Source: Bacteroidales bacterium (GTDB lineage Bacteria; Bacteroidota; Bacteroidia; Bacteroidales; JAFGHD01). Taken from it: a stretch of DNA of 57,490 bases. Made by a program: the position numbers and the translations under genes. How positions within the stretch are numbered: position 1 is the stretch's first letter; each line of letters opens with the position of its first letter. The DNA lies in contig JAFGHD010000174.1 in the NCBI GenBank assembly GCA_016939365.1, positions 1 through 57,490 of the forward strand. Reading direction: 5' to 3'. Below, one piece after another: positions 1 to 57,490 of the stretch. The notes under the pieces are model-generated. The model searched no databases. It saw only the letters and a list, made by a program, of their open reading frames with translations, and was not told the origin of the DNA.

Positions 1-4
1 ACGT

Positions 5-186
5 GTCTCAGTGTCGCGCACGACTTCCTTAAAGGTATTCGTTATATGTTGGAGCATCTGCACACCTTACCAAAGACGTCTCAGTGTCGCGCACGACTTC
101 CTTAAAGGTATTCTTATCTTGTCGAAACAGATGAAGGAAACTTCTGTAAAGTCTCAGTGTCGCGCACGACTTCCTTAAAGGTATTC
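5..186 (-). CRISPR. CRISPR array, leader-proximal end (3 repeats, 2 spacers visible)
   Basis: Three identical 36-base repeats lie at 5-40, 78-113 and 151-186, separated by two 37-base spacers (41-77 and 114-150). On the plus strand each repeat begins GTCTCAGTGTCGCGC and ends TTAAAGGTATTC. Read on the minus strand, the repeat contains a small hairpin, GTCG-TGCG-CGAC, followed by exactly eight bases, ACTGAGAC. This is the layout expected if Cas6 cuts at the base of the hairpin and leaves an 8-nt 5' handle on each crRNA, so I infer transcription on the minus strand, the same direction as the cas operon. The array continues beyond the left edge of the window. The repeats show no decay, which fits a leader-proximal end next to cas2. 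Confidence 0.97.
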
Positions 187-693
187 TCCATCATTTTCAG
201 TTTGTTATATTTCAGGATATCCTGTTCAATCCGGTAAAAAATCCGGCATGCATCTCGTTTACAAAGCTAAAGTACCATATTTCCGCAAATCGCCTGTCGA
301 CATACCACTAAAAAATGACTGCTTCGACAAATTGACCAGCTAAAATGCATCAGATCAGAATAATAAATCCGAACACCTATCGCAAACGGCACATCGTGTC
401 TCATCAATCAGATGATTTTCGGAAAATGTCCTTTACCGGCTTTTTATCGGATGCTTAAATGACAGTAATACAACTTCTTACAAAAGCATCAAAAACGGCC
501 CCACCCGTTTTTTCGCAAATCGTCATTCCCATGTGTCCACAAAACAGGTTTGCGGTATATTGTTCTGTCTCAGAACCCAACATTAGGTAGAACTTTCATA
601 GGTAATCATCATGTAATCAGCGGGATAGGCCTTTCGGCCGGTTTTCGCAAATCCTAACAGAGTAACAGCATGTCAATGAACGGATTATGAAAA
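187..693 (-). promoter_or_regulatory. Probable CRISPR leader between cas2 and the array
   Basis: This 507-bp stretch separates the cas2 stop codon from the first repeat and holds no convincing gene. With the array transcribed on the minus strand it sits where the leader and array promoter should be. It contains a recurring motif, TTTCGCAAATC or close variants on the plus strand, at 281-292, 511-522 and 643-654, with a weaker CGCAAA at 380-385. I saw no clear terminator after cas2, so readthrough from the operon into the array is possible. The leader assignment is by position only. Confidence 0.6.
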
Positions 694-972
694 TCAAACC
701 ACTACAGTAGATGAATTTTCACTGCCGGTAACGCCCTGACAGTACATTCGCTCCGCACATGCCCTGCATAACGGGTAATACAACACCGAATCGGTCTTTT
801 TGTTGATCATTTTGCCGATCTTTTCCTGTAACCGTTTCAGCTCGGCAGTTGTAAGAAAACACTCGAAAACGCTGTAGTTTTTTCGGATACCTGCATCCTC
901 AAGCGCTTTCGCCACCTTATTCCTTCTTCGGTCCTTGACAATATCATAGGCGATTACAACCAGTGTTTTCAT
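694..972 (-). CDS. cas2: CRISPR-associated endoribonuclease-like protein Cas2
   Basis: Cas2 is the small dimeric partner of Cas1 in the spacer-integration complex. The 92-residue product has the usual ferredoxin-like start, MKTLVVIAYDI, with the conserved Asp at the end of the first strand, followed by a short basic helix (DRRRNKVAKAL) and the strand FECFLT. Its length is normal for the family. The ATG at 972 shares one base with the RT-Cas1 stop codon (TAATG), which suggests translational coupling; an ATG two codons upstream (978) is also possible. The C-terminus has two Cys residues (CRACAERMYC region) and ends with a short polar tail. It is the last protein gene of the operon before the leader and array. 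Confidence 0.95.
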   Translation of the reverse strand: MKTLVVIAYDIVKDRRRNKVAKALEDAGIRKNYSVFECFLTTAELKRLQEKIGKMINKKTDSVLYYPLCRACAERMYCQGVTGSENSSTVVV

Positions 973-3260
973 TACCATGCAGATATGTACGGTTTGTATT
1001 TTTTTACTTCCCCTAATAGAAAAGCTGACAACATCCGCGCCTGTGCCTCGATGATTTCAGTCAGGCGGGTTTCCTTTTTCTTATATCTGATCACAGTCTG
1101 CAATCTCATGCTGACTTTTTCGGCCAGCCGACGGCGTGTGGCGGCATCAAGCATTCCATTTTCCACCCTGATCTCTTCTCCTTTGCTGATCATGGCAAAT
1201 ACGACCCGGTCTACTGCCTGCTGCCTGAATTCCTCAATCAGGTCGAATATCAGTGTCGGCTTGCCGTGCTGGGGTTTATGAAGGAAACTGATATACGGGT
1301 TCAGACGCGCTTTGGTCACCGCCTCCCAGATGCGTGCGTAGAGTATTCCGTATCCATAGTTCAGAAGGCAGTTGACTGTATCTGATGCACCCTGTCTCAC
1401 GCGACCTTCAAAACTGATATAATCGTTCAGAAGCAGTCCGACCTGTTTCCAGTAATAACCGGCTGCCCGGCCCTCGGTGGAAAAAAGGAGCCCCCTGAGG
1501 ATTTCATGATCGGCCGCCGGAAGTTCCAGCGCTTCGCCGGCCAGTTTTTCCATATTACCGATACTGTCGCCGTAATGAATGTTGAAATCGTCTCCTGTAT
1601 TTTTTCGGTATTTATAATGGTATTTGATCAGGTACATCTGGTTGGTGATCTTGGCGTGTACGATCAGCCGTGCGAGCAACGAAGCTTTACCGTTTAAGAA
1701 GGCTGCCATCTGGGCATCGCCCTGCTGCTGTGTCTGGAAAAACGGGGCCTGCAGCAGCGCATAGGGCTTCCCATCCCGCCCGATAAAATCCAAAGAGATG
1801 TTGTTCATGGCGCAATGGGCGATCACATTGGACGATATGGCAACCCCCTGCGATAATATAAGGATGTTTTTCAACTGATCGAGTTTCACCTCGTTGACTT
1901 TCTTCCCTTTTTCCTTAACTGATATGGTGTTCCGTGTTTTGCCGAGGAAAATTCCGGGTTTGCTCACAATGAGCTCCATACCCCGGGATTCGAGTTTCCG
2001 GTATGTCGTCCGCTCCCTGCGGATCATCTTCCGGGCTTCGGGGCTGGCCTTTTTAGCTTCCGGTCCGGATTTCGGCGTGCGCCGGAGCCTGTCTATGATT
2101 TCTGTAACAAGTATGTTTTTTCTTTCCTGCATTGCTTCCGTCAGGAACTGCACACTCATGAGCCATTCCCTTAGATCCTGCTTATTACCGACAGCGCCGG
2201 TAATAAATGCCGAGACACATTTTTCCTTCAGAGACTTATACATGGCCCAGTCAATCATTTCGAGCTTTTCGCTACCGATCAGTTGTGCATAGTAACGGCC
2301 GATGCCATTGGTCACTTCGGTGAGATGATCCATATCCAGATGGCCGCCGGTAAACCGTACAGCCTGTTGGACGTCGTTTTTCAGTTTGCGAAGTTTATCG
2401 TTCGAGATGGTTAGCTCCCCGTTGTTGAACCAGATGCCCAGATACTCGAAGCCCTCGGAGACCTTTTTCACGCATGCGCCGGGATTCAGCCTGATTTTCA
2501 GGGTGTTGACGATGTAATTCCTGACGTCATCCAGCGCCCGGAACGCCTCGCCCTCTTTTTTTGACAGGATGATAAAGTCGTCGGCATACCTGATATAGCC
2601 ATAATTACGGGTAGTCATCATCACATCGAGCGGATGCAGATAGAGGTTAGCCAGCAACGGTGAGATCACACCGCCCTGAGGGGTGCCGGTGATCCGGTCA
2701 TGCCAAGTGCAGTCACCGGTGATCTTTCCCATTCTCAGCCATAATTCGGTAAGGTGGACGATGTATTCATCCCCCACCACTCCGGTGAACATCTGAAGGA
2801 GCGGCTCATGGGGAATAGTATCGAAATACCTGTCGATATCGCACAGGGTGATCCAGTCTCTTTTCTCGTTGACGATCAAATGCCTGGCTTTTCGGATTGC
2901 CTTCAGCGGACCCTTCTGGGGTCTGTAGGCATAACTGACATTGAGGAACATTTTTTCGAACAACGGTTCAATGAGGATCTTCACAGCCACCTGAACCACC
3001 TTATCGCGTACGGCAGGGAGGCCCAGAATACGGCGGCCGCCTTTTTCCTTCGGGATGGATACCTGTCTGTAGGGTTTTGGTATGTAGGTCTTGTCAGAGA
3101 TATCCCTGAGCAGGTCATCCAGATTTGCATCGATATTTTCCCCGAACTCTTCCACTTCCACATTATCCACTCCGCCTGCAGATCCTTTCATCTGCACTGT
3201 TTTCCAGGCCGCAGTAAGCAGTTGGATATTGCACAGCCGTTGATAAAGTTCTGTACCCAT
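972..3260 (-). CDS. cas1: Reverse transcriptase-Cas1 fusion protein
   Basis: This 762-residue protein joins an N-terminal group II intron-like reverse transcriptase (about residues 30-320) to a C-terminal Cas1 integrase (about 430-762). The RT part has the active-site YADD at 225-228, the TPQGGVISPLLANLYL motif and a first catalytic region at LCDIDRYFDTIP. The Cas1 part has STEGRAAGYYW (Glu about 596), a His in PQHGKPTL (about 665) and DLIEEFR, which together look like an intact metal-binding set. RT-Cas1 fusions in type III systems are known to acquire spacers from RNA as well as DNA; that this one does so is inference. Cas6 is a separate gene ending 8 bp upstream, although Cas6-RT-Cas1 triple fusions also occur in nature. 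cas2 follows with a one-base overlap. Confidence 0.97.
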   Translation of the reverse strand: MGTELYQRLCNIQLLTAAWKTVQMKGSAGGVDNVEVEEFGENIDANLDDLLRDISDKTYIPKPYRQVSIPKEKGGRRILGLPAVRDKVVQVAVKILIEPLFEKMFLNVSYAYRPQKGPLKAIRKARHLIVNEKRDWITLCDIDRYFDTIPHEPLLQMFTGVVGDEYIVHLTELWLRMGKITGDCTWHDRITGTPQGGVISPLLANLYLHPLDVMMTTRNYGYIRYADDFIILSKKEGEAFRALDDVRNYIVNTLKIRLNPGACVKKVSEGFEYLGIWFNNGELTISNDKLRKLKNDVQQAVRFTGGHLDMDHLTEVTNGIGRYYAQLIGSEKLEMIDWAMYKSLKEKCVSAFITGAVGNKQDLREWLMSVQFLTEAMQERKNILVTEIIDRLRRTPKSGPEAKKASPEARKMIRRERTTYRKLESRGMELIVSKPGIFLGKTRNTISVKEKGKKVNEVKLDQLKNILILSQGVAISSNVIAHCAMNNISLDFIGRDGKPYALLQAPFFQTQQQGDAQMAAFLNGKASLLARLIVHAKITNQMYLIKYHYKYRKNTGDDFNIHYGDSIGNMEKLAGEALELPAADHEILRGLLFSTEGRAAGYYWKQVGLLLNDYISFEGRVRQGASDTVNCLLNYGYGILYARIWEAVTKARLNPYISFLHKPQHGKPTLIFDLIEEFRQQAVDRVVFAMISKGEEIRVENGMLDAATRRRLAEKVSMRLQTVIRYKKKETRLTEIIEAQARMLSAFLLGEVKKYKPYISAW

Positions 3261-3268
3261 TACTGGCT

Positions 3269-4294
3269 TTATTCAGGGGGCTGATGGATGGAAAAGTGCC
3301 CGAAGCCTGCGGATGTGGACAGACCGATATGTATGATACCCGCCGTTCGGAGCAGCGCCAGATACCGGGAGATGCCCGTGCCGAATGTCAGCAGGCCGGT
3401 ATTTCCGGATATCCGGTAACGATTGTCGTACCTGCGGCTGGAACAGGCATATGATACCTCCTGCAATACCGTTTCATCCGGCTCCACCCCCTCATCGTCA
3501 GTGACCGTATGGTTCGATTCCTGCATTTCCGTGCCGCAGTATAGATACGAGAGCAGTTGTATCCGTGAGGATGCTATCTTCACCAGGTGGTTCAGGCTGA
3601 AATCACCCGCATGTTTTTCAGGCAGGGATAGTGGAGTGAGGAGTGCTATTTCGGTTTTTTTGTTCCTGTTAGGTGCTTTTTCCAGCGGTTCTGCGGTCCA
3701 AGGGATCGGTTCCACACCGGGCAGAAGGCTGCCGTTGGCATAAAGCGGGAAGGTGGCGCCTGCGCCGTTGACCGCAGAGGCCATCGTAAAGACAAGGGGG
3801 TGCCCGGCATTTCTTTTAACGGCATTTGGTTTTTGCCGGCCGACACCATCAGCACCCATAAGGGTCATGGCCCTCAGGATATCGGCCAGGTATTCCAGCG
3901 AATCCCCGACAAGCGTCATGTCGAAGGTGAGCGTCTCGTCAGCAGAGTATTTATGTTTCAGGTGCGGAGCGGAAATGACAAATGGTTTGGGATGGTCGCG
4001 GTATTTTCGGGGCAGAGGTCGTACGGCAGAGCCCGGCAAAGCCATGAGCTTCGGAAATGCGCATTGGTTCAGGAGCATACATGTACCGCAGGGCATTTGC
4101 TTTGAAGGGTATGAGTGCATCAGGCATACCGTTTTTTTCAGGGCCTGCCCGAAAGCGCCACTGATCACATCGGCGGGGAAATATTTTTCCGGTATGGATA
4201 CCGGAGCGGCTACCCGGAATAAAAAGCGCAGACGGTACAGCCTGAACCCATCGGGTATAAGATATGAGGAATCCTTTACAGGTTTTGTTTTCAT
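3269..4294 (-). CDS. cas6: CRISPR pre-crRNA processing endoribonuclease Cas6
   Basis: Cas6 cuts the long array transcript at each repeat to give crRNAs. The 341-residue product has a RAMP-type C-terminal glycine-rich loop (GLSTSAGFGHFSI) and a cluster of four Cys near the N-terminus (C57, C69, C72, C78, around MPCGTCMLLNQC) of the kind seen in the PF10040-type Cas6 subfamily found in type III systems. A middle stretch, MTLMGADGVGRQK, fits the first RAMP fold. The gene lies 9 bp after the receiver-protein gene and 8 bp before RT-cas1, in the same direction. The hairpin plus 8-base tail in the repeats is a plausible substrate. I did not identify the catalytic His with certainty. Confidence 0.9.
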   Translation of the reverse strand: MKTKPVKDSSYLIPDGFRLYRLRFLFRVAAPVSIPEKYFPADVISGAFGQALKKTVCLMHSYPSKQMPCGTCMLLNQCAFPKLMALPGSAVRPLPRKYRDHPKPFVISAPHLKHKYSADETLTFDMTLVGDSLEYLADILRAMTLMGADGVGRQKPNAVKRNAGHPLVFTMASAVNGAGATFPLYANGSLLPGVEPIPWTAEPLEKAPNRNKKTEIALLTPLSLPEKHAGDFSLNHLVKIASSRIQLLSYLYCGTEMQESNHTVTDDEGVEPDETVLQEVSYACSSRRYDNRYRISGNTGLLTFGTGISRYLALLRTAGIIHIGLSTSAGFGHFSIHQPPE

Positions 4295-4303
4295 AGGGTA
4301 TCA

Positions 4304-5155
4304 TCAGAATGATCGTGCCAGAGATACTGCAATATCTGAGAAAAGGTAAAACAGACCGGTGACGGTGAGTGATGTGGGCGGGTCGGGTGGTAGTCGTTTA
4401 TTCTGTCGCACAGCATGACTGCCGTATTTGCTGCAGATTTTATAGATCCTGTCGGCGATGGATGTACGGAAATCATCGAGCTTTCCGGATTCATGCAGGC
4501 AGCGGATGATGGTGCGGGTATGGCCGGTCTTCGGGCCGTTTGTGTCATTGACGGATTCAGGAAGCATTTTTATGGAGGCCAGTTCCATCAGGCTCTCCTC
4601 AAGCCGGCGCAGTGTGCCGAGGTTCCTGATGACCGTTGCCGGATCATCTTTTTCGAGGCTGAGGGCCACGTCGGTGAGCAGGGCTTCGTCCTCGGCGGAA
4701 AAGAAACGGCTGAAAACACCGAACACTTCATGGTGCTTTTCCCGCACGGCTACCTGCGGCAGCGCTCCGATGAGCCGGCGCATGTGGCTGAAAACCTCGC
4801 TTTTCGGGCCGCTCTTGGCAAAGATCATTGCAAAATCCTGCATGTCTTCAGCGAATTCATCAGGCGTTTCGCTACAGAAGCAGAACGGTATGGTGCGGCC
4901 CAGGTCGTGCTCAATATCCTGCAGGCGGCTGACGGCATGGAGGATGAAATTCGAGGCCGGCGTGTCGCATTCGTCATCCACCGGGCAGCGGGTATCAAAG
5001 ATGACGGCCTGTATGCCCGGATTTTCACGTAAATATTCCAGCCCCTCCTCCAGGTTTTGCCTGTGGCTCAGTTCAAAGCCTTCGCGGGATGCCTCCTCAG
5101 CCATTTCCCGGCAAAAGGCAAGATGGTCATCGATCAGAAGTATGGCGTGTTTCAT
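4304..5155 (-). CDS. Receiver-domain protein encoded within the cas operon
   Basis: The first 120 or so of 283 residues read as a CheY-like receiver domain: the acidic pair D9-D10 in ILLIDDH, the phosphoacceptor position D54 in VIFDTRCP, S95 at the end of the fourth strand and K114 in IFAKSGP. The full conserved set is present, so phosphorylation is possible. The remainder (about 150-283) is mostly helical and has no DNA-binding motif that I recognise. Its end (KICSKYGSHA then a Pro-rich turn and PTSLTVTGLFYLFSDIAV) faintly recalls helical bundles found in abortive-infection and HEPN-like proteins, at low confidence. It sits between cmr6 (24-bp gap) and cas6 (9-bp gap), co-directional, so it is very likely co-transcribed. 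No histidine kinase is encoded in this window. Its function in CRISPR immunity is unknown to me. Confidence 0.75.
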   Translation of the reverse strand: MKHAILLIDDHLAFCREMAEEASREGFELSHRQNLEEGLEYLRENPGIQAVIFDTRCPVDDECDTPASNFILHAVSRLQDIEHDLGRTIPFCFCSETPDEFAEDMQDFAMIFAKSGPKSEVFSHMRRLIGALPQVAVREKHHEVFGVFSRFFSAEDEALLTDVALSLEKDDPATVIRNLGTLRRLEESLMELASIKMLPESVNDTNGPKTGHTRTIIRCLHESGKLDDFRTSIADRIYKICSKYGSHAVRQNKRLPPDPPTSLTVTGLFYLFSDIAVSLARSF

Positions 5156-5179
5156 GTGCCTGTTGTTTCTGAAACATTT

Positions 5180-6445
5180 TTACTCCCGGTTACCGGAGGG
5201 GATTACCGTAAACTCCTTTCTCTCCCTGCAGAAGTCGTTATTGATACGGATGGTTACCGTATCTCCCGGCTTAAGTTCCGGGACAGTAAAATGCCTGCCT
5301 TTTTTTTCTGCCTTTGCCCTTAAATCCTCAAATTTCTTTCGCAGGCTGTCTGCCGATTTGACAAGGATATCATCGCCGATGCTGAACGAATAGTACCCTC
5401 CGGTAATATCTTTCACCCGGGCAGGGGGCGTGTCGCCTTTTTTATACCTGCTGTGATCCCGGACAACTGTCACCGGATTTTCAGACTCCGGCTGAACGGG
5501 GTCAGAATGCGGTGCCGCCGGGACATATTGAGCGTGAGGTTCATCAGCCGTTTCATCGGGACATTCGCCTGTGAACGGCACAAACTGCCCGTATCCTACG
5601 TTGGTCTTGGCGCCGATACCCAAAGTGCAAAGGATTCTTTGGAATAGCTGCTTTTTAACGTCTGAGGTAATAATATCCTTGTATAATATGCTGTTATGTA
5701 GTCTGAATGAAAACCTGTAAACCACGCCCGGCATCACTTTCAAAAACTTGATCGGATTCGGGTCAGAGAAAGGATCCAGTTCAGGTCGTACCGGATCGTC
5801 TGTGTGTTTATGGGGCGTGATGTAATCGCTGGCAAAGATGCGTTTTTCGCGGTTATTATAGTTGTTCTCCGGAATGCACAGCGGCCATGCATCATAAAAC
5901 ACATCCCTCCCGTAAACAGGAATGGATTTATTTTGCCGGTTCATTCCGTGGAATATTTCGTTTTCGAGATCATCAACGCTGATATCGCATTTAATCCCCA
6001 GTTCATCCAATAATGATCTGATATAATGATCGCGGCTTTCGGAAAATTCGTTCTGAAGGCTGCGTTTGGTGGTTTTTTTCAGGATTCGTTGAGGGAAAGC
6101 GCTCCGCAGCAATCCCTTCACCGAGCTTCCCGGTATGACGGGCATACCGGTGGTATGATCGAAGTAAAAGCCGATCTTGAATGCTTCAGGTGTCAGCTTT
6201 GACTTCTCATCCCTCACCTGGTCCTCCGGATTTTTATAATCATGGCCATAGCCGCTGCCGGTAAGCAACCCTGGATAGATAGTGACAAGGTCAATTGTTT
6301 CAAAGGTTTTTTTTTGGTCGGTATCATAACCGAAGATCTTATTTTTATAAAGTTCTTCGTTTAAACCAACCAGTTCCTCTCTGGATGAAACACAAAAGTA
6401 CTTTCTGTAGTTCAGCCATCCTGCATTCGGTTGAATATTAGTCAT
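5180..6445 (-). CDS. cmr6: Type III-B RAMP protein Cmr6 with a C-terminal extension
   Basis: Cmr6 is a Cas7-group subunit that caps the backbone of the Cmr effector complex. Recognition rests on MPVIPGSSVKGLLRSAF, the later NPIKFLKVMPGVVYRFSF and LGIGAKTNVGYGQF, which are hallmarks of the family. The Cmr6 core ends near residue 295. About 125 further residues follow: a Pro/Glu-rich linker, then a segment starting KKGDTPPARVKDITGGYY and ending ELKPGDTVTIRI, whose strand pattern resembles an S1 or OB-type nucleic-acid-binding fold. That reading of the extension is by eye only. The start overlaps cmr5 by 8 bp, and the receiver-protein gene follows after 24 bp. Confidence 0.93.
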   Translation of the reverse strand: MTNIQPNAGWLNYRKYFCVSSREELVGLNEELYKNKIFGYDTDQKKTFETIDLVTIYPGLLTGSGYGHDYKNPEDQVRDEKSKLTPEAFKIGFYFDHTTGMPVIPGSSVKGLLRSAFPQRILKKTTKRSLQNEFSESRDHYIRSLLDELGIKCDISVDDLENEIFHGMNRQNKSIPVYGRDVFYDAWPLCIPENNYNNREKRIFASDYITPHKHTDDPVRPELDPFSDPNPIKFLKVMPGVVYRFSFRLHNSILYKDIITSDVKKQLFQRILCTLGIGAKTNVGYGQFVPFTGECPDETADEPHAQYVPAAPHSDPVQPESENPVTVVRDHSRYKKGDTPPARVKDITGGYYSFSIGDDILVKSADSLRKKFEDLRAKAEKKGRHFTVPELKPGDTVTIRINNDFCRERKEFTVIPSGNRE

Positions 6446-6863
6446 TGATCGCCTTGTTTTCGTTATCCACCATCTTGTACACGCGCATTGCCAGTTTCAG
6501 GGCCACACCTGCGCTCACCAGACCGTTCCTCGCCAGTTTTCGCTGTTCGGGATCGAATTGCTTCAGCGAGCGATAAGGGTTTATTTCATCGATATTGGGA
6601 TAGTTTCCTCTGAGTGCCTGGTATATCTTTATCAGCAGTTTAAGTATCCTCTTTTTCTCATCATTGGCCTCGAAGATCATGACAGTGCCCAGGATGCCCG
6701 TATTGATGATGCTACCGCCGAATGAGGCGACGTAACTTCCGTATTTTGATTCTATTTGCTTCTCAACTTCCTTCCCTTTTTTTTCTCCCTTTACAATAGA
6801 TTTATCCTGATCCAGCACATCAATGGCTTTGATGATCATATGGTTATCCGGTTTGTTTTTCAT
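6438..6863 (-). CDS. cmr5: Type III-B small subunit Cmr5 (Cas11)
   Basis: Cmr5 is the small helical subunit that lines the inside of the Cmr filament and helps hold crRNA and target. The 141-residue product has the family's size and its helical pattern, including the stretch YGSYVASFGGSIINTG followed by TVMIF, and a C-terminal helix with LARNGLVSAGVALKLAMRVY. Its start overlaps the cmr4 stop codon (ATGA) and its end overlaps cmr6 by 8 bp. Position between cmr4 and cmr6 strongly supports the call, because the family is poorly conserved in sequence. Confidence 0.92.
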   Translation of the reverse strand: MKNKPDNHMIIKAIDVLDQDKSIVKGEKKGKEVEKQIESKYGSYVASFGGSIINTGILGTVMIFEANDEKKRILKLLIKIYQALRGNYPNIDEINPYRSLKQFDPEQRKLARNGLVSAGVALKLAMRVYKMVDNENKAIND

Positions 6864-7816
6864 TGTTCTTGGTCTTTGATGGTGGATAATTCAATTTTTT
6901 CAACGGAGCATATGCCGTAACCCACGCTGGCGTTGGCGCCAATTTGAACAGGATGTTCCAGCATGGCTCTGCTGAAGGATTCAAAATAGGGATCACCTTT
7001 AGGGTAAAGCACCATAAAGAACAACCTGGACTCCCTGGGCAGCACCTGTTCGTACCAGAGGTTGGTGCTGGTACCGTCCTCAAGGTGGTTCCGGGCAATA
7101 ACGGGCAGGTGGTAATCATCGGCGAGCTCGCAGAACACCTCATCTCTGGCGATGGCAATGCCTTCTTTCCCCAGGAGTTGTGTCACAATATTGCGAGACA
7201 GGTACTCGCTATAAGTGCCGTTAAGGTCCTCCTCCTCAAATTGTACGGGTTTGTCTTGATCGGGATCAGTGTGGCCAATCTTCGTATTTCCAAAGTCGAA
7301 ATTCTGAAGACTTTTCAGCTTTTCATCATCCGTGGTCTTCCTTCCGAACAATCTGATCCGTTCCCTGAAATTTTCGATGAGGTACGGCGATGTTACACGG
7401 TAGAACATGCGGCGGTCGCTTCTTACCGGAAGAGTGATGATATCAGCCTGGAGGAAACGGAACTTACCGGGTATTTGAACCTTTGTGTTCCTGTCTTTTT
7501 CCAGTTCTTCACGATATTTCCTGTATTTCTCATGGTCGTCCTCCTCATCAGGAATATCCGACCGGTCGTTTCCGAAAATATGAAAAAGCATTTCAAACCA
7601 GTCATCCTGTTTCTGTTCCAAAAGAATGTGCCTGAAAAATTCCCTAAGAGCCCCCTTCAGGCTGGTTGAATAGATGCATGGAAGGTTGGTTGCAGGATCA
7701 CGCTGGATCAGGTTATCGATGATCCAGTAGTTCTCTCCGCCCGCGCCGGCATGAAGGTTTGATTTGGCCGTTATCAGAAACGCCGCCACATCATAATTGA
7801 ATTCGGGGTGTGTCAT
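6860..7816 (-). CDS. cmr4: Type III-B RAMP backbone subunit Cmr4 (Cas7)
   Basis: Cmr4 forms the repeated backbone of the Cmr complex and cuts bound target RNA at 6-nt steps. The 318-residue product begins with the typical AKSNLHAGAGG, then IIDNLIQRD containing the likely catalytic Asp (D34), followed by IYSTSLKGALREFFR, the RAMP helix and glycine-rich region. A C-terminal IGANASVGYGICS matches the second G-rich loop. Target RNA cleavage is therefore probably retained. The start is an ATG 20 bp after cmr3; the stop overlaps the cmr5 start by 4 bp. Confidence 0.95.
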   Translation of the reverse strand: MTHPEFNYDVAAFLITAKSNLHAGAGGENYWIIDNLIQRDPATNLPCIYSTSLKGALREFFRHILLEQKQDDWFEMLFHIFGNDRSDIPDEEDDHEKYRKYREELEKDRNTKVQIPGKFRFLQADIITLPVRSDRRMFYRVTSPYLIENFRERIRLFGRKTTDDEKLKSLQNFDFGNTKIGHTDPDQDKPVQFEEEDLNGTYSEYLSRNIVTQLLGKEGIAIARDEVFCELADDYHLPVIARNHLEDGTSTNLWYEQVLPRESRLFFMVLYPKGDPYFESFSRAMLEHPVQIGANASVGYGICSVEKIELSTIKDQEQ

Positions 7817-7836
7817 ATGCTTTGAATTTAATATGT

Positions 7837-9024
7837 TTATTGAAACATCATATAATTGTAACCGATTTGCCTGAATACGGCATGATCATCACAAATTATT
7901 TCTTCAAATTGTGTTTTGAATTCTTCTTGAATAAAAAATACTGAGCCTCTTCTGATCATGTGGATTGCCACAGGTGATTTATCCGGTCGTTGATATGTGT
8001 GTTTCGAGATATTGCTGCGGATATTTCTGAATCTTTCCTTTTCAGAAAGAATCAGGGCACAGTGTCGTTTGACTTCATCCATCTGATCACCGGTAAGAAA
8101 AGTGCCTGAAAGCAGGACTGCCTTTACCAGGCCATTGTTTACCCTGATCTGGCTGTTTCCGAGGTAGTCGCTGATATTGCTCCTGAAGTCATTCTCACTG
8201 ATTCTGGTGCATTTCATCAGGAAAACAGATCGTTCCTTTCCGAAAAAAACAGTCCTCTCCTGTTCCGAAAAATCAAAATCACTGCTGAACCTGACAATAA
8301 AGCCGAAACCCCACTCATCTGCCAGTATTTTTTTTCTGAATTCCATACCGGGATACTCCTTTTCCTTTCTTATTACTTCAGTATGTGCCAGGTGCCTGTA
8401 TGTTCTTCTGAAATAGCTGTCGTCATGTTCGCAGATTCCCCATTTTTTATGGATGCCGGTAAATATCGCCTTCTTCAATACGGTTTCAGCCTCCGTTAAT
8501 TGATCTGGTTGGGTAAGGTCGTCAGCAGTTCCGGCGAGGTAAGAAACGAAAGGAAACTTGGAGATGAAGTCTTCATTTTTCTCACTAAGAATCAGTTTAT
8601 ATGGGTACTTCGAACCTGCCACCTCCAGGAGGTATAGTCTTTTATCTTTGTCGTGCCACACAATTTCCCTATCTCGTAGAAAGAACTTTTTACCGGAAGC
8701 GTTGGTCAGGAAAACAGGCGATAATCCTACGATTTTCCCGAAGTCGTTTGGTTTGTTATCATCCGGAATGTCTTCAGGAAATGCATTGAAACTTCGTCCT
8801 CCAATGAGTTTAAGGGCTTCAGATGAATTATTGCCTTTTTCAAGGGGGATCAGGTCATGCTGTAACAATATCTGATGCCTGATCAGACCCAGGAGCGCCG
8901 ATTGTTGCGGGAATGAGGCGCTGTGCTGGAAATAGTTGTTCCGGTTTCCCAATTCATGGTTCAGCTCCTGGCCGAAATAATACGGGGCCAACGGTATCAG
9001 CCTGATCAAATAATCGTTGTTCAT
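7837..9024 (-). CDS. cmr3: Type III-B RAMP protein Cmr3 (Cas5 group)
   Basis: Cmr3 binds the 5' handle of the crRNA next to Cas10 at the foot of the complex. The 395-residue product has the family-type opening IRLIPLAPYYFGQEL, then FPQQSALLGLIRHQIL, which resembles the Cmr3 motif with Pro-Gln, Ser and Leu-Gly-x-Ile-Arg. The C-terminal region is more divergent. I place the start at the ATG at 9024 (MNNDYL), since the longer frame begins with TTG. It lies 5 bp after cmr2 and 20 bp before cmr4. Confidence 0.9.
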   Translation of the reverse strand: MNNDYLIRLIPLAPYYFGQELNHELGNRNNYFQHSASFPQQSALLGLIRHQILLQHDLIPLEKGNNSSEALKLIGGRSFNAFPEDIPDDNKPNDFGKIVGLSPVFLTNASGKKFFLRDREIVWHDKDKRLYLLEVAGSKYPYKLILSEKNEDFISKFPFVSYLAGTADDLTQPDQLTEAETVLKKAIFTGIHKKWGICEHDDSYFRRTYRHLAHTEVIRKEKEYPGMEFRKKILADEWGFGFIVRFSSDFDFSEQERTVFFGKERSVFLMKCTRISENDFRSNISDYLGNSQIRVNNGLVKAVLLSGTFLTGDQMDEVKRHCALILSEKERFRNIRSNISKHTYQRPDKSPVAIHMIRRGSVFFIQEEFKTQFEEIICDDHAVFRQIGYNYMMFQ

Positions 9025-9029
9025 GGTTG

Positions 9030-10727
9030 TCAATCTTTATCCTTGCTTCTGATGAAATGGGTGAATCTTAATATACCGTAAAGCAGATCCATTTTCTGGC
9101 TGGTGATTCTGCCGTTTTCCGGCAATGAGTTGATGATCATTGTAAGTTCCTCGAAGAAGTTCTTGTTTGCAGCGTAATTCTCATTGAAGTTGTTCCTGAA
9201 AAAATTCTCAACCTTGTCATGGTAAGGTGAAATATGGCTGATCACATCTTTTAAAAGGATCAGCTTGTATGTAAAGCTGTTCAGGAATTTTTCATCATTG
9301 ATCTTATTGAAAAAAGACCGCATCATTTTCAGAAGATCGCGGTTATTCTTATCGATGATGAAGTTGATGCACTGGCCGCTGTGCTTTCTGAAGTCGATTT
9401 TCAGGGAATTCCGCTGGTCAATTTCATATTTCAGGTAATGCATCGCATCATAGGAGGTGATTTTCGCCTCGTACAAAGGAAATTTATAATAGCTGAGTGA
9501 AATCCCATAAGTAAGAGACGGCAGCTTCTTCTCCTCGATTCCGATTTCCTTGGCAAATTGAAAGATGCTTCCAAATTCTTTATCCAGTTCGTCGATCAAA
9601 TTGAAGATGGTGATTTTCGCGGCGTTTTTTTCATTTCGGAATACCACCGGGGCAAAAAACAGCAGATCATCACCACCGCAGTATACCGGTGCGCCGCCGT
9701 GATCCAGAATCAACACAGAAGCCTTTTGGGCAAACTCAAGCATTTTTTCAGAAAATCTCCTGACCATTGAGTTTGACCGGTCATTATTTTTCTCAATTGT
9801 CCCGGCTTTTTTAATTATTTGTCCTATCCGGTCCCCATCGGCATGAACAATTGCCACATATTTGTGGTATTGCATGAATTCATCTTTAAAAGCCTTTTTA
9901 AGTCCTTCGACAAGACGGTTCTCTTCATTGTCCTCTTTCTTTCCTGATAATTCTCTCGTTATATGATTTTCAAAATGCTCCCTGTATTTTTCCGGATTAA
10001 TGATTTTGAGCTCCCTGCTTGCAATCTCAATTAAAGAGTCGAAGCCTTGGCGGGGTTTTTCATTGACCAGTTTTCTGGCTGTTTCCGGAAGTCTGATGAT
10101 TTTATTGTAGTTTTCGCTGAACCCGTCACGGTAAAGGAACGAGCCATTGACACGGTCGAAAAAAATCCTCAGTGGATTCAGCCCGGATTCATCTGTAATA
10201 TCCTCCAAAGGATTGATGCGTGCCTCCAGTTCCAGGACATCGAGAATTGCAGTGGCTTCATTGACAATATTCCCACCCGGTTGAATAGGAAATGCGGATG
10301 ATACGATCCTCAGATAGCTGAAAAGGAACGTTTCAATGTCATCCTTTTCAAAAGTGTTTATATGACCATGAATTTTGGCTGCTACATCTTTTATTACCTT
10401 GTTAATGGCATTTCTTATTCTCTGCAGGTTTTCACTGTTCTCAGATTCAATTATGATACGGTCGGGGTAAAGGCCGGCCCCAAGAACATTTTCTTCGGAG
10501 ATTTTTTCATCAAAAGGTAAAAGGATGTAGCCGTCAACTTTGTTTGTGTTGTCGACCGGTTGACCTTTTCCATCCACTGTAACCTTATCAGCCGTAATTT
10601 CCCGGATGATATTCCGTATCAGATATGAGAACAGGTAACTGGCGCCCCAGAGCTCCCTTGTTTTCCTGGCGGAAAGGAGTGTTTCGATGATGGGGCCGAT
10701 AGATATTCCGATGTAGTTCTTATTCAT
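9030..10727 (-). CDS. cmr2: Type III-B Cas10/Cmr2 with GGDD cyclase motif, no HD domain
   Basis: Cas10 is the large subunit that, when the complex binds foreign RNA, makes a nucleotide second messenger. This 565-residue version starts directly in the first palm domain (ISIGPIIETLLSARKTREL, with WGASYLFSYLI), so the usual N-terminal HD nuclease is absent and it should not cut DNA. The second palm has HADGDRIG and an intact YCGGDDLLFF (GGDD at 351-354), so nucleotide polymerisation should be active. In Bacteroides fragilis an HD-less Cmr2 beside CorA and NrN joins ATP to S-adenosylmethionine; the same product is inferred here from context. The start overlaps the hepT stop by 8 bp. Confidence 0.96.
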   Translation of the reverse strand: MNKNYIGISIGPIIETLLSARKTRELWGASYLFSYLIRNIIREITADKVTVDGKGQPVDNTNKVDGYILLPFDEKISEENVLGAGLYPDRIIIESENSENLQRIRNAINKVIKDVAAKIHGHINTFEKDDIETFLFSYLRIVSSAFPIQPGGNIVNEATAILDVLELEARINPLEDITDESGLNPLRIFFDRVNGSFLYRDGFSENYNKIIRLPETARKLVNEKPRQGFDSLIEIASRELKIINPEKYREHFENHITRELSGKKEDNEENRLVEGLKKAFKDEFMQYHKYVAIVHADGDRIGQIIKKAGTIEKNNDRSNSMVRRFSEKMLEFAQKASVLILDHGGAPVYCGGDDLLFFAPVVFRNEKNAAKITIFNLIDELDKEFGSIFQFAKEIGIEEKKLPSLTYGISLSYYKFPLYEAKITSYDAMHYLKYEIDQRNSLKIDFRKHSGQCINFIIDKNNRDLLKMMRSFFNKINDEKFLNSFTYKLILLKDVISHISPYHDKVENFFRNNFNENYAANKNFFEELTMIINSLPENGRITSQKMDLLYGILRFTHFIRSKDKD

Positions 10728-11070
10728 TTTCCAGTTTTTTTAAAATGGACTGTAAATCAGATTTCAGGACGGGGATAAACTGTGTAATAATATTCCATAC
10801 AATGGCAGAGCTGACATCAAAATACGAATGGATGATCCGGTTTCGCAATGAAATAATCCTGTGCCAGCCTATATGCGGGTGATCATTGTAAAAGGACTCG
10901 GTAAATTTATTTGCTGCTTCTCCCAATACTTCAAGGTAGCGTTCCACGGCAGCCCGTGTTTTTCTGTCGGACTGATAATCATCATATGACATATCCCGGA
11001 TGAAGAGTTCTATATTGCCTATAGCCTCAAGCATATCCTCCAGCAGTATTTCCGCGGGTCTATTCCACAT
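10720..11070 (-). CDS. hepT: HepT-like HEPN RNase toxin (DUF86 family)
   Basis: HepT-type HEPN proteins are RNases held inactive when their partner MntA attaches AMP to a Tyr in the active site. The 116-residue helical protein carries the full motif R-x4-H-x-Y: R76, N77, H81 and Y83 in LRNRIIHSYF. The N-terminal helix bundle (ILLEDMLEAIGNIELFI) and EVLGEAANKF are also typical. Its start lies inside the end of the mntA gene (11-bp overlap) and its stop overlaps the cmr2 start by 8 bp. It is thus translationally locked into the Cmr operon rather than lying beside it. The active site looks intact. Confidence 0.92.
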   Translation of the reverse strand: MWNRPAEILLEDMLEAIGNIELFIRDMSYDDYQSDRKTRAAVERYLEVLGEAANKFTESFYNDHPHIGWHRIISLRNRIIHSYFDVSSAIVWNIITQFIPVLKSDLQSILKKLENE

Positions 11071-11338
11071 AAATCACCTCATTTTTGATGTTTTCCCATT
11101 GTCTGGGCTTTAATGACTCCATATGGATGAGATCCACTTTTTTACCGAGTAACCGTTCCAGTTCATCCGCAAGGTCTATGAATTCGATACCTACAGGCCC
11201 GGTGAAGCTGACCAGTATATCCACATCGCTGCCAGCAGTGGCGTCGCCCCTGGCCTGCGAACCGAAAATGGCCATGCGGTCAATGGGATAGTGGAGGCGA
11301 AGCGCAGGCAGGAATGACTGAAGTTGTTGTACGATCAT
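11060..11338 (-). CDS. mntA: MntA-like minimal nucleotidyltransferase antitoxin
   Basis: MntA is the antitoxin of HEPN/MNT pairs and silences HepT by AMPylating it. The 92-residue product has the nucleotidyltransferase signature FGSQARGDATAGSDVDILV: Gly26-Ser27, then the metal-binding Asp pair D38 and D40, followed by GKKVDLIHMESL, where a third Asp is expected. The start shares one base with the cmr1 stop (TAATG) and the end overlaps hepT by 11 bp. Antitoxin-before-toxin order is retained. The complete catalytic set suggests a working enzyme. Confidence 0.92.
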   Translation of the reverse strand: MIVQQLQSFLPALRLHYPIDRMAIFGSQARGDATAGSDVDILVSFTGPVGIEFIDLADELERLLGKKVDLIHMESLKPRQWENIKNEVIYVE

Positions 11339-12741
11339 TATTGATTGGTTTTCTTTAAACTGGAATATATTTTTCTAAGAATATCAAAATTATCATGATG
11401 CTTGAATTTTTTTTCAATATGCTTTTCTATATCAAACTTCTCTATTATCCAATCAAATAGTATGTTTATATCTTTAATATTACCAATTTTGAGAGTTAAA
11501 GATGCGCGAGTATCTTTTTGAATAATAAAGCGTTGTTTAATGAAATATTCAGGAATTGGCTCAGCTTCAAAATATACAGTATAGCAGTTTTTTTCTTTTT
11601 CATAAAATGGTAAAAATCGTATTGGTGATTTGAATCTTTTAACAAATTCGTTCTCATTATTTCCCCTTCTGATCCAGGTACCAGGTAGTTCCTCTTTAGC
11701 ATGTGTTTTTATAAGCTTTGCTTTCCCGTAGTTTCTCCATGACTCCTCTGTTGAGAGTCCAAATAAATCCCTCCAGAGATAAAGTTCACCGTTTTGCTGG
11801 ACAGTTTTAAATAATTCTGATTTTTCATGATAATTTCTCTGCTCGTCAAAACCCCTTTCATAAACCTTGTCGGCATTTTGTATATCACTTATTCTTCGAG
11901 ATATTGCATTAATTTCTCTTGGATCAGCATCTCTTTGATAGTATTGTCTATTAAACAGTTTTTCTTTTATTGTTTTTTTGTCCCACTGAATTCTTTTTTC
12001 GTACAGGAATTTAAATAACAATGACTTAAAATAAAAAACTGATTCTGTTGTATTGAGTATTTCATCATTACCATCGTCATTTATGTCTTTCTTAACAAAC
12101 TTGAATTTATCCTTAATGTTAATTCCAGATCTGAGGCTTCTATAAAATAGATCAATATAATTAAATAATAATTTACCTGTTTCAACCCAGTCATCTGATT
12201 TAGCTGTCGGTGATACAGTGAAAAAGAACTTTTTATATGGCGTATGATAATAATTATTATTTCGAAAAGCATCGCTGGATTTCTCAGGAAAAAAAAAGCC
12301 ATATCCTTTGGATTGTCTATTGCCAAAACCACCAATGCTGAAAAAAGAACAAATGTTTTCATTTATCAGGTCTAATAGACCTTTACTATAGGAATGAATT
12401 ATCATTTTTAATGAACCCTCGACAAAACTCATCTTGAACTTATTGTGATTTCCAGTTCCCATATGGCCAAAAAAAGAGCCCCATCCTTGACATTCCTGCC
12501 AACAAATCCCTGCACCTTCATATAATTCTATTTTAATTTTGTATTTAAGTGATTTCTTATCCTTTTCCCATACTTGCTTCCATTCATCCATTATTGGAAT
12601 ATTATTCATCTTACAGAAAGAAATAATAAAATGATCAAGTTTTGGTTTCAATTCTGTCGCCCTCAGCGTTGCTCCAAGCTGATCGTGCTGGAAATGGATG
12701 AGCGGGGTGTGCTGCTTCAGTGTGAATTCGATCTTATACAT
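11338..12741 (-). CDS. cmr1: Type III-B RAMP protein, Cmr1-like
   Basis: This 467-residue protein occupies the Cmr1 place; Cmr1 sits at the head of the Cmr complex and contacts the 3' part of the crRNA. The opening TLKQHTPLIHFQHDQLGATLRATELKPK and the glycine-rich SIGGFGNRQSKGYGF fit divergent Bacteroidota Cmr1 proteins with two RAMP folds. The middle is Lys/Asn-rich. The gene is far more AT-rich than its neighbours: 14 G+C of 60 bases in both 11401-11460 and 12001-12060, against 31 of 60 in corA at 13561-13620. This may mean separate acquisition. A 73-bp AT-rich gap, the longest in the operon, lies before it. The alternative is another RAMP family member at the same position. Confidence 0.78.
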   Translation of the reverse strand: MYKIEFTLKQHTPLIHFQHDQLGATLRATELKPKLDHFIISFCKMNNIPIMDEWKQVWEKDKKSLKYKIKIELYEGAGICWQECQGWGSFFGHMGTGNHNKFKMSFVEGSLKMIIHSYSKGLLDLINENICSFFSIGGFGNRQSKGYGFFFPEKSSDAFRNNNYYHTPYKKFFFTVSPTAKSDDWVETGKLLFNYIDLFYRSLRSGINIKDKFKFVKKDINDDGNDEILNTTESVFYFKSLLFKFLYEKRIQWDKKTIKEKLFNRQYYQRDADPREINAISRRISDIQNADKVYERGFDEQRNYHEKSELFKTVQQNGELYLWRDLFGLSTEESWRNYGKAKLIKTHAKEELPGTWIRRGNNENEFVKRFKSPIRFLPFYEKEKNCYTVYFEAEPIPEYFIKQRFIIQKDTRASLTLKIGNIKDINILFDWIIEKFDIEKHIEKKFKHHDNFDILRKIYSSLKKTNQ

Positions 12742-12814
12742 GGTTTTCGGGTATTAATTCGATTTTTATATGGGTTATGATATTACCGTTTATGATTGCA
12801 TTATAGCTGATTTT

Positions 12815-13339
12815 TCAATGTGTGTCCGGATCGTTGCCGCGAAAAGCCTGATTGTATTCCTGCCACAGGATCAGGAATTTCTTTTCGTCCACCTCTTCCT
12901 TCTCATTTGTGTTTTTCCTTATGCTCGTTTTTTCATCCTTTTTCTGCTCTGTTGTTTCGGTGTCGGAGGTTTTGGTTTTGCTCAGCCCGATCAAACGGAA
13001 AAAGTCCTGATTCCTGAGGCCTTCCTCTGTCTTTGCAGATGAATTTCTCAGTAATTCCGCGGAGTGCTCCTTTTCCCATTGCATCCGGTCAAGCTCATAT
13101 CGTTGTTTCAAACCGTTCTGGGCAAGCAAATACCAGTACCTGATCAGGTTCAATGCAAGCCATATGACTCCGGCCATCAGTACCAAAAGGGTAAAAGGAT
13201 AAAGGATCCTTAGCCATTTCGAAAAAATGTTAGATTTGTCCGGGATAAGATCCGGTAAAAAGAAAGAGGCCGGTATCATGACCACCGCTACGCATGTTAT
13301 GATCAGGGCAGTTCTCAGAAATCGTCTGTGGTTTTCCAT
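12815..13339 (-). CDS. Two-helix membrane protein encoded with CorA
   Basis: I do not recognise this 174-residue protein as a member of a named family. Two hydrophobic segments are clear, about residues 8-30 and 44-68, followed by a charged, mostly helical cytoplasmic-type tail of about 105 residues rich in Lys and Glu, ending near EYNQAFRGNDPD. There is no signal peptidase site. The start lies 25 bp inside the end of corA, so the two are probably translated together, which suggests a partner or accessory subunit of the CorA effector. Cmr1 follows after 73 bp. Function is unknown. Confidence 0.72.
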   Translation of the reverse strand: MENHRRFLRTALIITCVAVVMIPASFFLPDLIPDKSNIFSKWLRILYPFTLLVLMAGVIWLALNLIRYWYLLAQNGLKQRYELDRMQWEKEHSAELLRNSSAKTEEGLRNQDFFRLIGLSKTKTSDTETTEQKKDEKTSIRKNTNEKEEVDEKKFLILWQEYNQAFRGNDPDTH

Positions 13340-14991
13340 GTGTTGTATGTTTTTTTATTTCTGCTTCGCGGAATGAACACAATCCACACGATCAGGCTGC
13401 TCATTACAATACTGAACATGCTGATCCAGAATGGCCAGCGAACAGCCAGGTACAAACTAGACTTATCAAACACATTCATTCCGAATATACCGGCGACGAG
13501 TGCGGCCGGAAGGAAGATGGCCGATAACCTCGTCAGCCGGGTGATGATCCTGCTTTCGTTGCGCTGTTCTTTGAGATTCACGTATCCGTGCAGCTCGCTG
13601 ATCTCTGCATCCAGATCCTTCACCTGTTCGTTCAGCTTCATGTGTTTCTGCAACAGGTCGTACAGCTCTATGCCCTGCTCCTGTGCGGTCACCTCCCTGA
13701 AATATATCTTGTTGACGAACCGGATATACTGTTTGTAAAGGCTGCCGACCTTGTCGGGCAGCTTCTTCTCATTCACCCGGATCAGTCCGGATATATCAGT
13801 GACCTCATCAGAGAACTTCAGGATGCAGGCTCTTTGCACCAGGCACAGTTCCACCAGCTTGTAGTACATGGTCTGCATGTGATTGACCAGGAATGCAGCG
13901 TCATTCTTCCTGAGAGTGGTAAGCTCCGGAGTCAGACATACAAATGAGTACCGGCTGACACCGAAGAAGGCGCCGTAGTCGAGCCATCGGTCATTTGTGT
14001 GTTTTCTGAGCAGGTCTTTGGCCATGAGTGTATTCCGGCAGGTTCTGGAGTACGCGTCCACAAAAAGGTATTTGTAAAACCAATCCAGCCGATCCGGTAA
14101 ATCTTCGTTTATTACGTTTGTATCAATGATATTTTTCTTCCACTGTGATTCAAGTTCATTGGTCAGGTGATCGTTTCCGTACCAGCATACCACGAACATC
14201 CGGTCGTCCATCACAGGCGAGATTTTTATCTTCAGCCCGTCCATGTGGTCGCAGGTTTCTGTGGTCAGTGGTACCCCCCTGAACAACCTGCTGATGAATG
14301 CCGGAAGATTGAAAATGCCTCTTCCGAAATTGCCGGATGCGGTATATTTCATAAAGTCTTCAGATGCTTCCCCTGTGATGCCGATTTCTTGGGATAACTC
14401 ACTGTTTTTGACCATTTCAAGGCCTTCCATGAAACCGCCGGGCAAAAACTGGCCGGCAGTGCCGATCATATCTCCCGGGATACCGAAATACGGGGGATAC
14501 AGCCTGCGGCCGTACTGGTTGATCCGGAGTATGTCTTCGGGTTCCTTTTGCTCTGAATTCCTGTTGTTCAGATGAAAACTCAGCACCCCGACTCCTGTGC
14601 TGTAGAGGTGCAGTATGATGCTGTCGATGAGCAGCCGGTATTCTTTGTCCGGAGGCTTAATAATATAATGTTGCGTGTCCGGGGCAAGGTTGTATTCGAA
14701 ATGTGCCAGGAATGCATCTTCGTCCCCTGGTTGTGAGCAGGATGCCGGCGCCCTCCTGTCATACAGTATATCTCTGACAAAGTCATAGAAGTAATTGGCT
14801 TCGTTATACTTCAGCCTGCTGTTGACATCAAAGCCGGTTCTTTTCCATACGGATAACGGTAAAGAGCCGGTAAAAGGCCCGAGACTGCATTTATCCTCAA
14901 GCAAGGCTTCAGCAAACCCTTTTCCGCAGTTTTCCCACTGGAAAGGAAAGAGGAAGACATGATAGCTGTAAAGTTCATCAAGATTATCCAT
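13315..14991 (-). CDS. corA: CorA-like membrane effector of type III CRISPR signalling
   Basis: CorA proteins form pentameric cation channels. This 558-residue version has a long soluble N-terminal region (about 480 residues, longer than in classic CorA), a coiled-coil-like stretch (LNEQVKDLDAEISEL), then two membrane helices at about 487-505 and 519-540 with the family motif GMN at 504-506 in GIFGMNVF. In Bacteroides fragilis a CorA encoded with a Cmr system is activated by SAM-AMP and disrupts the membrane to stop phage. The same role is inferred here from the neighbours NrN and HD-less Cas10, rather than housekeeping magnesium uptake. It overlaps nrN by 8 bp and the two-helix protein gene by 25 bp. 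Confidence 0.9.
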   Translation of the reverse strand: MDNLDELYSYHVFLFPFQWENCGKGFAEALLEDKCSLGPFTGSLPLSVWKRTGFDVNSRLKYNEANYFYDFVRDILYDRRAPASCSQPGDEDAFLAHFEYNLAPDTQHYIIKPPDKEYRLLIDSIILHLYSTGVGVLSFHLNNRNSEQKEPEDILRINQYGRRLYPPYFGIPGDMIGTAGQFLPGGFMEGLEMVKNSELSQEIGITGEASEDFMKYTASGNFGRGIFNLPAFISRLFRGVPLTTETCDHMDGLKIKISPVMDDRMFVVCWYGNDHLTNELESQWKKNIIDTNVINEDLPDRLDWFYKYLFVDAYSRTCRNTLMAKDLLRKHTNDRWLDYGAFFGVSRYSFVCLTPELTTLRKNDAAFLVNHMQTMYYKLVELCLVQRACILKFSDEVTDISGLIRVNEKKLPDKVGSLYKQYIRFVNKIYFREVTAQEQGIELYDLLQKHMKLNEQVKDLDAEISELHGYVNLKEQRNESRIITRLTRLSAIFLPAALVAGIFGMNVFDKSSLYLAVRWPFWISMFSIVMSSLIVWIVFIPRSRNKKTYNTWKTTDDF

Positions 14992-15751
14992 GTCTGATCA
15001 GATTGATGATCTCCGGAATCCAATTGTGTATAATTTCGGTTTCTGTGAACGCGCTTTCAGCCAGGCCGAAGAATCCATTTTCACCGCCTCCGGAATACGC
15101 TTTGTTTGACTTGATAAAGTCTGTGTACCTGGCAGACAGCAACGCCACTCCGTTTCCGTAAAAGCAAAGATTTCTTGAAGTGTAGATCAATAGACGGTGG
15201 TCCAGTCCGTATCTCCGGTCGGTGATCGCTGAGAATTTCATTGTCTCAGACCTGATAACCGTTATTCCGTTTCTGTATTCAAGATTGTTTTCGATGCTCT
15301 TTTCGGCCAGTTGTTCATCTCTTTCTGTGACGCCCTGGGCCTCTCGGTCCTTTGCCCTGATTTCGCAGATCAGCTCTTCCGAGGCACCCATCTGCTTCAT
15401 GGCCGGGATGTAACCGCGGTCGTTGGCTGCAACAAGCTTTTGATAATCAGTTAATTCTATGTTAAGCAGACCGGCGACCTGCTCGATGGAGGTGGGCCAG
15501 CCTGATTTTTCATTATGGTGGTCGATCTCGATGTAATCTTCAGGAGGAGTGGTGTCTCTGATCAGTTCAATTCCGACAGGAATACCCTTCATACTGTCAA
15601 GCAGATCGTAGTAATGGCTGAGCCTTGCGCCCCAACTAAGGTTCCTGTCGTAAAAAGGTAAACTCTTTTCATGAAGGATTGAACGTATCTCAAGCATTTC
15701 GAGATCATGGCCTCCGAGTAGAAAAAAGTAGGGTTTGATGTTGATCATCAT
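14984..15751 (-). CDS. nrN: DHH-family phosphodiesterase, NrN-like, probable SAM-AMP hydrolase
   Basis: The 255-residue protein has the DHH motif at 77-79 (YIEIDHHNEK), an earlier metal-binding region GGHDLEM and a C-terminal glycine-rich YSGGGENGFFG comparable to the DHHA1 part. Such enzymes split short nucleotides. NrN proteins next to CorA in Bacteroides fragilis type III-B loci degrade SAM-AMP and so switch the signal off; this protein is proposed to do the same. I place the start at ATG 15751, which overlaps the stop of the VWA gene (ATGA), rather than 19 codons further upstream inside that gene. The end overlaps corA by 8 bp. A general nanoRNase is the alternative, but the operon context argues against it. 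Confidence 0.88.
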   Translation of the reverse strand: MMINIKPYFFLLGGHDLEMLEIRSILHEKSLPFYDRNLSWGARLSHYYDLLDSMKGIPVGIELIRDTTPPEDYIEIDHHNEKSGWPTSIEQVAGLLNIELTDYQKLVAANDRGYIPAMKQMGASEELICEIRAKDREAQGVTERDEQLAEKSIENNLEYRNGITVIRSETMKFSAITDRRYGLDHRLLIYTSRNLCFYGNGVALLSARYTDFIKSNKAYSGGGENGFFGLAESAFTETEIIHNWIPEIINLIRHG

Positions 15752-16503
15752 TCGTCGAAATTGATCAGCATTGCACTGAACCGTTTCGGGCTGAAATCCG
15801 CCCTGCAATGCGTGAAATACTCTTCCCAGAACTTCTGAAGCCGTGTAAAGCTGTCGGAATCTGAAGTGTTTGCCCCTGAAATATAAACTTTTACCTGACT
15901 CAGGTCGGGCAGACGCTCCTTTTGACTGAGTTCATTTAAAATCCCGGAGGTCTCTTCATTGCCGGGTATTTTTCTCTCAAAATTGTAGTTACGGTCTGTA
16001 TGCATCATGTCTGACATGATCACAAGCACCTTCTGATTATTTCCGTAGTTGCTGAATACCTTTTCTGCAAGCTGAAGCGCACCTAAGATGTCCGTGGATT
16101 GTGAAGCTTCTCTTAGCTCAAGCAACGTTGATACCTCATTATGGATACTGTCCTTTAATGATCTCAGATGTATTCCAAAAACTTTTCTCTCTTCTTTTTC
16201 ATACATCGGGTTGTCGGTTTTTGACCGGTAAACCGGAAAGGACAGATTAACCGGCAGCCTGTTTTCGGCGAGGGATTTGTCGGATATCATACCTGCGACC
16301 AAAATGTCGCCGGCATCAACTGCACGCAAAACAACCGAGAAGTTATCCATGTAATTCTTACGAATGTCCTCATAATCAACGCTCCCTGAAATATCGAACA
16401 GGACGATGAATATTTTTCCTTCTCCGGGAGCCTTGTCCGGACTGCTGCAGGAAGCAACCAGAACGGACATAACAATGGTTGTGATGATATATCTGATTTT
16501 CAT
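15748..16503 (-). CDS. VWA-domain lipoprotein in the CRISPR-CorA operon
   Basis: The 251-residue product starts with a lipoprotein signal (MKIRYIITTIVMSVLVASC, lipobox ending at C19), so it should be anchored to a membrane on the periplasmic side. The mature part reads as a von Willebrand factor A-like domain: the metal-binding DISGS at 37-41 after a hydrophobic strand IFIVLF, a Thr in SQSTDILGAL and an Asp in VIMSDMMH. VWA domains bind other proteins through a metal ion. I chose the ATG at 16503 because the longer frame would bury the signal peptide. It lies 7 bp after the four-helix protein gene and overlaps nrN. Its role in CRISPR defence is unknown to me; a periplasmic sensor or clamp for CorA is speculation. 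Confidence 0.82.
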   Translation of the reverse strand: MKIRYIITTIVMSVLVASCSSPDKAPGEGKIFIVLFDISGSVDYEDIRKNYMDNFSVVLRAVDAGDILVAGMISDKSLAENRLPVNLSFPVYRSKTDNPMYEKEERKVFGIHLRSLKDSIHNEVSTLLELREASQSTDILGALQLAEKVFSNYGNNQKVLVIMSDMMHTDRNYNFERKIPGNEETSGILNELSQKERLPDLSQVKVYISGANTSDSDSFTRLQKFWEEYFTHCRADFSPKRFSAMLINFDE

Positions 16504-16510
16504 GATCAGT

Positions 16511-17641
16511 TTAGTTGAGCGTTGATACCACAATGGCATCCTCATTCGAATGACATTGCCAGTCAAGGTTTTCGGGTTTCAGATCGTCGGGGATGCTCAG
16601 CAACCTGGGTTCAGCATTGAAGCATTTCGGAGTAAGCCCTTTATGTCTGACGTACAGGTTTGCGGTCCTGTATGACCTTACCAGCCATTCAATCCTCTCT
16701 ACCAGCTCCTGCGCGTTATGGAGGATTTTACTATGACTTTTTTGCCGGAGTTGCCTTTTTTCGGCCAGTAGTTTCGATGTACGCTGTTTTTCCCTGGCAG
16801 CCTGTTCAGCGTCTTCTGATTCCCTCCTGAGCACTTTCATGGCCATTCTGTGGATTCTATGAATCCTGTTGTACTCCGACTGGTTTGCAAAGGAAGAACT
16901 GTATGAGATAAGTGTAGCTGCGAGGAAAAGCCCCAGGTTGATGATGATGAACAGAAAAGCTGCTGTGGAAGGAGACAGGTTCACCTTTAAAGTGGAATGA
17001 GACTTCATTGAATCGAACAAAACTTCCCTGAAGATCGCGAGGGAGATGATCAGGCACACAGCGAAGACCGGGACGATCAGCAGAAAAATCTTCTCTGTTG
17101 TACTTTTCGAACTTTGTTTCAGTGTTTTACCGAACCAATGCGCAAGCAAAGGTATTGTGGCGCACATTCCCGCGGCCATTAAGTAGGTTTCGGCCAGTCC
17201 TGCTCCGAGTATCTGGAATGCGATACTGTTCAGGGGAAACTCAACCACTCCGATGAACAGGAGCCAGAACAGCGCTCCATTCCTTGAAATGGTTGGTTGA
17301 GGAAATTCACTGAGTTTTTTCTGGGTGGCATTGACTTCTACTGCTGCTGCCGCTGCGTCCTGCGTTTCTTTATGCAGGGATTCTTCTGCATTTCTGTGCA
17401 ATTGCATAAGCATGCAGTATTCAGATTTAAGCTTCTTATCCGTTTCTTTCCAGTCGGCACAAATCCGCATGAGCTTCTGCTGCCCAATTTCGAAAAGCTC
17501 AGATTCATATAGGGCCGGTTCTTCCTGATCAACAGGCGGATAAGGGTCTTTGGGTGCTTTATCAAATGGCCAGAACCGCCACCGGAAATCCTGTCCATCC
17601 TGCTTTCCTTTCCTTCTGACTTTTCGGTAGGAATAATGCAT
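16511..17641 (-). CDS. Four-helix membrane protein with flanking coiled coils, first gene of the cas operon
   Basis: I do not recognise a named family in this 376-residue protein. It has a basic N-terminus, a predicted coiled coil (about 60-115: KLMRICADWKETDKKLKSEY then Ala-rich helix), four hydrophobic segments at about 125-148, 152-173, 183-206 and 222-248, and a second long charged coiled coil (about 258-320). Both ends are probably cytoplasmic. The start is taken at ATG 17641, since the longer frame begins with TTG. It heads the minus-strand operon and is followed after 7 bp by the VWA lipoprotein gene. Together with that lipoprotein, CorA and the two-helix protein it could form a membrane complex; that is inference. 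Confidence 0.75.
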   Translation of the reverse strand: MHYSYRKVRRKGKQDGQDFRWRFWPFDKAPKDPYPPVDQEEPALYESELFEIGQQKLMRICADWKETDKKLKSEYCMLMQLHRNAEESLHKETQDAAAAAVEVNATQKKLSEFPQPTISRNGALFWLLFIGVVEFPLNSIAFQILGAGLAETYLMAAGMCATIPLLAHWFGKTLKQSSKSTTEKIFLLIVPVFAVCLIISLAIFREVLFDSMKSHSTLKVNLSPSTAAFLFIIINLGLFLAATLISYSSSFANQSEYNRIHRIHRMAMKVLRRESEDAEQAAREKQRTSKLLAEKRQLRQKSHSKILHNAQELVERIEWLVRSYRTANLYVRHKGLTPKCFNAEPRLLSIPDDLKPENLDWQCHSNEDAIVVSTLN

Positions 17642-17659
17642 ATCATTTTTTTTGGTCAA

Positions 17660-17667
17660 TAAAGATA
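17660..17667 (-). promoter_or_regulatory. Candidate -7 element for the type III-B operon
   Basis: On the minus strand the sequence TATCTTTA lies 19 bases before the proposed first start codon and fits the Bacteroidota -7 consensus TAnnTTTG except for its last base. The nearest TTG at 17694-17696 is 26 bases upstream, wider than the usual 19-21, so the match is weak. Confidence 0.3.
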
Positions 17668-17904
17668 AAAAAATCAATCAGATGTTTTTATCACAACCTT
17701 CATAATATAAAAGCAAATTGCACGAAAGAAATATGAAGTTACTTCTGTCCCCCTCTGTATCCTCAATGTGTACTTCCGATAGGTGGCCAGCCATTGCCCA
17801 ATGTTGGTAGGTTTGGGGGGCTACTAATGGATATCATAAAGCGATAGAATTACATATTTATCTATCATATAAAGAAGTTTTATTACTTATGCTTTGATCC
17901 AGAA

Positions 17905-17971
17905 GTGCAACATCCGTGTCAGTATTTACAACATTTGTGGCAAGTATTTGCATACTTATAAGTTATCTTTA
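17905..17971 (+). promoter_or_regulatory. Conserved upstream element, copy 1
   Basis: A 36-base block beginning GTGCAACATCCGT matches 30 of 36 bases of the block at 21434-21469. In both copies the sequence TTATCTTTA follows after the same number of bases, although the bases between are different. The TATCTTTA part resembles a Bacteroidota -7 element. It ends 50 bases before the start codon of the gene at 18022. A shared promoter with an operator or activator site is the simplest reading. Confidence 0.6.
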
Positions 17972-18021
17972 CCCTGCCAGGCCTGAATTAATCGAAATGC
18001 ACCACTTAAAAAAACACAATA

Positions 18022-19680
18022 ATGAAAAAGACAGCAGTATTGATGGCAACGGCCTGCCTGATCGCAGCCGCCCTGAACGCACAACCACCACAGGGCTTCA
18101 AATACCAGGCGGTCATACGCGATGGCAGCGGAAATCTCATCACGAATCAAACGGTCTCCATCAGGATCAGCATCCATGATGTTTCTCCTTCGGGTACCGT
18201 GGTATACCAGGAGACGTTTATGCCCACCACCAGCCCGTTGGGGCTGATCAACCTCGAGATTGGAAAAGGAACACCTGCCATCGGCAGTTTCATGGACATC
18301 ATCTGGCGCCAGGATCCCAAATACCTGGAGCTGGAATGTGATCCGGCCGGAGGCAACCAATACATCTCCATGGGGACTTCAGAGCTCATGAGCGTTCCAT
18401 ATTCATTCTTTTCGGGCTCATCTTCCGACTCCTTCTGGCAGTCGATGGTCAGCAACAAGATATGTTACAACTCCGGACAGGTAGGCGTGGGGACAAATGA
18501 TCCGCAGGAGCTGATCGAGATATACGGCAACAATGCACCGGGGGGCCTCCGCGTCTCATGGGGTGATGCCTACCCGGGACTGTACGGCGACTTCAGACAT
18601 GAGATGGGCGGAGGCCTGCAGATAAACGCCCAGACAGGCAGCGGTACGGGCGGCTGGGCGGATATCCATTTCCAGACAAACGGAACAACAAAAATGTTCC
18701 TGGAGAGTGCCGGCAATGTGGGAATTGGAACAACCACTCCATCAAACCTCCTGGAACTGGCCTCCTCGGCACCTAAACTCTATTTCAACCGGGAGAGTGC
18801 CACATCCAACTTATCCGGATTGTATTGGAGAAGTGCTAACGACAGCTACGAAGGCGCCTTTGTCCGCAACAACGCAGACGGCAGTTTTGAACTGTATTCG
18901 GATATCAGTGGCAGCGATCCGAGACTGTTGATCACCAATGAAGGATATGTGGGTATCGGAACTACTGATCCAAATGAAGTCCTGCATGTGAATGACTGTA
19001 TCCGGGTGGGTGATGATCCTTCATATTCAACAGTATATGGTGAGCTCATCCACGAAGGTGGAGGCACCGGTTTCAGAATCAATGCCAATGCCGGTGGCGG
19101 CGGGTGGGGTGACCTGCACCTGCAGACCAACGGCAATACCCGGATGTTCATCGAATCAGCCGGCAACGTAGGCATCGGGACTACCAGCCCTGCATGCAGG
19201 CTGGATGTTCAGGGCAATGTGATCATCCGCGACCAGAGTACGGGAGACATCGCGCTGGAACTGGGCAAAGGCCTTGATTATGCCGAAGGATTCTTTGTTT
19301 CGGATGAAACCGCCATTGAACCGGGTACCGTTCTGTGTATCGATCCCGCCAATCCGGACAGGCTGAAAATCAGCGATAAGCCTTATGATAACGCGGTTGC
19401 AGGAATTGTTGCCGGTGCGCATGGTCTTGGATCAGGAGTCAGACTCGGCTCCAAAGGCTTTGACTGCGATGTGGCCCTCGCCGGAAGGGTCTATTGCAAT
19501 ACCATAGCTATTCACGACGACATCCGACCGGGGGATCTGCTTACCACTTCTCCTGTTCCGGGATATGCCATGGAAGCGGATCATCCGGAGAAGGCACACG
19601 GCGCAATACTCGGCAAGGCCATGCAGAGTCTCAGAAAAGGCGAAAAAGGCCAGATACTCGTTTTGGTCTCACTGCAATAG
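18022..19680 (+). CDS. Secreted modular protein with GIGT-type repeats (paralogue 1)
   Basis: The 552-residue product has a signal peptide (MKKTAVLMATACLIAAALNAQ) and an N-terminal domain of about 120 residues starting PPQGFKYQAVIRDGSG that is shared with the proteins at 21558 and 23133. Then come several short modules marked by VGIGTTTP or VGIGTTDP, common in bacterial surface and phage tail-fibre-like proteins. A section with NLSGLYWRSANDSYEGAFV is nearly identical to one in the protein at 21558. The C-terminus (about 410-552: EPGTVLCIDP, RPGDLLTTSPVPGYAM, GAILGKAMQSL) is a compact domain often seen at the end of such proteins. Likely exported and structural or adhesive; no catalytic motif seen, and no classic type IX sorting tail recognised. 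Confidence 0.8.
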   Translation: MKKTAVLMATACLIAAALNAQPPQGFKYQAVIRDGSGNLITNQTVSIRISIHDVSPSGTVVYQETFMPTTSPLGLINLEIGKGTPAIGSFMDIIWRQDPKYLELECDPAGGNQYISMGTSELMSVPYSFFSGSSSDSFWQSMVSNKICYNSGQVGVGTNDPQELIEIYGNNAPGGLRVSWGDAYPGLYGDFRHEMGGGLQINAQTGSGTGGWADIHFQTNGTTKMFLESAGNVGIGTTTPSNLLELASSAPKLYFNRESATSNLSGLYWRSANDSYEGAFVRNNADGSFELYSDISGSDPRLLITNEGYVGIGTTDPNEVLHVNDCIRVGDDPSYSTVYGELIHEGGGTGFRINANAGGGGWGDLHLQTNGNTRMFIESAGNVGIGTTSPACRLDVQGNVIIRDQSTGDIALELGKGLDYAEGFFVSDETAIEPGTVLCIDPANPDRLKISDKPYDNAVAGIVAGAHGLGSGVRLGSKGFDCDVALAGRVYCNTIAIHDDIRPGDLLTTSPVPGYAMEADHPEKAHGAILGKAMQSLRKGEKGQILVLVSLQ

Positions 19681-19696
19681 AAAAGGAGGAAGCGAA

Positions 19697-21160
19697 ATGA
19701 AAAATAGTTGGAAAATTGTTCCGGCCTTAATGGTTATATTGATACCCTCACGATTCGCACAGGGCCAGATGGTAAACATCGAAGAAGCGGCCAGACTGGC
19801 TGAAAACTGGATCAATGTCATCATGGACGAGCAAGGAAGCTGGGGAGCCCATCACGCAGCAAAGATCTTTCCGCCGGAAGAGATCAGAAGCGACAGCCGG
19901 CTCATTGGTTATCTCTGCAATGTGAAACCCGAAGGATATATCATCCTGTCTCTCAGAAGAGAGCTGGCGCCGGTAAAGGCTTACTCCCCAAGGGGTTACT
20001 TCGATCCTGAATCGGAGGATATCGGCACCGATATCATCAAATCCTCAATGGCTTACCTGATCGATACCATCCAGTCGAGGCTGGGTCCAATTGAAGATGT
20101 TACAGTTACTGCTCTGAAACCTTTACTGGAAATTGATTACACGGGTACCTGGGATGCGATATATAACTATGTTCCGGGTACATGGAAAAAGAAGCCGGAG
20201 GGGGACAACGGGGAAACCAATTACCAGGAGGGTGATATCATGCTCGAAGGAAACAACTGGCATCAGTACCCCCCATACAATGAATTTTGTCCTTACATGG
20301 CATGCACCACAACGTCGAACGGACGTGCATTTGTGGGATGCGTCGCCACAGCCGGATCCCAGATCATGTACCACTGGTCATGGCCGCCTTACGGTGTGAG
20401 TCCGTATAACGATTCCTATGACTGGCCCAATATGAAAGATGTGGTCACCACCTCCTCCCCCCAGGTGGAGATCAATGCGGTAGCAGAACTGGGATATGAG
20501 GTCGCCCTGGCAGTGAATATGGGCTTCGGATGCGAAGGATCGGGCGCCATCATGTATGAAATGGAAGGAGTTTTCGAGAATTATTTCAGATATTCCACCG
20601 CCTGCAATACGGTATGGAGGCAGAATTATACTTCTTCGGCATGGTTTGAATTGATCAAGGATCAGTGCAATTTGAACCGGCCCATGGAATACGGGATCAC
20701 CGGCCATGCCATCTTATGCGACGGCTGGCAGGAAATCGGCTCCCCTGCAGTGAAACAATACCATATGAATTGGGGCTGGACTGCAACGGGCAATGACACC
20801 TGGTACACCCTGGACGCCCTGCCCGGTGGAGGATTCTATATTGAGCATTTTGTCGGAAATGTGGTGCCGTCCACAGCCCTGGGAAGCTGGATCAACGGCA
20901 CCTACGGCTCCTCTTCCTTCCCATACCGCTATTTTGACCGGGATGCCATCGGATACGGCGCCGAGTTCACCTATGGGCAGTTCTTACAGTTCCTGCCAGG
21001 TGTCCAGGTGTGCGGTATGTCCTCCACCAGCCCCATCCGGTTTTCAGGAACCGATTTCCTGAACCTGCGACTGTTCTCCCATGGAGACCTGTCGCATGGA
21101 ATCCGGATCGGTGACGGTGCGATCAGACTGACAAACTACGGATCTATCAAGTTTTACTGA
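19697..21160 (+). CDS. Secreted C10-family (streptopain-like) cysteine protease
   Basis: Peptidase family C10 includes streptococcal SpeB and Bacteroides fragilis fragipain-like enzymes. The 487-residue product has a signal peptide (MKNSWKIVPALMVIL, cleavage near FAQGQ), a pro-region with RLAENWINVIM and the typical YIILSLRRELAPVKAYS, the catalytic Cys at about 215 in VGCVATAGSQIMYHW and the catalytic His at about 337 in TGHAILCDGW, followed by YHMNWGW. These are intact. About 100 C-terminal residues form an extra domain. I chose ATG 19697; the longer frame overlaps the upstream gene. It lies 16 bp after paralogue 1 and is probably co-transcribed, so it may act on or be exported with that protein. 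Confidence 0.92.
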   Translation: MKNSWKIVPALMVILIPSRFAQGQMVNIEEAARLAENWINVIMDEQGSWGAHHAAKIFPPEEIRSDSRLIGYLCNVKPEGYIILSLRRELAPVKAYSPRGYFDPESEDIGTDIIKSSMAYLIDTIQSRLGPIEDVTVTALKPLLEIDYTGTWDAIYNYVPGTWKKKPEGDNGETNYQEGDIMLEGNNWHQYPPYNEFCPYMACTTTSNGRAFVGCVATAGSQIMYHWSWPPYGVSPYNDSYDWPNMKDVVTTSSPQVEINAVAELGYEVALAVNMGFGCEGSGAIMYEMEGVFENYFRYSTACNTVWRQNYTSSAWFELIKDQCNLNRPMEYGITGHAILCDGWQEIGSPAVKQYHMNWGWTATGNDTWYTLDALPGGGFYIEHFVGNVVPSTALGSWINGTYGSSSFPYRYFDRDAIGYGAEFTYGQFLQFLPGVQVCGMSSTSPIRFSGTDFLNLRLFSHGDLSHGIRIGDGAIRLTNYGSIKFY

Positions 21161-21557
21161 AGCTTCATTAATAATTAGCAATAGCGTCACCAACTGACCC
21201 CATGTGTCCTCCTGTCTCAGGATGCTATCAAGCCTGAAATGAGCACTCTGAAAGCCCCCTCTCAGGCTTGCCCGCTGTTTAGGCGGAGGGTTGGGTGTCG
21301 GATTTTTGAAACAGAAAGAGATCACATTCCCACTTTAGCCATCAGCACAAGTTATACTGACGAAATCAGACAGTTTAAATTTGCAAACCTGATTTCCGTC
21401 ATTATACTTTCCGGCTTCAGCCTCCTTTCAACGGTGCAACATCCGTATCAACATTTGCAACAACTGTGGTAGCCAATCTCCTTTTAGTTAATTATCTTTA
21501 TATAATAGAACTAATAATCGTGAACCTGAATTTCCGGACATCTCAAATCCTGCGATT
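21161..21557. other. Intergenic region upstream of paralogue 2
   Basis: This 397-bp region has no convincing gene; a short frame on the minus strand (encoding KNPTPNPPP) looks spurious. It contains a G+C-rich inverted stretch around 21255-21300 (CCGCTGTTTAGGCGG) and, near its right end, the conserved element at 21434-21500. Confidence 0.5.
21434..21500 (+). promoter_or_regulatory. Conserved upstream element, copy 2
   Basis: This is the second copy of the element at 17905-17971. It has the same 13-base start, GTGCAACATCCGT, 30 of 36 identical bases overall, and the same 59-base distance from that start to TATCTTTA. It ends 57 bases before the start of the gene at 21558. The third paralogue at 23133 lacks it and probably depends on readthrough. 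Confidence 0.6.
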
Positions 21558-23093
21558 ATGAAAAAGCACATATTATTAACCATATTGGCCTGCTTTCTCT
21601 TGGCTACACTCAGCGCTCAAGCCCCACAGGCCTTCAAATACCAGGCTGTGGTGAGGGACAGTACCGGTCAAATCCTCCAAAACCAACCCATCGGGGTGCG
21701 GATCAGCATCCATGATAGTATTCCGGGCGGCCCCGTGATCTATCAGGAGACATTCAACAAATTCACCGGTGAGTTTGGCCTGGTTCATCTTGAAATCGGA
21801 ACCGGTACGCCAACCATCGGAACTTTTACCGGTATTAACTGGAGTATCAATTCCAAATTCATCGAAACGGAAATCGATCCTTCCGGAAGGAGATCTTATG
21901 TGTCAATGGGGACATCGGAACTATTATCGGTGCCCTATGCCCTCTATTCAGAAAGTTCTGGAAATGCTGTCTGGGAGCAATCGGGCGGCAATGCTTTTTA
22001 CAATAATGGCAACGTCGGGATTGGCACTTCAATTCCGACAAACCTGCTCGAACTCTCTTCCGCTGCCCCGAAACTTTACTTCAACAGGGAAAATTCAACA
22101 ACGAACCTGTCGGGATTATACTGGAGAAGTACATCCGATAACTTTGAAGGTGCATTTGTCAGGAACAATGCATCGGGGGGGTTTGAACTGTATTCGGACA
22201 TCACCGGTGGAACCCCGAGGCTGATGATAACAAACGAAGGCAGGATTGGGATCGGAACCACAAATCCTATTTACCGGATGCATATTGAAGATTTCATCCA
22301 TAGCGGTCAGGTATTTAAGTGTGATAACAATCAATCACAGGCATATTTGAGTTATGATAAAATTGGAGTATTCGGATGTGGCGTAACAACGCCATTTGGA
22401 GATGGCGGTACGGGAGTCAGGGGATGGGGATCTCATTATGGCGTGAAAGGAGACGCATCATATCAGGGTGTGGGGGAGAGGTATGGTGTTTATGGTTCTG
22501 CTGCTAACGGGGAAGGTGGAAATTACGGAGTATATGGATATGCCGGTGGATTCCAGGGGGCACAATATGGCGTTTACGGAAAAGCCTCTTCTGGCTGGGG
22601 TGTGTATTTTTCAGGAGGATTGGCCGGATCAGGCTCTAAAAGCGCTGTGGTGAAAACCGAGGATGGACCAAAGGCGGTTTATTGTCAGGAATCCCCGGAA
22701 AACTGGTTTGAAGATTTTGGTAGCGCCACAATCATAAATGGAATGGCAAGGATTGCTCTTGCCGGCGACTTTCTTCAGACCGTAACAATAAACAACGAAC
22801 ATCCTGCCAAAGTGTTCATCACACCTAATGCAAGGCTGGGTGATTGGTGGGTGGAAAAAGGGGATACTCATTTTATTCTTTATTCCCCTGAAGCAAAAGA
22901 CGGATCGGCATTCGATTATCGAATTGTTGCCAAACGGAAAGGATATGAGGACCTGCGGCTGGAAATCGTTGAAGATGCGTATACGGATACCTGTTTATAT
23001 CCAACCATTGACGAAGTCCCTGACCAGTTCAAAGAAGCATGGCTGGAAGTAAACCAGAAAAAGGAGTCAGTACTATTAATAAATTTAAAATGA
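21558..23093 (+). CDS. Secreted modular protein with YGVYG repeats (paralogue 2)
   Basis: The 511-residue product has a signal peptide (MKKHILLTILACFLLATLSAQ), the shared N-terminal domain (QAFKYQAVVRDSTGQ to GTSELLSVPYALYS), two VGIGT-type motifs and the NLSGLYWRSTSDNFEGAFV section found in paralogue 1. It then has a glycine-rich repeat region with three YGVYG units (about 300-350) and a C-terminal domain (VVKTEDGPKAVYCQESPENW to AKRKGYEDLRLEI) of a type seen at the ends of other secreted repeat proteins. No enzyme motif was found. Probably a surface structural protein. Confidence 0.8.
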   Translation: MKKHILLTILACFLLATLSAQAPQAFKYQAVVRDSTGQILQNQPIGVRISIHDSIPGGPVIYQETFNKFTGEFGLVHLEIGTGTPTIGTFTGINWSINSKFIETEIDPSGRRSYVSMGTSELLSVPYALYSESSGNAVWEQSGGNAFYNNGNVGIGTSIPTNLLELSSAAPKLYFNRENSTTNLSGLYWRSTSDNFEGAFVRNNASGGFELYSDITGGTPRLMITNEGRIGIGTTNPIYRMHIEDFIHSGQVFKCDNNQSQAYLSYDKIGVFGCGVTTPFGDGGTGVRGWGSHYGVKGDASYQGVGERYGVYGSAANGEGGNYGVYGYAGGFQGAQYGVYGKASSGWGVYFSGGLAGSGSKSAVVKTEDGPKAVYCQESPENWFEDFGSATIINGMARIALAGDFLQTVTINNEHPAKVFITPNARLGDWWVEKGDTHFILYSPEAKDGSAFDYRIVAKRKGYEDLRLEIVEDAYTDTCLYPTIDEVPDQFKEAWLEVNQKKESVLLINLK

Positions 23094-23132
23094 TGAGTAA
23101 TTCTTTATAGGATATACTTAATATTGAATCTT

Positions 23133-25049
23133 ATGAAAAAGTTGTCTTATTTTTTTCTGTTTGTTACGCAAATAACAATCGCCCAGTCACCGCAGGCCTT
23201 CAGATACCAGGCCGTGGTGCGGGACAATGCAGGTCTGATCCTGCAGAACCATATTGTAGGAATCAGGATCAGCATCCATGACGGCAATCCGGGCGGGACC
23301 ATTGTTTACCAGGAAACCTTTACCGGGACGACCAACGAATTCGGACTGATGAACCTGAATATCGGAACCGGTCTTCCTGTGATTGGTGCTTTCACTGGTA
23401 TTGACTGGGGAAACAGTTCCAAATTCATTGAAACGGAGGTAGACCCTGCCGGAGGAACAAGTTATGTTTCCATGGGAACCTCACCACTGCTTTCGGTTCC
23501 CTTTGCACTGTATTCAGGCGCCACGGGAGATACCTCCTTATGGAGGAAATCGGGTGATACCATTTATTACCTTACAGGTAACGTGGGGATTGGAACCGCC
23601 AGCCCTCAGGGGGAACTCCATATAAACAATCCCTTTGAATGGCAGGGAATTACATTCACAGGAACCGGACTGAATGACCTTACCGTTGATTACAGCAGCT
23701 TTAATGGCTCAGGGACTGTTTACTACATAGCTGAAGTGACCAATGCCGGGCCCAATCCCAATATTTTCAGGTACAGCAATGACAACGGCGCAACATGGAC
23801 CGAAAATGTTCCCATGGCAAACTCGGGCATTGACGTCGGTTACGGAGTTACAATAGGTTTTGGCGCTTTGGTTGGCCATACGTATGGAGACCAATGGTCA
23901 TGGATCATTTCAGAGAGTTATTCGGATGAGTTGATCGTGAAGAATGGAAATATAGGTATAGGTAATTCAGATCCCGAAACATATTTACACATACTGAGTG
24001 ATACCCAGTTTAATCCGGAAGCCCTGGGCGGACGCGAACTGGGTTCCCAGCACCTTGTTTTAACCAATGGTACGCAGGGATTATATAAGTATGGGCCGGC
24101 GCTATCATTTGGCGGTATCAATACAGGCCGTCGCCGTGCAGCCATTGTCCCCATACAGACCAGTAATGACCCGGACCAGATGGGCCTGGCATTTTTTACC
24201 CACCCTGCACCACAAGCCTCCAACAACACCGTTACACAGCAAATGCAGATTGATCATAATGGAAATGTGAGTATCGGGACAACAGACGCTTATGCAAAAT
24301 TGCATATTCTTGGTGCCATTGGACTTACCGGGCTTAGAGTAACTGATGCTTCTTATGGGATGAATATTTCCAATTCCGGAAGTGATGGGCTAACCATTTC
24401 CAGTTCTGGTTGGCATGGAATAAGTATCTATGTATCAGGTCATAGTGGTGTATATGTCACCAATTCTGGTGATGATGGAGTGTACGTTTATCAATCCGGA
24501 AGTGACTGGGGATTTTATGCTTATAATGATAAAACATACTCTCAGGGGGGGTATTATCCGGCAAAATCCGGATCATTCGCAAAAAATACAGGACAGGAGG
24601 TCCTGGAACCGGGCGACATGGTATGTGTTTCCGGCGGCCTGGAAGAAAACGCATTGGGTGAGGAGAGTGTTCCTGTTATCAATGTCTCGATAGCAAGAAG
24701 CCATTGCTCAGAGGCTCTGTTCGGTGTGGTTGAGAGTCGCGTATATGTGCACGAAGAAAATATCGAACTGGATAAAGGCAATTTTGCAGTGCATAAAAGT
24801 TTTCGGTTCGGGGAAGGCGCCATTAATCAGGGTGATTACCTTACTGTGGTCGTATTTGGAATTGCTGATGTAAAAGTAGATGTGGCAGGAAATATCAAAT
24901 CCGGGCAAAAACTTACTGTTTCCGAAACCGATGGAATAGCCAGAAGCATCATCGGTGATGAAAACTGGGTGGTTACAGGCATCCTTGGCAAAGCCCTGGA
25001 GAATTCAGACGGATCAGGAATAATGAAAGTATTTGTGAATTGCAGGTGA
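23133..25049 (+). CDS. Secreted modular protein with decapeptide repeats (paralogue 3)
   Basis: The 638-residue product has a signal peptide (MKKLSYFFLFVTQITIAQ) and the same N-terminal domain (QAFRYQAVVRDNAGL to GTSPLLSVPFALYS). I use ATG 23133; an upstream TTG is less likely. A middle module (about 170-260) has an aromatic-rich section with YYIAEVTNAGPNPNIFRYS. About residues 415-470 contain five near-perfect ten-residue units of the form SG-x-x-G-hydrophobic-x-hydrophobic, for example NSGSDGLTIS and NSGDDGVYVY, likely a small beta-helix. The end (EPGDMVCVSGG to VVTGILGKALENSDGSG) matches in style the C-terminal domain of paralogue 1. It starts 39 bp after paralogue 2, likely in one operon. 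Confidence 0.8.
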   Translation: MKKLSYFFLFVTQITIAQSPQAFRYQAVVRDNAGLILQNHIVGIRISIHDGNPGGTIVYQETFTGTTNEFGLMNLNIGTGLPVIGAFTGIDWGNSSKFIETEVDPAGGTSYVSMGTSPLLSVPFALYSGATGDTSLWRKSGDTIYYLTGNVGIGTASPQGELHINNPFEWQGITFTGTGLNDLTVDYSSFNGSGTVYYIAEVTNAGPNPNIFRYSNDNGATWTENVPMANSGIDVGYGVTIGFGALVGHTYGDQWSWIISESYSDELIVKNGNIGIGNSDPETYLHILSDTQFNPEALGGRELGSQHLVLTNGTQGLYKYGPALSFGGINTGRRRAAIVPIQTSNDPDQMGLAFFTHPAPQASNNTVTQQMQIDHNGNVSIGTTDAYAKLHILGAIGLTGLRVTDASYGMNISNSGSDGLTISSSGWHGISIYVSGHSGVYVTNSGDDGVYVYQSGSDWGFYAYNDKTYSQGGYYPAKSGSFAKNTGQEVLEPGDMVCVSGGLEENALGEESVPVINVSIARSHCSEALFGVVESRVYVHEENIELDKGNFAVHKSFRFGEGAINQGDYLTVVVFGIADVKVDVAGNIKSGQKLTVSETDGIARSIIGDENWVVTGILGKALENSDGSGIMKVFVNCR

Positions 25050-25051
25050 TT

Positions 25052-25110
25052 TCCCCGCAAAAGGGGATCAAGGATTTGTCTGATCACACGTTGGTTTTGT
25101 AGCCTTGATC
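25052..25110. terminator. Candidate two-way terminator between convergent genes
   Basis: Two inverted repeats lie between the convergent genes: TCCCC-GCAAAA-GGGGA at 25052-25067 and GATCAAGG (25066-25073) paired with CCTTGATC (25103-25110). There is no long T run, so this is a structural guess. Confidence 0.4.
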
Positions 25111-25121
25111 AGGATGAACCT

Positions 25122-25835
25122 TTACCGGACGGGTTCCGGTGCGCCCTCCTTCGCCGGAGGCTTTTCATTGAACACATAGATCAGCCTGAATCCGATCAGG
25201 TTGTTGTACTGGTCGCGGGTCCATGACTGGTTGCTTCCGGGTTGGGGAAGGAATTCCCGGGTCCTTATCCTGGACAGGGAATAGGCATAGCGGAAGTTCA
25301 TCCGGAACCGCTTGTAGAGCCTGAAGCGCAGGTCCACCAGGATATTGTAATCATTCTTGTCGTAAGGCCCGGTGTTCAGCGATGTGGAAGTAGTCCTCCT
25401 CCCGTGCTCCCACTCCTTCACCCGGACCAGCCGGCCCCACGAAAAACCCAGGCCCGCGGTGATCCGGTCACGGTCGTTGAAATGTACCATCACAGGAACC
25501 TCTACATAATCCAGCACCAGGCGGTAGGCACCGTTCAGCTCATTGCCCAGGGTGTCCAGGGAATAGTACTGTTTCTTCTCGAAGGATCCCTTCTGGTTAA
25601 AGATCGTTTCCAGGCTGACCAGCCATTTCTCCGTGAAAGGGATGATGGCCGAGGGTCCGCCGGTAAGACCGAATTTCCTGAATCCGTATATTTCGTCGCC
25701 ATCCACCTGCGACAGGTTGAAGCCGGCAATGAGCGCTCCCTGGATGCGCTGGGCCATCACTGTAGGTCCGGACAGGAATTGAAAGATAAGTATCCCGAGC
25801 CAGACCGTGTACCGCCTATTCCTGAAATTCCTCAT
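25122..25835 (-). CDS. PorT-like outer-membrane beta-barrel protein
   Basis: The 237-residue product has a signal peptide (cleavage near VMAQ) followed by alternating amphipathic strands that begin GALIAGFNLSQVDGD, as in the Bacteroidota outer-membrane beta-barrel group that includes PorT. Aromatic-rich strands such as RMNFRYAYSLSRI and LIGFRLIYVF are consistent with a barrel of about eight strands. The gene stands alone on the minus strand, convergent with the secreted-protein genes, and ends with a short Pro/Glu-rich tail. A direct role in type IX secretion cannot be claimed; the family is broad. Confidence 0.75.
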   Translation of the reverse strand: MRNFRNRRYTVWLGILIFQFLSGPTVMAQRIQGALIAGFNLSQVDGDEIYGFRKFGLTGGPSAIIPFTEKWLVSLETIFNQKGSFEKKQYYSLDTLGNELNGAYRLVLDYVEVPVMVHFNDRDRITAGLGFSWGRLVRVKEWEHGRRTTSTSLNTGPYDKNDYNILVDLRFRLYKRFRMNFRYAYSLSRIRTREFLPQPGSNQSWTRDQYNNLIGFRLIYVFNEKPPAKEGAPEPVR

Positions 25836-25865
25836 GTTGTCCGGTATAAACGTCAGTGCCCCCCG

Positions 25866-28022
25866 TTAAATTTTGGCCGGATTCCTTTTCTGGTCAACGT
25901 CTTTCATGGAGAGTTGGATCCTGTTCCTTTCCATGTCCACATCCACCACCTTCACCATGACTTTCTGATTCAGGCGGACGACATCGGCCGGGTCCCTGAC
26001 AAAAGCTTTGGCCATCTGGCTGATATGCACCAGTCCGTCCTGGTGTACCCCGACATCTACGAATGCCCCGAAAGCGGTGATATTGGTCACAATCCCCGGA
26101 AGGATCATGCCTGACCTGAGGTCACCGATATCCCGGACGGAGGGATCAAACTCAAACATGCCGAATTTCTCCCGGGGATCACGGCCCGGTTTGATCAACT
26201 CATCCAGGATATCCCTGATCGTTGGCAGTCCGGCAGTGGGAGTGACGAAGTCTTCAGGTTTGATCCGGCGCACCAGTGCTTCATTCCCGATGAGTTCTTC
26301 CAGACGTGTGTTGAGGGTGGCAGCCATCTTCTCCACCACTCCGTAGCTCTCCGGATGGACGGCTGACTTATCGAGGGGATCATCTCCTTCTCGGATCCTC
26401 AGAAAACCGGCGGCCTGTTCGAAGGCCCTGGGACCGAATCTGGGCACCCGCATGAAATCCTGTCTCGATCGGAAGGGCCCGTTCTGGTTGCGGTAGCTGA
26501 CCACGTTCCGGGCAAGGGCCGGTCCGACACCCGAGACATATGCCAGCAGGTGCGGGCTGGCCGTATTCACCTCCACCCCCACCGCGTTGACACAGCTGAC
26601 CACCGTATCACCCAGTGTGGCTGCCAGGGCCGTCTGGTCGACATCATGCTGGTATTGTCCCACACCGATGGAACGGGGTTCGATCTTGACCAGCTCGGCC
26701 AGCGGATCCATCAGCCTCCGTCCGATAGAAACGGCACCACGTACGGTCACATCATAATCCGGCATCTCCTCACGCGCAGTATCGGATGCAGAATACACCG
26801 ATGCTCCGCTCTCATTCACCATCACAGCGATCACATCCCTGTCGAAACGGATGCGCCGTATCAGGTCCTCGGTTTCACGACCTGCAGTACCATTACCCAC
26901 AGCAATGGCTTCCACACGGTAAGAATTGACCAGCTGCTGTATCTTCCTGACCGATTGGGGTACCTCATTATTGGGAGGATGAGGGTAAATCGTTTCGTTA
27001 TGCAAAAGTTTCCCCTGCCGGTCCAGAATGACCAGCTTGCAACCTGTCCGGAAGCCCGGATCAATGGCCATCACCACTTTCTGCCCCAACGGAGGGGCCA
27101 TGAGCAGCTGCCTGAGGTTCTCCGAGAATATCCGGATCGCTTCGGCATCGGCCCGTTCCGTAACCTCTTTCCTCACCTCGTTTTCGATGGATGGTAGCAT
27201 CAGCCTCCGGTAACCATCCTGCGCGGCCATTCTGACCTGCTCTGCCGAGGCGTTTTCCGACCGGAGAAAGATCCTTTCGAGGATTTCGATGGCCTTCTCT
27301 TCCGGCGGATAGGCCCGCACCCTCAGGTAACCCTCCTTTTCACCCCGGTTCATGGCCAGTATCCGGTGAGATGGGGCTTTCATCAGGGGCTCCTCCCATG
27401 AAAACCAGGAACGGTACTTGCTGCCATCCAGCTCCTTGCCCTTCACGGCAACGGAGCGGATCACCGCTTCACGTCTGAACAGTTTCCTGACCTGGTTGCG
27501 GGCACCTGCATGCTCGTTCACCCACTCTGCAATGATGTCGCGGGCTCCGGCCAGGGCATCCTCAATGGTTCCGACACCTTTCTCCGGATTGATGAATTGA
27601 GCGGCCCGTCCTTCAGCATCTGTTTCCTGCTGTTTCATCAATATTTTCGCCAGCCCCTCCAGGCCCTTTTCGACAGCGATGGTGGCACGCGTGCGTCTCT
27701 TTGGCCTGTAAGGCAGGTAGAGGTCTTCCAGCTGGGCCATGGTGGGAGCCTCCCGGATCTGTTGTTCCAGCTCAGAAGTCAGTTTATCCTGCTCCCGGAT
27801 GGATTCGAGAATGGCCAGGCGTCTCTTTTCAAGCTCCCTGAGCTGATGCATCCTGTCGCGGATATTCCGTATCTGTTCCTCATCCAGGGAACCGGTGAGC
27901 TCCTTCCGGTATCTTGCAATGAACGGCACGGTGGCCCCGCTGTCCAGCAGCTCTGCCGTCCGGGCTACCTGATCGGTCTGCAGGCTCAGTTCCTCAGCAA
28001 TCCTGAGAACAATTGCTTCCAT
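25866..28022 (-). CDS. tex: Tex-family RNA-binding transcription accessory protein
   Basis: Tex is a conserved cytoplasmic nucleic-acid-binding protein thought to act in transcription or RNA metabolism. The 718-residue product shows the domain order of the family: N-terminal helical part (AELLDSGATVPFIARYRKE), YqgF-like region with AIDPGFRTGCK, helix-hairpin-helix section (YVSGVGPALARNVVSYR) and a C-terminal S1 domain (GIVTNITAFGAFVDVGVH). I take ATG 28022 (MEAIVLRIAEEL), because a longer frame starting at 28073 overlaps the upstream methyltransferase-like gene. It lies 14 bp after that gene and may be co-transcribed. Confidence 0.96.
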   Translation of the reverse strand: MEAIVLRIAEELSLQTDQVARTAELLDSGATVPFIARYRKELTGSLDEEQIRNIRDRMHQLRELEKRRLAILESIREQDKLTSELEQQIREAPTMAQLEDLYLPYRPKRRTRATIAVEKGLEGLAKILMKQQETDAEGRAAQFINPEKGVGTIEDALAGARDIIAEWVNEHAGARNQVRKLFRREAVIRSVAVKGKELDGSKYRSWFSWEEPLMKAPSHRILAMNRGEKEGYLRVRAYPPEEKAIEILERIFLRSENASAEQVRMAAQDGYRRLMLPSIENEVRKEVTERADAEAIRIFSENLRQLLMAPPLGQKVVMAIDPGFRTGCKLVILDRQGKLLHNETIYPHPPNNEVPQSVRKIQQLVNSYRVEAIAVGNGTAGRETEDLIRRIRFDRDVIAVMVNESGASVYSASDTAREEMPDYDVTVRGAVSIGRRLMDPLAELVKIEPRSIGVGQYQHDVDQTALAATLGDTVVSCVNAVGVEVNTASPHLLAYVSGVGPALARNVVSYRNQNGPFRSRQDFMRVPRFGPRAFEQAAGFLRIREGDDPLDKSAVHPESYGVVEKMAATLNTRLEELIGNEALVRRIKPEDFVTPTAGLPTIRDILDELIKPGRDPREKFGMFEFDPSVRDIGDLRSGMILPGIVTNITAFGAFVDVGVHQDGLVHISQMAKAFVRDPADVVRLNQKVMVKVVDVDMERNRIQLSMKDVDQKRNPAKI

Positions 28023-28036
28023 CCGGTGCGTTGAAG

Positions 28037-28708
28037 TTAGTCCGGTTCTACTATGATCATGCAGTGTTTCCATGCCAGCCGGACAGGAACCATACGCGCC
28101 CGGCCGAAAACCAGCTCAAAATTAGCCAATAATGTGTTTGCTTCCCTCTCCCCTCCAGTTTTCGGCATCGCCTTATTGAATACGGCATGTCCCTCAGGGA
28201 GCAGCCCCCTCCTTATATGTTCGAGGAAATCCCTTCCCTCAAAAACGGGAGGCACGCGGTCATCGACATAAAGATCGATCACGATAAGATCGAACAGCTC
28301 GCGGTTCTGATCCATAAAATTATATGCATCGGCGACCACGATCCGGTCGGCTGCGGCCACTCCGGAAGGGAAATATTTCCCTGCCAGTCGGACCACTTCC
28401 CTGTCCATTTCCACGCCCGTGATCCGCCCTGTGCACCCTTGTTCGTTTCGCAGAATGGATGCTACACTTCCCGCTCCGTATCCCAGGATCAGCACGTCTC
28501 TGAAATCCCTGCATGGCCACGAAACCTTCCCGAAGAACTTCCGGAAGGCCTTGTGCAGTCCTCCAAATGAATAATTGGCCTGAGGGGAGTCAAGCTGCAA
28601 CCTGCCGGCAAACAGAGATACCTCCAGCTTCCCGCTAACCTCTGAATATGCAGTATCGATTACCTGCGGAAGGAAGTAACTGGCGATCAACCTGGGTATT
28701 GAAGTCAT
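28037..28708 (-). CDS. Spermidine synthase-like methyltransferase-fold protein
   Basis: The 223-residue product has a Rossmann methyltransferase fold with the nucleotide-binding loop VLILGYGAGSVAS, an acidic residue after strand 2 (GVEMDREVV), a DAYNFMD segment and LIVIDLYVDD after strand 4, as in the spermine/spermidine synthase superfamily. It lacks the N-terminal domain of full-length spermidine synthases, so a polyamine role is doubtful. The neighbouring tex gene starts 14 bp downstream. Confidence 0.8.
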   Translation of the reverse strand: MTSIPRLIASYFLPQVIDTAYSEVSGKLEVSLFAGRLQLDSPQANYSFGGLHKAFRKFFGKVSWPCRDFRDVLILGYGAGSVASILRNEQGCTGRITGVEMDREVVRLAGKYFPSGVAAADRIVVADAYNFMDQNRELFDLIVIDLYVDDRVPPVFEGRDFLEHIRRGLLPEGHAVFNKAMPKTGGEREANTLLANFELVFGRARMVPVRLAWKHCMIIVEPD

Positions 28709-28745
28709 TTTCTTTCAGGTTCCGGGAACCGTCCCTGCATGCATC

Positions 28746-29474
28746 CTACCAGCCGGATGCAAGGACATCAGCGATATGGGCTACTTTGATGGGCAGCTTG
28801 TGTTTGCGGATATATCCCTCCTGGTGCATCAGGCATGAGGAATCCGTGGATACAATGAATTCGGCCCCGGTGTCAAGGGCATTCTGCACTTTTTGTTCGG
28901 CCATGGCGCTGGATATGGCCTCGAATTTAACCGAGAATGTCCCCCCGAAACCACAACAGGTTTGGCTATCCTTCATCTCCACAAGCTGCAGCCCCCTGAC
29001 GGACGACAGCAGTTTCCGGGGTTCATCCTTCAGGCCGTACTCACGAAGGGCCGAACAGGAGTCATGGTAGGTCACCTTATGCTCGAAAACAGCTCCCACA
29101 TCGGTGACCTTCAGGACATTCACCATGAAATCGGTGAACTCATGGATGTTCTTCCTGAGCTGTTTGTATTCGTTATGAAGTGCTGTATTATGAAACAGTT
29201 TCGAATAATTATTCCTTACAAACGCCACACATGAAGCGGAGGGCCCCACTACCGGCCTGTTATGCGGAAAATCCCTGATGAACTTTTCACCGATGGCCTT
29301 GGCTTCGTCCCAGAACCCATTGTTAAAGGCCATTTGTCCACAACAGGTCTGATTGGGATTATAGTGCACCTTCACCCCGGCCTTCTCAAGCACTTTCACC
29401 ATATTCAGGCCGGTTTGCGGGAACAACTGATCGACAAAGCACGGTATAAACAGATCAACAGTCATCCCAGACAT
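28746..29474 (-). CDS. lutA: Cysteine-rich (Fe-S) oxidoreductase, LutA/YkgE family
   Basis: LutA-like proteins take part in L-lactate oxidation with LutB and LutC. The 242-residue product has two CCG modules: TCCGQMAFNNG in the N-terminal half and TCCGFGGTFSV in the C-terminal half, with the partner Cys in FIPCFVDQLFPQ and DSCSALREYG. The start is an ATG at 29474, the longer frame beginning with TTG. lutB and lutC are not beside it, so the symbol is by similarity only; other (Fe-S)-binding heterodisulfide-reductase-like roles are possible. Confidence 0.85.
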   Translation of the reverse strand: MSGMTVDLFIPCFVDQLFPQTGLNMVKVLEKAGVKVHYNPNQTCCGQMAFNNGFWDEAKAIGEKFIRDFPHNRPVVGPSASCVAFVRNNYSKLFHNTALHNEYKQLRKNIHEFTDFMVNVLKVTDVGAVFEHKVTYHDSCSALREYGLKDEPRKLLSSVRGLQLVEMKDSQTCCGFGGTFSVKFEAISSAMAEQKVQNALDTGAEFIVSTDSSCLMHQEGYIRKHKLPIKVAHIADVLASGW

Positions 29475-29659
29475 ACTTCCCCCGGAAATAAATGACAAAT
29501 GTAATAAATGGTACTGAACACCAGGACAAGCCCTTTGGTCTTTTTTATCTCCGCTTTGGTGGAATCCGGATGCCCGCCGTCAGTGTGGAGCGGTTTGACC
29601 GGATGAAATCCCTGACGTAAGATGCAGGTATAGATAAAGTCTCCAGGGTTCGGGAGGGG

Positions 29660-30937
29660 TCATTCCATTCCGCGGAGCATCCATTCCAGCCTGAAACCCG
29701 CTTTTTCCATGTGATTCCAGAATGCAGGGTATGATTTCAGGACCACCTGTGGTCCGAGAATACGGATTGTTCCGCACCTGAGGGCCAGCGGTGCGAATGA
29801 CATGGCCATCCGGTGGTCGCGGTAGGTGTGTATGAGCTGGTTTTCCCTGAGGCTGCCCGGAAGGGACGGGATCAGGGATATGGCATCGCCACCCGGGTCG
29901 GTCACCAGTTCAGCGCCAATCCTGGCCAGCTCCTTTCCCATGGCTTCTAATCTGTCGGATTCCTTGATCCTGAGAGTCCGTAGCCCTGTGAACCTGCCTT
30001 TCAGCGACAATCCGGCGCAGCAGGCCATCACGGAAAGAGCCAGATCGGGGTGGTTTGAAAAATCGAAATGGACAGAGGGCTGAGGTTCGCCATCGCGCAG
30101 GAGTATGACGTCCTGTGACTTCACAAGTGTTCTTATGCCAAGGGAACGGTAAATATCAGGAAGGATGGCATCACCCTGGATGGAAACCCCGGGCAACCCT
30201 TCCAGCCAGATCTCCGCCTCATCTGCCAGCGCGGCGATCTGGTACCAGTATGACGCAGAAGTCCAGTCGGGCTCAATGCCGATATCCCTGGGACGATAGG
30301 CCTGGGGCGGAATGGTGATCAGCCTGTCCTTGCGGATGTAGCGTACACCGAAGTAGGTCATCAGCTGAAGTGTCATTTCCTGATAAGGGGCTGATACGAT
30401 GTCCCCTTCCAAAAAAAGTTTCAGCCCCTGGGGAAGCAGGGGGCCGATCATCATCAGGGAGGAGACGAACTGGCTGCTGATGGAGGCATCCACCGCCGCT
30501 TCACTTTCTTCAAGGGGCTTACCCCTGATCAGCAAGGGAGGATAGCCTTCATCCCCGGTGTATTCAATATCGGCTCCCAGTTGGCGAAGAGCGTTTACCA
30601 GGGCCCCGACCGGCCTTTCCTTCATCCTGTCATCTCCCGTCAGGTGCCAGATGCCCGGTGTGATGGCCATTACGGCCGCCAGAAAGCGCAGAACAGTCCC
30701 CGCATTGCCGGTATTCAACTCCACAGGGCCAGCCCCCTTGTGCCCCCTTCGGATCACATCAAGCAGCGAGTACAGCACCTGAGTATCCTCTGCCTCTGAC
30801 AGGTTCCGGATACCGAAGGGCTTCCCCGAGAGAAAACGGATGATCAGCACCCGGTTGCTGATGCTCTTGGAAGCAGGAAGCTTTAACTTTACTGCGACCT
30901 TCCGGTCGTGCCGGCTGATTTTGAGAATGTCATGCAT
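29660..30937 (-). CDS. aroA: 3-phosphoshikimate 1-carboxyvinyltransferase (EPSP synthase)
   Basis: This enzyme joins phosphoenolpyruvate to shikimate-3-phosphate in the aromatic amino acid pathway. The 425-residue product has KLPASKSISNRVLI at its N-terminus, GNAGTVLRFLAAV, the DDRMKERPVG stretch, and RIKESDRLEAMGKEL and TYRDHRMAMSFAPL near the end, all expected family motifs including catalytic Arg, Lys and Glu positions. It overlaps aroB by 8 bp, so the two shikimate-pathway genes form an operon. Confidence 0.97.
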   Translation of the reverse strand: MHDILKISRHDRKVAVKLKLPASKSISNRVLIIRFLSGKPFGIRNLSEAEDTQVLYSLLDVIRRGHKGAGPVELNTGNAGTVLRFLAAVMAITPGIWHLTGDDRMKERPVGALVNALRQLGADIEYTGDEGYPPLLIRGKPLEESEAAVDASISSQFVSSLMMIGPLLPQGLKLFLEGDIVSAPYQEMTLQLMTYFGVRYIRKDRLITIPPQAYRPRDIGIEPDWTSASYWYQIAALADEAEIWLEGLPGVSIQGDAILPDIYRSLGIRTLVKSQDVILLRDGEPQPSVHFDFSNHPDLALSVMACCAGLSLKGRFTGLRTLRIKESDRLEAMGKELARIGAELVTDPGGDAISLIPSLPGSLRENQLIHTYRDHRMAMSFAPLALRCGTIRILGPQVVLKSYPAFWNHMEKAGFRLEWMLRGME

Positions 30938-32006
30938 TTCCTTTCAATTTCAGATAGTATTCAAAACTCTCTGCCACCAGACTGCGGTGGCACGTCCGGT
31001 CCGTTTCACACGAACCGATCCGGCGGATCAGGGTGAACCGGACCTCTCCGCCCCTGTTCTTTTTATCCTGATCCATCAATATCAGCAGCCGATCCAGGTC
31101 ATCTCCGTGAAGAGGCACCGGCTGGAACTCCCTGTGGAGTACGGTTACGATCCCTTCCAGCTCTTCAGCCGGCAGCCCTGCCTTCTGATGTGACAGCCAG
31201 GTTTCACATATCATCCCTGCAGCCACCGCCCTTCCGTGATGAAGCGGATTCCCCGTCTTTGAAAGCCAGAGCGATTCAATGGCATGACCGAAGGTATGTC
31301 CGAAATTCAAAGCTTTTCTGGGTCCCGATTCGTAAGGATCCATACGTACGATCCTTTCCTTGATCTCCACCGATCCCCTGATGAGTACCTCCCATTCCCG
31401 GAGAGCTGCTGGACGTCTGTCCTTCCAGTGCTCCCAGTACTCCGCATCTGCAATCAGGCCGTGTTTGAGTACTTCGGCATACCCGGAGTCCAGGTGCTCC
31501 TCCGGCAGGGTCCCGAGAAAAACGGGATTGATCACTACGCAGCGGGGCACCGAAAACAAGCCGATCTGATTTTTGAGATGCATATGATCGACACCTACCT
31601 TGCCTCCCAGAGCGGCGTCCACCATGGCCAGGAGCGAAGTGGGTATGTTGATGAAAGGGATCCCTCTTTTATAGGCCGAAGCAGCGAATCCACCCGTGTC
31701 GCAGACAACACCGCCACCCAGGTTGATCAGCAGGGCATCGCGGCCTGCGCCTGCTTCCGACAACTGATTCCAGATTGAGACACAGGTCTCAAGGTTCTTA
31801 TGATCCTCGCCTGCCTGCATCCCGATGACCCTGGCGGCCCCGAGCCATTCCATCTGACCCACCAGGGGCAGACAATGCCTTCTCGTATTGGAGTCCACAA
31901 GAAGGAACACCCGGCTCCAATCCTTGCCTGCACACGATTCCACCAGGTCGCTAAAGGAATCTTGCTCGGAGCAGATGCGGATTTGACAATTACCGGGGAT
32001 GTTCAT
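30930..32006 (-). CDS. aroB: 3-dehydroquinate synthase
   Basis: AroB converts DAHP to 3-dehydroquinate, the second step of the shikimate pathway. The 358-residue product has NLGGGVVCDTGGFAAS (NAD-binding region), FINIPTSLLAMVDAALGGKVGVD, the metal-binding Glu in GYAEVLKHG and His in FGHTFGHAIE and HHGRAVAAGM. Length and motifs are complete. It is the first gene of the aroB-aroA pair. A -7 element lies upstream at 32027-32034. Confidence 0.97.
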   Translation of the reverse strand: MNIPGNCQIRICSEQDSFSDLVESCAGKDWSRVFLLVDSNTRRHCLPLVGQMEWLGAARVIGMQAGEDHKNLETCVSIWNQLSEAGAGRDALLINLGGGVVCDTGGFAASAYKRGIPFINIPTSLLAMVDAALGGKVGVDHMHLKNQIGLFSVPRCVVINPVFLGTLPEEHLDSGYAEVLKHGLIADAEYWEHWKDRRPAALREWEVLIRGSVEIKERIVRMDPYESGPRKALNFGHTFGHAIESLWLSKTGNPLHHGRAVAAGMICETWLSHQKAGLPAEELEGIVTVLHREFQPVPLHGDDLDRLLILMDQDKKNRGGEVRFTLIRRIGSCETDRTCHRSLVAESFEYYLKLKGNA

Positions 32007-32026
32007 GATCTAGGCCTCCTCTCAGG

Positions 32027-32034
32027 CAAAATTA
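32027..32034 (-). promoter_or_regulatory. -7 promoter element of aroB-aroA
   Basis: TAATTTTG on the minus strand matches the Bacteroidota -7 consensus TAnnTTTG exactly, 20 bases before the aroB start. No clear TTG was found at the expected distance upstream. Confidence 0.5.
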
Positions 32035-32067
32035 CGAATTCACCCGGCAGTGACACTTTGAAAAATA

Positions 32068-32075
32068 TATCTTTG
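32068..32075 (+). promoter_or_regulatory. -7 promoter element of the proline dehydrogenase gene
   Basis: TATCTTTG on the plus strand matches the consensus TAnnTTTG exactly and lies 21 bases before the start codon. It is divergent from the aroB element, with only about 33 bases between the two. Confidence 0.5.
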
Positions 32076-32096
32076 TGACCAAATCGTCCGGGCATC

Positions 32097-33269
32097 ATGA
32101 TCTCCTTCGACAACACGGAAATCGCCTTCAAGAGTAAGACAGACAAGGATTTGAAAAGAGCCTTCCTGCTCTTCCGGCTGATTGGCAATAACTTTCTGGT
32201 AAACGCAGGCAAGCATCTGGCCGGGATGGCGATAAAGGCCCGGATACCGATGGACTGGGTCGTAAAACCCACTATTTACAAGCAGTTCATCGGAGGGGAG
32301 AATATCGGGGATTGCAACAAAGTGGTGAGGCTTCTCGAGCGTTTCCGCGTTAAAGCCATTTTGGATTATTCCGTGGAAGGGTCTGAATCACCAGAAGATA
32401 TCGCTAATACCCTTGAAGAAACAATCCGGACCATCAACAACGCATCCGGGGATCCCAATGTGGCCTTTGCAGTCTTCAAACCCACCGCCTTTACGACAGA
32501 GACGGTACTCGGGGAAAAAAGCGCCGGTCTGGAATTGACTGGTGCCGGGGAGGAGGAAGCCGGGAGATTCAGGCAAAGGGTGAGGACGCTCTGCCAGGCG
32601 GCCTTTGACAAGGGCATACCCATTCTCATCGATGCCGAAGAGACGCGGTTCCAGAACTTCATTGATGAGGTGGTGTTTGATAATATGCTGCTCTTCAATC
32701 GGGAACGTGCCATCGTGTATAACACATACCAGATGTATCGCCGTGACCGGCTTGAAGTGCTTCGGAGGGATTATCGCAGGGCTGAATCAGAAGGGATCTT
32801 CCTGGGTGCCAAATTTGTCAGAGGAGCCTACATGGAAAAGGAACGCCAGCGGGCTGCTGAATTGGGTTATCCCGACCCCATCCATCCCGACCAGGAAAGC
32901 ACCGACAAAGCCTACAATGAAGCGTTGCGTTTTTGCGCCTCACACATTGACCGCATCTACATCTTCAACGGTACCCACAATGAATACAGTTCAGGGCTGC
33001 TGGCAGAACTGATGGATCAGTATGACATTCCAAGGGATGATCCACGTTGTTTTTTCTCCCAGCTCTACGGGATGAGCGATCACATCAGCTTCAACCTGGC
33101 TTTTGCAGGTTACAACGTCGCCAAATATATTCCCTATGGACCGGTCAGGTCTGTTTTGCCCTATCTGATCCGGAGAACGGAAGAAAACACCTCCATTGCA
33201 GGGCAAACGGGAAGGGAGTTGGGCCTGATCACAATGGAACTCAGAAGACGGAAAGGACATCTCCGCTGA
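32097..33269 (+). CDS. Proline dehydrogenase
   Basis: This FAD enzyme oxidises L-proline to pyrroline-5-carboxylate, the first step of proline catabolism. The 390-residue protein is a single-domain PRODH TIM barrel of the Bacteroidota type: LDYSVEGSES, IPILIDAEETRFQ, GAKFVRGAYMEKERQRA (conserved Arg and Lys) and a C-terminal FSQLYGMSDHISFNLA and YIPYGPVRSVLPYLIRR. The P5C dehydrogenase partner is not in this window. Often labelled putA or fadM in annotation; I leave the symbol empty. Confidence 0.94.
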   Translation: MISFDNTEIAFKSKTDKDLKRAFLLFRLIGNNFLVNAGKHLAGMAIKARIPMDWVVKPTIYKQFIGGENIGDCNKVVRLLERFRVKAILDYSVEGSESPEDIANTLEETIRTINNASGDPNVAFAVFKPTAFTTETVLGEKSAGLELTGAGEEEAGRFRQRVRTLCQAAFDKGIPILIDAEETRFQNFIDEVVFDNMLLFNRERAIVYNTYQMYRRDRLEVLRRDYRRAESEGIFLGAKFVRGAYMEKERQRAAELGYPDPIHPDQESTDKAYNEALRFCASHIDRIYIFNGTHNEYSSGLLAELMDQYDIPRDDPRCFFSQLYGMSDHISFNLAFAGYNVAKYIPYGPVRSVLPYLIRRTEENTSIAGQTGRELGLITMELRRRKGHLR

Positions 33270-33290
33270 CGGGGGATGCGTTGACAATGG

Positions 33291-34538
33291 TCATTTCCTT
33301 CTCCAGTTGTCCACGGCCAGATACCAGTTTTCCCGGTATGCAGGTGAACGGGACATCCGGAAGTCGTTTTCAGTGAACGGATTTTCCGATCTCCTGAAAG
33401 AAAAGGATACCGAAAGTGGATTCTGGAGATCCCCATAAATCCACTCTTCCTCTCCCTTATCGCGGTATACATGATTGGGAGGGCCGAAAATGATATAGGT
33501 GATGCCCCTGTCTGTTTTCCAGCCTTCCTTGTAAGAAGAAAACCACAGGTTGGCCTGCTCCACCCTGCCATAATATCTTTTGATCATCGATCTTGCCCTT
33601 TCGGGATCCTGCCGGGCCCTTTTGAGCCAGAAACTGTCCACTGCGGTCTTGCAGTCACCGTATTTCATCAGCCGGTCAAACTCTTTCTGGGATGTAATGT
33701 ATCTCAATGTTTTCAAAGCCTGTTCGGGAGTGTTGACTTCAGGAAAACCATCCTCTGAAAGGAATAGCGTGATCCCTTCCCTGACCGATGTATCGGCCTG
33801 AAAATGATATATACCCGGTTTATCCAGTGAAAAAAGAGGTGTATATCCATCCGGTCCGAGGGTAAGCGAAAAGAGGCTGTCGGGCGCAAACCGGAAGACT
33901 ATATCCTTCTCATATACAAAGGGAGGTTTCGCTATCTGAAACACCTTATGGTAATATCCTACAAAAAGTTGTTTTTCGCCGTGAAATGATCTCCTGATCA
34001 TGTATTTCCTGTCTTTCCCGATCCATGGGTAAAAGACCGGAAGCCCGTTTTCATCGCAGATCATGAAATGCTGCCTGTTGTTGATATCCTCCTTCACCAG
34101 ACTAGCAAACGCATAAAATGTGGAGGAAGCTGGCAGCCGCAGGTCCCGGATGAAAACCGTCAGCCCGGCATCTTCCCTGTCCGGGTGGCTGATCTCAAAA
34201 CTGACGACCATCTCGGCCTGAGGAGCCGATTGTGCCGTATCTGCGATCAGAATGGAAGCACTGTCGATCACCTCCGGGGATCCCAGGAAGGGGTGCAACC
34301 TGTATCCGGCCCTGACCATTACAGAAGTGTCGCCGTCATGCATGAAACCTTCCAGGGGAATGCTGATGTAGAGCACCGATTTCTCCACCGCTGCATGAAA
34401 AACGGTTACCTGTGGCCAGGCAAGCCGGTCTTCCTGATAAAGAGGAGCATGATCGATCCTGTTTGCATAACGCACCGGCACACAACCTTGCAGGATCAGG
34501 ACAAGCAACGTCAATGAAATGAAGTAACCCGGTTTCAT
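33291..34538 (-). CDS. GWxTD domain-containing lipoprotein
   Basis: The 415-residue product has a lipoprotein signal (ISLTLLVLILQGC) and ends with the GWxTD domain that names the family: EGWKTDRGITYIIFGPPN, then EEEWIYGDLQN. The family is common in Bacteroidota and has no assigned biochemical activity. The mature protein starts with beta-rich modules. It is convergent with the proline dehydrogenase gene, 21 bp apart. Confidence 0.9.
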   Translation of the reverse strand: MKPGYFISLTLLVLILQGCVPVRYANRIDHAPLYQEDRLAWPQVTVFHAAVEKSVLYISIPLEGFMHDGDTSVMVRAGYRLHPFLGSPEVIDSASILIADTAQSAPQAEMVVSFEISHPDREDAGLTVFIRDLRLPASSTFYAFASLVKEDINNRQHFMICDENGLPVFYPWIGKDRKYMIRRSFHGEKQLFVGYYHKVFQIAKPPFVYEKDIVFRFAPDSLFSLTLGPDGYTPLFSLDKPGIYHFQADTSVREGITLFLSEDGFPEVNTPEQALKTLRYITSQKEFDRLMKYGDCKTAVDSFWLKRARQDPERARSMIKRYYGRVEQANLWFSSYKEGWKTDRGITYIIFGPPNHVYRDKGEEEWIYGDLQNPLSVSFSFRRSENPFTENDFRMSRSPAYRENWYLAVDNWRRK

Positions 34539-34684
34539 GGCAAATCATTTACCTGTTCATGCCTTTTCCCGGGTCATAAATACCTGTTTGGAGTTATGGG
34601 CCGGGAAGAGATGGATAAACTACAAATTTCATACCTGAATTGGATATCCCCATATTTTTTCTTAAGAATTCGTACCTTTATGGT

Positions 34685-35509
34685 ATGAAATCCATCTCAT
34701 TGGCACTCCCGCCTGGTTTCATGATGTCTCTGATGACAGCATTGGCTGTCATTTTCGGTGTACGGGCCCAGGACACCTGGCCCCCTTCATGCGTAGGTGG
34801 GCAGCTGCTCCTTGAAAATTTCATCGATGAGGAGATGGTATACCCTCAGGGATCCTGGGAGAAAGGTATTGAAGGCACGGTGGTACTTGATTTTATGATC
34901 AGGAAGGATGGGTCTGCCGGTAACATCCGGGTGGCCGAATCTGTCAATGAAGAAATCGACAGGGAAGCCATCAGGATATTCAGGAAGATACTCTGGCATC
35001 CTGCTGTCTCACTGGGCAGGGCTGTCGACAGTCCCCACAGCCTGAAGATCCGTTTTAAAACAGGGAGATACAAGAAAGCGGTGAAGAAAAGGGGCTATGA
35101 GCACATCATCTATCCCCATGAGCCCGTCGATACCAGCATGAAAGTCTATGAAGTCCGGGAGGTGGACTCCCCGCCACATCCCGTATTCAGCAGTATAGAC
35201 CATCATTTCGAACAATTTGTGGCTTCCCGGCTGGAATACCCGGAGCAAGCCTTCAGGCAGAACATCGGGGGTACGGTCATCCTGCGTTTTGTGGTTGAGC
35301 CCAGCGGACGGATCTCAAACATCTCAGCGGTGCAACATGTGGGCGGTGGATGTACGGAGGAAGCCATTCGCATCGTGAAGTTGCTCCGGTGGGAACCGGG
35401 CATCCTGGAGAATACGGCGGTAAGGGTGTTTTACCAGCTGGAGATCACCTTCGACATCGCCCGCTATTCGGTAAAACGCAACATACCCATGCCCGGTCAG
35501 ATTCATTAG
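34685..35509 (+). CDS. TonB-family protein with two TonB C-terminal-like domains
   Basis: The 274-residue product has an N-terminal hydrophobic segment ending at VFGVRAQ, which looks like a cleavable signal, and two TonB_C-type repeats: GTVVLDFMIRKDGSAGNIRV with REAIRIFRKILWHPA (about 60-125), and GGTVILRFVVEPSGRISNI with EEAIRIVKLLRWEPG (about 195-265). Energy-transducing TonB proteins span the inner membrane and have a Pro-rich periplasmic linker; that linker is missing here, so this is likely a periplasmic relative rather than a true TonB. The ATG at 34685 lies only four bases after a -7-like TACCTTTA (34673-34680), so either translation starts later (next ATGs at 34721 and beyond) or the mRNA is almost leaderless. 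Confidence 0.75.
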   Translation: MKSISLALPPGFMMSLMTALAVIFGVRAQDTWPPSCVGGQLLLENFIDEEMVYPQGSWEKGIEGTVVLDFMIRKDGSAGNIRVAESVNEEIDREAIRIFRKILWHPAVSLGRAVDSPHSLKIRFKTGRYKKAVKKRGYEHIIYPHEPVDTSMKVYEVREVDSPPHPVFSSIDHHFEQFVASRLEYPEQAFRQNIGGTVILRFVVEPSGRISNISAVQHVGGGCTEEAIRIVKLLRWEPGILENTAVRVFYQLEITFDIARYSVKRNIPMPGQIH

Positions 35510-35708
35510 GTCAGCACAAAAACCAGACAGAAAAATGAACCGCATCAGGATGCTGTCTGACATTCACCCATTTGTGCATCCGGAAGTTTATGATTTTTTC
35601 AGCGACTGAGACCGGATCTGGCATGCGGGAAATACCGGTGGTATGTTGACCATTCTCAGAAATCCGGAACCTGGAAGCCTCCGAGTCCCCGAAGTGGATA
35701 CATGCAAC

Positions 35709-36182
35709 CTATCTCAGACGATCGACCGACCTGACCAGCCTCTCATCCTTCAAAATAAAACGGTTGGCCAAAACCAGGGAAACCAGGACAATCAGAGGAA
35801 ACCAGGCCCCGGCCCCGAATACGGGTTCCGCCTGGATCTCCTTACCGATAAGTTCCGGATAACCGAAAAAAATCCCCGCTACAAGAAAAACCACCAGGAG
35901 GATGTTGATCTTGTTCACCTTCAACTGGGACAAACGTTTACGGGAATTCAGGATGGTCACAACGATCAGGATCATGCTGATCACGGTGACCAGAAGTATG
36001 GGCCATGCGATCCATGACCTGAAGATCACCGTGGTATCGGAAGGTACCATATTCCTCAATTCGTAAATATAAAGCTTGAAATAGTGCAGTTCCGACAGAA
36101 AAGAAGCGATCGGGAAGAAGAAAATCATGATCTCGGCCAACAGGGCGACGAGCAGAAAAAAAGTTTGTATACGCTGGATCAT
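35709..36182 (-). CDS. DUF4293 family membrane protein
   Basis: The 157-residue product begins MIQRIQTFFLLVALLAEIM, the usual start of DUF4293 proteins of Bacteroidota, and has four hydrophobic helices. Function is not known for the family. I place the start at ATG 36182, because the longer frame runs into the tamB stop region. It lies 37 bp after tamB and may be co-transcribed with it. The 199 bp between its end and the tonB-like gene (35510-35708) show no further gene. Confidence 0.88.
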   Translation of the reverse strand: MIQRIQTFFLLVALLAEIMIFFFPIASFLSELHYFKLYIYELRNMVPSDTTVIFRSWIAWPILLVTVISMILIVVTILNSRKRLSQLKVNKINILLVVFLVAGIFFGYPELIGKEIQAEPVFGAGAWFPLIVLVSLVLANRFILKDERLVRSVDRLR

Positions 36183-36219
36183 CTTGTAGTAGGATTTATG
36201 GTTATTGCAAAGGTATGCA

Positions 36220-39200
36220 TCAATTGTTTTCGATGGAAGAGGCATCCTCCGGTCTCTGGGCATCCTGGTTCCCTTTCTTCCGGATTAGTTCGCTGAGACG
36301 ATTGAACTCTTTGGTATAGAACACCCCGACACCCTGGGTATAAGGAGAATAGTTCTTGTAAAAATAATCGGAGTTGGATTTGTTGAAGGCCCTGATCCGG
36401 AATCGCCCGTCGCGTGTGATCTTCACCTCCACCATGACCTCTCCGACAATGCTGTTGGTATTTTTTGTGCTGGCATTGTTTTCACCCCTCACCCCCACGT
36501 TGCCATCGATGGTCACCCGGTTATCGAACAGTTGCGTGGAAAGAGCCAGTTCCACTTCATCTTCCGATACCTTATCACCCGGCAGATAGTTGATTCCGAT
36601 ATCTATATTGTCACTCACCTGTGACAGCCATTGATTCAGCTGATTGGAGACCAGGGTAAAGGAATTGAATCCCACGCCGGAAGAATAGCCGGAAGGTTGG
36701 CTGAAGCTGTTTGTGATCAGCAGTGAAAGCATTTGCTGGCTCATCTGTGCCTGGTCATTTGTATCCAGCTGGGCATAGATGTACTCCCGGGTATCATTCC
36801 TCATATCCGGAAATTCAATCATAAAGCGTAGTTCAGGGTTGGCCAGCTTGTTCCGCATATTGATCACACATTCCACCGGAACACGGGCGGCTGAATCCCC
36901 TTCTGGCGCAAAGGCACCCAGGGCCGTCTTCACCTTGTAGACCGCACTGATATCGATATCGGCATCATAGGGATCACCGGTCCAGACCACAGAGCTTCCG
37001 CTCCGGACATCGAAGTAACGGTTGATGATATTCTGCAGGGTGAAAAAGAAGGAACCCCTTGAGATGGTATACCTCCCGTTCATGGTCATGCTTCCGTCGC
37101 GTGTGATGGCCATCAGGATATCACCCGTTCCGCTGGCTTTTATTCTTCCCATTTCATAAGGCAAAATAATCTCTATGCTTGCCGCTGGTCTGGCTTCAAT
37201 ATTCATCCGCAGCGACAGGCCCTGAACCACCGGCGCCGGTGGCTCTGTCCGGTCTTCCTTGTCATCGCCTTTCGTGATGAAAACGATATAGTCGTTCTCA
37301 TAAATATCAACGTCATAGCTTATCGGGATTACCATCTGAGTGCCCTTATCGAGGGCAGCCTGTATATCCATATCGATATTCTCAGGATCACCCGCAATCC
37401 TCACCTGACCGGATGCCTGCGCTTTCCCGAAAAAAAGCTCGTTCTGGGACCTGGTGGTGTTAAGGCAGGCAAGACCCTCCATTTTCGCCTGTATATCAAA
37501 AGAAAGATTGCTGAAATGATCGTGCTTCAGATAACCGCTGCAGTGTGCCTGGTTGTTCAGCGAATCATACAGGATCATGTCATCAAGGGAGATACGGTCG
37601 GGTTGGAATACCAGCGTGGATGCCGTATAATAAATGACATTCAGGTAATCGATCCGGAACTTCGTATGTATCAGGCTGAGCTGACCCGTCAGGTCAGGCA
37701 TTCCGGCAGTGCCTGCAAGCCTCAGATTACCGCTGGCCAGTCCATCCCATCCGGATGAGAAAGATGAGAGAAAAGGCGCCAGTGTTCTGATTTTGTAATT
37801 GTTCAACGTTATCCCCAGGTCGAAATTCCGGTCGGAACGACCCGTGTAATAGTACCCGGATGCCCGCAATACCTCATTGGTGCCGATATTCCCGGTATAG
37901 ATGATGGATGTGTTCAGGTAAAAGGCTTTTTCCAGGTCTCTCCATGTGGAAGAAAAGGTGAGGTCTCCCAGCAGGACCCTGTTGAAATGAAAATCCCTGA
38001 TGAATATGGATGCATCGAGCCCTGGAATATGGTAGATGTCATTGATATTAGCCCGGCCTGTCAGCTTCCCGTCCAGATCAATGTTCAGATTGCTTGTCAG
38101 AAGGTCGAAATTCGAAAGCCTGAAATCACCAAATTCAAATGTGAGAGTGTCTGAGGGATTTTCGGAAATGGCCCCGTCAATGAATATTTTCTGCTCACCC
38201 GATTTAAAATGAAACCGTTTCGCCATCAGGTATGTGGTATCGATCAACAGCATGTTTTCCGGGTCTATTTCCCACATCTCATCATTGACAATGATTTGAG
38301 CCTTATGGATTCTGGCCCGAAACCTGGAAGGACTGATAAACCTGACAAATCCCGTAATATCTGCGGCATTCCTGATCTTCTGGTTACGGTTGTCCCATCC
38401 GATCCTGTAGTTGATGCTGTCGTGTCTGACCGTGGTGTTCATTTTGAATGACTCCACATTTAAAGTGTCGGTATAAAAAAGTTCCCGCGCTTCCACATCA
38501 AGGCTCAGTGCTGTGGGGATGGTATTACCATTGAGCGTAAGCTGGCTTGCCCTTCGGTCTCCGAAACGGATCTCGGGTAATGAGAATGACATATGCAGGT
38601 TGGATGTAAAGGAGTTGAATCCGCCCGTGAGTTTGGCATCCGGTGCGATCATCCATCCCGGAGCGAAGACAGAGGCGACCGACTCAACATCCTTCAACTT
38701 CAGCTCGAAGTTAAAATCCTGACCGGCCGTAACCCGTTCAGCAAACAGGGTGTCCGGCACCAGTGTATCCGCGTAGGCGTCGAACAGCCGTTGGATATCT
38801 GCACCCAGTTCCCGGAAGACCACTTTTCCTTCCAGCGAAGCATCAGCAAAGTCACTGAAAAGACGTAAGACCATATATTCCGACATTTCCCGTGTCACGG
38901 AAAGGGTTAAATTTTCAATGCAGACTTCGCCGGCTTCCCCAATGTAACGGGTGCTGTCGATACTGATCATCCCCTGCATCTCGTCGGGATGAGACCCCAT
39001 AATGTTGATTCTCATGCGGGTGGACAGCGAGATCAGGGAGTCCGCCTTGAATAGGTTCAGCCGGCTCAGCCGGGCATCCCGGACTGAAGCCGTGAAATCA
39101 TATTTCGGGATGTTACCGCTGAAATCGAGAAGGCCGTCGAAATCCAGACCTGCGTTTTCATCAAAGACCGTTACTTTTCCTGTAAATGCCATTGCATTCC

Positions 39201-40734
39201 ACTCTCCGGAAATGCCGATCTTCTGGTAGACGTAGTCATAAAATTCCAGGGAGTCCACTTCACCTGTCACCGAAATGCGCGCTGTACCGGGTTTCACACC
39301 GGTTCCCGCAATGTCCGCATGCAGACTCATCCGCCCCAATGGAATATCCTGAGCGATGAGGCTTCCCAGGTCTATCCGGTGTGCATCCATTCTACCTGAA
39401 TAACCGATCTCGCCGGAGATGGAGAGCCTGAGTGCGACATCAGTGCGGATGCTGCCCAGATCCGTGTCAAACAATGCATAGGACACGAAGTCGTTGTAAA
39501 ATCCCGTGAAATTACCCTTGATGTGAACCGACCCGAAACGGTCCAGCATTTCCGGAAGCTCCCCCATCCGCCGGCCTTCCGGCATAATGAAATTCCGGAT
39601 ATCCTTCGCATCCGTGACAAGCTCCCTGAACTGTGCATGGATAAAGGTGGCTTCCACATCAGGGAGGCCCGTCATCCGGATATCGCCATCGATCCGGGTT
39701 CGTTCTCCATAAGCTACCCGTAATTCCTTCGATTTGAATTTACTTACGGTGCCGGCCAGAATCCCTGAGATTTCAAGGTCATTGTCCATCCCGGCAAGGG
39801 CCGGCGCGAAGAAACCTATGTCGGACATCCTCAGAACAGAATTCCGGATATCTGCATCAATCTTCACTGCTTCCAGGAAATTTCCAAAGTCCTGCCATCC
39901 GCCAAAAGTAAACGCCAGGTCGAGGTGAAGGCTTGAGGAAGGGGTGGCTATCCCGAGACCGGAAGCGATGATCTGCTGCTGATTTACAAGAAACCGGCCC
40001 GACAACTGTTGCAGTTCAAAACCGCTCCCCTCCCTGAAGGAGGCATCGTTGATGGAAAAGGTAACCGAATCCCCGGCCAGGCCGATATCTTCAAGATCGA
40101 GATTAATACCTGCAAAATCCAGGTGGCTGAAGTCCATACCGCTCTTCACGGGCTCTTCTGAACGATCGTCCAACGAGAATGAGCAGTCGGTCAGCCGGAT
40201 CCTGCTCATCCTCAGCTGCCAGGGTTCTCCGGTTGAAACCGTGTCGTCACCCTGAAAATAGTCCAGCAGGAAATCCAGGTTCAGAGGGCCTCCGGTTTCA
40301 TCCCTGCAAAGCCTGAGGATGGTTTTTTCCAGACGGATCCCCGACAATCCGGCGGCCCGCTCCCGGACAGCTATCCACTTCATCTTTAGCAACATACGTT
40401 TGCTGAAAAGCAAAGTGTCGCCATTCAGATCACGGACAAGGACATCCTCCGCCAAGAGGCTTTTCAGCGGGACGAACCGTATATTCCTGATGTAAATTTC
40501 GGTCTTCAGTTCACGTGAAAGCCAGCGGGTTGCGATACGGGCCGACAGATTCTGAAAGATGGGTGAAACAATTATGAAAAATGCCACGACCAGAACGGTG
40601 GCTATGCCTGTGAGGCCCAGGGCTGTCGCCCGGACATACCGATTTTTGATAATTTTGCGCAGAATCCGGTAGATTACATAAATCCTAACTGCCGTCAGAC
40701 AAAGGGTATTGTACTTTTCCGGCCTTCTGTGCAA
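36220..40734 (-). CDS. tamB: TamB-like inner-membrane-anchored AsmA-family protein
   Basis: TamB-type proteins are long beta-rich periplasmic bridges, anchored in the inner membrane, that carry phospholipids or help assemble outer-membrane proteins. The 1504-residue product has one membrane helix near residues 36-56, a very long repetitive beta-strand region, and the conserved C-terminal TamB domain (about 1080-1480) with GTGDILMAITRDGSMTM, NPELRFMIEFPD and QMLSLLITNSFSQPSG. No ATG exists near the N-terminus: the first possible start is TTG at 40734, only 19 bp from the divergent tsaD start, so the true start is uncertain. The DUF4293 gene follows closely. Confidence 0.9.
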   Translation of the reverse strand: MHRRPEKYNTLCLTAVRIYVIYRILRKIIKNRYVRATALGLTGIATVLVVAFFIIVSPIFQNLSARIATRWLSRELKTEIYIRNIRFVPLKSLLAEDVLVRDLNGDTLLFSKRMLLKMKWIAVRERAAGLSGIRLEKTILRLCRDETGGPLNLDFLLDYFQGDDTVSTGEPWQLRMSRIRLTDCSFSLDDRSEEPVKSGMDFSHLDFAGINLDLEDIGLAGDSVTFSINDASFREGSGFELQQLSGRFLVNQQQIIASGLGIATPSSSLHLDLAFTFGGWQDFGNFLEAVKIDADIRNSVLRMSDIGFFAPALAGMDNDLEISGILAGTVSKFKSKELRVAYGERTRIDGDIRMTGLPDVEATFIHAQFRELVTDAKDIRNFIMPEGRRMGELPEMLDRFGSVHIKGNFTGFYNDFVSYALFDTDLGSIRTDVALRLSISGEIGYSGRMDAHRIDLGSLIAQDIPLGRMSLHADIAGTGVKPGTARISVTGEVDSLEFYDYVYQKIGISGEWNAMAFTGKVTVFDENAGLDFDGLLDFSGNIPKYDFTASVRDARLSRLNLFKADSLISLSTRMRINIMGSHPDEMQGMISIDSTRYIGEAGEVCIENLTLSVTREMSEYMVLRLFSDFADASLEGKVVFRELGADIQRLFDAYADTLVPDTLFAERVTAGQDFNFELKLKDVESVASVFAPGWMIAPDAKLTGGFNSFTSNLHMSFSLPEIRFGDRRASQLTLNGNTIPTALSLDVEARELFYTDTLNVESFKMNTTVRHDSINYRIGWDNRNQKIRNAADITGFVRFISPSRFRARIHKAQIIVNDEMWEIDPENMLLIDTTYLMAKRFHFKSGEQKIFIDGAISENPSDTLTFEFGDFRLSNFDLLTSNLNIDLDGKLTGRANINDIYHIPGLDASIFIRDFHFNRVLLGDLTFSSTWRDLEKAFYLNTSIIYTGNIGTNEVLRASGYYYTGRSDRNFDLGITLNNYKIRTLAPFLSSFSSGWDGLASGNLRLAGTAGMPDLTGQLSLIHTKFRIDYLNVIYYTASTLVFQPDRISLDDMILYDSLNNQAHCSGYLKHDHFSNLSFDIQAKMEGLACLNTTRSQNELFFGKAQASGQVRIAGDPENIDMDIQAALDKGTQMVIPISYDVDIYENDYIVFITKGDDKEDRTEPPAPVVQGLSLRMNIEARPAASIEIILPYEMGRIKASGTGDILMAITRDGSMTMNGRYTISRGSFFFTLQNIINRYFDVRSGSSVVWTGDPYDADIDISAVYKVKTALGAFAPEGDSAARVPVECVINMRNKLANPELRFMIEFPDMRNDTREYIYAQLDTNDQAQMSQQMLSLLITNSFSQPSGYSSGVGFNSFTLVSNQLNQWLSQVSDNIDIGINYLPGDKVSEDEVELALSTQLFDNRVTIDGNVGVRGENNASTKNTNSIVGEVMVEVKITRDGRFRIRAFNKSNSDYFYKNYSPYTQGVGVFYTKEFNRLSELIRKKGNQDAQRPEDASSIENN

Positions 40735-40753
40735 AAATATTCAATAACCCGCA

Positions 40754-41812
40754 ATGATCAGGATCCCTGATACCCCGGCTCAGGAAAAAAAAGTACCTGC
40801 CTACATACTGGGTATCGAGACATCATGTGACGATACGGCGGCAGCCGTAATACGGGATCATTACCTGCTCTCGAATGTCATTGCCGGGCAGGCTGTACAC
40901 GAGAGATATGGGGGAGTGGTGCCTGAGCTGGCATCCCGTGCCCACCAGCAGCACATCATTCCCGTGGTCGAAGCGGCACTTCAGGATGCAGGTGTCACAA
41001 AGGAGATGCTGCACGCTGTTGCCTACACAAGGGGTCCGGGATTGATGGGATCCCTTCTGGTCGGGACATCCTTTGCCAAGACATTTGCCATGGGTCTGGA
41101 CATCCCCCTGATTGAAGCGGACCATCTCGATGCCCATATTCTGGCCCATTTCATCGAAGGGCCGGATCATCCATACCACCCCCCTGAGTTCCCGTTCCTG
41201 TGCCTGACCGTGTCAGGCGGACACACCCTTCTGGTGGTCGTCGAAGAACCCTCCCAAATGAAAGTGATCGGGCGCACCATCGATGATGCAGCCGGAGAGG
41301 CCTTCGATAAGGCTGCCAAGATCCTGGGTCTGCCATACCCCGGAGGACCGGCCATAGACAAACTGGCAAAGGAGGGAAATCCCTCGGCATACCCTTTCCC
41401 AAAACCCCGGATACCCGGACTCAACATGAGTTTCAGCGGACTGAAAACATCCTTTCTCTATTTCATCAGGGACCGGCTCAGGGAAGATACCGGATTCATC
41501 AGCAGTAACCTTCCGGATCTGTGTGCTTCCATCCAGAATACCATTGTGGAAATCCTGATGGAAAAGCTGGAGGATGCTTCCTCTGTTACCGGCATCCGAA
41601 ACATCGCGTTGGCCGGTGGTGTGTCGGCCAATACCCTGATGCGCGCAATGCTTACCGAAGCCGGCACAAGAAACGGTTGGAAGACCTACATCCCTCATTA
41701 CCGGTATACTACTGACAATGCGGCCATGGTAGCCATCACCGGATATTTCAAATACATCCGCAATGACTTCTCCTCCCAGGAAAGCACCCCCTACACCCGT
41801 ACCACCCGGTAA
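40754..41812 (+). CDS. tsaD: tRNA threonylcarbamoyladenosine synthase subunit TsaD
   Basis: TsaD transfers threonylcarbamoyl to A37 of tRNAs that read ANN codons. The 352-residue ASKHA-fold protein has GIETSCDDTAAAV, VPELASRAHQQHI (metal-binding His), YTRGPGLMGSL, SGGHTLL, GRTIDDAAGEAFDK, LNMSFSGLKT and LAGGVSANTLMR, all typical. It is divergent from tamB, with 19 bp between possible starts, and it ends 31 bp before the preferred start of the TIGR02757 gene. Confidence 0.98.
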   Translation: MIRIPDTPAQEKKVPAYILGIETSCDDTAAAVIRDHYLLSNVIAGQAVHERYGGVVPELASRAHQQHIIPVVEAALQDAGVTKEMLHAVAYTRGPGLMGSLLVGTSFAKTFAMGLDIPLIEADHLDAHILAHFIEGPDHPYHPPEFPFLCLTVSGGHTLLVVVEEPSQMKVIGRTIDDAAGEAFDKAAKILGLPYPGGPAIDKLAKEGNPSAYPFPKPRIPGLNMSFSGLKTSFLYFIRDRLREDTGFISSNLPDLCASIQNTIVEILMEKLEDASSVTGIRNIALAGGVSANTLMRAMLTEAGTRNGWKTYIPHYRYTTDNAAMVAITGYFKYIRNDFSSQESTPYTRTTR

Positions 41813-41843
41813 TACAAACCGGAAATCAGGGCCTCCCATCGAC

Positions 41844-42605
41844 ATGCAGGAGATCAGGGAGCTTCTCGAGATCAAGTATGACCAATACAACGGGCCAGCC
41901 TTCATTGAAGGCGATCCCATTTCAGTACCCCATTTGTTCACCGCAAAAGAAGACATCGAGATTGCCGGATTCCTTTCCGCTGTCATCTCATGGGGCCGCA
42001 GGCAGACCATCATCGAAAACAGCCGGAAGCTGATGCAATGGATGGAAATGGAGCCCATGAAATTCATCCTGGAGGCTTCGGAGGAAGAGCTCAGCCGACT
42101 CAATCGTTTTGTGCACAGGACTTTCAGCGGGGAGGACTGTATCTACTTCATCCGGTCGCTCCGGAATATTTACATGCACCATGGAGGGCTGGAGGGGGCT
42201 TTTTCCGGTGACATGGATCCGGAATCCAATTTGAAGGGGCAGATCATCCGGTTCCGGAAGATATTCTTCTCCCTTCCCGCACTCAAGCGGACCTTTAAGC
42301 ACATTGCCAATCCGGAAAAAAATGCATCGGCCAAAAGGATCAACCTTTTCCTTCGCTGGATGGTCAGGAGAGACCAAAGGGGGGTCGATTTCGGTTTGTG
42401 GCGGGAAATATCACCCCGGCAGCTGCTCTGCCCCCTGGATGTCCATACCGGCCGGGTCGCCCGGAAACTGAACCTGATCCAAAGAAAGGCGAATGACTGG
42501 AAAACTGTGGAAGAACTGACACTCGCGCTCAGAAATCTCGATCCGGAGGACCCTGTGAAGTATGATTTTGCCCTGTTCGGTCTGGGCAGATATGAAAACT
42601 TTTAA
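41844..42605 (+). CDS. TIGR02757 (DUF2400) family protein
   Basis: The 254-residue product matches the Bacteroidota TIGR02757 family: IRELLEIKYDQYNGPAFIEGDPI at the start (shortened here: EGDPISVPHLFT), FLSAVISWGRRQTIIENS, RRDQRGVDFGLW and CPLDVHTGRVARKL. Function is unknown; the helical pattern with a late Pro-Leu-Asp-x-His resembles HhH-type DNA glycosylase folds, a weak likeness only. I take ATG 41844; ATG 41763 would add 27 Pro-rich residues and overlap tsaD by 50 bp. Confidence 0.88.
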   Translation: MQEIRELLEIKYDQYNGPAFIEGDPISVPHLFTAKEDIEIAGFLSAVISWGRRQTIIENSRKLMQWMEMEPMKFILEASEEELSRLNRFVHRTFSGEDCIYFIRSLRNIYMHHGGLEGAFSGDMDPESNLKGQIIRFRKIFFSLPALKRTFKHIANPEKNASAKRINLFLRWMVRRDQRGVDFGLWREISPRQLLCPLDVHTGRVARKLNLIQRKANDWKTVEELTLALRNLDPEDPVKYDFALFGLGRYENF

Positions 42606-42634
42606 TCCATGAATCCAAACCCCTTCGAAACATC

Positions 42635-43450
42635 ATGAAAAATAATGTAAAAAACGATTCTGGCTGGAGGGCCCGTCTTCATGAAATCATTTTCGAGGCA
42701 GATACTCCCGAGGGAAAGACCTTTGATGTCGTGCTGCTCATCCTGATTGTCATGAGCATCATCTCAGTGTTCCTGGACAGCGTGGCCTCCATCAGGGAAC
42801 GGTTCGGGCCGGAACTGCATCTCGCCGAATGGATCTTTACCTTACTCTTCTCAGTGGAATATGCCTTCAGGATCATTTCAACCCGGAGGCCCAGCCAATA
42901 CATTTTCAGTTTCTACGGTATTATTGACCTGCTGGCCATTCTCCCAACATGGCTCAGCATGGTGCTTGCCGGATCACAGTACCTGATCGTCATCAGAATC
43001 CTGCGGTTGCTGAGGGTGTTCAGGATACTCAAGCTGGGAAGGTATGTCAGGGCTTCCCGGACGCTTACGGTTGCCCTCAGGCAAAGCCGTCACAAAATCA
43101 TCGTATTCCTCGAAGTGGTACTTACACTGGTGATCATCATGGGTTCACTGATGTACCTGATTGAAGGACCTGACTCCGGATTTTCCAGCATTCCCCGCAG
43201 CATTTACTGGGCGATCGTGACCCTGACCACTGTGGGATATGGCGACATTACACCCCAGACGATCCCCGGACAGCTGCTGGCATCTGTGATCATGATCATC
43301 GGTTATGCCATCATCGCTGTCCCAACCGGGATCATATCCGTGGAGATGGCCAGGGCGGATCAGACCAATACGCAGGTGTGCCGGAACTGCCAGTTCCCAA
43401 ACCACGATGACGATGCCGTGTATTGCAAACGTTGCGGCCATAAGCTGTGA
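42635..43450 (+). CDS. Voltage-gated potassium channel-like ion transporter with C-terminal zinc ribbon
   Basis: The 271-residue product has six hydrophobic segments of the voltage-gated channel fold, an S4-like stretch with regularly spaced Arg (VIRILRLLRVFRILKLGRYVR), a pore loop with the potassium filter TTVGYGD and an S6 helix. After about residue 240 it ends with a zinc-ribbon pattern, C-x2-C-x12-C-x2-C (VCRNCQFPNHDD to VYCKRCGH). That cytoplasmic ribbon could couple gating to metal or a partner. The gene is 29 bp after the TIGR02757 gene and convergent with the MFS gene. Confidence 0.93.
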   Translation: MKNNVKNDSGWRARLHEIIFEADTPEGKTFDVVLLILIVMSIISVFLDSVASIRERFGPELHLAEWIFTLLFSVEYAFRIISTRRPSQYIFSFYGIIDLLAILPTWLSMVLAGSQYLIVIRILRLLRVFRILKLGRYVRASRTLTVALRQSRHKIIVFLEVVLTLVIIMGSLMYLIEGPDSGFSSIPRSIYWAIVTLTTVGYGDITPQTIPGQLLASVIMIIGYAIIAVPTGIISVEMARADQTNTQVCRNCQFPNHDDDAVYCKRCGHKL

Positions 43451-43467
43451 CAGCAACCTATCCCTGA

Positions 43468-44808
43468 TCAACCCAAATTCCGGGTAAAGGTCGTCACCCT
43501 GGCGGTACCGTCAGTGGCAGGACCGGCCGCCCTGTCGATGCGCTGTGACCAGCTCATGATAACAATCCCTGCAATCAGCGAAATAGCACCTATCAGGAAT
43601 GTTCCGCTGAAACCTGCTATCTTGTAAAGAAATATACCGAAAAGCGGCGCAAACAGGGCCCTTACAGCCGTCAGCGACAGGTGTAGCGCCTGGTAATCAG
43701 CCGCTTCCCCGCTGCTGCAGAAATACGAGGAGCCGATATTCCATGCCAACGGCATGGTACCCGCAAAAATCCCGTAAAAGACAAAGGAAACCCCAAGCAT
43801 GGGTATCATGTCAATCCCCATGATCTTCCATCCGGCTGGATAATATCCGGTCAAGATCATAAAGAGCAGGTAGAATAGTAGCGAGGAAAAGGTCAGCGCA
43901 GCGAAACGCCTCGGATCAACAGTACCCAGCCATCTCCCTGTAAAAGGCAACAAAATGATGGCCAGAATGTTATATCCGTTCTTGTAGAATGCCACGCTGG
44001 AATAGGATAGCTGGAGGCCCTTCTCGAAAAAAAGCGTGATCACGCTGACGGTAGACATGAAAGCAAAACCGTAGAACATAAATCCCACCTGGTAATGAAG
44101 AAAAGGCCGGTTAGAGCGCAGAATGTACACCATCCGGGTCACAGACTGCCTGACGGAAAACAGAATGCCTGTACGGATACCGTCCGGGTCAGAAGGTGGT
44201 TCCAGAGGTATCATTGAAAGGATATGGACTGACAACACTCCGATGAGACCGGCAACAGACAATACCCATCTGTAAATCCCCGGATCGGCATCCAGCATGA
44301 GACCGTAAACGAAGGTGGCAAGCAGCATCATGATCTTGCCTGCCGATGTGGCCAGTGCATAAAGCCTGCCGAAATTGGGATACCTGTAATTCCTCTTGAG
44401 CAACTGATTAATCAGCGGGTAGATGACCACATTGCCGAAATAATACATCAGGAATACCAGCAGAAATATCCAGTGGTAGATATTCCCGAATTCCGTTTCC
44501 GAAGCATTGCCGGGAAAAAGGATCAGGACCAATAGGGGAAGCCGGGTCAGCAGTGAGGTTCTGCGCAAAAGGCGTGCCTTGTCAGGTGTTCGCCGGATGA
44601 ATTCATTGGTGAATATCAGAAAGATAAAAACCACCATGCTGAACTGGAACAAAATCCCAAGCTGATAATCCGAACCCCTGAGGCTCTTGATGAAAACAAA
44701 CTCGTTCAGGGCAATGATACCGAGTATGATCCCATCCAGCAGGCTGTATGCAACATGGAGACCAAATGCTCTTTTTTCCGTTTGGCTCAGACCTGCAGGA
44801 ATGATCAT
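43468..44808 (-). CDS. MFS-type membrane transporter
   Basis: The 446-residue product has about twelve hydrophobic helices and features of the major facilitator superfamily. A conserved loop after helix 2-3 (FIRRTPDKARLLRRTS) fits. The substrate cannot be told. I place the start at ATG 44808 (MIIPAGLSQTEKRAFG), since the longer frame extends across the divergent S41 protease gene. A -7 element lies 23 bases upstream at 44832-44839. The last residues overlap no other gene, and the end is 17 bp from the channel gene. Confidence 0.8.
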   Translation of the reverse strand: MIIPAGLSQTEKRAFGLHVAYSLLDGIILGIIALNEFVFIKSLRGSDYQLGILFQFSMVVFIFLIFTNEFIRRTPDKARLLRRTSLLTRLPLLVLILFPGNASETEFGNIYHWIFLLVFLMYYFGNVVIYPLINQLLKRNYRYPNFGRLYALATSAGKIMMLLATFVYGLMLDADPGIYRWVLSVAGLIGVLSVHILSMIPLEPPSDPDGIRTGILFSVRQSVTRMVYILRSNRPFLHYQVGFMFYGFAFMSTVSVITLFFEKGLQLSYSSVAFYKNGYNILAIILLPFTGRWLGTVDPRRFAALTFSSLLFYLLFMILTGYYPAGWKIMGIDMIPMLGVSFVFYGIFAGTMPLAWNIGSSYFCSSGEAADYQALHLSLTAVRALFAPLFGIFLYKIAGFSGTFLIGAISLIAGIVIMSWSQRIDRAAGPATDGTARVTTFTRNLG

Positions 44809-44831
44809 GAAAAGCGCTATGAAAGGAATGT

Positions 44832-44839
44832 CAAAATTA
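44832..44839 (-). promoter_or_regulatory. -7 promoter element of the MFS gene
   Basis: TAATTTTG on the minus strand is an exact match to TAnnTTTG, 23 bases before the chosen start. This supports the shorter reading of the MFS gene. Confidence 0.5.
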
Positions 44840-44859
44840 GCGAAACAGAATATTTTTGT

Positions 44860-44867
44860 TATCTTTA
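44860..44867 (+). promoter_or_regulatory. -7-like element of the S41 protease gene
   Basis: TATCTTTA on the plus strand resembles the -7 consensus, 38 bases before the S41 start. It is back to back with the MFS element, so the two divergent promoters overlap. Confidence 0.4.
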
Positions 44868-44905
44868 CGTTTACTGCGTGATATTTTAGGTCGTTTCTTT
44901 CTCCG

Positions 44906-46522
44906 ATGATGAGTAAGTACATACCTCCCCGGGTTAGCGTGCTGTTTCCCGCCGTAGTGTTCCTGTATCTGGTTCCGGGGCATACCGGCGGCCAGACAGA
45001 TGACCCGAAATCGACCCTGCAGAAATATGCAGCGGCACTCCAGATCATCAACTTCGCTTACGTGGATGAGGTCAACGAGCCGGACCTGGTGGAGAAAGCC
45101 ATCATCGCAACACTGAGAGAGCTGGATCCCCACTCCCAGTATATCCCCAGGGAAGAACTGCTGAGAACAAACGAACCCCTCGAAGGGCTGTACGAAGGTA
45201 TCGGCATCACCTTTCAGATCTTCCGGGATACCATCCTGGTCATCTCACCCATCCCCGGTGGTCCGTCGGAACGGCTGGGTATCATGCCGGGAGATAGGAT
45301 CATACGTATCGAAGGCGAGGATGCCACCGGTGAACATGTCGACAATGAATTCGTTTTTGAAAGGCTCAGGGGGAAAAAGGGAAGCCGGGTACATGTGAGC
45401 ATACTCAGGAAGGGTAAGAAAAACCTGATCGATTATATCATTATCCGGGACAAGATTCCCATCAACAGTCTGGATGCAGGATATATGACCACACCGGAAA
45501 TAGGCTACATCCGCCTGAACCGGTTCTCAAGGACAACAGTGGATGAATTCAGGGTTGCAGTCCGGGAATTGAAACACGAGGGTATGAGTAGCCTGATACT
45601 CGATCTGAGAGGCAATTCAGGAGGATATCTCGATGTGGCTGTTGACCTTGCGGATGAATTCCTGGAGGCTGGAAAGCTGGTGGTCTATACCGAAGGCCAG
45701 TCAAGCCCCAAAAGGAATTATACAGCCACCCCAGGAGGTGTTTATGAAACCGGCAGGCTGGTCGTTCTGATCGATGAAGGTTCCGCCTCTGCATCCGAGA
45801 TCGTTTCCGGAGCCATTCAGGACTGGGACCGGGGACTGATCATAGGACGGCGCTCTTTCGGAAAAGGATTGGTCCAGAGACCTTACCTGCTCCCCGACAG
45901 TTCCCAGATCAGGCTTACCATCGCCCGCTATTATACCCCTTCAGGCCGGTGCATCCAGAAACCCTACGGGGAAGGATACGACCATTACTTCGAAGAGATA
46001 TACAACAGGACCGGCGATGGAAACCCGGCCGACAACGATACCATCCGCTTCCCGGATTCGCTGAAATACTTTACCTCCCACGAGAGGATCGTGTATGGCG
46101 GAGGGGGTATCATGCCCGACATTTACGTGGCTCATGACACATCGGTTTATAACGATTTCTACTATGAGCTCTTCGGAAAGGCCATTTTCAATGACTTTAT
46201 TATCCAAAAAATTGAAAGATACAGGCAGGTTTGGGATAAACAGTACCCTTCCTTCGAGAAGTACGATGAACTGTTCGCAACCGGAAACGACATGACCCTC
46301 GAACTGGCGGACTGGGCTGTCCAGTCAGGGATAGAAATCAGCCAGGAGCAATTCCTCAGGGCAGAGCAATTGATAGGGCAAACCATCAAGGCCCTGATCG
46401 CAAGAAATCTCTTTGATCCTGAAGCCTACTACCGCGTCATGAACCGGATTGACCCCTGCTACCTCCGGGCTGTGGAAGTACTCCTGGACAACTCCTATTT
46501 TGCCGAAATTCGCGTACATTGA
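44906..46522 (+). CDS. S41-family C-terminal processing protease with PDZ domain
   Basis: CtpA-type proteases cut exported proteins near their C-termini. The 538-residue product has a signal peptide ending near HTGGQ, a PDZ domain (about 95-180, VISPIPGGPSERLGIMPGD) and the S41 catalytic domain with DLRGNSGG, the nucleophile Ser in DEGSASASEIVSG and the base Lys in SFGKGLVQ. A C-terminal helical extension of about 130 residues follows. Active-site residues are intact, so it should act in the periplasm. Confidence 0.95.
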   Translation: MMSKYIPPRVSVLFPAVVFLYLVPGHTGGQTDDPKSTLQKYAAALQIINFAYVDEVNEPDLVEKAIIATLRELDPHSQYIPREELLRTNEPLEGLYEGIGITFQIFRDTILVISPIPGGPSERLGIMPGDRIIRIEGEDATGEHVDNEFVFERLRGKKGSRVHVSILRKGKKNLIDYIIIRDKIPINSLDAGYMTTPEIGYIRLNRFSRTTVDEFRVAVRELKHEGMSSLILDLRGNSGGYLDVAVDLADEFLEAGKLVVYTEGQSSPKRNYTATPGGVYETGRLVVLIDEGSASASEIVSGAIQDWDRGLIIGRRSFGKGLVQRPYLLPDSSQIRLTIARYYTPSGRCIQKPYGEGYDHYFEEIYNRTGDGNPADNDTIRFPDSLKYFTSHERIVYGGGGIMPDIYVAHDTSVYNDFYYELFGKAIFNDFIIQKIERYRQVWDKQYPSFEKYDELFATGNDMTLELADWAVQSGIEISQEQFLRAEQLIGQTIKALIARNLFDPEAYYRVMNRIDPCYLRAVEVLLDNSYFAEIRVH

Positions 46523-46639
46523 TCCCCGGCCCCTTAATCACACTTGAGTCTGCTGTCTCCCGGTCTGCCGGTCAGATGAACTGCTCTGCAGCGGAACCAT
46601 AAGGATTCATAAAAGATACTATTGATTTCGTAATTTTAC

Positions 46640-47164
46640 ATGTCCAAATCAGAAACCATGAAGGAAGCCGAGATACTTCAGGAACAGATCCGAAAACTGG
46701 ACAGGAAAGACTTTGACCTGGAGGCATGGAAAGAGTATACCATCGTGATTCTGGGCCGGATTTTCGGGGAAAACAACCAAAAAATCAGGCAGATCGAGAA
46801 GTTGCAATACGATTATTCGAGCTGGGCTCTTCGGGATACCACCGGAAACACATCCTACCTCGACTCCTGCAAGAAACTGGGCAGGGAGATACTGAATGCC
46901 GCCATCGATGAGCTGAATATCCTGGGGCCACCCCGGAAAGGGGATGAATTTGCATCTGCAGTACCCGCGGAGGTGATCACCACAGGACTGGAGGAGGAAC
47001 TCAAGGTGTCCCAGTACAGGGAAATCGCTGCCATCATCAACAAGGGAGGCGATCCGGATGAGATCAGGAACCGGCTGAAGGAAAAACTGGACCTGATCAA
47101 CCCCGACACCAAAGCCATCCTGCTCAGCATACTTGCCCATCCCGCCCTGAAAGGCAGAATCTGA
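46640..47164 (+). CDS. Hypothetical helical protein
   Basis: I do not recognise this 174-residue protein. It is highly charged and helical, without signal peptide or membrane segment, and has two halves: about 8-100 (LDRKDFDLEAWKEYT, TGNTSYLDSC) and about 120-174 (YREIAAIINKGGDPDEIRNR). The first ATG comes right after a -7-like TAATTTTA at 46631-46638, so the second ATG at 46658 may be the real start. It is convergent with the TonB-dependent receptor gene, 11 bp apart. Confidence 0.7.
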   Translation: MSKSETMKEAEILQEQIRKLDRKDFDLEAWKEYTIVILGRIFGENNQKIRQIEKLQYDYSSWALRDTTGNTSYLDSCKKLGREILNAAIDELNILGPPRKGDEFASAVPAEVITTGLEEELKVSQYREIAAIINKGGDPDEIRNRLKEKLDLINPDTKAILLSILAHPALKGRI

Positions 47165-47175
47165 TACAGGCATGG

Positions 47176-49578
47176 TCAGAACCTGACCCTGAACTGCGGG
47201 ATGACCATCATGCCCAACTGGTAGGTGTAATCCACCTCGCCGGTTTTGCTGTTGAATTTCTGACCGTAGATATTCTGGTTATCAAAGAGATTCTGGACTT
47301 CGATGGCCCATTCCATCGACACCCGTTTGCCTTCCTGCCGGAAAGCCACCCTCAGGTCTGTCCGGAAAAAGTCCCTGAACTGACCGGTATAGGCCACATC
47401 ATCATCATAATAAGCCACATAGGTCCCCGACGGTTCCCTGACCACCCGTGCAGGAGTGTAGCGCTGACCGCCGGCCATGGTGATCTTCATATCCACCTGA
47501 AAAACACTCATCTTTTGCTTTTTCTTTTCCGCGTTCCTGCCCAGTACCCATTCCCTGCCGGCCAGCGCGTTGGCGATGTAATCCCCGCTGAACGCCGTAA
47601 ATCTGCGAATACCGTCACTGCCTTCATATCGCGATTCATACAAGGAGCCTGTTACCAGGAAATAGAAACCATTATGCAGGAATCTTTCAAGGGTAATATC
47701 GATCCCGTAGTTATCGCCGGTGCCTCCGTTGACCAGGCTGTCGGGTGTCCAGACATAGAAATTGGCTCCCTGGTTGAGTATGGAATAGGAGTTCCTTTCA
47801 TTGCCGTCAATGCCGGCATCGGTGATGAGCTGGTAATAAGCCTCCGCCTTTATCCTGAGGTGCTCGTTCAGATACCGGTCATAGCCTGCTACAAAATGCT
47901 GGCTGCGGGTCATGTCCAGATCTTCACTGGTACGGACATAGGAGCCGTCGGGCATACGAACCTGATTGAAATAGGCCGTTACAGGAGCGATCTGGCTGTG
48001 AAGGCCGTAGGCCAGAGATACGGACTGACCTTCCCTGAAGGTCCAGGTGATCCCAGCCCTGGGCTCAAAAGAATGTGTGTAATTGAAGAAAAAATACTGA
48101 TAATGGATCCCTGTGTTCAGCGTCAGGTGATCCCTGATCCTGCACTGCCAGTGCACGAAAGGCTGCAGCAACCATACACCGCCCTCATAATCGCTGTTGA
48201 TCCTGAACCTGCTGTCCTCGTCAATGAAGACGCTGTCGGTCAGGTTAAACATGCTGCGGGTCACTGTCAGGCCGGTTTTCAGGTTATGACGGGCAGAGAA
48301 CTTCTTATGCAGGCTCCATGAACCGTACAGTCTTTTTTCGGTGTTGTCATTCCTGAAATAGGGATGCAGCAACCGGTCGGAAGGTGAAATGGAGTCGACC
48401 TCCGTCTGGAACCGGTGATAGGTGGCTGCGAGGATCAGCCTGCTGTGGAACCGGTCGTTGAACCAATAGGTGTGGTTGATGCCCATGACACCCATGTCAG
48501 ATCCGTTAATGAGATCATACCCTTCGCCCCCGTAAAAATCAAGATGCTCCTCGGTCGTATCCTTTTCGCTGTCAAGAAAAGCCACCTGGCTGGTACCGCC
48601 GAGGCCGAAGATGGAAAAGTTACCCAGCGCGGTGCGGGGTATGTTGACTTTAAAGGAGAGATCCTGGTACTTGGGAAGGGCCGTTCCGGTGCCGAATTCC
48701 ACACCGAGCAGGTCGAAGAATTCAAGTGTGGAATACCTGTAATTCAAAAGGTATGAAGCCCCGCCCGGCTTACCCAGTGGGCCTTCGGCACCCAGTTCCA
48801 GGCCGTTGAATCCGATCTGTCCGAGGAATTCATGCTTTTCGTCGTTGCCGGTTCTCATCTTCAGGTCGAACACTCCGGAAAGTGCATTTCCATACTCGGC
48901 CGGAAAAGCCCCCGTTATGAAGTCCGAATTCGCAAGCTGGTTATTGTTCAGCATATTCACCGGCCCTCCGGTAGTCTCCAGTGCGCCGTAATGGTTGGGA
49001 TTCGGGATGTCGACACCCTCCAGCCGCCATAACAGGCCGGTGGGTGAGTTCCCTCGGATAATGATGTCATTCCGGGCATCATCCGTGCCCCTGACACCGG
49101 CAAAATTGGCGGCCATCCTCGCCACATCGTTGAGAGAACCTGCGTAACGCTGTGTCTCCTCTACAGTGAAACTACGCGAACTCACTGTGGCAAGATCATT
49201 GACCGGTTTCCTCTTGTCATGGGTAGCGCTGATGACCACCTCATCCTTGAGGATCACCGATTCCTCCAGATCGATCTCCAGTACCAGTTCCTTGCCGGAG
49301 GTAAGATTCAAACTCTCCAGGATCCTGTCCTTGAATCCTATATAGGACACTCTGACCCCGATCCTGCCCACAGGTACGTTTTCAAGCCTGAAACGGCCCT
49401 CGGTATCTGATGTCGTTCCCCTGACCGGATCGCTCCCAAGCAGGATCACATGTGCCCCCGGAAGGGAAAGACCCGTGACATGTTCCCGTACCGTCCCGCG
49501 GACTGTCTGTGTCGGAAGCTCCTGAGCCCGTAAAACGGATATTGCAATCAATGCACACAAAAAAAGTATGGTTCTCAT
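47176..49578 (-). CDS. TonB-dependent receptor with N-terminal carboxypeptidase-regulatory-like domain
   Basis: The 800-residue outer-membrane protein has a signal peptide (ending VLRAQ), a carboxypeptidase-regulatory-like beta domain (about 25-110: LPGAHVILLGSDP, TSDTEGRFRLENVP), a plug (about 115-235: IIIRGNSPTGLLWRLEGVDIPNP, NNQLANSDFITGAFPAEYG) and a long beta-barrel ending in aromatic residue Phe (IPQFRVRF). It imports an unknown large ligand with TonB energy. No SusD partner lies beside it, so it is unlikely to be a glycan SusC-type system. Confidence 0.94.
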   Translation of the reverse strand: MRTILFLCALIAISVLRAQELPTQTVRGTVREHVTGLSLPGAHVILLGSDPVRGTTSDTEGRFRLENVPVGRIGVRVSYIGFKDRILESLNLTSGKELVLEIDLEESVILKDEVVISATHDKRKPVNDLATVSSRSFTVEETQRYAGSLNDVARMAANFAGVRGTDDARNDIIIRGNSPTGLLWRLEGVDIPNPNHYGALETTGGPVNMLNNNQLANSDFITGAFPAEYGNALSGVFDLKMRTGNDEKHEFLGQIGFNGLELGAEGPLGKPGGASYLLNYRYSTLEFFDLLGVEFGTGTALPKYQDLSFKVNIPRTALGNFSIFGLGGTSQVAFLDSEKDTTEEHLDFYGGEGYDLINGSDMGVMGINHTYWFNDRFHSRLILAATYHRFQTEVDSISPSDRLLHPYFRNDNTEKRLYGSWSLHKKFSARHNLKTGLTVTRSMFNLTDSVFIDEDSRFRINSDYEGGVWLLQPFVHWQCRIRDHLTLNTGIHYQYFFFNYTHSFEPRAGITWTFREGQSVSLAYGLHSQIAPVTAYFNQVRMPDGSYVRTSEDLDMTRSQHFVAGYDRYLNEHLRIKAEAYYQLITDAGIDGNERNSYSILNQGANFYVWTPDSLVNGGTGDNYGIDITLERFLHNGFYFLVTGSLYESRYEGSDGIRRFTAFSGDYIANALAGREWVLGRNAEKKKQKMSVFQVDMKITMAGGQRYTPARVVREPSGTYVAYYDDDVAYTGQFRDFFRTDLRVAFRQEGKRVSMEWAIEVQNLFDNQNIYGQKFNSKTGEVDYTYQLGMMVIPQFRVRF

Positions 49579-49713
49579 AGCGTAGTTTTAGCGCAAAATT
49601 GAACCTACTGCGAATCACCTGCCTCCCGAAAACGGATGAATCATCATTTTGGCAGGAAGGGTGGCCAAAATCCCACTACAGGCTGTATCCTATCACAAAG
49701 AAAGAAAAAAAGC

Positions 49714-49744
49714 TTGCAGATAATAAAAGAATTCATACCTTTGC
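49714..49744 (+). promoter_or_regulatory. Bacteroidota housekeeping promoter of rplU-rpmA
   Basis: TTG at 49714-49716, a spacer of exactly 19 bases and TACCTTTGC at 49736-49744 match the TTG-N19-TAnnTTTG consensus of the Bacteroidota primary sigma factor. The rplU start lies 38 bases downstream. Confidence 0.8.
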
Positions 49745-49782
49745 ACTCCATTTTTATCGAACGAATCAGAAGTATCAATACA

Positions 49783-50301
49783 ATGTATGCGATTGTAGAC
49801 ATCGCCGGCCAGCAAGTCAAGGTCAGCAAGGCACAGAAAGTGATCGTACACCGGCTGGATGCTGAAAAGGGATCAGAGATGCGGTTCAACAAGGTGTTGC
49901 TTTTCGAGAAGGAAGGCAAGACATTGGTCGGCACCCCTATTCTGGAAGGTATCAGCGTCAGGGCAACGGTCATCGAACACCTGAGGGGTGAAAAGATCAC
50001 GGTCTTCAAGAAGAAAAGACGCAAGGGATACCAGGTATCAAACGGTCACAGGCAGTATCTCAGCAAGATAATCATCGAGGACATCGAGATGGGAGAAGCA
50101 GGTGCAGAGAAAGAAAAGAAACATTCAGCGAGGAAGACATCTGCGCGCAAAACTGCTGCAAAGGATGAATCAGCCCCGTTGACCGGTAAGGCGGCAGAAG
50201 AAGAACAGAATGCAGCCAGCACTCCTGCGGATGAATCCCGTAAAGAAGAGGAGCCGCAAAATCCGGATGAGGAAACCGGCACGGTGAAGGCGGAAGAGTA
50301 A
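49783..50301 (+). CDS. rplU: 50S ribosomal protein L21 with a long C-terminal tail
   Basis: L21 binds 23S rRNA in the large subunit. The core of about 103 residues (MYAIVDIAGQQVKVSKAQK to KIIIEDIEM) contains VFKKKRRKGYQVSNGHRQ, typical for the family. It is followed by about 70 residues of low-complexity tail, first basic and Ala-rich (SARKTSARKTAAK), then acidic (SRKEEEPQNPDEETG). Tails of this sort occur in Bacteroidota L21 and are probably disordered. The start is ATG 49783; longer frames run through the promoter. rpmA follows after 31 bp, the usual order. Confidence 0.96.
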   Translation: MYAIVDIAGQQVKVSKAQKVIVHRLDAEKGSEMRFNKVLLFEKEGKTLVGTPILEGISVRATVIEHLRGEKITVFKKKRRKGYQVSNGHRQYLSKIIIEDIEMGEAGAEKEKKHSARKTSARKTAAKDESAPLTGKAAEEEQNAASTPADESRKEEEPQNPDEETGTVKAEE

Positions 50302-50332
50302 TCATCGCATTGAATAACAGAAAGTAAAAGTC

Positions 50333-50608
50333 ATGGCACACAAAAAAGGAGTCGGTAGTTCCAGAAATGGCCGGGAATCGCACAGCAAACGTCTGGGCGT
50401 TAAAATTTACGGAGGTCAGTTCGCTCAAGCCGGCAACATCCTGATACGGCAAAGGGGTACCGTTCACAACCCGGGACTGAACGTCGGTATGGGCAGGGAT
50501 CACACTCTCTACGCACTGGCCAACGGTGTTGTGCAGTTCGCGCGCAGGAAGGACGACCGTTCATACGTGTCAGTCGTTCCTGTCGAAGAAAAAAGTACCG
50601 GGGAATAG
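50333..50608 (+). CDS. rpmA: 50S ribosomal protein L27
   Basis: L27 reaches towards the peptidyl-transferase centre of the ribosome. The 91-residue product begins [19 protein letters not shown] and has [17 protein letters not shown] and [10 protein letters not shown], all standard. There is no N-terminal cleavable leader of the Firmicutes type. It shares an operon with rplU. Confidence 0.98.
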
Positions 50609-50639
50609 GATTCCGGAAGCATCAGGGATCACATATATC

Positions 50640-50674
50640 AAGAGACTGTCCTAAAAGAGAGACGGTCTCTTTTT
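50640..50674 (+). terminator. Rho-independent terminator after rpmA
   Basis: AAGAGAC at 50640-50646 pairs with GTCTCTT at 50665-50671, followed by a T-rich run (TTTTTATTTT). It separates rplU-rpmA from serS. Confidence 0.6.
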
Positions 50675-50691
50675 ATTTTCAGTCCTTATCC

Positions 50692-50700
50692 TACCTTTGC
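50692..50700 (+). promoter_or_regulatory. -7 promoter element of serS
   Basis: TACCTTTGC matches the -7 consensus exactly and lies 18 bases before the serS start. The upstream -33 region is T-rich without a clean TTG. Confidence 0.55.
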
Positions 50701-50718
50701 ATCTTTAATTCATGCGGC

Positions 50719-51990
50719 ATGTTACAAATCAGCTACATCAGGGAAAACCCGCAGGATGTGATCCGCCGGCTGGCAGTGAAGAACCTGGATGTCAAAGGCA
50801 TTGTAAACCAGATTGTGGAGATGGATCAGCAGAGAAGGACACTGCAGAAGCAGCATGATGAACTTCAGGCGGAGATCAACCGGATATCGAAGGAGATCGG
50901 GATTCTTTTCAAGAGCGGCCAAAAGGCAGAAGCCACCACGCTCAAGGAGCGGTCATCCGAACTGAAGGCCGATTCGCGTTCCCTGGCAGATACGCTGGCC
51001 GCAAGTGAAGAGGAGCTCAACAAGCTCATCCTTCAGCTGCCGAACCTGCCGCATCACTCTGTACCTGCTGGGAAAAACGCCGCTCAGAATGAGATCGTTG
51101 CCGGTGAAGGAGACTTGCCTGTCCTGGAAGAGGGGGCCTTGCCCCATTGGGAACTGGCTCAGAAATATGACCTGATCAGTTTTGAACTGGGAAGCAAGGT
51201 TACCGGTGCCGGATTCCCCTTTTACAAAGGCAAGGGTGCACGCCTGGAACGCGCTCTCATTTCCTTCTTCCTGGATGAAGCAGCGCGTGCAGGCTATGAG
51301 GAATTCCTTCCACCCTTGCTGGTCAACGAGGATTCCGCTTTTGGCACCGGACAACTTCCGGACAAGGACGGCCAGATGTATGCGGTCAATACCGACAATC
51401 TCTTTCTGATACCCACGGCTGAAGTCCCGGTGACCAACCTTTACCGGGATGTCATTCTCACCCACGACCGGCTTCCTGTCAGGAATGTGGCCTATTCCAG
51501 CTGTTTCCGCAGAGAGGCAGGATCATGGGGCAAAGATGTCAGGGGGCTGAACCGCCTGCACCAGTTCAACAAGGTAGAGATCGTCCAGATCGCACATCCC
51601 GACAAGTCCTATGAATCTCTCAGCGAGATGAGGGACCATGTCGCCTCGCTGGTCAGGAAACTGGAACTGCCCTTCAGGATCGTCAGACTTTGCGGAGGCG
51701 ACCTGAGTTTTACCTCTGCCCTCACCTATGATTTCGAGGTTTATTCGGCCGCACAGGATAAATGGCTGGAGGTCAGCTCGGTGTCCAATTTCGAAACTTT
51801 CCAGTCCTGCCGTCTCAAACTGCGCTTCAGGGACACGGACGGTAAAGTCAGGCTGGCCCACACCCTCAACGGCAGTGCCCTGGCCCTTCCCCGGATCATG
51901 GCGGCCCTGCTGGAAAACAACCAGTCACATCAGGGCATCCGTATCCCCGGGGTACTCGTTCCATATACCGGATTCAACTCAATTCCATAG
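50719..51990 (+). CDS. serS: Seryl-tRNA synthetase
   Basis: SerS charges tRNA-Ser. The 423-residue product has the N-terminal long coiled-coil arm (about 30-100), then the class II catalytic core: motif 2 SSCFRREAGSWGKDVRGLNRLHQF (given in part: CFRREAGSWGKD), LEVSSVSNFETFQSCRL and motif 3 NGSALALPRIMAALLEN. The length is normal. The lipoprotein gene begins 2 bp after its stop. Confidence 0.98.
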   Translation: MLQISYIRENPQDVIRRLAVKNLDVKGIVNQIVEMDQQRRTLQKQHDELQAEINRISKEIGILFKSGQKAEATTLKERSSELKADSRSLADTLAASEEELNKLILQLPNLPHHSVPAGKNAAQNEIVAGEGDLPVLEEGALPHWELAQKYDLISFELGSKVTGAGFPFYKGKGARLERALISFFLDEAARAGYEEFLPPLLVNEDSAFGTGQLPDKDGQMYAVNTDNLFLIPTAEVPVTNLYRDVILTHDRLPVRNVAYSSCFRREAGSWGKDVRGLNRLHQFNKVEIVQIAHPDKSYESLSEMRDHVASLVRKLELPFRIVRLCGGDLSFTSALTYDFEVYSAAQDKWLEVSSVSNFETFQSCRLKLRFRDTDGKVRLAHTLNGSALALPRIMAALLENNQSHQGIRIPGVLVPYTGFNSIP

Positions 51991-51992
51991 CG

Positions 51993-52514
51993 ATGAAAAC
52001 AGCGGTTCCTTTTCTCCTGATCCTGGTCATGATCGCATGGTCCTGTACAGGTCGGCGCAACAGCCCGGAAAATAACAGAATCAACTCCCTCAGGGCCGAA
52101 ATCGGCAACATCCGCCAGACCCTCCATTCCCTCGACCCGGATTTGTTGACTGAGACCAGCCTGAATATCCACAACACCATTCAGAAGATCCGGGAAATAC
52201 AGGGAGAGATATCGGATTCAGCCATGAATGCCATAATCGTTTACCTTGCTATCAGACGTCCGCTCTCCAGATATCTCCGGGATATGGAGAGAAATGAACT
52301 GCTGCTGCAACGGCTGGCAGACAGCCTGGATGTGACGGCAAGGCAGTTCAGCAAAGGCAGGATCGACTTCGCTGGTTTCCAGCAGAAAATCTCGGCGGAT
52401 TCATCGACCCTTGTTCAGCTGGGTGCAGGTATCCGGGAAAACGTGCATGAAGTCATTAAACAGTTGCGGAAATACGACTCCCTCACACCGCAGATTCAAC
52501 AAATCCTGAAATAA
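51993..52514 (+). CDS. Small helical lipoprotein
   Basis: The 173-residue product has a lipoprotein signal (MKTAVPFLLILVMIAWSC, lipobox ending in Cys18) and an otherwise all-helical, coiled-coil-prone mature part with many Leu, Arg and Gln. I do not recognise a family. It starts 2 bp after serS and is followed by the TPR gene, so the three may form one transcript. Role unknown. Confidence 0.78.
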   Translation: MKTAVPFLLILVMIAWSCTGRRNSPENNRINSLRAEIGNIRQTLHSLDPDLLTETSLNIHNTIQKIREIQGEISDSAMNAIIVYLAIRRPLSRYLRDMERNELLLQRLADSLDVTARQFSKGRIDFAGFQQKISADSSTLVQLGAGIRENVHEVIKQLRKYDSLTPQIQQILK

Positions 52515-52577
52515 GTCCATCCGGGGATCATACTAATTGCTTTTGACCCCCGTTTTTCTGTTTTGATACCGAGTCTG

Positions 52578-54455
52578 ATGCACAAGATTGCCGTTATTTA
52601 TATCATCCTGCTGCTGACCTGCCTGCCACAGAAGCCGGCGGCCCAGGATAACGGCGTATTGCGGCCGGCCGACATCAATCCCCCCAAACCATCCCTGCAG
52701 AAGGAAAGCGACGAACAGCTTGCCGCACAATACCTGCAAAACCGGCAGTACGAGAAAGCTGCCGTGCTCTATAAAAAACTCCTGGAAACCAAGGGTCACG
52801 ATGTCTATTACACCTATTACCTGCTCTGCCTGGTAGAGTTGAAGGATTTCAGCGAGGCCGAAAAAACCGTCAGGAAGCAGGCCCGTAAGTACCCCGACAG
52901 GCTCAAGTATCAGGTGGACCTGGGTTATGTGTACAGCTCGTCCGGCGATGCAGCCAAAGCACGGAAGCACTACGAAAACGTGATCAGGGATCTACCCGCA
53001 GAAAAATCCCAAATCATCGAGGTGGCCAATGCATTCTTCTTCCGGGGAGAATCAACATATGCCATTGATACCTACCTGCGGGGCAGACAGCTCATCAGGG
53101 ACTATCCCTTCAACCTGGAGCTTGCCCAGGTCTATTACCTGATGGGACAGTTCGGGGAGATGATCCGGGAATATCTGGAATGGATGGCCTATGATCCTTC
53201 CCATATCAGTCTGGTACAGCATAAGCTCCAGAATGCCCTGGGTGATGATCCGGAGGGCGAAATAAGCAAAATTCTGAAAAACAGCCTGCTGCTAAATATC
53301 CAGAAATACCCCGACCGGGTCTTTTATTCTGAAATGCTGCTTTGGCTGTCGATCCAGGAAAAGGATTTCGTGATGGCACTGGATCAGGCACGGTCGATCG
53401 ACCGCCGGATGGGGGAAAACGGTTTCAGGGTGCTCGACCTGGCCGGCCTGTGTACATCCAATGCGGCCTATGATGTGGCCATTGAGGCATATGAGTATGT
53501 CCTGAAGAAAGGTACCTCTTCGGGTCTTTACCTCGATGCCCGGATCGGACTGCTCAACGCCCGGTACCTCAAAATTACGGGGGCCTATGACTACACACCT
53601 GACGACCTGCAGAAACTGGAGGAAGAATACCTGGGTACACTGGAGGAGTTCGGGAGAAATCCGGCCACCATGACGGTGATGAGGTTCCTGGGACACCTCC
53701 AGGCTTTCTATCTCAACAAACCTGAAAATGCGGTCGCACTTCTGGAAGAGGCCATTTCCATGCCCAATGCCCCGATAGTGGAAGTTGCGGAATGTAAAAT
53801 CGAACTGGGCGACATACTGCTTTTTACCGGTGACGTATGGGAGGCTACCCTGCTCTATTCACAGGTGGAGAAAGCGTTGAAGAATGATCCGGCCGGTCAT
53901 CTGGCCAAATACCGGAATGCCCGCCTTTCTTTTTATATCGGCGAATTCGACTGGGCCCGGGCACAGCTCGAGGTCCTCAAGGCAGCTACCTCCAAGCTGA
54001 TTGCCAATGACGCCATGGATCTCGCCCTCCTGATCTCTGACAATATCGGGATGGACAGCTCAACGGTCGAACTGGCAATGTATGCACGGGCCGACCTGCT
54101 TTTCTACAGAAATGCACATGATCAGGCGCTCACTGTGCTTGACTCTATCCTTCAGATTTCCACCTGGCATCCCATCTTCGACGATGTTTGGTTCACCAAA
54201 GCCAAAATACAGCTCAAATCCGGCAGAACCGACGATGCCGTCGGATCCCTTCAAAAGGTCATCAGCGACTATCCTTCGGAGATCCTGGCTGACGATGCAC
54301 TCTTCCTTCTGGCCACCTTGTATGAAGACCACTATGGTGAGACCGGAAAAGCCATGAGCCTGTATGAGAAGATCCTGACTGATTACCCCGGAAGCCTTTT
54401 CACCACCGAGGCAAGAAAAAAATTCAGAACACTCAGGGGAGACCCTGTGAATTAG
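52578..54455 (+). CDS. Exported tetratricopeptide-repeat protein
   Basis: The 625-residue product has a signal peptide (MHKIAVIYIILLLTCLPQ, cleavage near KPAAQ) and then many helix pairs of the TPR type, for example AAQYLQNRQYEKAAVLYKKL, YQVDLGYVYSSSGDAAKARK and a final DALFLLATLYEDHYGETGKAMSLYEK. The C-terminal third resembles the TPR scaffold of BamD- or YbgF-like proteins. It is probably a periplasmic scaffold; the partner is unknown. I use ATG 52578, as the longer frame begins with TTG. Confidence 0.88.
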   Translation: MHKIAVIYIILLLTCLPQKPAAQDNGVLRPADINPPKPSLQKESDEQLAAQYLQNRQYEKAAVLYKKLLETKGHDVYYTYYLLCLVELKDFSEAEKTVRKQARKYPDRLKYQVDLGYVYSSSGDAAKARKHYENVIRDLPAEKSQIIEVANAFFFRGESTYAIDTYLRGRQLIRDYPFNLELAQVYYLMGQFGEMIREYLEWMAYDPSHISLVQHKLQNALGDDPEGEISKILKNSLLLNIQKYPDRVFYSEMLLWLSIQEKDFVMALDQARSIDRRMGENGFRVLDLAGLCTSNAAYDVAIEAYEYVLKKGTSSGLYLDARIGLLNARYLKITGAYDYTPDDLQKLEEEYLGTLEEFGRNPATMTVMRFLGHLQAFYLNKPENAVALLEEAISMPNAPIVEVAECKIELGDILLFTGDVWEATLLYSQVEKALKNDPAGHLAKYRNARLSFYIGEFDWARAQLEVLKAATSKLIANDAMDLALLISDNIGMDSSTVELAMYARADLLFYRNAHDQALTVLDSILQISTWHPIFDDVWFTKAKIQLKSGRTDDAVGSLQKVISDYPSEILADDALFLLATLYEDHYGETGKAMSLYEKILTDYPGSLFTTEARKKFRTLRGDPVN

Positions 54456-54481
54456 TAATCCGCCCTTAATCACTACGGAGT

Positions 54482-55252
54482 TTGCACCTTAAGGCAAAAA
54501 AACGATTCGGACAACATTTCCTGATTGATGAGAACATCGCAAGGAAGATCATCGCTTCATTGGACCCCGGATGCAGCCGGCTGCTCGAAATCGGGCCCGG
54601 CACAGGTATACTCACGAAATTCCTGATCGAAAAGGATCTGGATCTGAAGGTAGTGGAAATCGACAGCCAGGCGGTCAAACTGCTCCAGGAGAAACTCCCC
54701 GGGATCTCAGATCATCTGATCCACGCTGATTTCCTGAAGCTGGACCTGAACGGGATATTCACAAAACCCTTTTCCATTATCGGCAATTTCCCATATAACA
54801 TCTCAAGCCAGATCCTTTTCAGGGTGATCGGTAACCGGGAAACGATCGAAGAGGTCGTGGGAATGTTCCAGAAGGAAGTGGCCGAACGTATCGTGTCCGG
54901 GCCGGGGTCGAAAGATTACGGCATCCTCAGTGTGCTGGTCGATGCCTGGTTTGATGCGGAATATCTTTTCACGGTAAGCGGGCAGGTGTTCAGGCCACGG
55001 CCCGCAGTGAAATCCGCAGTCATTCGCCTGAGACGCAATCAGGCCAAAAAACCGGATTGTGATGAATCACAACTGATCCTTCTGGTCAAAAAAGCCTTTA
55101 ACCAGAGAAGAAAAACGCTCCGGAACGCATTGGGAGATTACCGGTTCCCGGATGAGGCAACTTACCGTACCCTACTGGACAGGCGGGCGGAAGAACTCTC
55201 CTCCGGCGACTTCATCCGGCTGGCCCGCATCGCACTCCCCCGCGGGACCTGA
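54482..55252 (+). CDS. rsmA: 16S rRNA dimethyladenosine transferase RsmA (KsgA)
   Basis: RsmA dimethylates two adjacent adenines near the 3' end of 16S rRNA during small-subunit assembly. The 256-residue product has KKRFGQHFLIDENIARKI, LEIGPGTGILTKFL, VVEIDSQAV and the catalytic IGNFPYNISSQILF, followed by RPRPAVKSAVIRL. The start is TTG at 54482: there is no in-frame ATG between an upstream stop codon and this TTG. The gene follows the TPR gene by 26 bp. Confidence 0.96.
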   Translation: MHLKAKKRFGQHFLIDENIARKIIASLDPGCSRLLEIGPGTGILTKFLIEKDLDLKVVEIDSQAVKLLQEKLPGISDHLIHADFLKLDLNGIFTKPFSIIGNFPYNISSQILFRVIGNRETIEEVVGMFQKEVAERIVSGPGSKDYGILSVLVDAWFDAEYLFTVSGQVFRPRPAVKSAVIRLRRNQAKKPDCDESQLILLVKKAFNQRRKTLRNALGDYRFPDEATYRTLLDRRAEELSSGDFIRLARIALPRGT

Positions 55253-55298
55253 ACCGATAACCGAGCGAGGCAAATTGCCGTCAGGCGAATTCCTGCAG

Positions 55299-55598
55299 CT
55301 ATTCCTCGTTACACCGGTTGATGCACTCAATGATCTCGGTCAATGTGACACTCCTCAGGGAATAAAAAATCTTCTTGCCTTCCCGTTTGGAGTTCAACAC
55401 GCCCTTGTTTTTCAGGATATTCAGATGGTGCGACGCTGCCGCCTGTTCGATATCCAGCTTGCTGTATATCTCAGTTACGCTCAGTTTCTTTTTCTCATTG
55501 AGCAGGTCGATAATGGCAATTCTCATAGGGTGAGCGATAGCCCTTAGTTTGCTGGCTGCTGCCTCCAGCTTGTTGATGTCTAAAACGAATTTCGTCAT
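55299..55598 (-). CDS. ArsR-family winged-helix transcriptional regulator
   Basis: The 99-residue product is a compact winged-helix protein: LRAIAHPMRIAIIDLL, the recognition region VTEIYSKLDIEQAAASHHL and the wing VLNSKREGKKIFYSL are all typical of ArsR/SmtB proteins. There is a Cys near the C-terminus (IIECINRCNEE), but no clear metal-binding CxC, so the inducer is unknown. I use ATG 55598. It is convergent with rsmA. No target gene is obvious beside it; ade lies upstream on the same strand. Confidence 0.92.
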   Translation of the reverse strand: MTKFVLDINKLEAAASKLRAIAHPMRIAIIDLLNEKKKLSVTEIYSKLDIEQAAASHHLNILKNKGVLNSKREGKKIFYSLRSVTLTEIIECINRCNEE

Positions 55599-55677
55599 GG
55601 CTATTGAATTACTTTCCTGCAAAAATAATCAAAATTATATCAGATGCAAATAAATATGTCAATTAATATCGGGGGGA

Positions 55678-57315
55678 TCAGGATGCAAAAAGGTCCGTAA
55701 ATATGAACTGCTTCCCGTCAAAAAGTCCCTTGTCGCTCAGCTTGAGATCAGGGATTACCAGAAGTGCCATGAATGAGAGCGTCATGAAAGGTGCTTTCAG
55801 GCCAGACCCCATGTTTTTGGCTTCTTTGTCAAGGGTTTTATAAAGTGCAGCCACCGTCGTCCCCTCCAGGTCAGACATGATTCCTGCCACCGGAAGGGGC
55901 AGAATACTGCTTCTGCCCCCATCCCTGAAAGCGATCCCACCCTTGTGATCCACCAAAAGGTTGATCACTCCGGCGATATCCTTATCGTTGGTGCCGACGG
56001 CAATGATATTATGGCTGTCATGTGCAATGGTACTGCCAATGGCCCCGCGTCTGAGCCCGAAACCGCTGATGAAAGCGATGGCGGGAGGTGCCTGACGGTA
56101 CCTGTTGAGCACTACCAGTTTCAGGATATCCCTTCCGGTATCAGGTACTACCATGCCATCCGTTATTGAAGCAGCAGACAGAAAGCCTTCAGTGACCAGC
56201 TGGCCGTCGAAAGCCCGGATCACCCTGATCCGGTCCGACCCGGCCCTGACGGCGAGCTGTTCTGGCGAGATCCTGCCTGCCACGAAGTGGTTCGGGGTCT
56301 CTTCATGGACCGCAGGGAAAAGGCATTTGCCGTTTTCCGCAACAAAAACACCATTGATGTACAACTTCCGGACATTCAGGTCGGTGATACTGTCCGCGAT
56401 GAGAATATCGGCCGGATCCCCCGGCTGAAGCAAACCGTTGTCCAGATGATAATGATTCCGTGGATTCAGGGAGCAGGCTCTCAGTACATCAAACGGATCA
56501 TAACCCATCCTGATGGCCCTCGCGGCGAGAAGGTTGATATGCCCTTCCATAAGATCGTCGGGATGCTTGTCGTCGGAGCAGAACATTACCCTCTCCGGAT
56601 GGGTTTTCAACAGGGATATCAGTGCGTCGAAGTTCCGTGCAGCACTTCCTTCCCGGATCAGGATGCTCATTCCGTAACCGATCTTGTCAAGAGCCTCATC
56701 CAGCGTGAAACATTCATGGTCCGTGGTGATTCCCGCCTGCGCATACCTTCCTGCATCCTGTCCCTTCAGACCCGGGGCATGACCATCAACCGGCTTCCCG
56801 TGTTTCCGGGCAACCTCCAGCTTGGCCATGACCTGAGGATCATCATGAATCACACCCGGCCAGTTCATCATCTCGGAAAGGTAATGGATATGGTCTGAAC
56901 CCAGCAACTCATCCAGCTCCCGTACACCGATCTCCGCCCCGGATGATTCGAAAGGGGTGGCAGGCACACATGAAGGGGCTCCGAAATAGAACCTGAGAGG
57001 CACCCTGGCTCCCGACCGCATCATGAAACGGATGCCCTCCATGCCCAGCACATTTGCAATCTCGTGGGGATCGGACACCACGGCAACTGTGCCATGGACA
57101 CATGCCAGCCGGGCGAATTCTGAGGGCGCCAGCATCGAACTTTCCACATGAATGTGTGCATCGACAAGCCCCGGAAGGATCACCTGATCCTCCACATGAA
57201 CGGAATCCTCCACCGAGGCAATGCGCCCCCCCTCCACCCGGATAATCCCCGGGTAACTTCGGCGTGCCACCACATCGAAAATAAGTCCGCTTACACTGAA
57301 ACCGCTCTCAGGCAT
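55678..57315 (-). CDS. ade: Adenine deaminase
   Basis: Adenine deaminase of the amidohydrolase superfamily converts adenine to hypoxanthine in purine salvage. The 545-residue product has PGLVDAHIHVESSML (metal-binding His pair), SDPHEIANVLG, CSDDKHPDDL, and the family-specific GSTIAHDSHNIIAVG near residue 435. Length and motifs are complete. It ends 79 bp before the ArsR-type gene. Confidence 0.96.
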   Translation of the reverse strand: MPESGFSVSGLIFDVVARRSYPGIIRVEGGRIASVEDSVHVEDQVILPGLVDAHIHVESSMLAPSEFARLACVHGTVAVVSDPHEIANVLGMEGIRFMMRSGARVPLRFYFGAPSCVPATPFESSGAEIGVRELDELLGSDHIHYLSEMMNWPGVIHDDPQVMAKLEVARKHGKPVDGHAPGLKGQDAGRYAQAGITTDHECFTLDEALDKIGYGMSILIREGSAARNFDALISLLKTHPERVMFCSDDKHPDDLMEGHINLLAARAIRMGYDPFDVLRACSLNPRNHYHLDNGLLQPGDPADILIADSITDLNVRKLYINGVFVAENGKCLFPAVHEETPNHFVAGRISPEQLAVRAGSDRIRVIRAFDGQLVTEGFLSAASITDGMVVPDTGRDILKLVVLNRYRQAPPAIAFISGFGLRRGAIGSTIAHDSHNIIAVGTNDKDIAGVINLLVDHKGGIAFRDGGRSSILPLPVAGIMSDLEGTTVAALYKTLDKEAKNMGSGLKAPFMTLSFMALLVIPDLKLSDKGLFDGKQFIFTDLFAS

Positions 57316-57490
57316 AATGTTGCGATATTAAGAGACTGTTTAAATTTATAAATGTTTTCGCTCGAATCATTCAACGAAAAGCCTTTTTGAGATCATCAGC
57401 CAAATCATTTATACTGATGCTGTTTGATTTTGCCTGTCTGCCTGTCCAACGATTTATCTGCCTTCCTGGAGGAAGACAGGTCGAAGGCAT
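57316..57490. other. Right-edge intergenic sequence with inverted repeats
   Basis: The 175 bp to the right edge hold no gene. Near the end, CTTCC-TGGA-GGAAG (57462-57475) forms a small hairpin, and CCTGTC around 57442-57447 can pair with GACAGG around 57475-57480. This may be the start of a repeated intergenic element or of a mobile-element end lying outside the window; I cannot tell. Confidence 0.4.

Follow-up and report, generated by a model that had tools for sequence, protein, structure and literature searches.

The question raised by this locus is what a toxin-antitoxin pair is doing inside a CRISPR operon. In the window (the whole stretch of Bacteroidales DNA that we analysed, 57,490 nucleotides long), HEPN and MNT motifs are encoded in adjoining, overlapping genes, hepT and mntA. 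The two genes lie on the minus strand, with cmr1 (12741-11338) on one side and cas10 (10727-9030) on the other. The features of the locus are listed below from the upstream end; labels beginning with L denote loci used for comparison.

16511..17677, minus strand: 388-aa protein (u388); no Pfam match; 38% identity to its counterpart in L150
15748..16566, minus strand: VWA-like protein; VWA_2 5e-4 (below cut-off); 41% identity to its L150 counterpart
14984..15808, minus strand: DHH-family CorA-associated phosphodiesterase (NrN-like); PADLOC DHH_CorA 3.6e-82
13315..14991, minus strand: CorA-type membrane effector; PADLOC CorA 1.9e-129; PF01544 4e-14
12815..13339, minus strand: 174-aa protein encoded between corA and cmr1; hydrophobic stretches at the N terminus; no Pfam match
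11338..12741, minus strand: cmr1; PADLOC Cmr1 2.3e-60
11060..11338, minus strand: mntA (92 aa), antitoxin of the minimal nucleotidyltransferase type, with GSx10DxD and the third Asp (D69) preserved
10720..11070, minus strand: hepT, predicted HEPN ribonuclease toxin, 116 aa; R76-x4-H81-x-Y83 intact
9030..10727, minus strand: cas10/cmr2 with GGDD palm, 565 aa; TIGR02577 4.9e-36; Cas10-Cmr2_palm2 1.1e-19; GGDD by alignment
7837..9033, minus strand: cmr3; TIGR01888 3e-7 (below cut-off), with position and homologues in other loci
6860..7816, minus strand: cmr4; TIGR02580 1.8e-39
6438..6863, minus strand: cmr5; TIGR01881 4e-4 (weak), with position
5180..6445, minus strand: cmr6; TIGR01898 1.2e-33
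3269..4294, minus strand: Cas6-like RAMP; PF10040 1e-5
972..3260, minus strand: reverse transcriptase-Cas1 fusion; homologous to the annotated cas1 in L159
5..187, no strand: end of the CRISPR array; three 37-bp repeats with 73-bp spacing; the contig end cuts the array

The genes run in this order from u388 to cmr6, beyond which follow an uncharacterised gene, the Cas6-like gene, the RT-Cas1 fusion, a cas2-like gene and the array edge. The operon encodes Cmr1 to Cmr6 (Cmr3 and Cmr5 weakly by model) and a GGDD Cas10, with corA and an NrN-type DHH gene adjoining, as expected of type III-B; the Cas10 gave no HD-domain match. As the CorA and DHH proteins match their models strongly (1.9e-129 and 3.6e-82), we assign the operon to the CorA/NrN, SAM-AMP-type III-B systems for which these proteins are markers (PMC11229360, PMC12255297). 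Family membership suggests that the window Cas10 would produce SAM-AMP.

Some other aspects of these operons deserve mention. The u388 and VWA-like genes precede nrn in the same order in the window (15748-17677) and in L150 (11585-13503); the VWA-like protein has a possible lipoprotein signal and the 388-aa protein has hydrophobic stretches. We regard both as candidates for new accessory genes in CorA/NrN type III-B systems. A small ORF is often present in the corA-cmr1 gap of cmr loci, and the RT-like and Cas1-like halves of the window fusion match separate ORFs in L013. NrN and CorA form a single fused protein in L075 (440-2866), L159 (4488-6869) and L158 (4971-7664), and the cmr operon of L011 has a SMODS-type (CBASS-like) nucleotidyltransferase gene (14920-15639) flanked by cmr6 and cas6.

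To establish what the pair encodes, we compared both proteins with family models and known structures. HepT belongs to PF01934 (HepT-like; 4.7e-27, with a score of 94.5 against a cut-off of 23.5 bits) and carries the Rx4HxY motif as RNRIIHSY, whereas MntA belongs to PF01909 (NTP_transf_2; 7.4e-15) and carries GSx10DxD as GSQARGDATAGSDVD. The residues R76, H81 and Y83 of HepT are invariant across 32 homologues, and G26, S27, S37, D38, D40 and D69 of MntA across 28, which bears out the suggestion, made in an earlier note on this DNA, that both active sites are intact. By sequence, phmmer detected no relative of HepT in the PDB. Its AlphaFold model (pLDDT 93), on the other hand, gave HEPN/MNT toxins as all of its best 19 Foldseek matches in the PDB (7ae6, 7ae8, 7ae9 and 5yep), with probabilities of 0.9 to 1.0 yet modest E values of 0.01 to 0.4. 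The MntA model (pLDDT 96) had as its top PDB matches 7bxo (MntA with AMP-PNP; E = 7e-6) and 1wot. The two proteins scored 37.7 and 50 bits against NCBIfam equivalog cut-offs of 60 bits. Such scores place them in the same superfamily and not in the curated equivalog; the cut-off is a naming threshold and does not define chemistry. Matches were to HEPN/nucleotidyltransferase families only, and no CARF, SAVED or CorA-type sensor domain was found in HepT or MntA. By its genes and predicted folds, the pair is thus an ordinary HEPN/MNT (HepT/MntA) type VII toxin-antitoxin.

We then considered whether the tight packing of the pair speaks for its integration into the operon. The genes cmr1 and mntA share one base (TAATG), mntA and hepT overlap by 11 bp, and the hepT stop lies over the cas10 start by 8 bp, all as the earlier note had described, except that it counted four overlapping junctions where there are three. 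It had further argued that a chance insertion would not produce them, a point that does not hold. Overlap of mntA and hepT is general (63 of 65 pairs measured elsewhere, 8 bp in most) and is therefore uninformative on embedding. Overlap of hepT with cas10 occurs in all three intact cases in this slot (8 bp in the window, 4 bp each in L150 and L019), but a 4-bp overlap of hepT with the next gene is also seen at ordinary genes, i.e., in L127 (methylthiotransferase-like) and L120, and L150 bears an insertion scar, described below.

The earlier note had proposed a survey of cmr operons for embedded MNT/HEPN genes, and the arrangement proved to recur. A Cas10-alignment scan of the genome collection yielded 64 loci, to which searches of sampled genomes contributed others. 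Only three intact pairs occupy the cmr1-cas10 slot, in genomes that are drafts and mostly MAGs: the window, L150 (genome G696) and L019 (a Chitinophagales MAG), all with intact motifs. Two damaged loci, L075 and L190, hold remnants of the pair beside pieces of nrn, cmr1 or cas10. The whole outer operon (u388, VWA, nrn and corA) is common to L150 and the window. Inserts of at least 240 bp were found in the cmr1-cas10 gap of 5 of 64 loci that have both genes, compared with 1 of 244 over the four other cmr gaps (Fisher P = 0.0017). The five comprised mntA-hepT twice (L019 and L150), an IS200-like transposase (L043), an AAA/DUF4143 ATPase (L045) and a cas6-like gene (L057), so mntA-hepT is the commonest guest, and the entry of unrelated genes suggests that the slot is receptive in general. 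The transposase occupies 9123-9713 of L043 and the ATPase 8697-9974 of L045. MntA was roughly 30-fold over-represented in cas10 loci (2 observed versus 0.065 expected; P = 0.002), a comparison in which defence islands were not controlled for. No pair is present in most CorA-type cmr operons, the sister loci L014 and L044 among them, and the plasmid-borne cas10 relatives H1 and H4 likewise have cmr1-cas10 without it. Profile searches of viral contigs with Cas10 and MntA gave no confirmed relatives, and an MntA search of phages and plasmids returned none above 48% identity among the matches listed. We found no description of HepT/MntA in type III loci in the open-access papers searched.

How the pair may have entered is indicated by the related loci. 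In L150, a broken copy of the cas10 start lies between cmr1 and mntA (38 of 41 nt; score 67 versus a shuffle maximum of 32), and we interpret this duplicated cas10 5' end as an insertion scar. In L190 (8935-11810), a decayed CRISPR locus carries three tandem mntA-hepT pairs, two of them 93% identical; a cmr1 5' end follows each of the three, and an nrn fragment adjoins. In L075, an mntA 72% identical to that of the window is followed by a relic of the cas10 start (1 in 5,000 dinucleotide shuffles was as good), and hepT is gone, except perhaps for a remnant of about 15 nt.

Scars of this kind are not confined to CRISPR loci. Flanking direct repeats scoring at least 40 were present at 14 of 66 pairs, against rates of 1.8% in random windows and 0.07% in swapped flanks; some of the repeats (L132) are of low complexity. 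With close geometry, repeats flanked 7 of 67 pairs versus 16 of 1,136 single-ORF controls (P = 5e-5), and several of the control matches are probably located in repeat arrays. The repeats correspond to ends of genes left whole on the hepT side. Stand-alone pairs with direct copies (30 to 170 bp) of the adjacent gene end were seen in L189, L175, L185, L101, L121, L095 and L173. By eye, the duplicated neighbours include GDP-fucose synthase-like, ComB-like, PhzF-like, YjbQ-like, CarB-like and BirA-like genes, and in these cases the hepT side carries the gene intact. The gene-end copies look like a general insertion scar of mntA-hepT modules. The window and L150 slots leave no room for a transposase, and the repeats found are direct copies of gene ends; target duplication and circle integration by a single crossover would both give this picture equally well.

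Given the scar in L150 and comparable scars next to housekeeping genes, the close-packed junctions are largely a product of cassette insertion. Together, the general mntA/hepT overlap and insertion at gene ends explain why hepT overlaps both mntA and cas10, with no need to invoke design. The window pair itself retains no scar, and its cmr1/mntA junction has neither leader nor scar, a feature unique to the window that is suggestive of trimming after entry.

We next asked whether the cmr-borne pairs descend from one entry or several. In a concatenated MntA+HepT tree, the window, L150, L019 and both usable L190 units group with two stand-alone pairs in a clade of seven (support 95/87), five of which come from cmr loci. 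The Cas10 tree instead joins the window with L014 (98*) and L019 with L044 (95*), and neither L014 nor L044 has the pair. A single clade for the three pair-bearing Cas10s was rejected (AU test, P = 0.015). As the pairs are close kin while their host Cas10s do not form one clade, the pairs appear to have entered several times. A sister relationship between the window and L150 Cas10s was not rejected (P = 0.19), which is compatible with two to three entries or with an entry followed by losses. A stricter proposal, a single exclusive clade containing all cmr-borne MntAs, was withdrawn: a larger background shrank that clade to the window, L075 and L150 (97/82) and moved L019 outside it. MntA and HepT are short proteins.

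The earlier note had regarded close relatives without the pair, together with stand-alone copies elsewhere, as the mark of a recent random insertion. Such relatives and copies do exist: L014, the closest Cas10 relative of the window, has cmr1-cas10 without the pair, stand-alone copies are abundant, and the window's own genome has two further HepT loci. The pair nevertheless looks neither recent nor random, as it is kin to other cmr-borne pairs and its composition is that of cas10. A recent foreign origin was rejected on this last ground (GC3 of 0.56 and 0.44 for the pair versus 0.50 for cas10). The composition outlier is the window cmr1, with a GC3 of 0.28 and an offset of -0.25 against a mean of -0.05 (SD, 0.055; 56 loci), and the Cmr1 and Cas10 trees conflict. 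The strongly AT-rich window cmr1 (11338-12741) was thus probably exchanged next to the pair. In L075, the cmr1-cas10 part looks replaced beside a kept mntA; taken with the exchange in the window, this suggests that the cmr1/cas10 boundary is a breakpoint. A strong local match had also raised the possibility of a chimeric Cmr1 N terminus, which was rejected because the match is a conserved motif.

With regard to expression, a perfect TAnnTTTG box (the Bacteroidota-type -7 element) lies within 90 bp upstream of mntA in 39 of 68 pairs, compared with about 6% in the control. Twenty-four of the boxes lie 11 to 15 bp before the mntA start codon, a spacing that hints at near-leaderless transcripts. 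In the window, the candidate for a promoter of its own, TAATTTTG at -54, is inside apparently conserved cmr1 codons and could therefore be a chance match.

Taken together, the pair seems best explained as a mobile toxin-antitoxin cassette captured at the cas10 5' end of a CorA/NrN III-B operon, with the net effect of an addiction-type guard. We give this reading a probability of roughly 0.58. After capture at the cas10 start, MntA would move AMP from ATP to Tyr83 of HepT and thereby silence the ribonuclease, as in Shewanella, where the AMPylation of HepT by MntA and the need of MntA for ATP and Mg2+ have been established (PMC7641770). With mntA ahead of hepT and the end of hepT reaching into the cas10 start, the three proteins would be made together. 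A lesion that removed MntA but spared HepT would deprive newly made HepT of its modification and so halt the cell, and a collapse of ATP during infection or CorA activation could do the same. The guard effect would also preserve the cassette itself. The pair may therefore be a built-in guard of the immune system, and it may equally be a stowaway; the operon is the home of the cassette and at most its candidate trigger, and the analysis turned up no link between the pair and the messenger of Cas10. The most general version of the idea seems doubtful to us, namely, that mntA-hepT modules are minimal mobile cassettes that lack their own transposase and insert at gene ends, so that a truncated copy of the gene end (30 to 170 bp) lies next to the antitoxin gene while the gene next to the toxin stays intact, and that in SAM-AMP-type III-B operons such cassettes were repeatedly captured at cas10 or cmr1 starts and co-opted there as a Cas10-coupled guard.

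The pair could instead be a second effector arm: Cas10 fires, CorA depolarises the membrane, ATP or Mg2+ drops, and un-AMPylated HepT cleaves RNA as a back-up arrest. The ATP and Mg2+ requirement of MntA (PMC7641770) suits such a scheme, as do the repeated presence of related pairs in the same slot, their enrichment near CorA-type cas10, the hepT/cas10 overlap in all three intact cases, and a window pair that matches the operon in composition and has no leader or scar. We nevertheless consider it unlikely, since the pair is missing from most CorA-type cmr operons (L014 and L044 among them), cassettes of this kind are also found at housekeeping genes, mobile-type genes have also entered the slot (L043 and L045), and L075 has lost hepT.

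Decay of the pair in L075 and L190, its rarity and the acceptance of unrelated genes in the cmr1-cas10 gap would also fit a neutral passenger, a cassette expressed harmlessly in a tolerant slot with no effect on immunity or operon upkeep. This appears improbable: both active sites are conserved in the three intact cases, the cmr-borne pairs cluster as kin, and L075 has kept the antitoxin and lost the toxin, as fits an active toxin. That NrN also strips the AMP chain from HepT, coupling SAM-AMP turnover to HepT activation, is very improbable, for although nrn or a fragment occurs in all four pair or remnant loci with readable upstream sequence (window, L150, L075 and L190; L019 was left out because its contig ends before any nrn) versus 26 of 51 cmr loci, and the need for a SAM-AMP-degrading activity in immunity is unexplained (PMC12255297), the difference between four of four and about half is not significant and a lyase can substitute for NrN in immunity (PMC12255297).

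If the captured cassette does act as a guard, it would be a protein toxin-antitoxin counterpart of the RNA guard CreTA, in the SAM-AMP signalling branch. Should it prove a mere stowaway, the duplicated gene ends would still give direct access to how the very common HEPN/MNT modules spread, and recognisable scars are then to be expected in many genomes. Either way, scars should be checked for before an accessory gene inside a cmr operon is called a CRISPR effector.

Among known systems, the HepT/MntA pair of Shewanella oneidensis (SO_3166/SO_3165; PDB 5YEP and 7BXO; PMC7641770) shares with the window pair the order mntA-hepT, both motifs and the Pfam families, and its solved structures match the folds predicted for the window proteins. 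The window pair, known here from its sequence, differs in lying inside a CRISPR operon instead of standing alone and in scoring below the NCBIfam equivalog cut-offs. The host operon resembles the CorA/NrN SAM-AMP III-B system of Bacteroides fragilis (PMC12255297, PMC11229360) in its CorA, DHH/NrN-like phosphodiesterase, Cmr1 to Cmr6 and GGDD Cas10 without an HD match; it differs in having mntA-hepT between cmr1 and cas10 and two uncharacterised upstream genes, and its use of SAM-AMP is deduced from the family. CreTA, the RNA guard of Cascade (PMC9458426), is comparable in being a toxin-antitoxin module associated with a CRISPR-Cas locus whose loss it could make costly. It consists of two RNAs, with the toxin repressed by Cascade, whereas the window pair consists of two proteins with no known control by a CRISPR complex and is not a member of that group. 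Toxin-antitoxin pairs embedded in Tn3 transposons (PMC7157771), one of which is a HEPN-MNT pair (TnSod9), are also carried inside a multigene unit and were acquired several times independently; here, the pair is carried by a CRISPR operon, is not seen with a transposase and comes with a duplicated gene end.

Follow-up and report, generated by a model that had tools for sequence, protein, structure and literature searches.

A four-helix membrane protein and a predicted VWA lipoprotein recur as a two-gene module across type III CRISPR-Cas loci

What does a membrane protein of no recognised family do at the head of a type III CRISPR-Cas operon? The question is raised by a contig of 57,490 nucleotides from a Bacteroidales bacterium (JAFGHD010000174.1, assembly GCA_016939365.1; the whole stretch is referred to below as the window), in which a minus-strand run of genes encodes a protein with four transmembrane helices (4TM), a putative lipoprotein with a VWA fold, NrN, CorA, a small membrane protein, Cmr1, a HepT-like protein and Cas10, followed by Cmr3, Cmr4, Cmr5, Cmr6, a REC-like protein, Cas6 and RT-Cas1. 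The original prediction, made from the letters of the window, had the 4TM gene heading the cas operon, as it does: it is the first gene of the run, and the next gene upstream (18022) sits on the opposite strand. That prediction had further suggested that the protein might recruit the Cmr complex or scaffold the CorA effector, and it had missed the VWA lipoprotein, a constant partner encoded next door.

The operon and its two leading genes

The 4TM gene occupies 16511–17641 on the minus strand, with an ATG start at 17641 and a stop codon ending at 16511, and encodes 376 aa. Translation from a TTG at 17677 would also be mechanically possible, but it is the ATG to which the N-termini of relatives align. 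The AlphaFold2 model (mean pLDDT 85.6, pTM 0.61, from an alignment of 14 sequences) agrees with the predicted layout of two long cytoplasmic helices around four membrane helices. It places a helix of 68 residues (residues 44–111; 17309–17512) before four membrane-type helices, TM1 (residues 120–143; 17213–17284), TM2 (149–175; 17117–17197), TM3 (181–212; 17006–17101) and TM4 (224–249; 16895–16972), and a second long helix of 78 residues after them (254–331; 16649–16882). Hydropathy exceeded the cut-off for membrane helices 1, 3 and 4, helix 2 being less hydrophobic. Outside the long helices lie two segments delimited by alignments, which we refer to as the head: an N-terminal one (residues 1–43; 17513–17641; alignments A5 and A11) carrying a basic/aromatic motif that is conserved in the CRISPR-linked clade and ends R-F-W-P-F in the window protein, and a C-terminal one (residues 332–365; 16547–16648) with the pattern R..P.CF ... 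L.W.C. Since conserved motifs are found at both membrane-distal helix ends, we infer a stalk with a cytoplasmic head. Two charged residues lie inside the membrane, Glu134 in TM1 and Arg205 in TM3, each conserved in 14/14 rows of alignment A7; across the ten rows of A11, the Arg is present in all ten and the Glu in nine, with Asp at the Glu site of the protein from locus L073. Retention of both residues by relatives at 15–39% identity indicates that the 4TM gene is more than a chance ORF.

The expectation that the protein would belong to no nameable family was borne out. The window protein had no family at cut-off in Pfam or NCBIfam and zero PADLOC matches, so we rejected its assignment as an ordinary transporter; the housekeeping transporter that would have spoken against the original prediction did not appear in the Pfam search. 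Pfam searches with the 14 members of A7 returned scattered weak names, the best shared being Tetraspanin (three members, 0.0044) and the lowest E-value being 0.00085 for TRP in one member. A known solved relative was rejected as well: comparison of A7 with PDB sequences yielded one designed helical protein (E 0.03), and Foldseek of the model against PDB and viral libraries gave no match with E < 0.001, many of the matches listed being long helices and coiled coils and those to TolQ and ExbB being weak (E 0.15 and above). No CorA domain was matched in the 4TM protein by Pfam or PADLOC, the neighbouring CorA gene being matched by both, and profile searches of the 4TM and VWA proteins matched no CARF, SAVED or other sensor-domain family.

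Directly downstream, after a gap of seven bases, lies the gene for the partner (15748–16503, minus strand; 251 aa). Its AlphaFold2 model (pLDDT 83.2, pTM 0.80) has a von Willebrand A (VWA, integrin I-like) fold, matching the VWA chains 6sn1_B (Z 15.3, rmsd 2.8, 177 aligned) and 4fx5 (Z 14.9, rmsd 2.6, 165 aligned), and the Pfam search returned no sequence family at cut-off. The N-terminus, as read off the sequence, is hydrophobic and is followed by Cys19 (16447–16449), which we take to be a lipidated lipobox cysteine and which is present in 11/11 proteins of what we call the MIDAS type. On the definition that we assume for the metal site of the fold (MIDAS), DxSx(S/T) completed by T and D, the window protein has the complete set: D37-x-S39-x-S41 (16381–16395), T137 (16093–16095) and D165 (16009–16011). 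The five positions (D, S, S/T, T, D) are retained in ten of the eleven MIDAS-type proteins, the eleventh having S instead of T. The first strand of the modelled domain begins 11 residues past the cysteine, so the VWA domain should lie close to the membrane.

Beyond the pair, the VWA gene runs straight into NrN, a predicted SAM-AMP phosphodiesterase (14984–15748, minus strand; PADLOC DHH_CorA, 2.7e-82), followed by the CorA effector (13315–14991, minus strand; PADLOC CorA 1.9e-129, Pfam CorA 4.1e-14), the small membrane protein, which has a charged tail (12815–13339, minus strand; an ORF with no family at cut-off), and the type III-B genes from Cmr1 to RT-Cas1, including the HepT-like and REC-like ones (972–12741, minus strand; Pfam and PADLOC). 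The end of a CRISPR array, with three repeats of 37 nt at a spacing of 73, lies at the window edge (5–187). No coupling protein or relaxase was found among the window genes around the pair.

Several other features of the window deserve mention in their own right. The HepT-like gene between cmr1 and cas10 (10720–11070, minus strand; Pfam 4.7e-27) is without an obvious MntA-type partner. The REC-like protein of 283 aa between cmr6 and cas6 (4304–5155, minus strand) is without a confident family, and a link to the REC proteins of locus L031 was rejected at best E-values of 1.2 and 0.033. A small charged-tail membrane protein between corA and cmr1 is found both in the window and in the NrN locus L033 (6737–7147, minus strand). 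Three genes upstream of the operon (18022–25049, plus strand) have a common N-terminal region and encode secreted-looking repeat proteins that are apparently paralogues.

Occurrence of the pair in CRISPR loci and outside them

The 4TM protein is rare, few genomes being matched across the searches. Counting its own genome each time, the protein itself was found in three genomes in a search of 60 relatives, profile A1 in seven of 295 genomes of the window's order, and profile A3 in five of 395 genomes of the phylum. Profile A5 matched five of 164 genomes in the order of genome G341, including a broken match in G808; a diverged second type of 4TM protein was found in two of 96 genomes, and the VWA profile A6 in two of 20 genomes of the order of G333. 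Searches of contigs returned no locus with the window 4TM protein and four with A5, among which L039, L040 and L041 match genomes G705, G341 and G555. A plasmid gene was rejected as an explanation, no relative of the window protein or of that from locus L002 being found among the plasmids searched, and so was a phage gene, no relative being found in the viral contigs searched with A5.

The 4TM gene immediately precedes the VWA gene on the same strand in 18/18 loci examined, with gaps from −80 to +51 bases and a four-base overlap in seven; two of the 18 (L073 and L074) came from the VWA-profile search, and a 4TM gene adjoined each. The VWA halves of the second and first types are strongly related in profile comparison (98.8, 7.6e-17) and the 4TM halves moderately (hhalign probability 74.7, E 2.6e-5). 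The second-type 4TM (L058/L063) gave no significant match to that of L074 (hhalign probability 1.2), and the case for homology of the L074 4TM half comes from the VWA partner (99.6), gene order, and Glu/Arg positions in a forced alignment.

CRISPR loci of subtypes III-A, III-B and III-D house seven of the 11 MIDAS-type pairs, and an eighth adjoins csx3, so the defence linkage that the original prediction implied is borne out for this type. Locus L029 (G341) carries a III-A Cas10 (1.2e-94), Csm2, Csm3, a CARF protein, a Mem_01-like protein and then 4TM and VWA, with Cas6 (named by near identity to the L039 Cas6) further on, as well as a reverse transcriptase that the contig end truncates. The III-B locus L030 (G555) runs from an array through RT-Cas1, Cas6 (assigned by eye), VWA and 4TM to Cmr6 to Cmr1 and an NrN-CorA fusion, and the III-B locus L039 (G705) reads Cmr6, 4TM, VWA, Cas6, with the Cas10 and NrN-CorA of that genome on another contig. 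At L038, Cas1 with a partial RT and Cas2 (by eye) precede an array of seven repeats, 4TM, VWA and a TraD/HerA-like ATPase. A single contig of G704 (loci L047 and L058) holds two pairs: a diverged, second-type pair is flanked immediately by a Csx3-AAA gene on one side and a III-D Cas10 on the other, the contig continues with III-D genes, CARF, Cas6 and Cas2 (by eye), CARF-HEPN, RT-Cas1 and a large array, and beyond these come an ATPase sharing 41% identity with the L038 one, a kinase-like ORF and then a first-type pair. The likely eighth, L063 (G675), has a second-type pair with Csx3-AAA close to the end of a contig, and its Cas10 lies on a different contig. The pair is thus carried both by loci with SAM-AMP genes (NrN, CorA) and by loci with cOA genes (CARF, Csx3), which argues against one specific messenger. 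An RT or RT-Cas1 occurs in 5/5 loci with adaptation genes in view (the window, L029, L030, L038 and L058), a count that is weak because RT-Cas1-like long ORFs are common in the order concerned.

Some recurrent arrangements were seen alongside. The TraD/HerA-like ATPases (L038 5291–7831 and L047 5017–7470), 41% identical over most of their length, both adjoin a CRISPR array and a 4TM-VWA pair in different genomes, with mad8 as best PADLOC match; relatives of the L038 type were not found in five of the eight genomes searched, including that of the window, so such an ATPase is not a general partner. The gene triple csx3-AAA, 4TM, VWA occurs in two genomes (L058 1151–4012 and L063 8512–11227). NrN and CorA form one ORF in G555 (L030/L050) and G705 (L059, which adds a CorA-like C-terminal ORF), and in G197 NrN is split in two ORFs (L036 3820–4577) beside a membrane protein and a long ORF before Cas10.

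Comparison of L029 (III-A) with L039 (III-B) revealed two common blocks, 95.4% identical over 1957 and 98.4% over 1026 bases, which start ten bases before 4TM, span 4TM, VWA and Cas6 and end just past Cas6, with an insert in L029. The interference genes preceding the block differ, being Csm in L029 and Cmr6 in L039. The pair therefore appears to move as a cassette, independent of Cmr and CorA. In the DNA of L029, L038, L039, L047 and L058, phmmer found no CorA match (G705 has CorA on another contig), and in the III-A (Csm) and III-D loci carrying the pair it matched neither NrN nor CorA. A profile search of five other NrN loci (L033–L037, some partial, from the same order as the 164 genomes) found either gene in none. 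NrN-CorA accompanies the pair in the window and L030 and also occurs in genome G705.

Among the 164 genomes of G341's order, Cas10 was present in 47 and 4TM in four, all within the 47 (Fisher p = 0.006 with the G808 match, E 5.8e-6 with internal stops, dropped beforehand; p = 0.024 once it is counted). MIDAS-type pairs lay in CRISPR loci or beside csx3 in 8/11 cases versus 0/7 for the other pairs (p = 0.0038, a value that treats non-independent loci as independent and includes L063, where Csx3 near a contig end is the sole cas context). The number of loci is low, L029 and L039 nearly duplicate each other, and physical position outweighs co-occurrence as evidence of linkage.

Three of the 11 MIDAS-type pairs lie outside CRISPR loci. 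That of L031 (G333) adjoins receiver-domain proteins, and that of L074 (G333) stands alone. The pair of L073 (G825) adjoins a cytoplasmic VWA protein, a PP2C-like protein, a kinase and receiver-domain proteins, a set of neighbours that in our view resembles the TerY-P triad; the stretch 8357–14367, with pair, cytoplasmic VWA, PP2C-like phosphatase, kinase and two receiver-like genes, is a possible signalling or defence cluster. One receiver-cluster protein is common to L031 and L073 (E 1e-9).

The seven further pairs are unrelated to CRISPR. In six genomes (L011–L015 and L032), the pair immediately precedes genes for a VirD4/TraG coupling protein, a MobC-like protein and a relaxase, with an ArdC-like gene in five of the six, the names coming from Pfam for three L011 proteins and the L032 coupling protein and by eye for the remainder; at L016 a diverged pair stands alone amid housekeeping genes. 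The MIDAS threonine is retained in 0/6 mobilisation-type proteins, and the N-terminal basic/aromatic motif is absent from this type in alignment A7. A Cas10 search of 14 genomes was positive in five (G000, G341, G555, G704 and G705) and found none in the seven genomes of the mobilisation or stand-alone type, in G333 or in G001. The VWA tree of 16 rows separates nine MIDAS rows from seven mobilisation or stand-alone rows (support 100/99, with a long-branch warning); in the 4TM tree, the window is nearest L038, L029, L039 and L030, with several open forks. These diverged relatives, six in mobilisation modules and one alone, mean that the family as a whole extends beyond defence, partly against the original prediction.

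Possible roles of the pair

We consider it most likely, at a probability of roughly 0.4, that the pair works at the inner membrane as an exchangeable platform or transducer through which the envelope is coupled to a nucleic-acid machine in the cytoplasm. The two-gene membrane module would be an exchangeable accessory of type III CRISPR-Cas loci in this phylum. The 4TM protein would sit in the inner membrane, its two long helices reaching into the cytoplasm as a stalk whose far end would carry the conserved head built from the N- and C-terminal motifs. The lipoprotein would hold a metal-dependent, ligand-binding VWA domain on the outer face of the membrane or in the periplasm, where, being near the membrane, it could reach just the short 4TM loops. 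The VWA side may bind a partner in the envelope or outside the cell, and the stalk head may bind and position, or signal to, the cytoplasmic machine, presumably the type III machinery here and, in mobilisable elements, the coupling ATPase. The complex itself, its orientation, the placing of the head at the stalk tip, the binding of a ligand and the target of the head are all features that we infer, the geometry being limited by the pTM of 0.61 and the 14 sequences behind the 4TM model, and the orientation resting on the lipoprotein reading and a weak charge bias (20 K+R versus 20 D+E N-terminally, 23 versus 17 C-terminally). Because the module is common to type III loci with differing messengers, mobilisation modules and receiver/kinase clusters, a platform or transducer is likelier than a messenger-specific effector.

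An effector role is nevertheless a possibility, if a doubtful one: infection might open a pore, a channel or an envelope-disrupting complex formed by the pair, a second effector beside the CorA or CARF proteins. The conserved acidic and basic residues inside TM1 and TM3 would suit a gated channel, and membrane effectors are common in type III systems (PMC11229360, PMC10600005). A lethal pore would be odd in mobilisation modules, however, and three further results count against it: the profile searches matched no sensor domain, both SAM-AMP-type and cOA-type loci carry the pair, and no PDB match reached E < 0.001. That the pair consists of mobile-element genes captured in CRISPR islands, with no immune role, seems unlikely. 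Homologues do occur in mobilisation modules and alone, a TraD/HerA-like ATPase adjoins two CRISPR pairs, and the contigs are from MAGs, but the CRISPR clade retains its MIDAS and is separate from the mobilisation clade, the pair recurs in three subtypes, and in the window it leads an operon in which VWA and NrN are continuous.

A partnership with crRNA processing or spacer acquisition (Cas6, RT-Cas1), for instance as a membrane site at which RT-Cas1 samples incoming RNA or DNA, is in our judgement quite unlikely. It would fit the exchanged cassette of 4TM, VWA and Cas6, the position of Cas6 as next cas gene in L030 and L039, and the RT or RT-Cas1 of the five loci, if that weak count is given any weight; yet the window pair lies about 11 kb from Cas6 and leads NrN-CorA, and the L058 pair abuts Cas10. 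Recruitment of the Cmr complex or scaffolding of CorA, as originally proposed, is the least probable. One operon does unite the pair with Cmr and CorA in the window, and NrN-CorA recurs in L030 and G705, but the pair accompanies Csm or III-D complexes elsewhere, is without a CorA match in L029 and L047/L058, and is missing from the five other NrN loci, which makes either role improbable; as a general role the idea is largely refuted.

The platform or transducer could take a more specific form, speculative and rather improbable as a whole, in which the MIDAS VWA lipoprotein is an envelope receptor sensing phage adsorption, DNA entry or mating contact and the 4TM stalk relays this by recruiting or licensing type III machinery where entry occurs. 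Mobilisable elements, at the coupling ATPase, and kinase/phosphatase/receiver clusters would then have taken up the same module. If true, an integrin-like sensor would feed an RNA-guided immune system.

Relation to known systems and significance

Most known accessory genes of type III loci encode second-messenger effectors or the off-switches of these. The ancillary membrane effectors among them (CorA, Cam1, Csx23, Cam2 and Cam3) are likewise membrane proteins in type III loci and in a defence context, whereas the pair has no messenger-sensing domain that we found, has a constant VWA lipoprotein, and occurs in both SAM-AMP-type and cOA-type loci as well as outside CRISPR. Zorya ZorAB and TolQR-type complexes combine inner-membrane helices, a cytoplasmic helical tail and an outside partner; the 4TM protein is similar in layout, with a VWA lipoprotein as its presumed outside partner and weak PDB matches to TolQ/ExbB. 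The partner resembles VWA (integrin I-like) proteins in fold and MIDAS residues, and differs from other VWA proteins as a lipoprotein paired with 4TM and without a sequence family at cut-off. The mobilisation modules (VirD4/TraG, relaxase, ArdC-like) of six genomes have a homologous pair of 4TM and VWA-like genes immediately before the coupling-protein gene; this pair differs in its loss of the MIDAS threonine (6/6), in the absence of the N-terminal motif and in coming from genomes without Cas10. In PADLOC, no model matched the window pair, and the ten proteins taken from other loci (five 4TM, five VWA) were matched no better than by chance, with two matches at E 0.026 and 0.027. In its available part, the FLSHclust survey (PMC10910872) describes systems related to vWA that lie near CRISPR loci together with kinases, phosphatases and transmembrane proteins, and that part does not name a 4TM stalk with an extracytoplasmic VWA lipoprotein; the pair may be among its unnamed clusters. 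Our literature search found no description of such a pair, with this possible overlap in view.

The pair is conserved as a two-gene module across distant type III CRISPR loci, with a diverged form in gene-transfer elements, and 4TM and VWA supply two new profiles for finding such systems. A pair predicted to span the membrane, with an adhesion-type, metal-dependent domain outside, suggests a physical or sensory link of type III immunity to the envelope, a suggestion supported by the cassette common to III-A and III-B and by relatives at the coupling protein of mobilisable elements. Together, these observations hint that the type III system may have a built-in link to the cell envelope.
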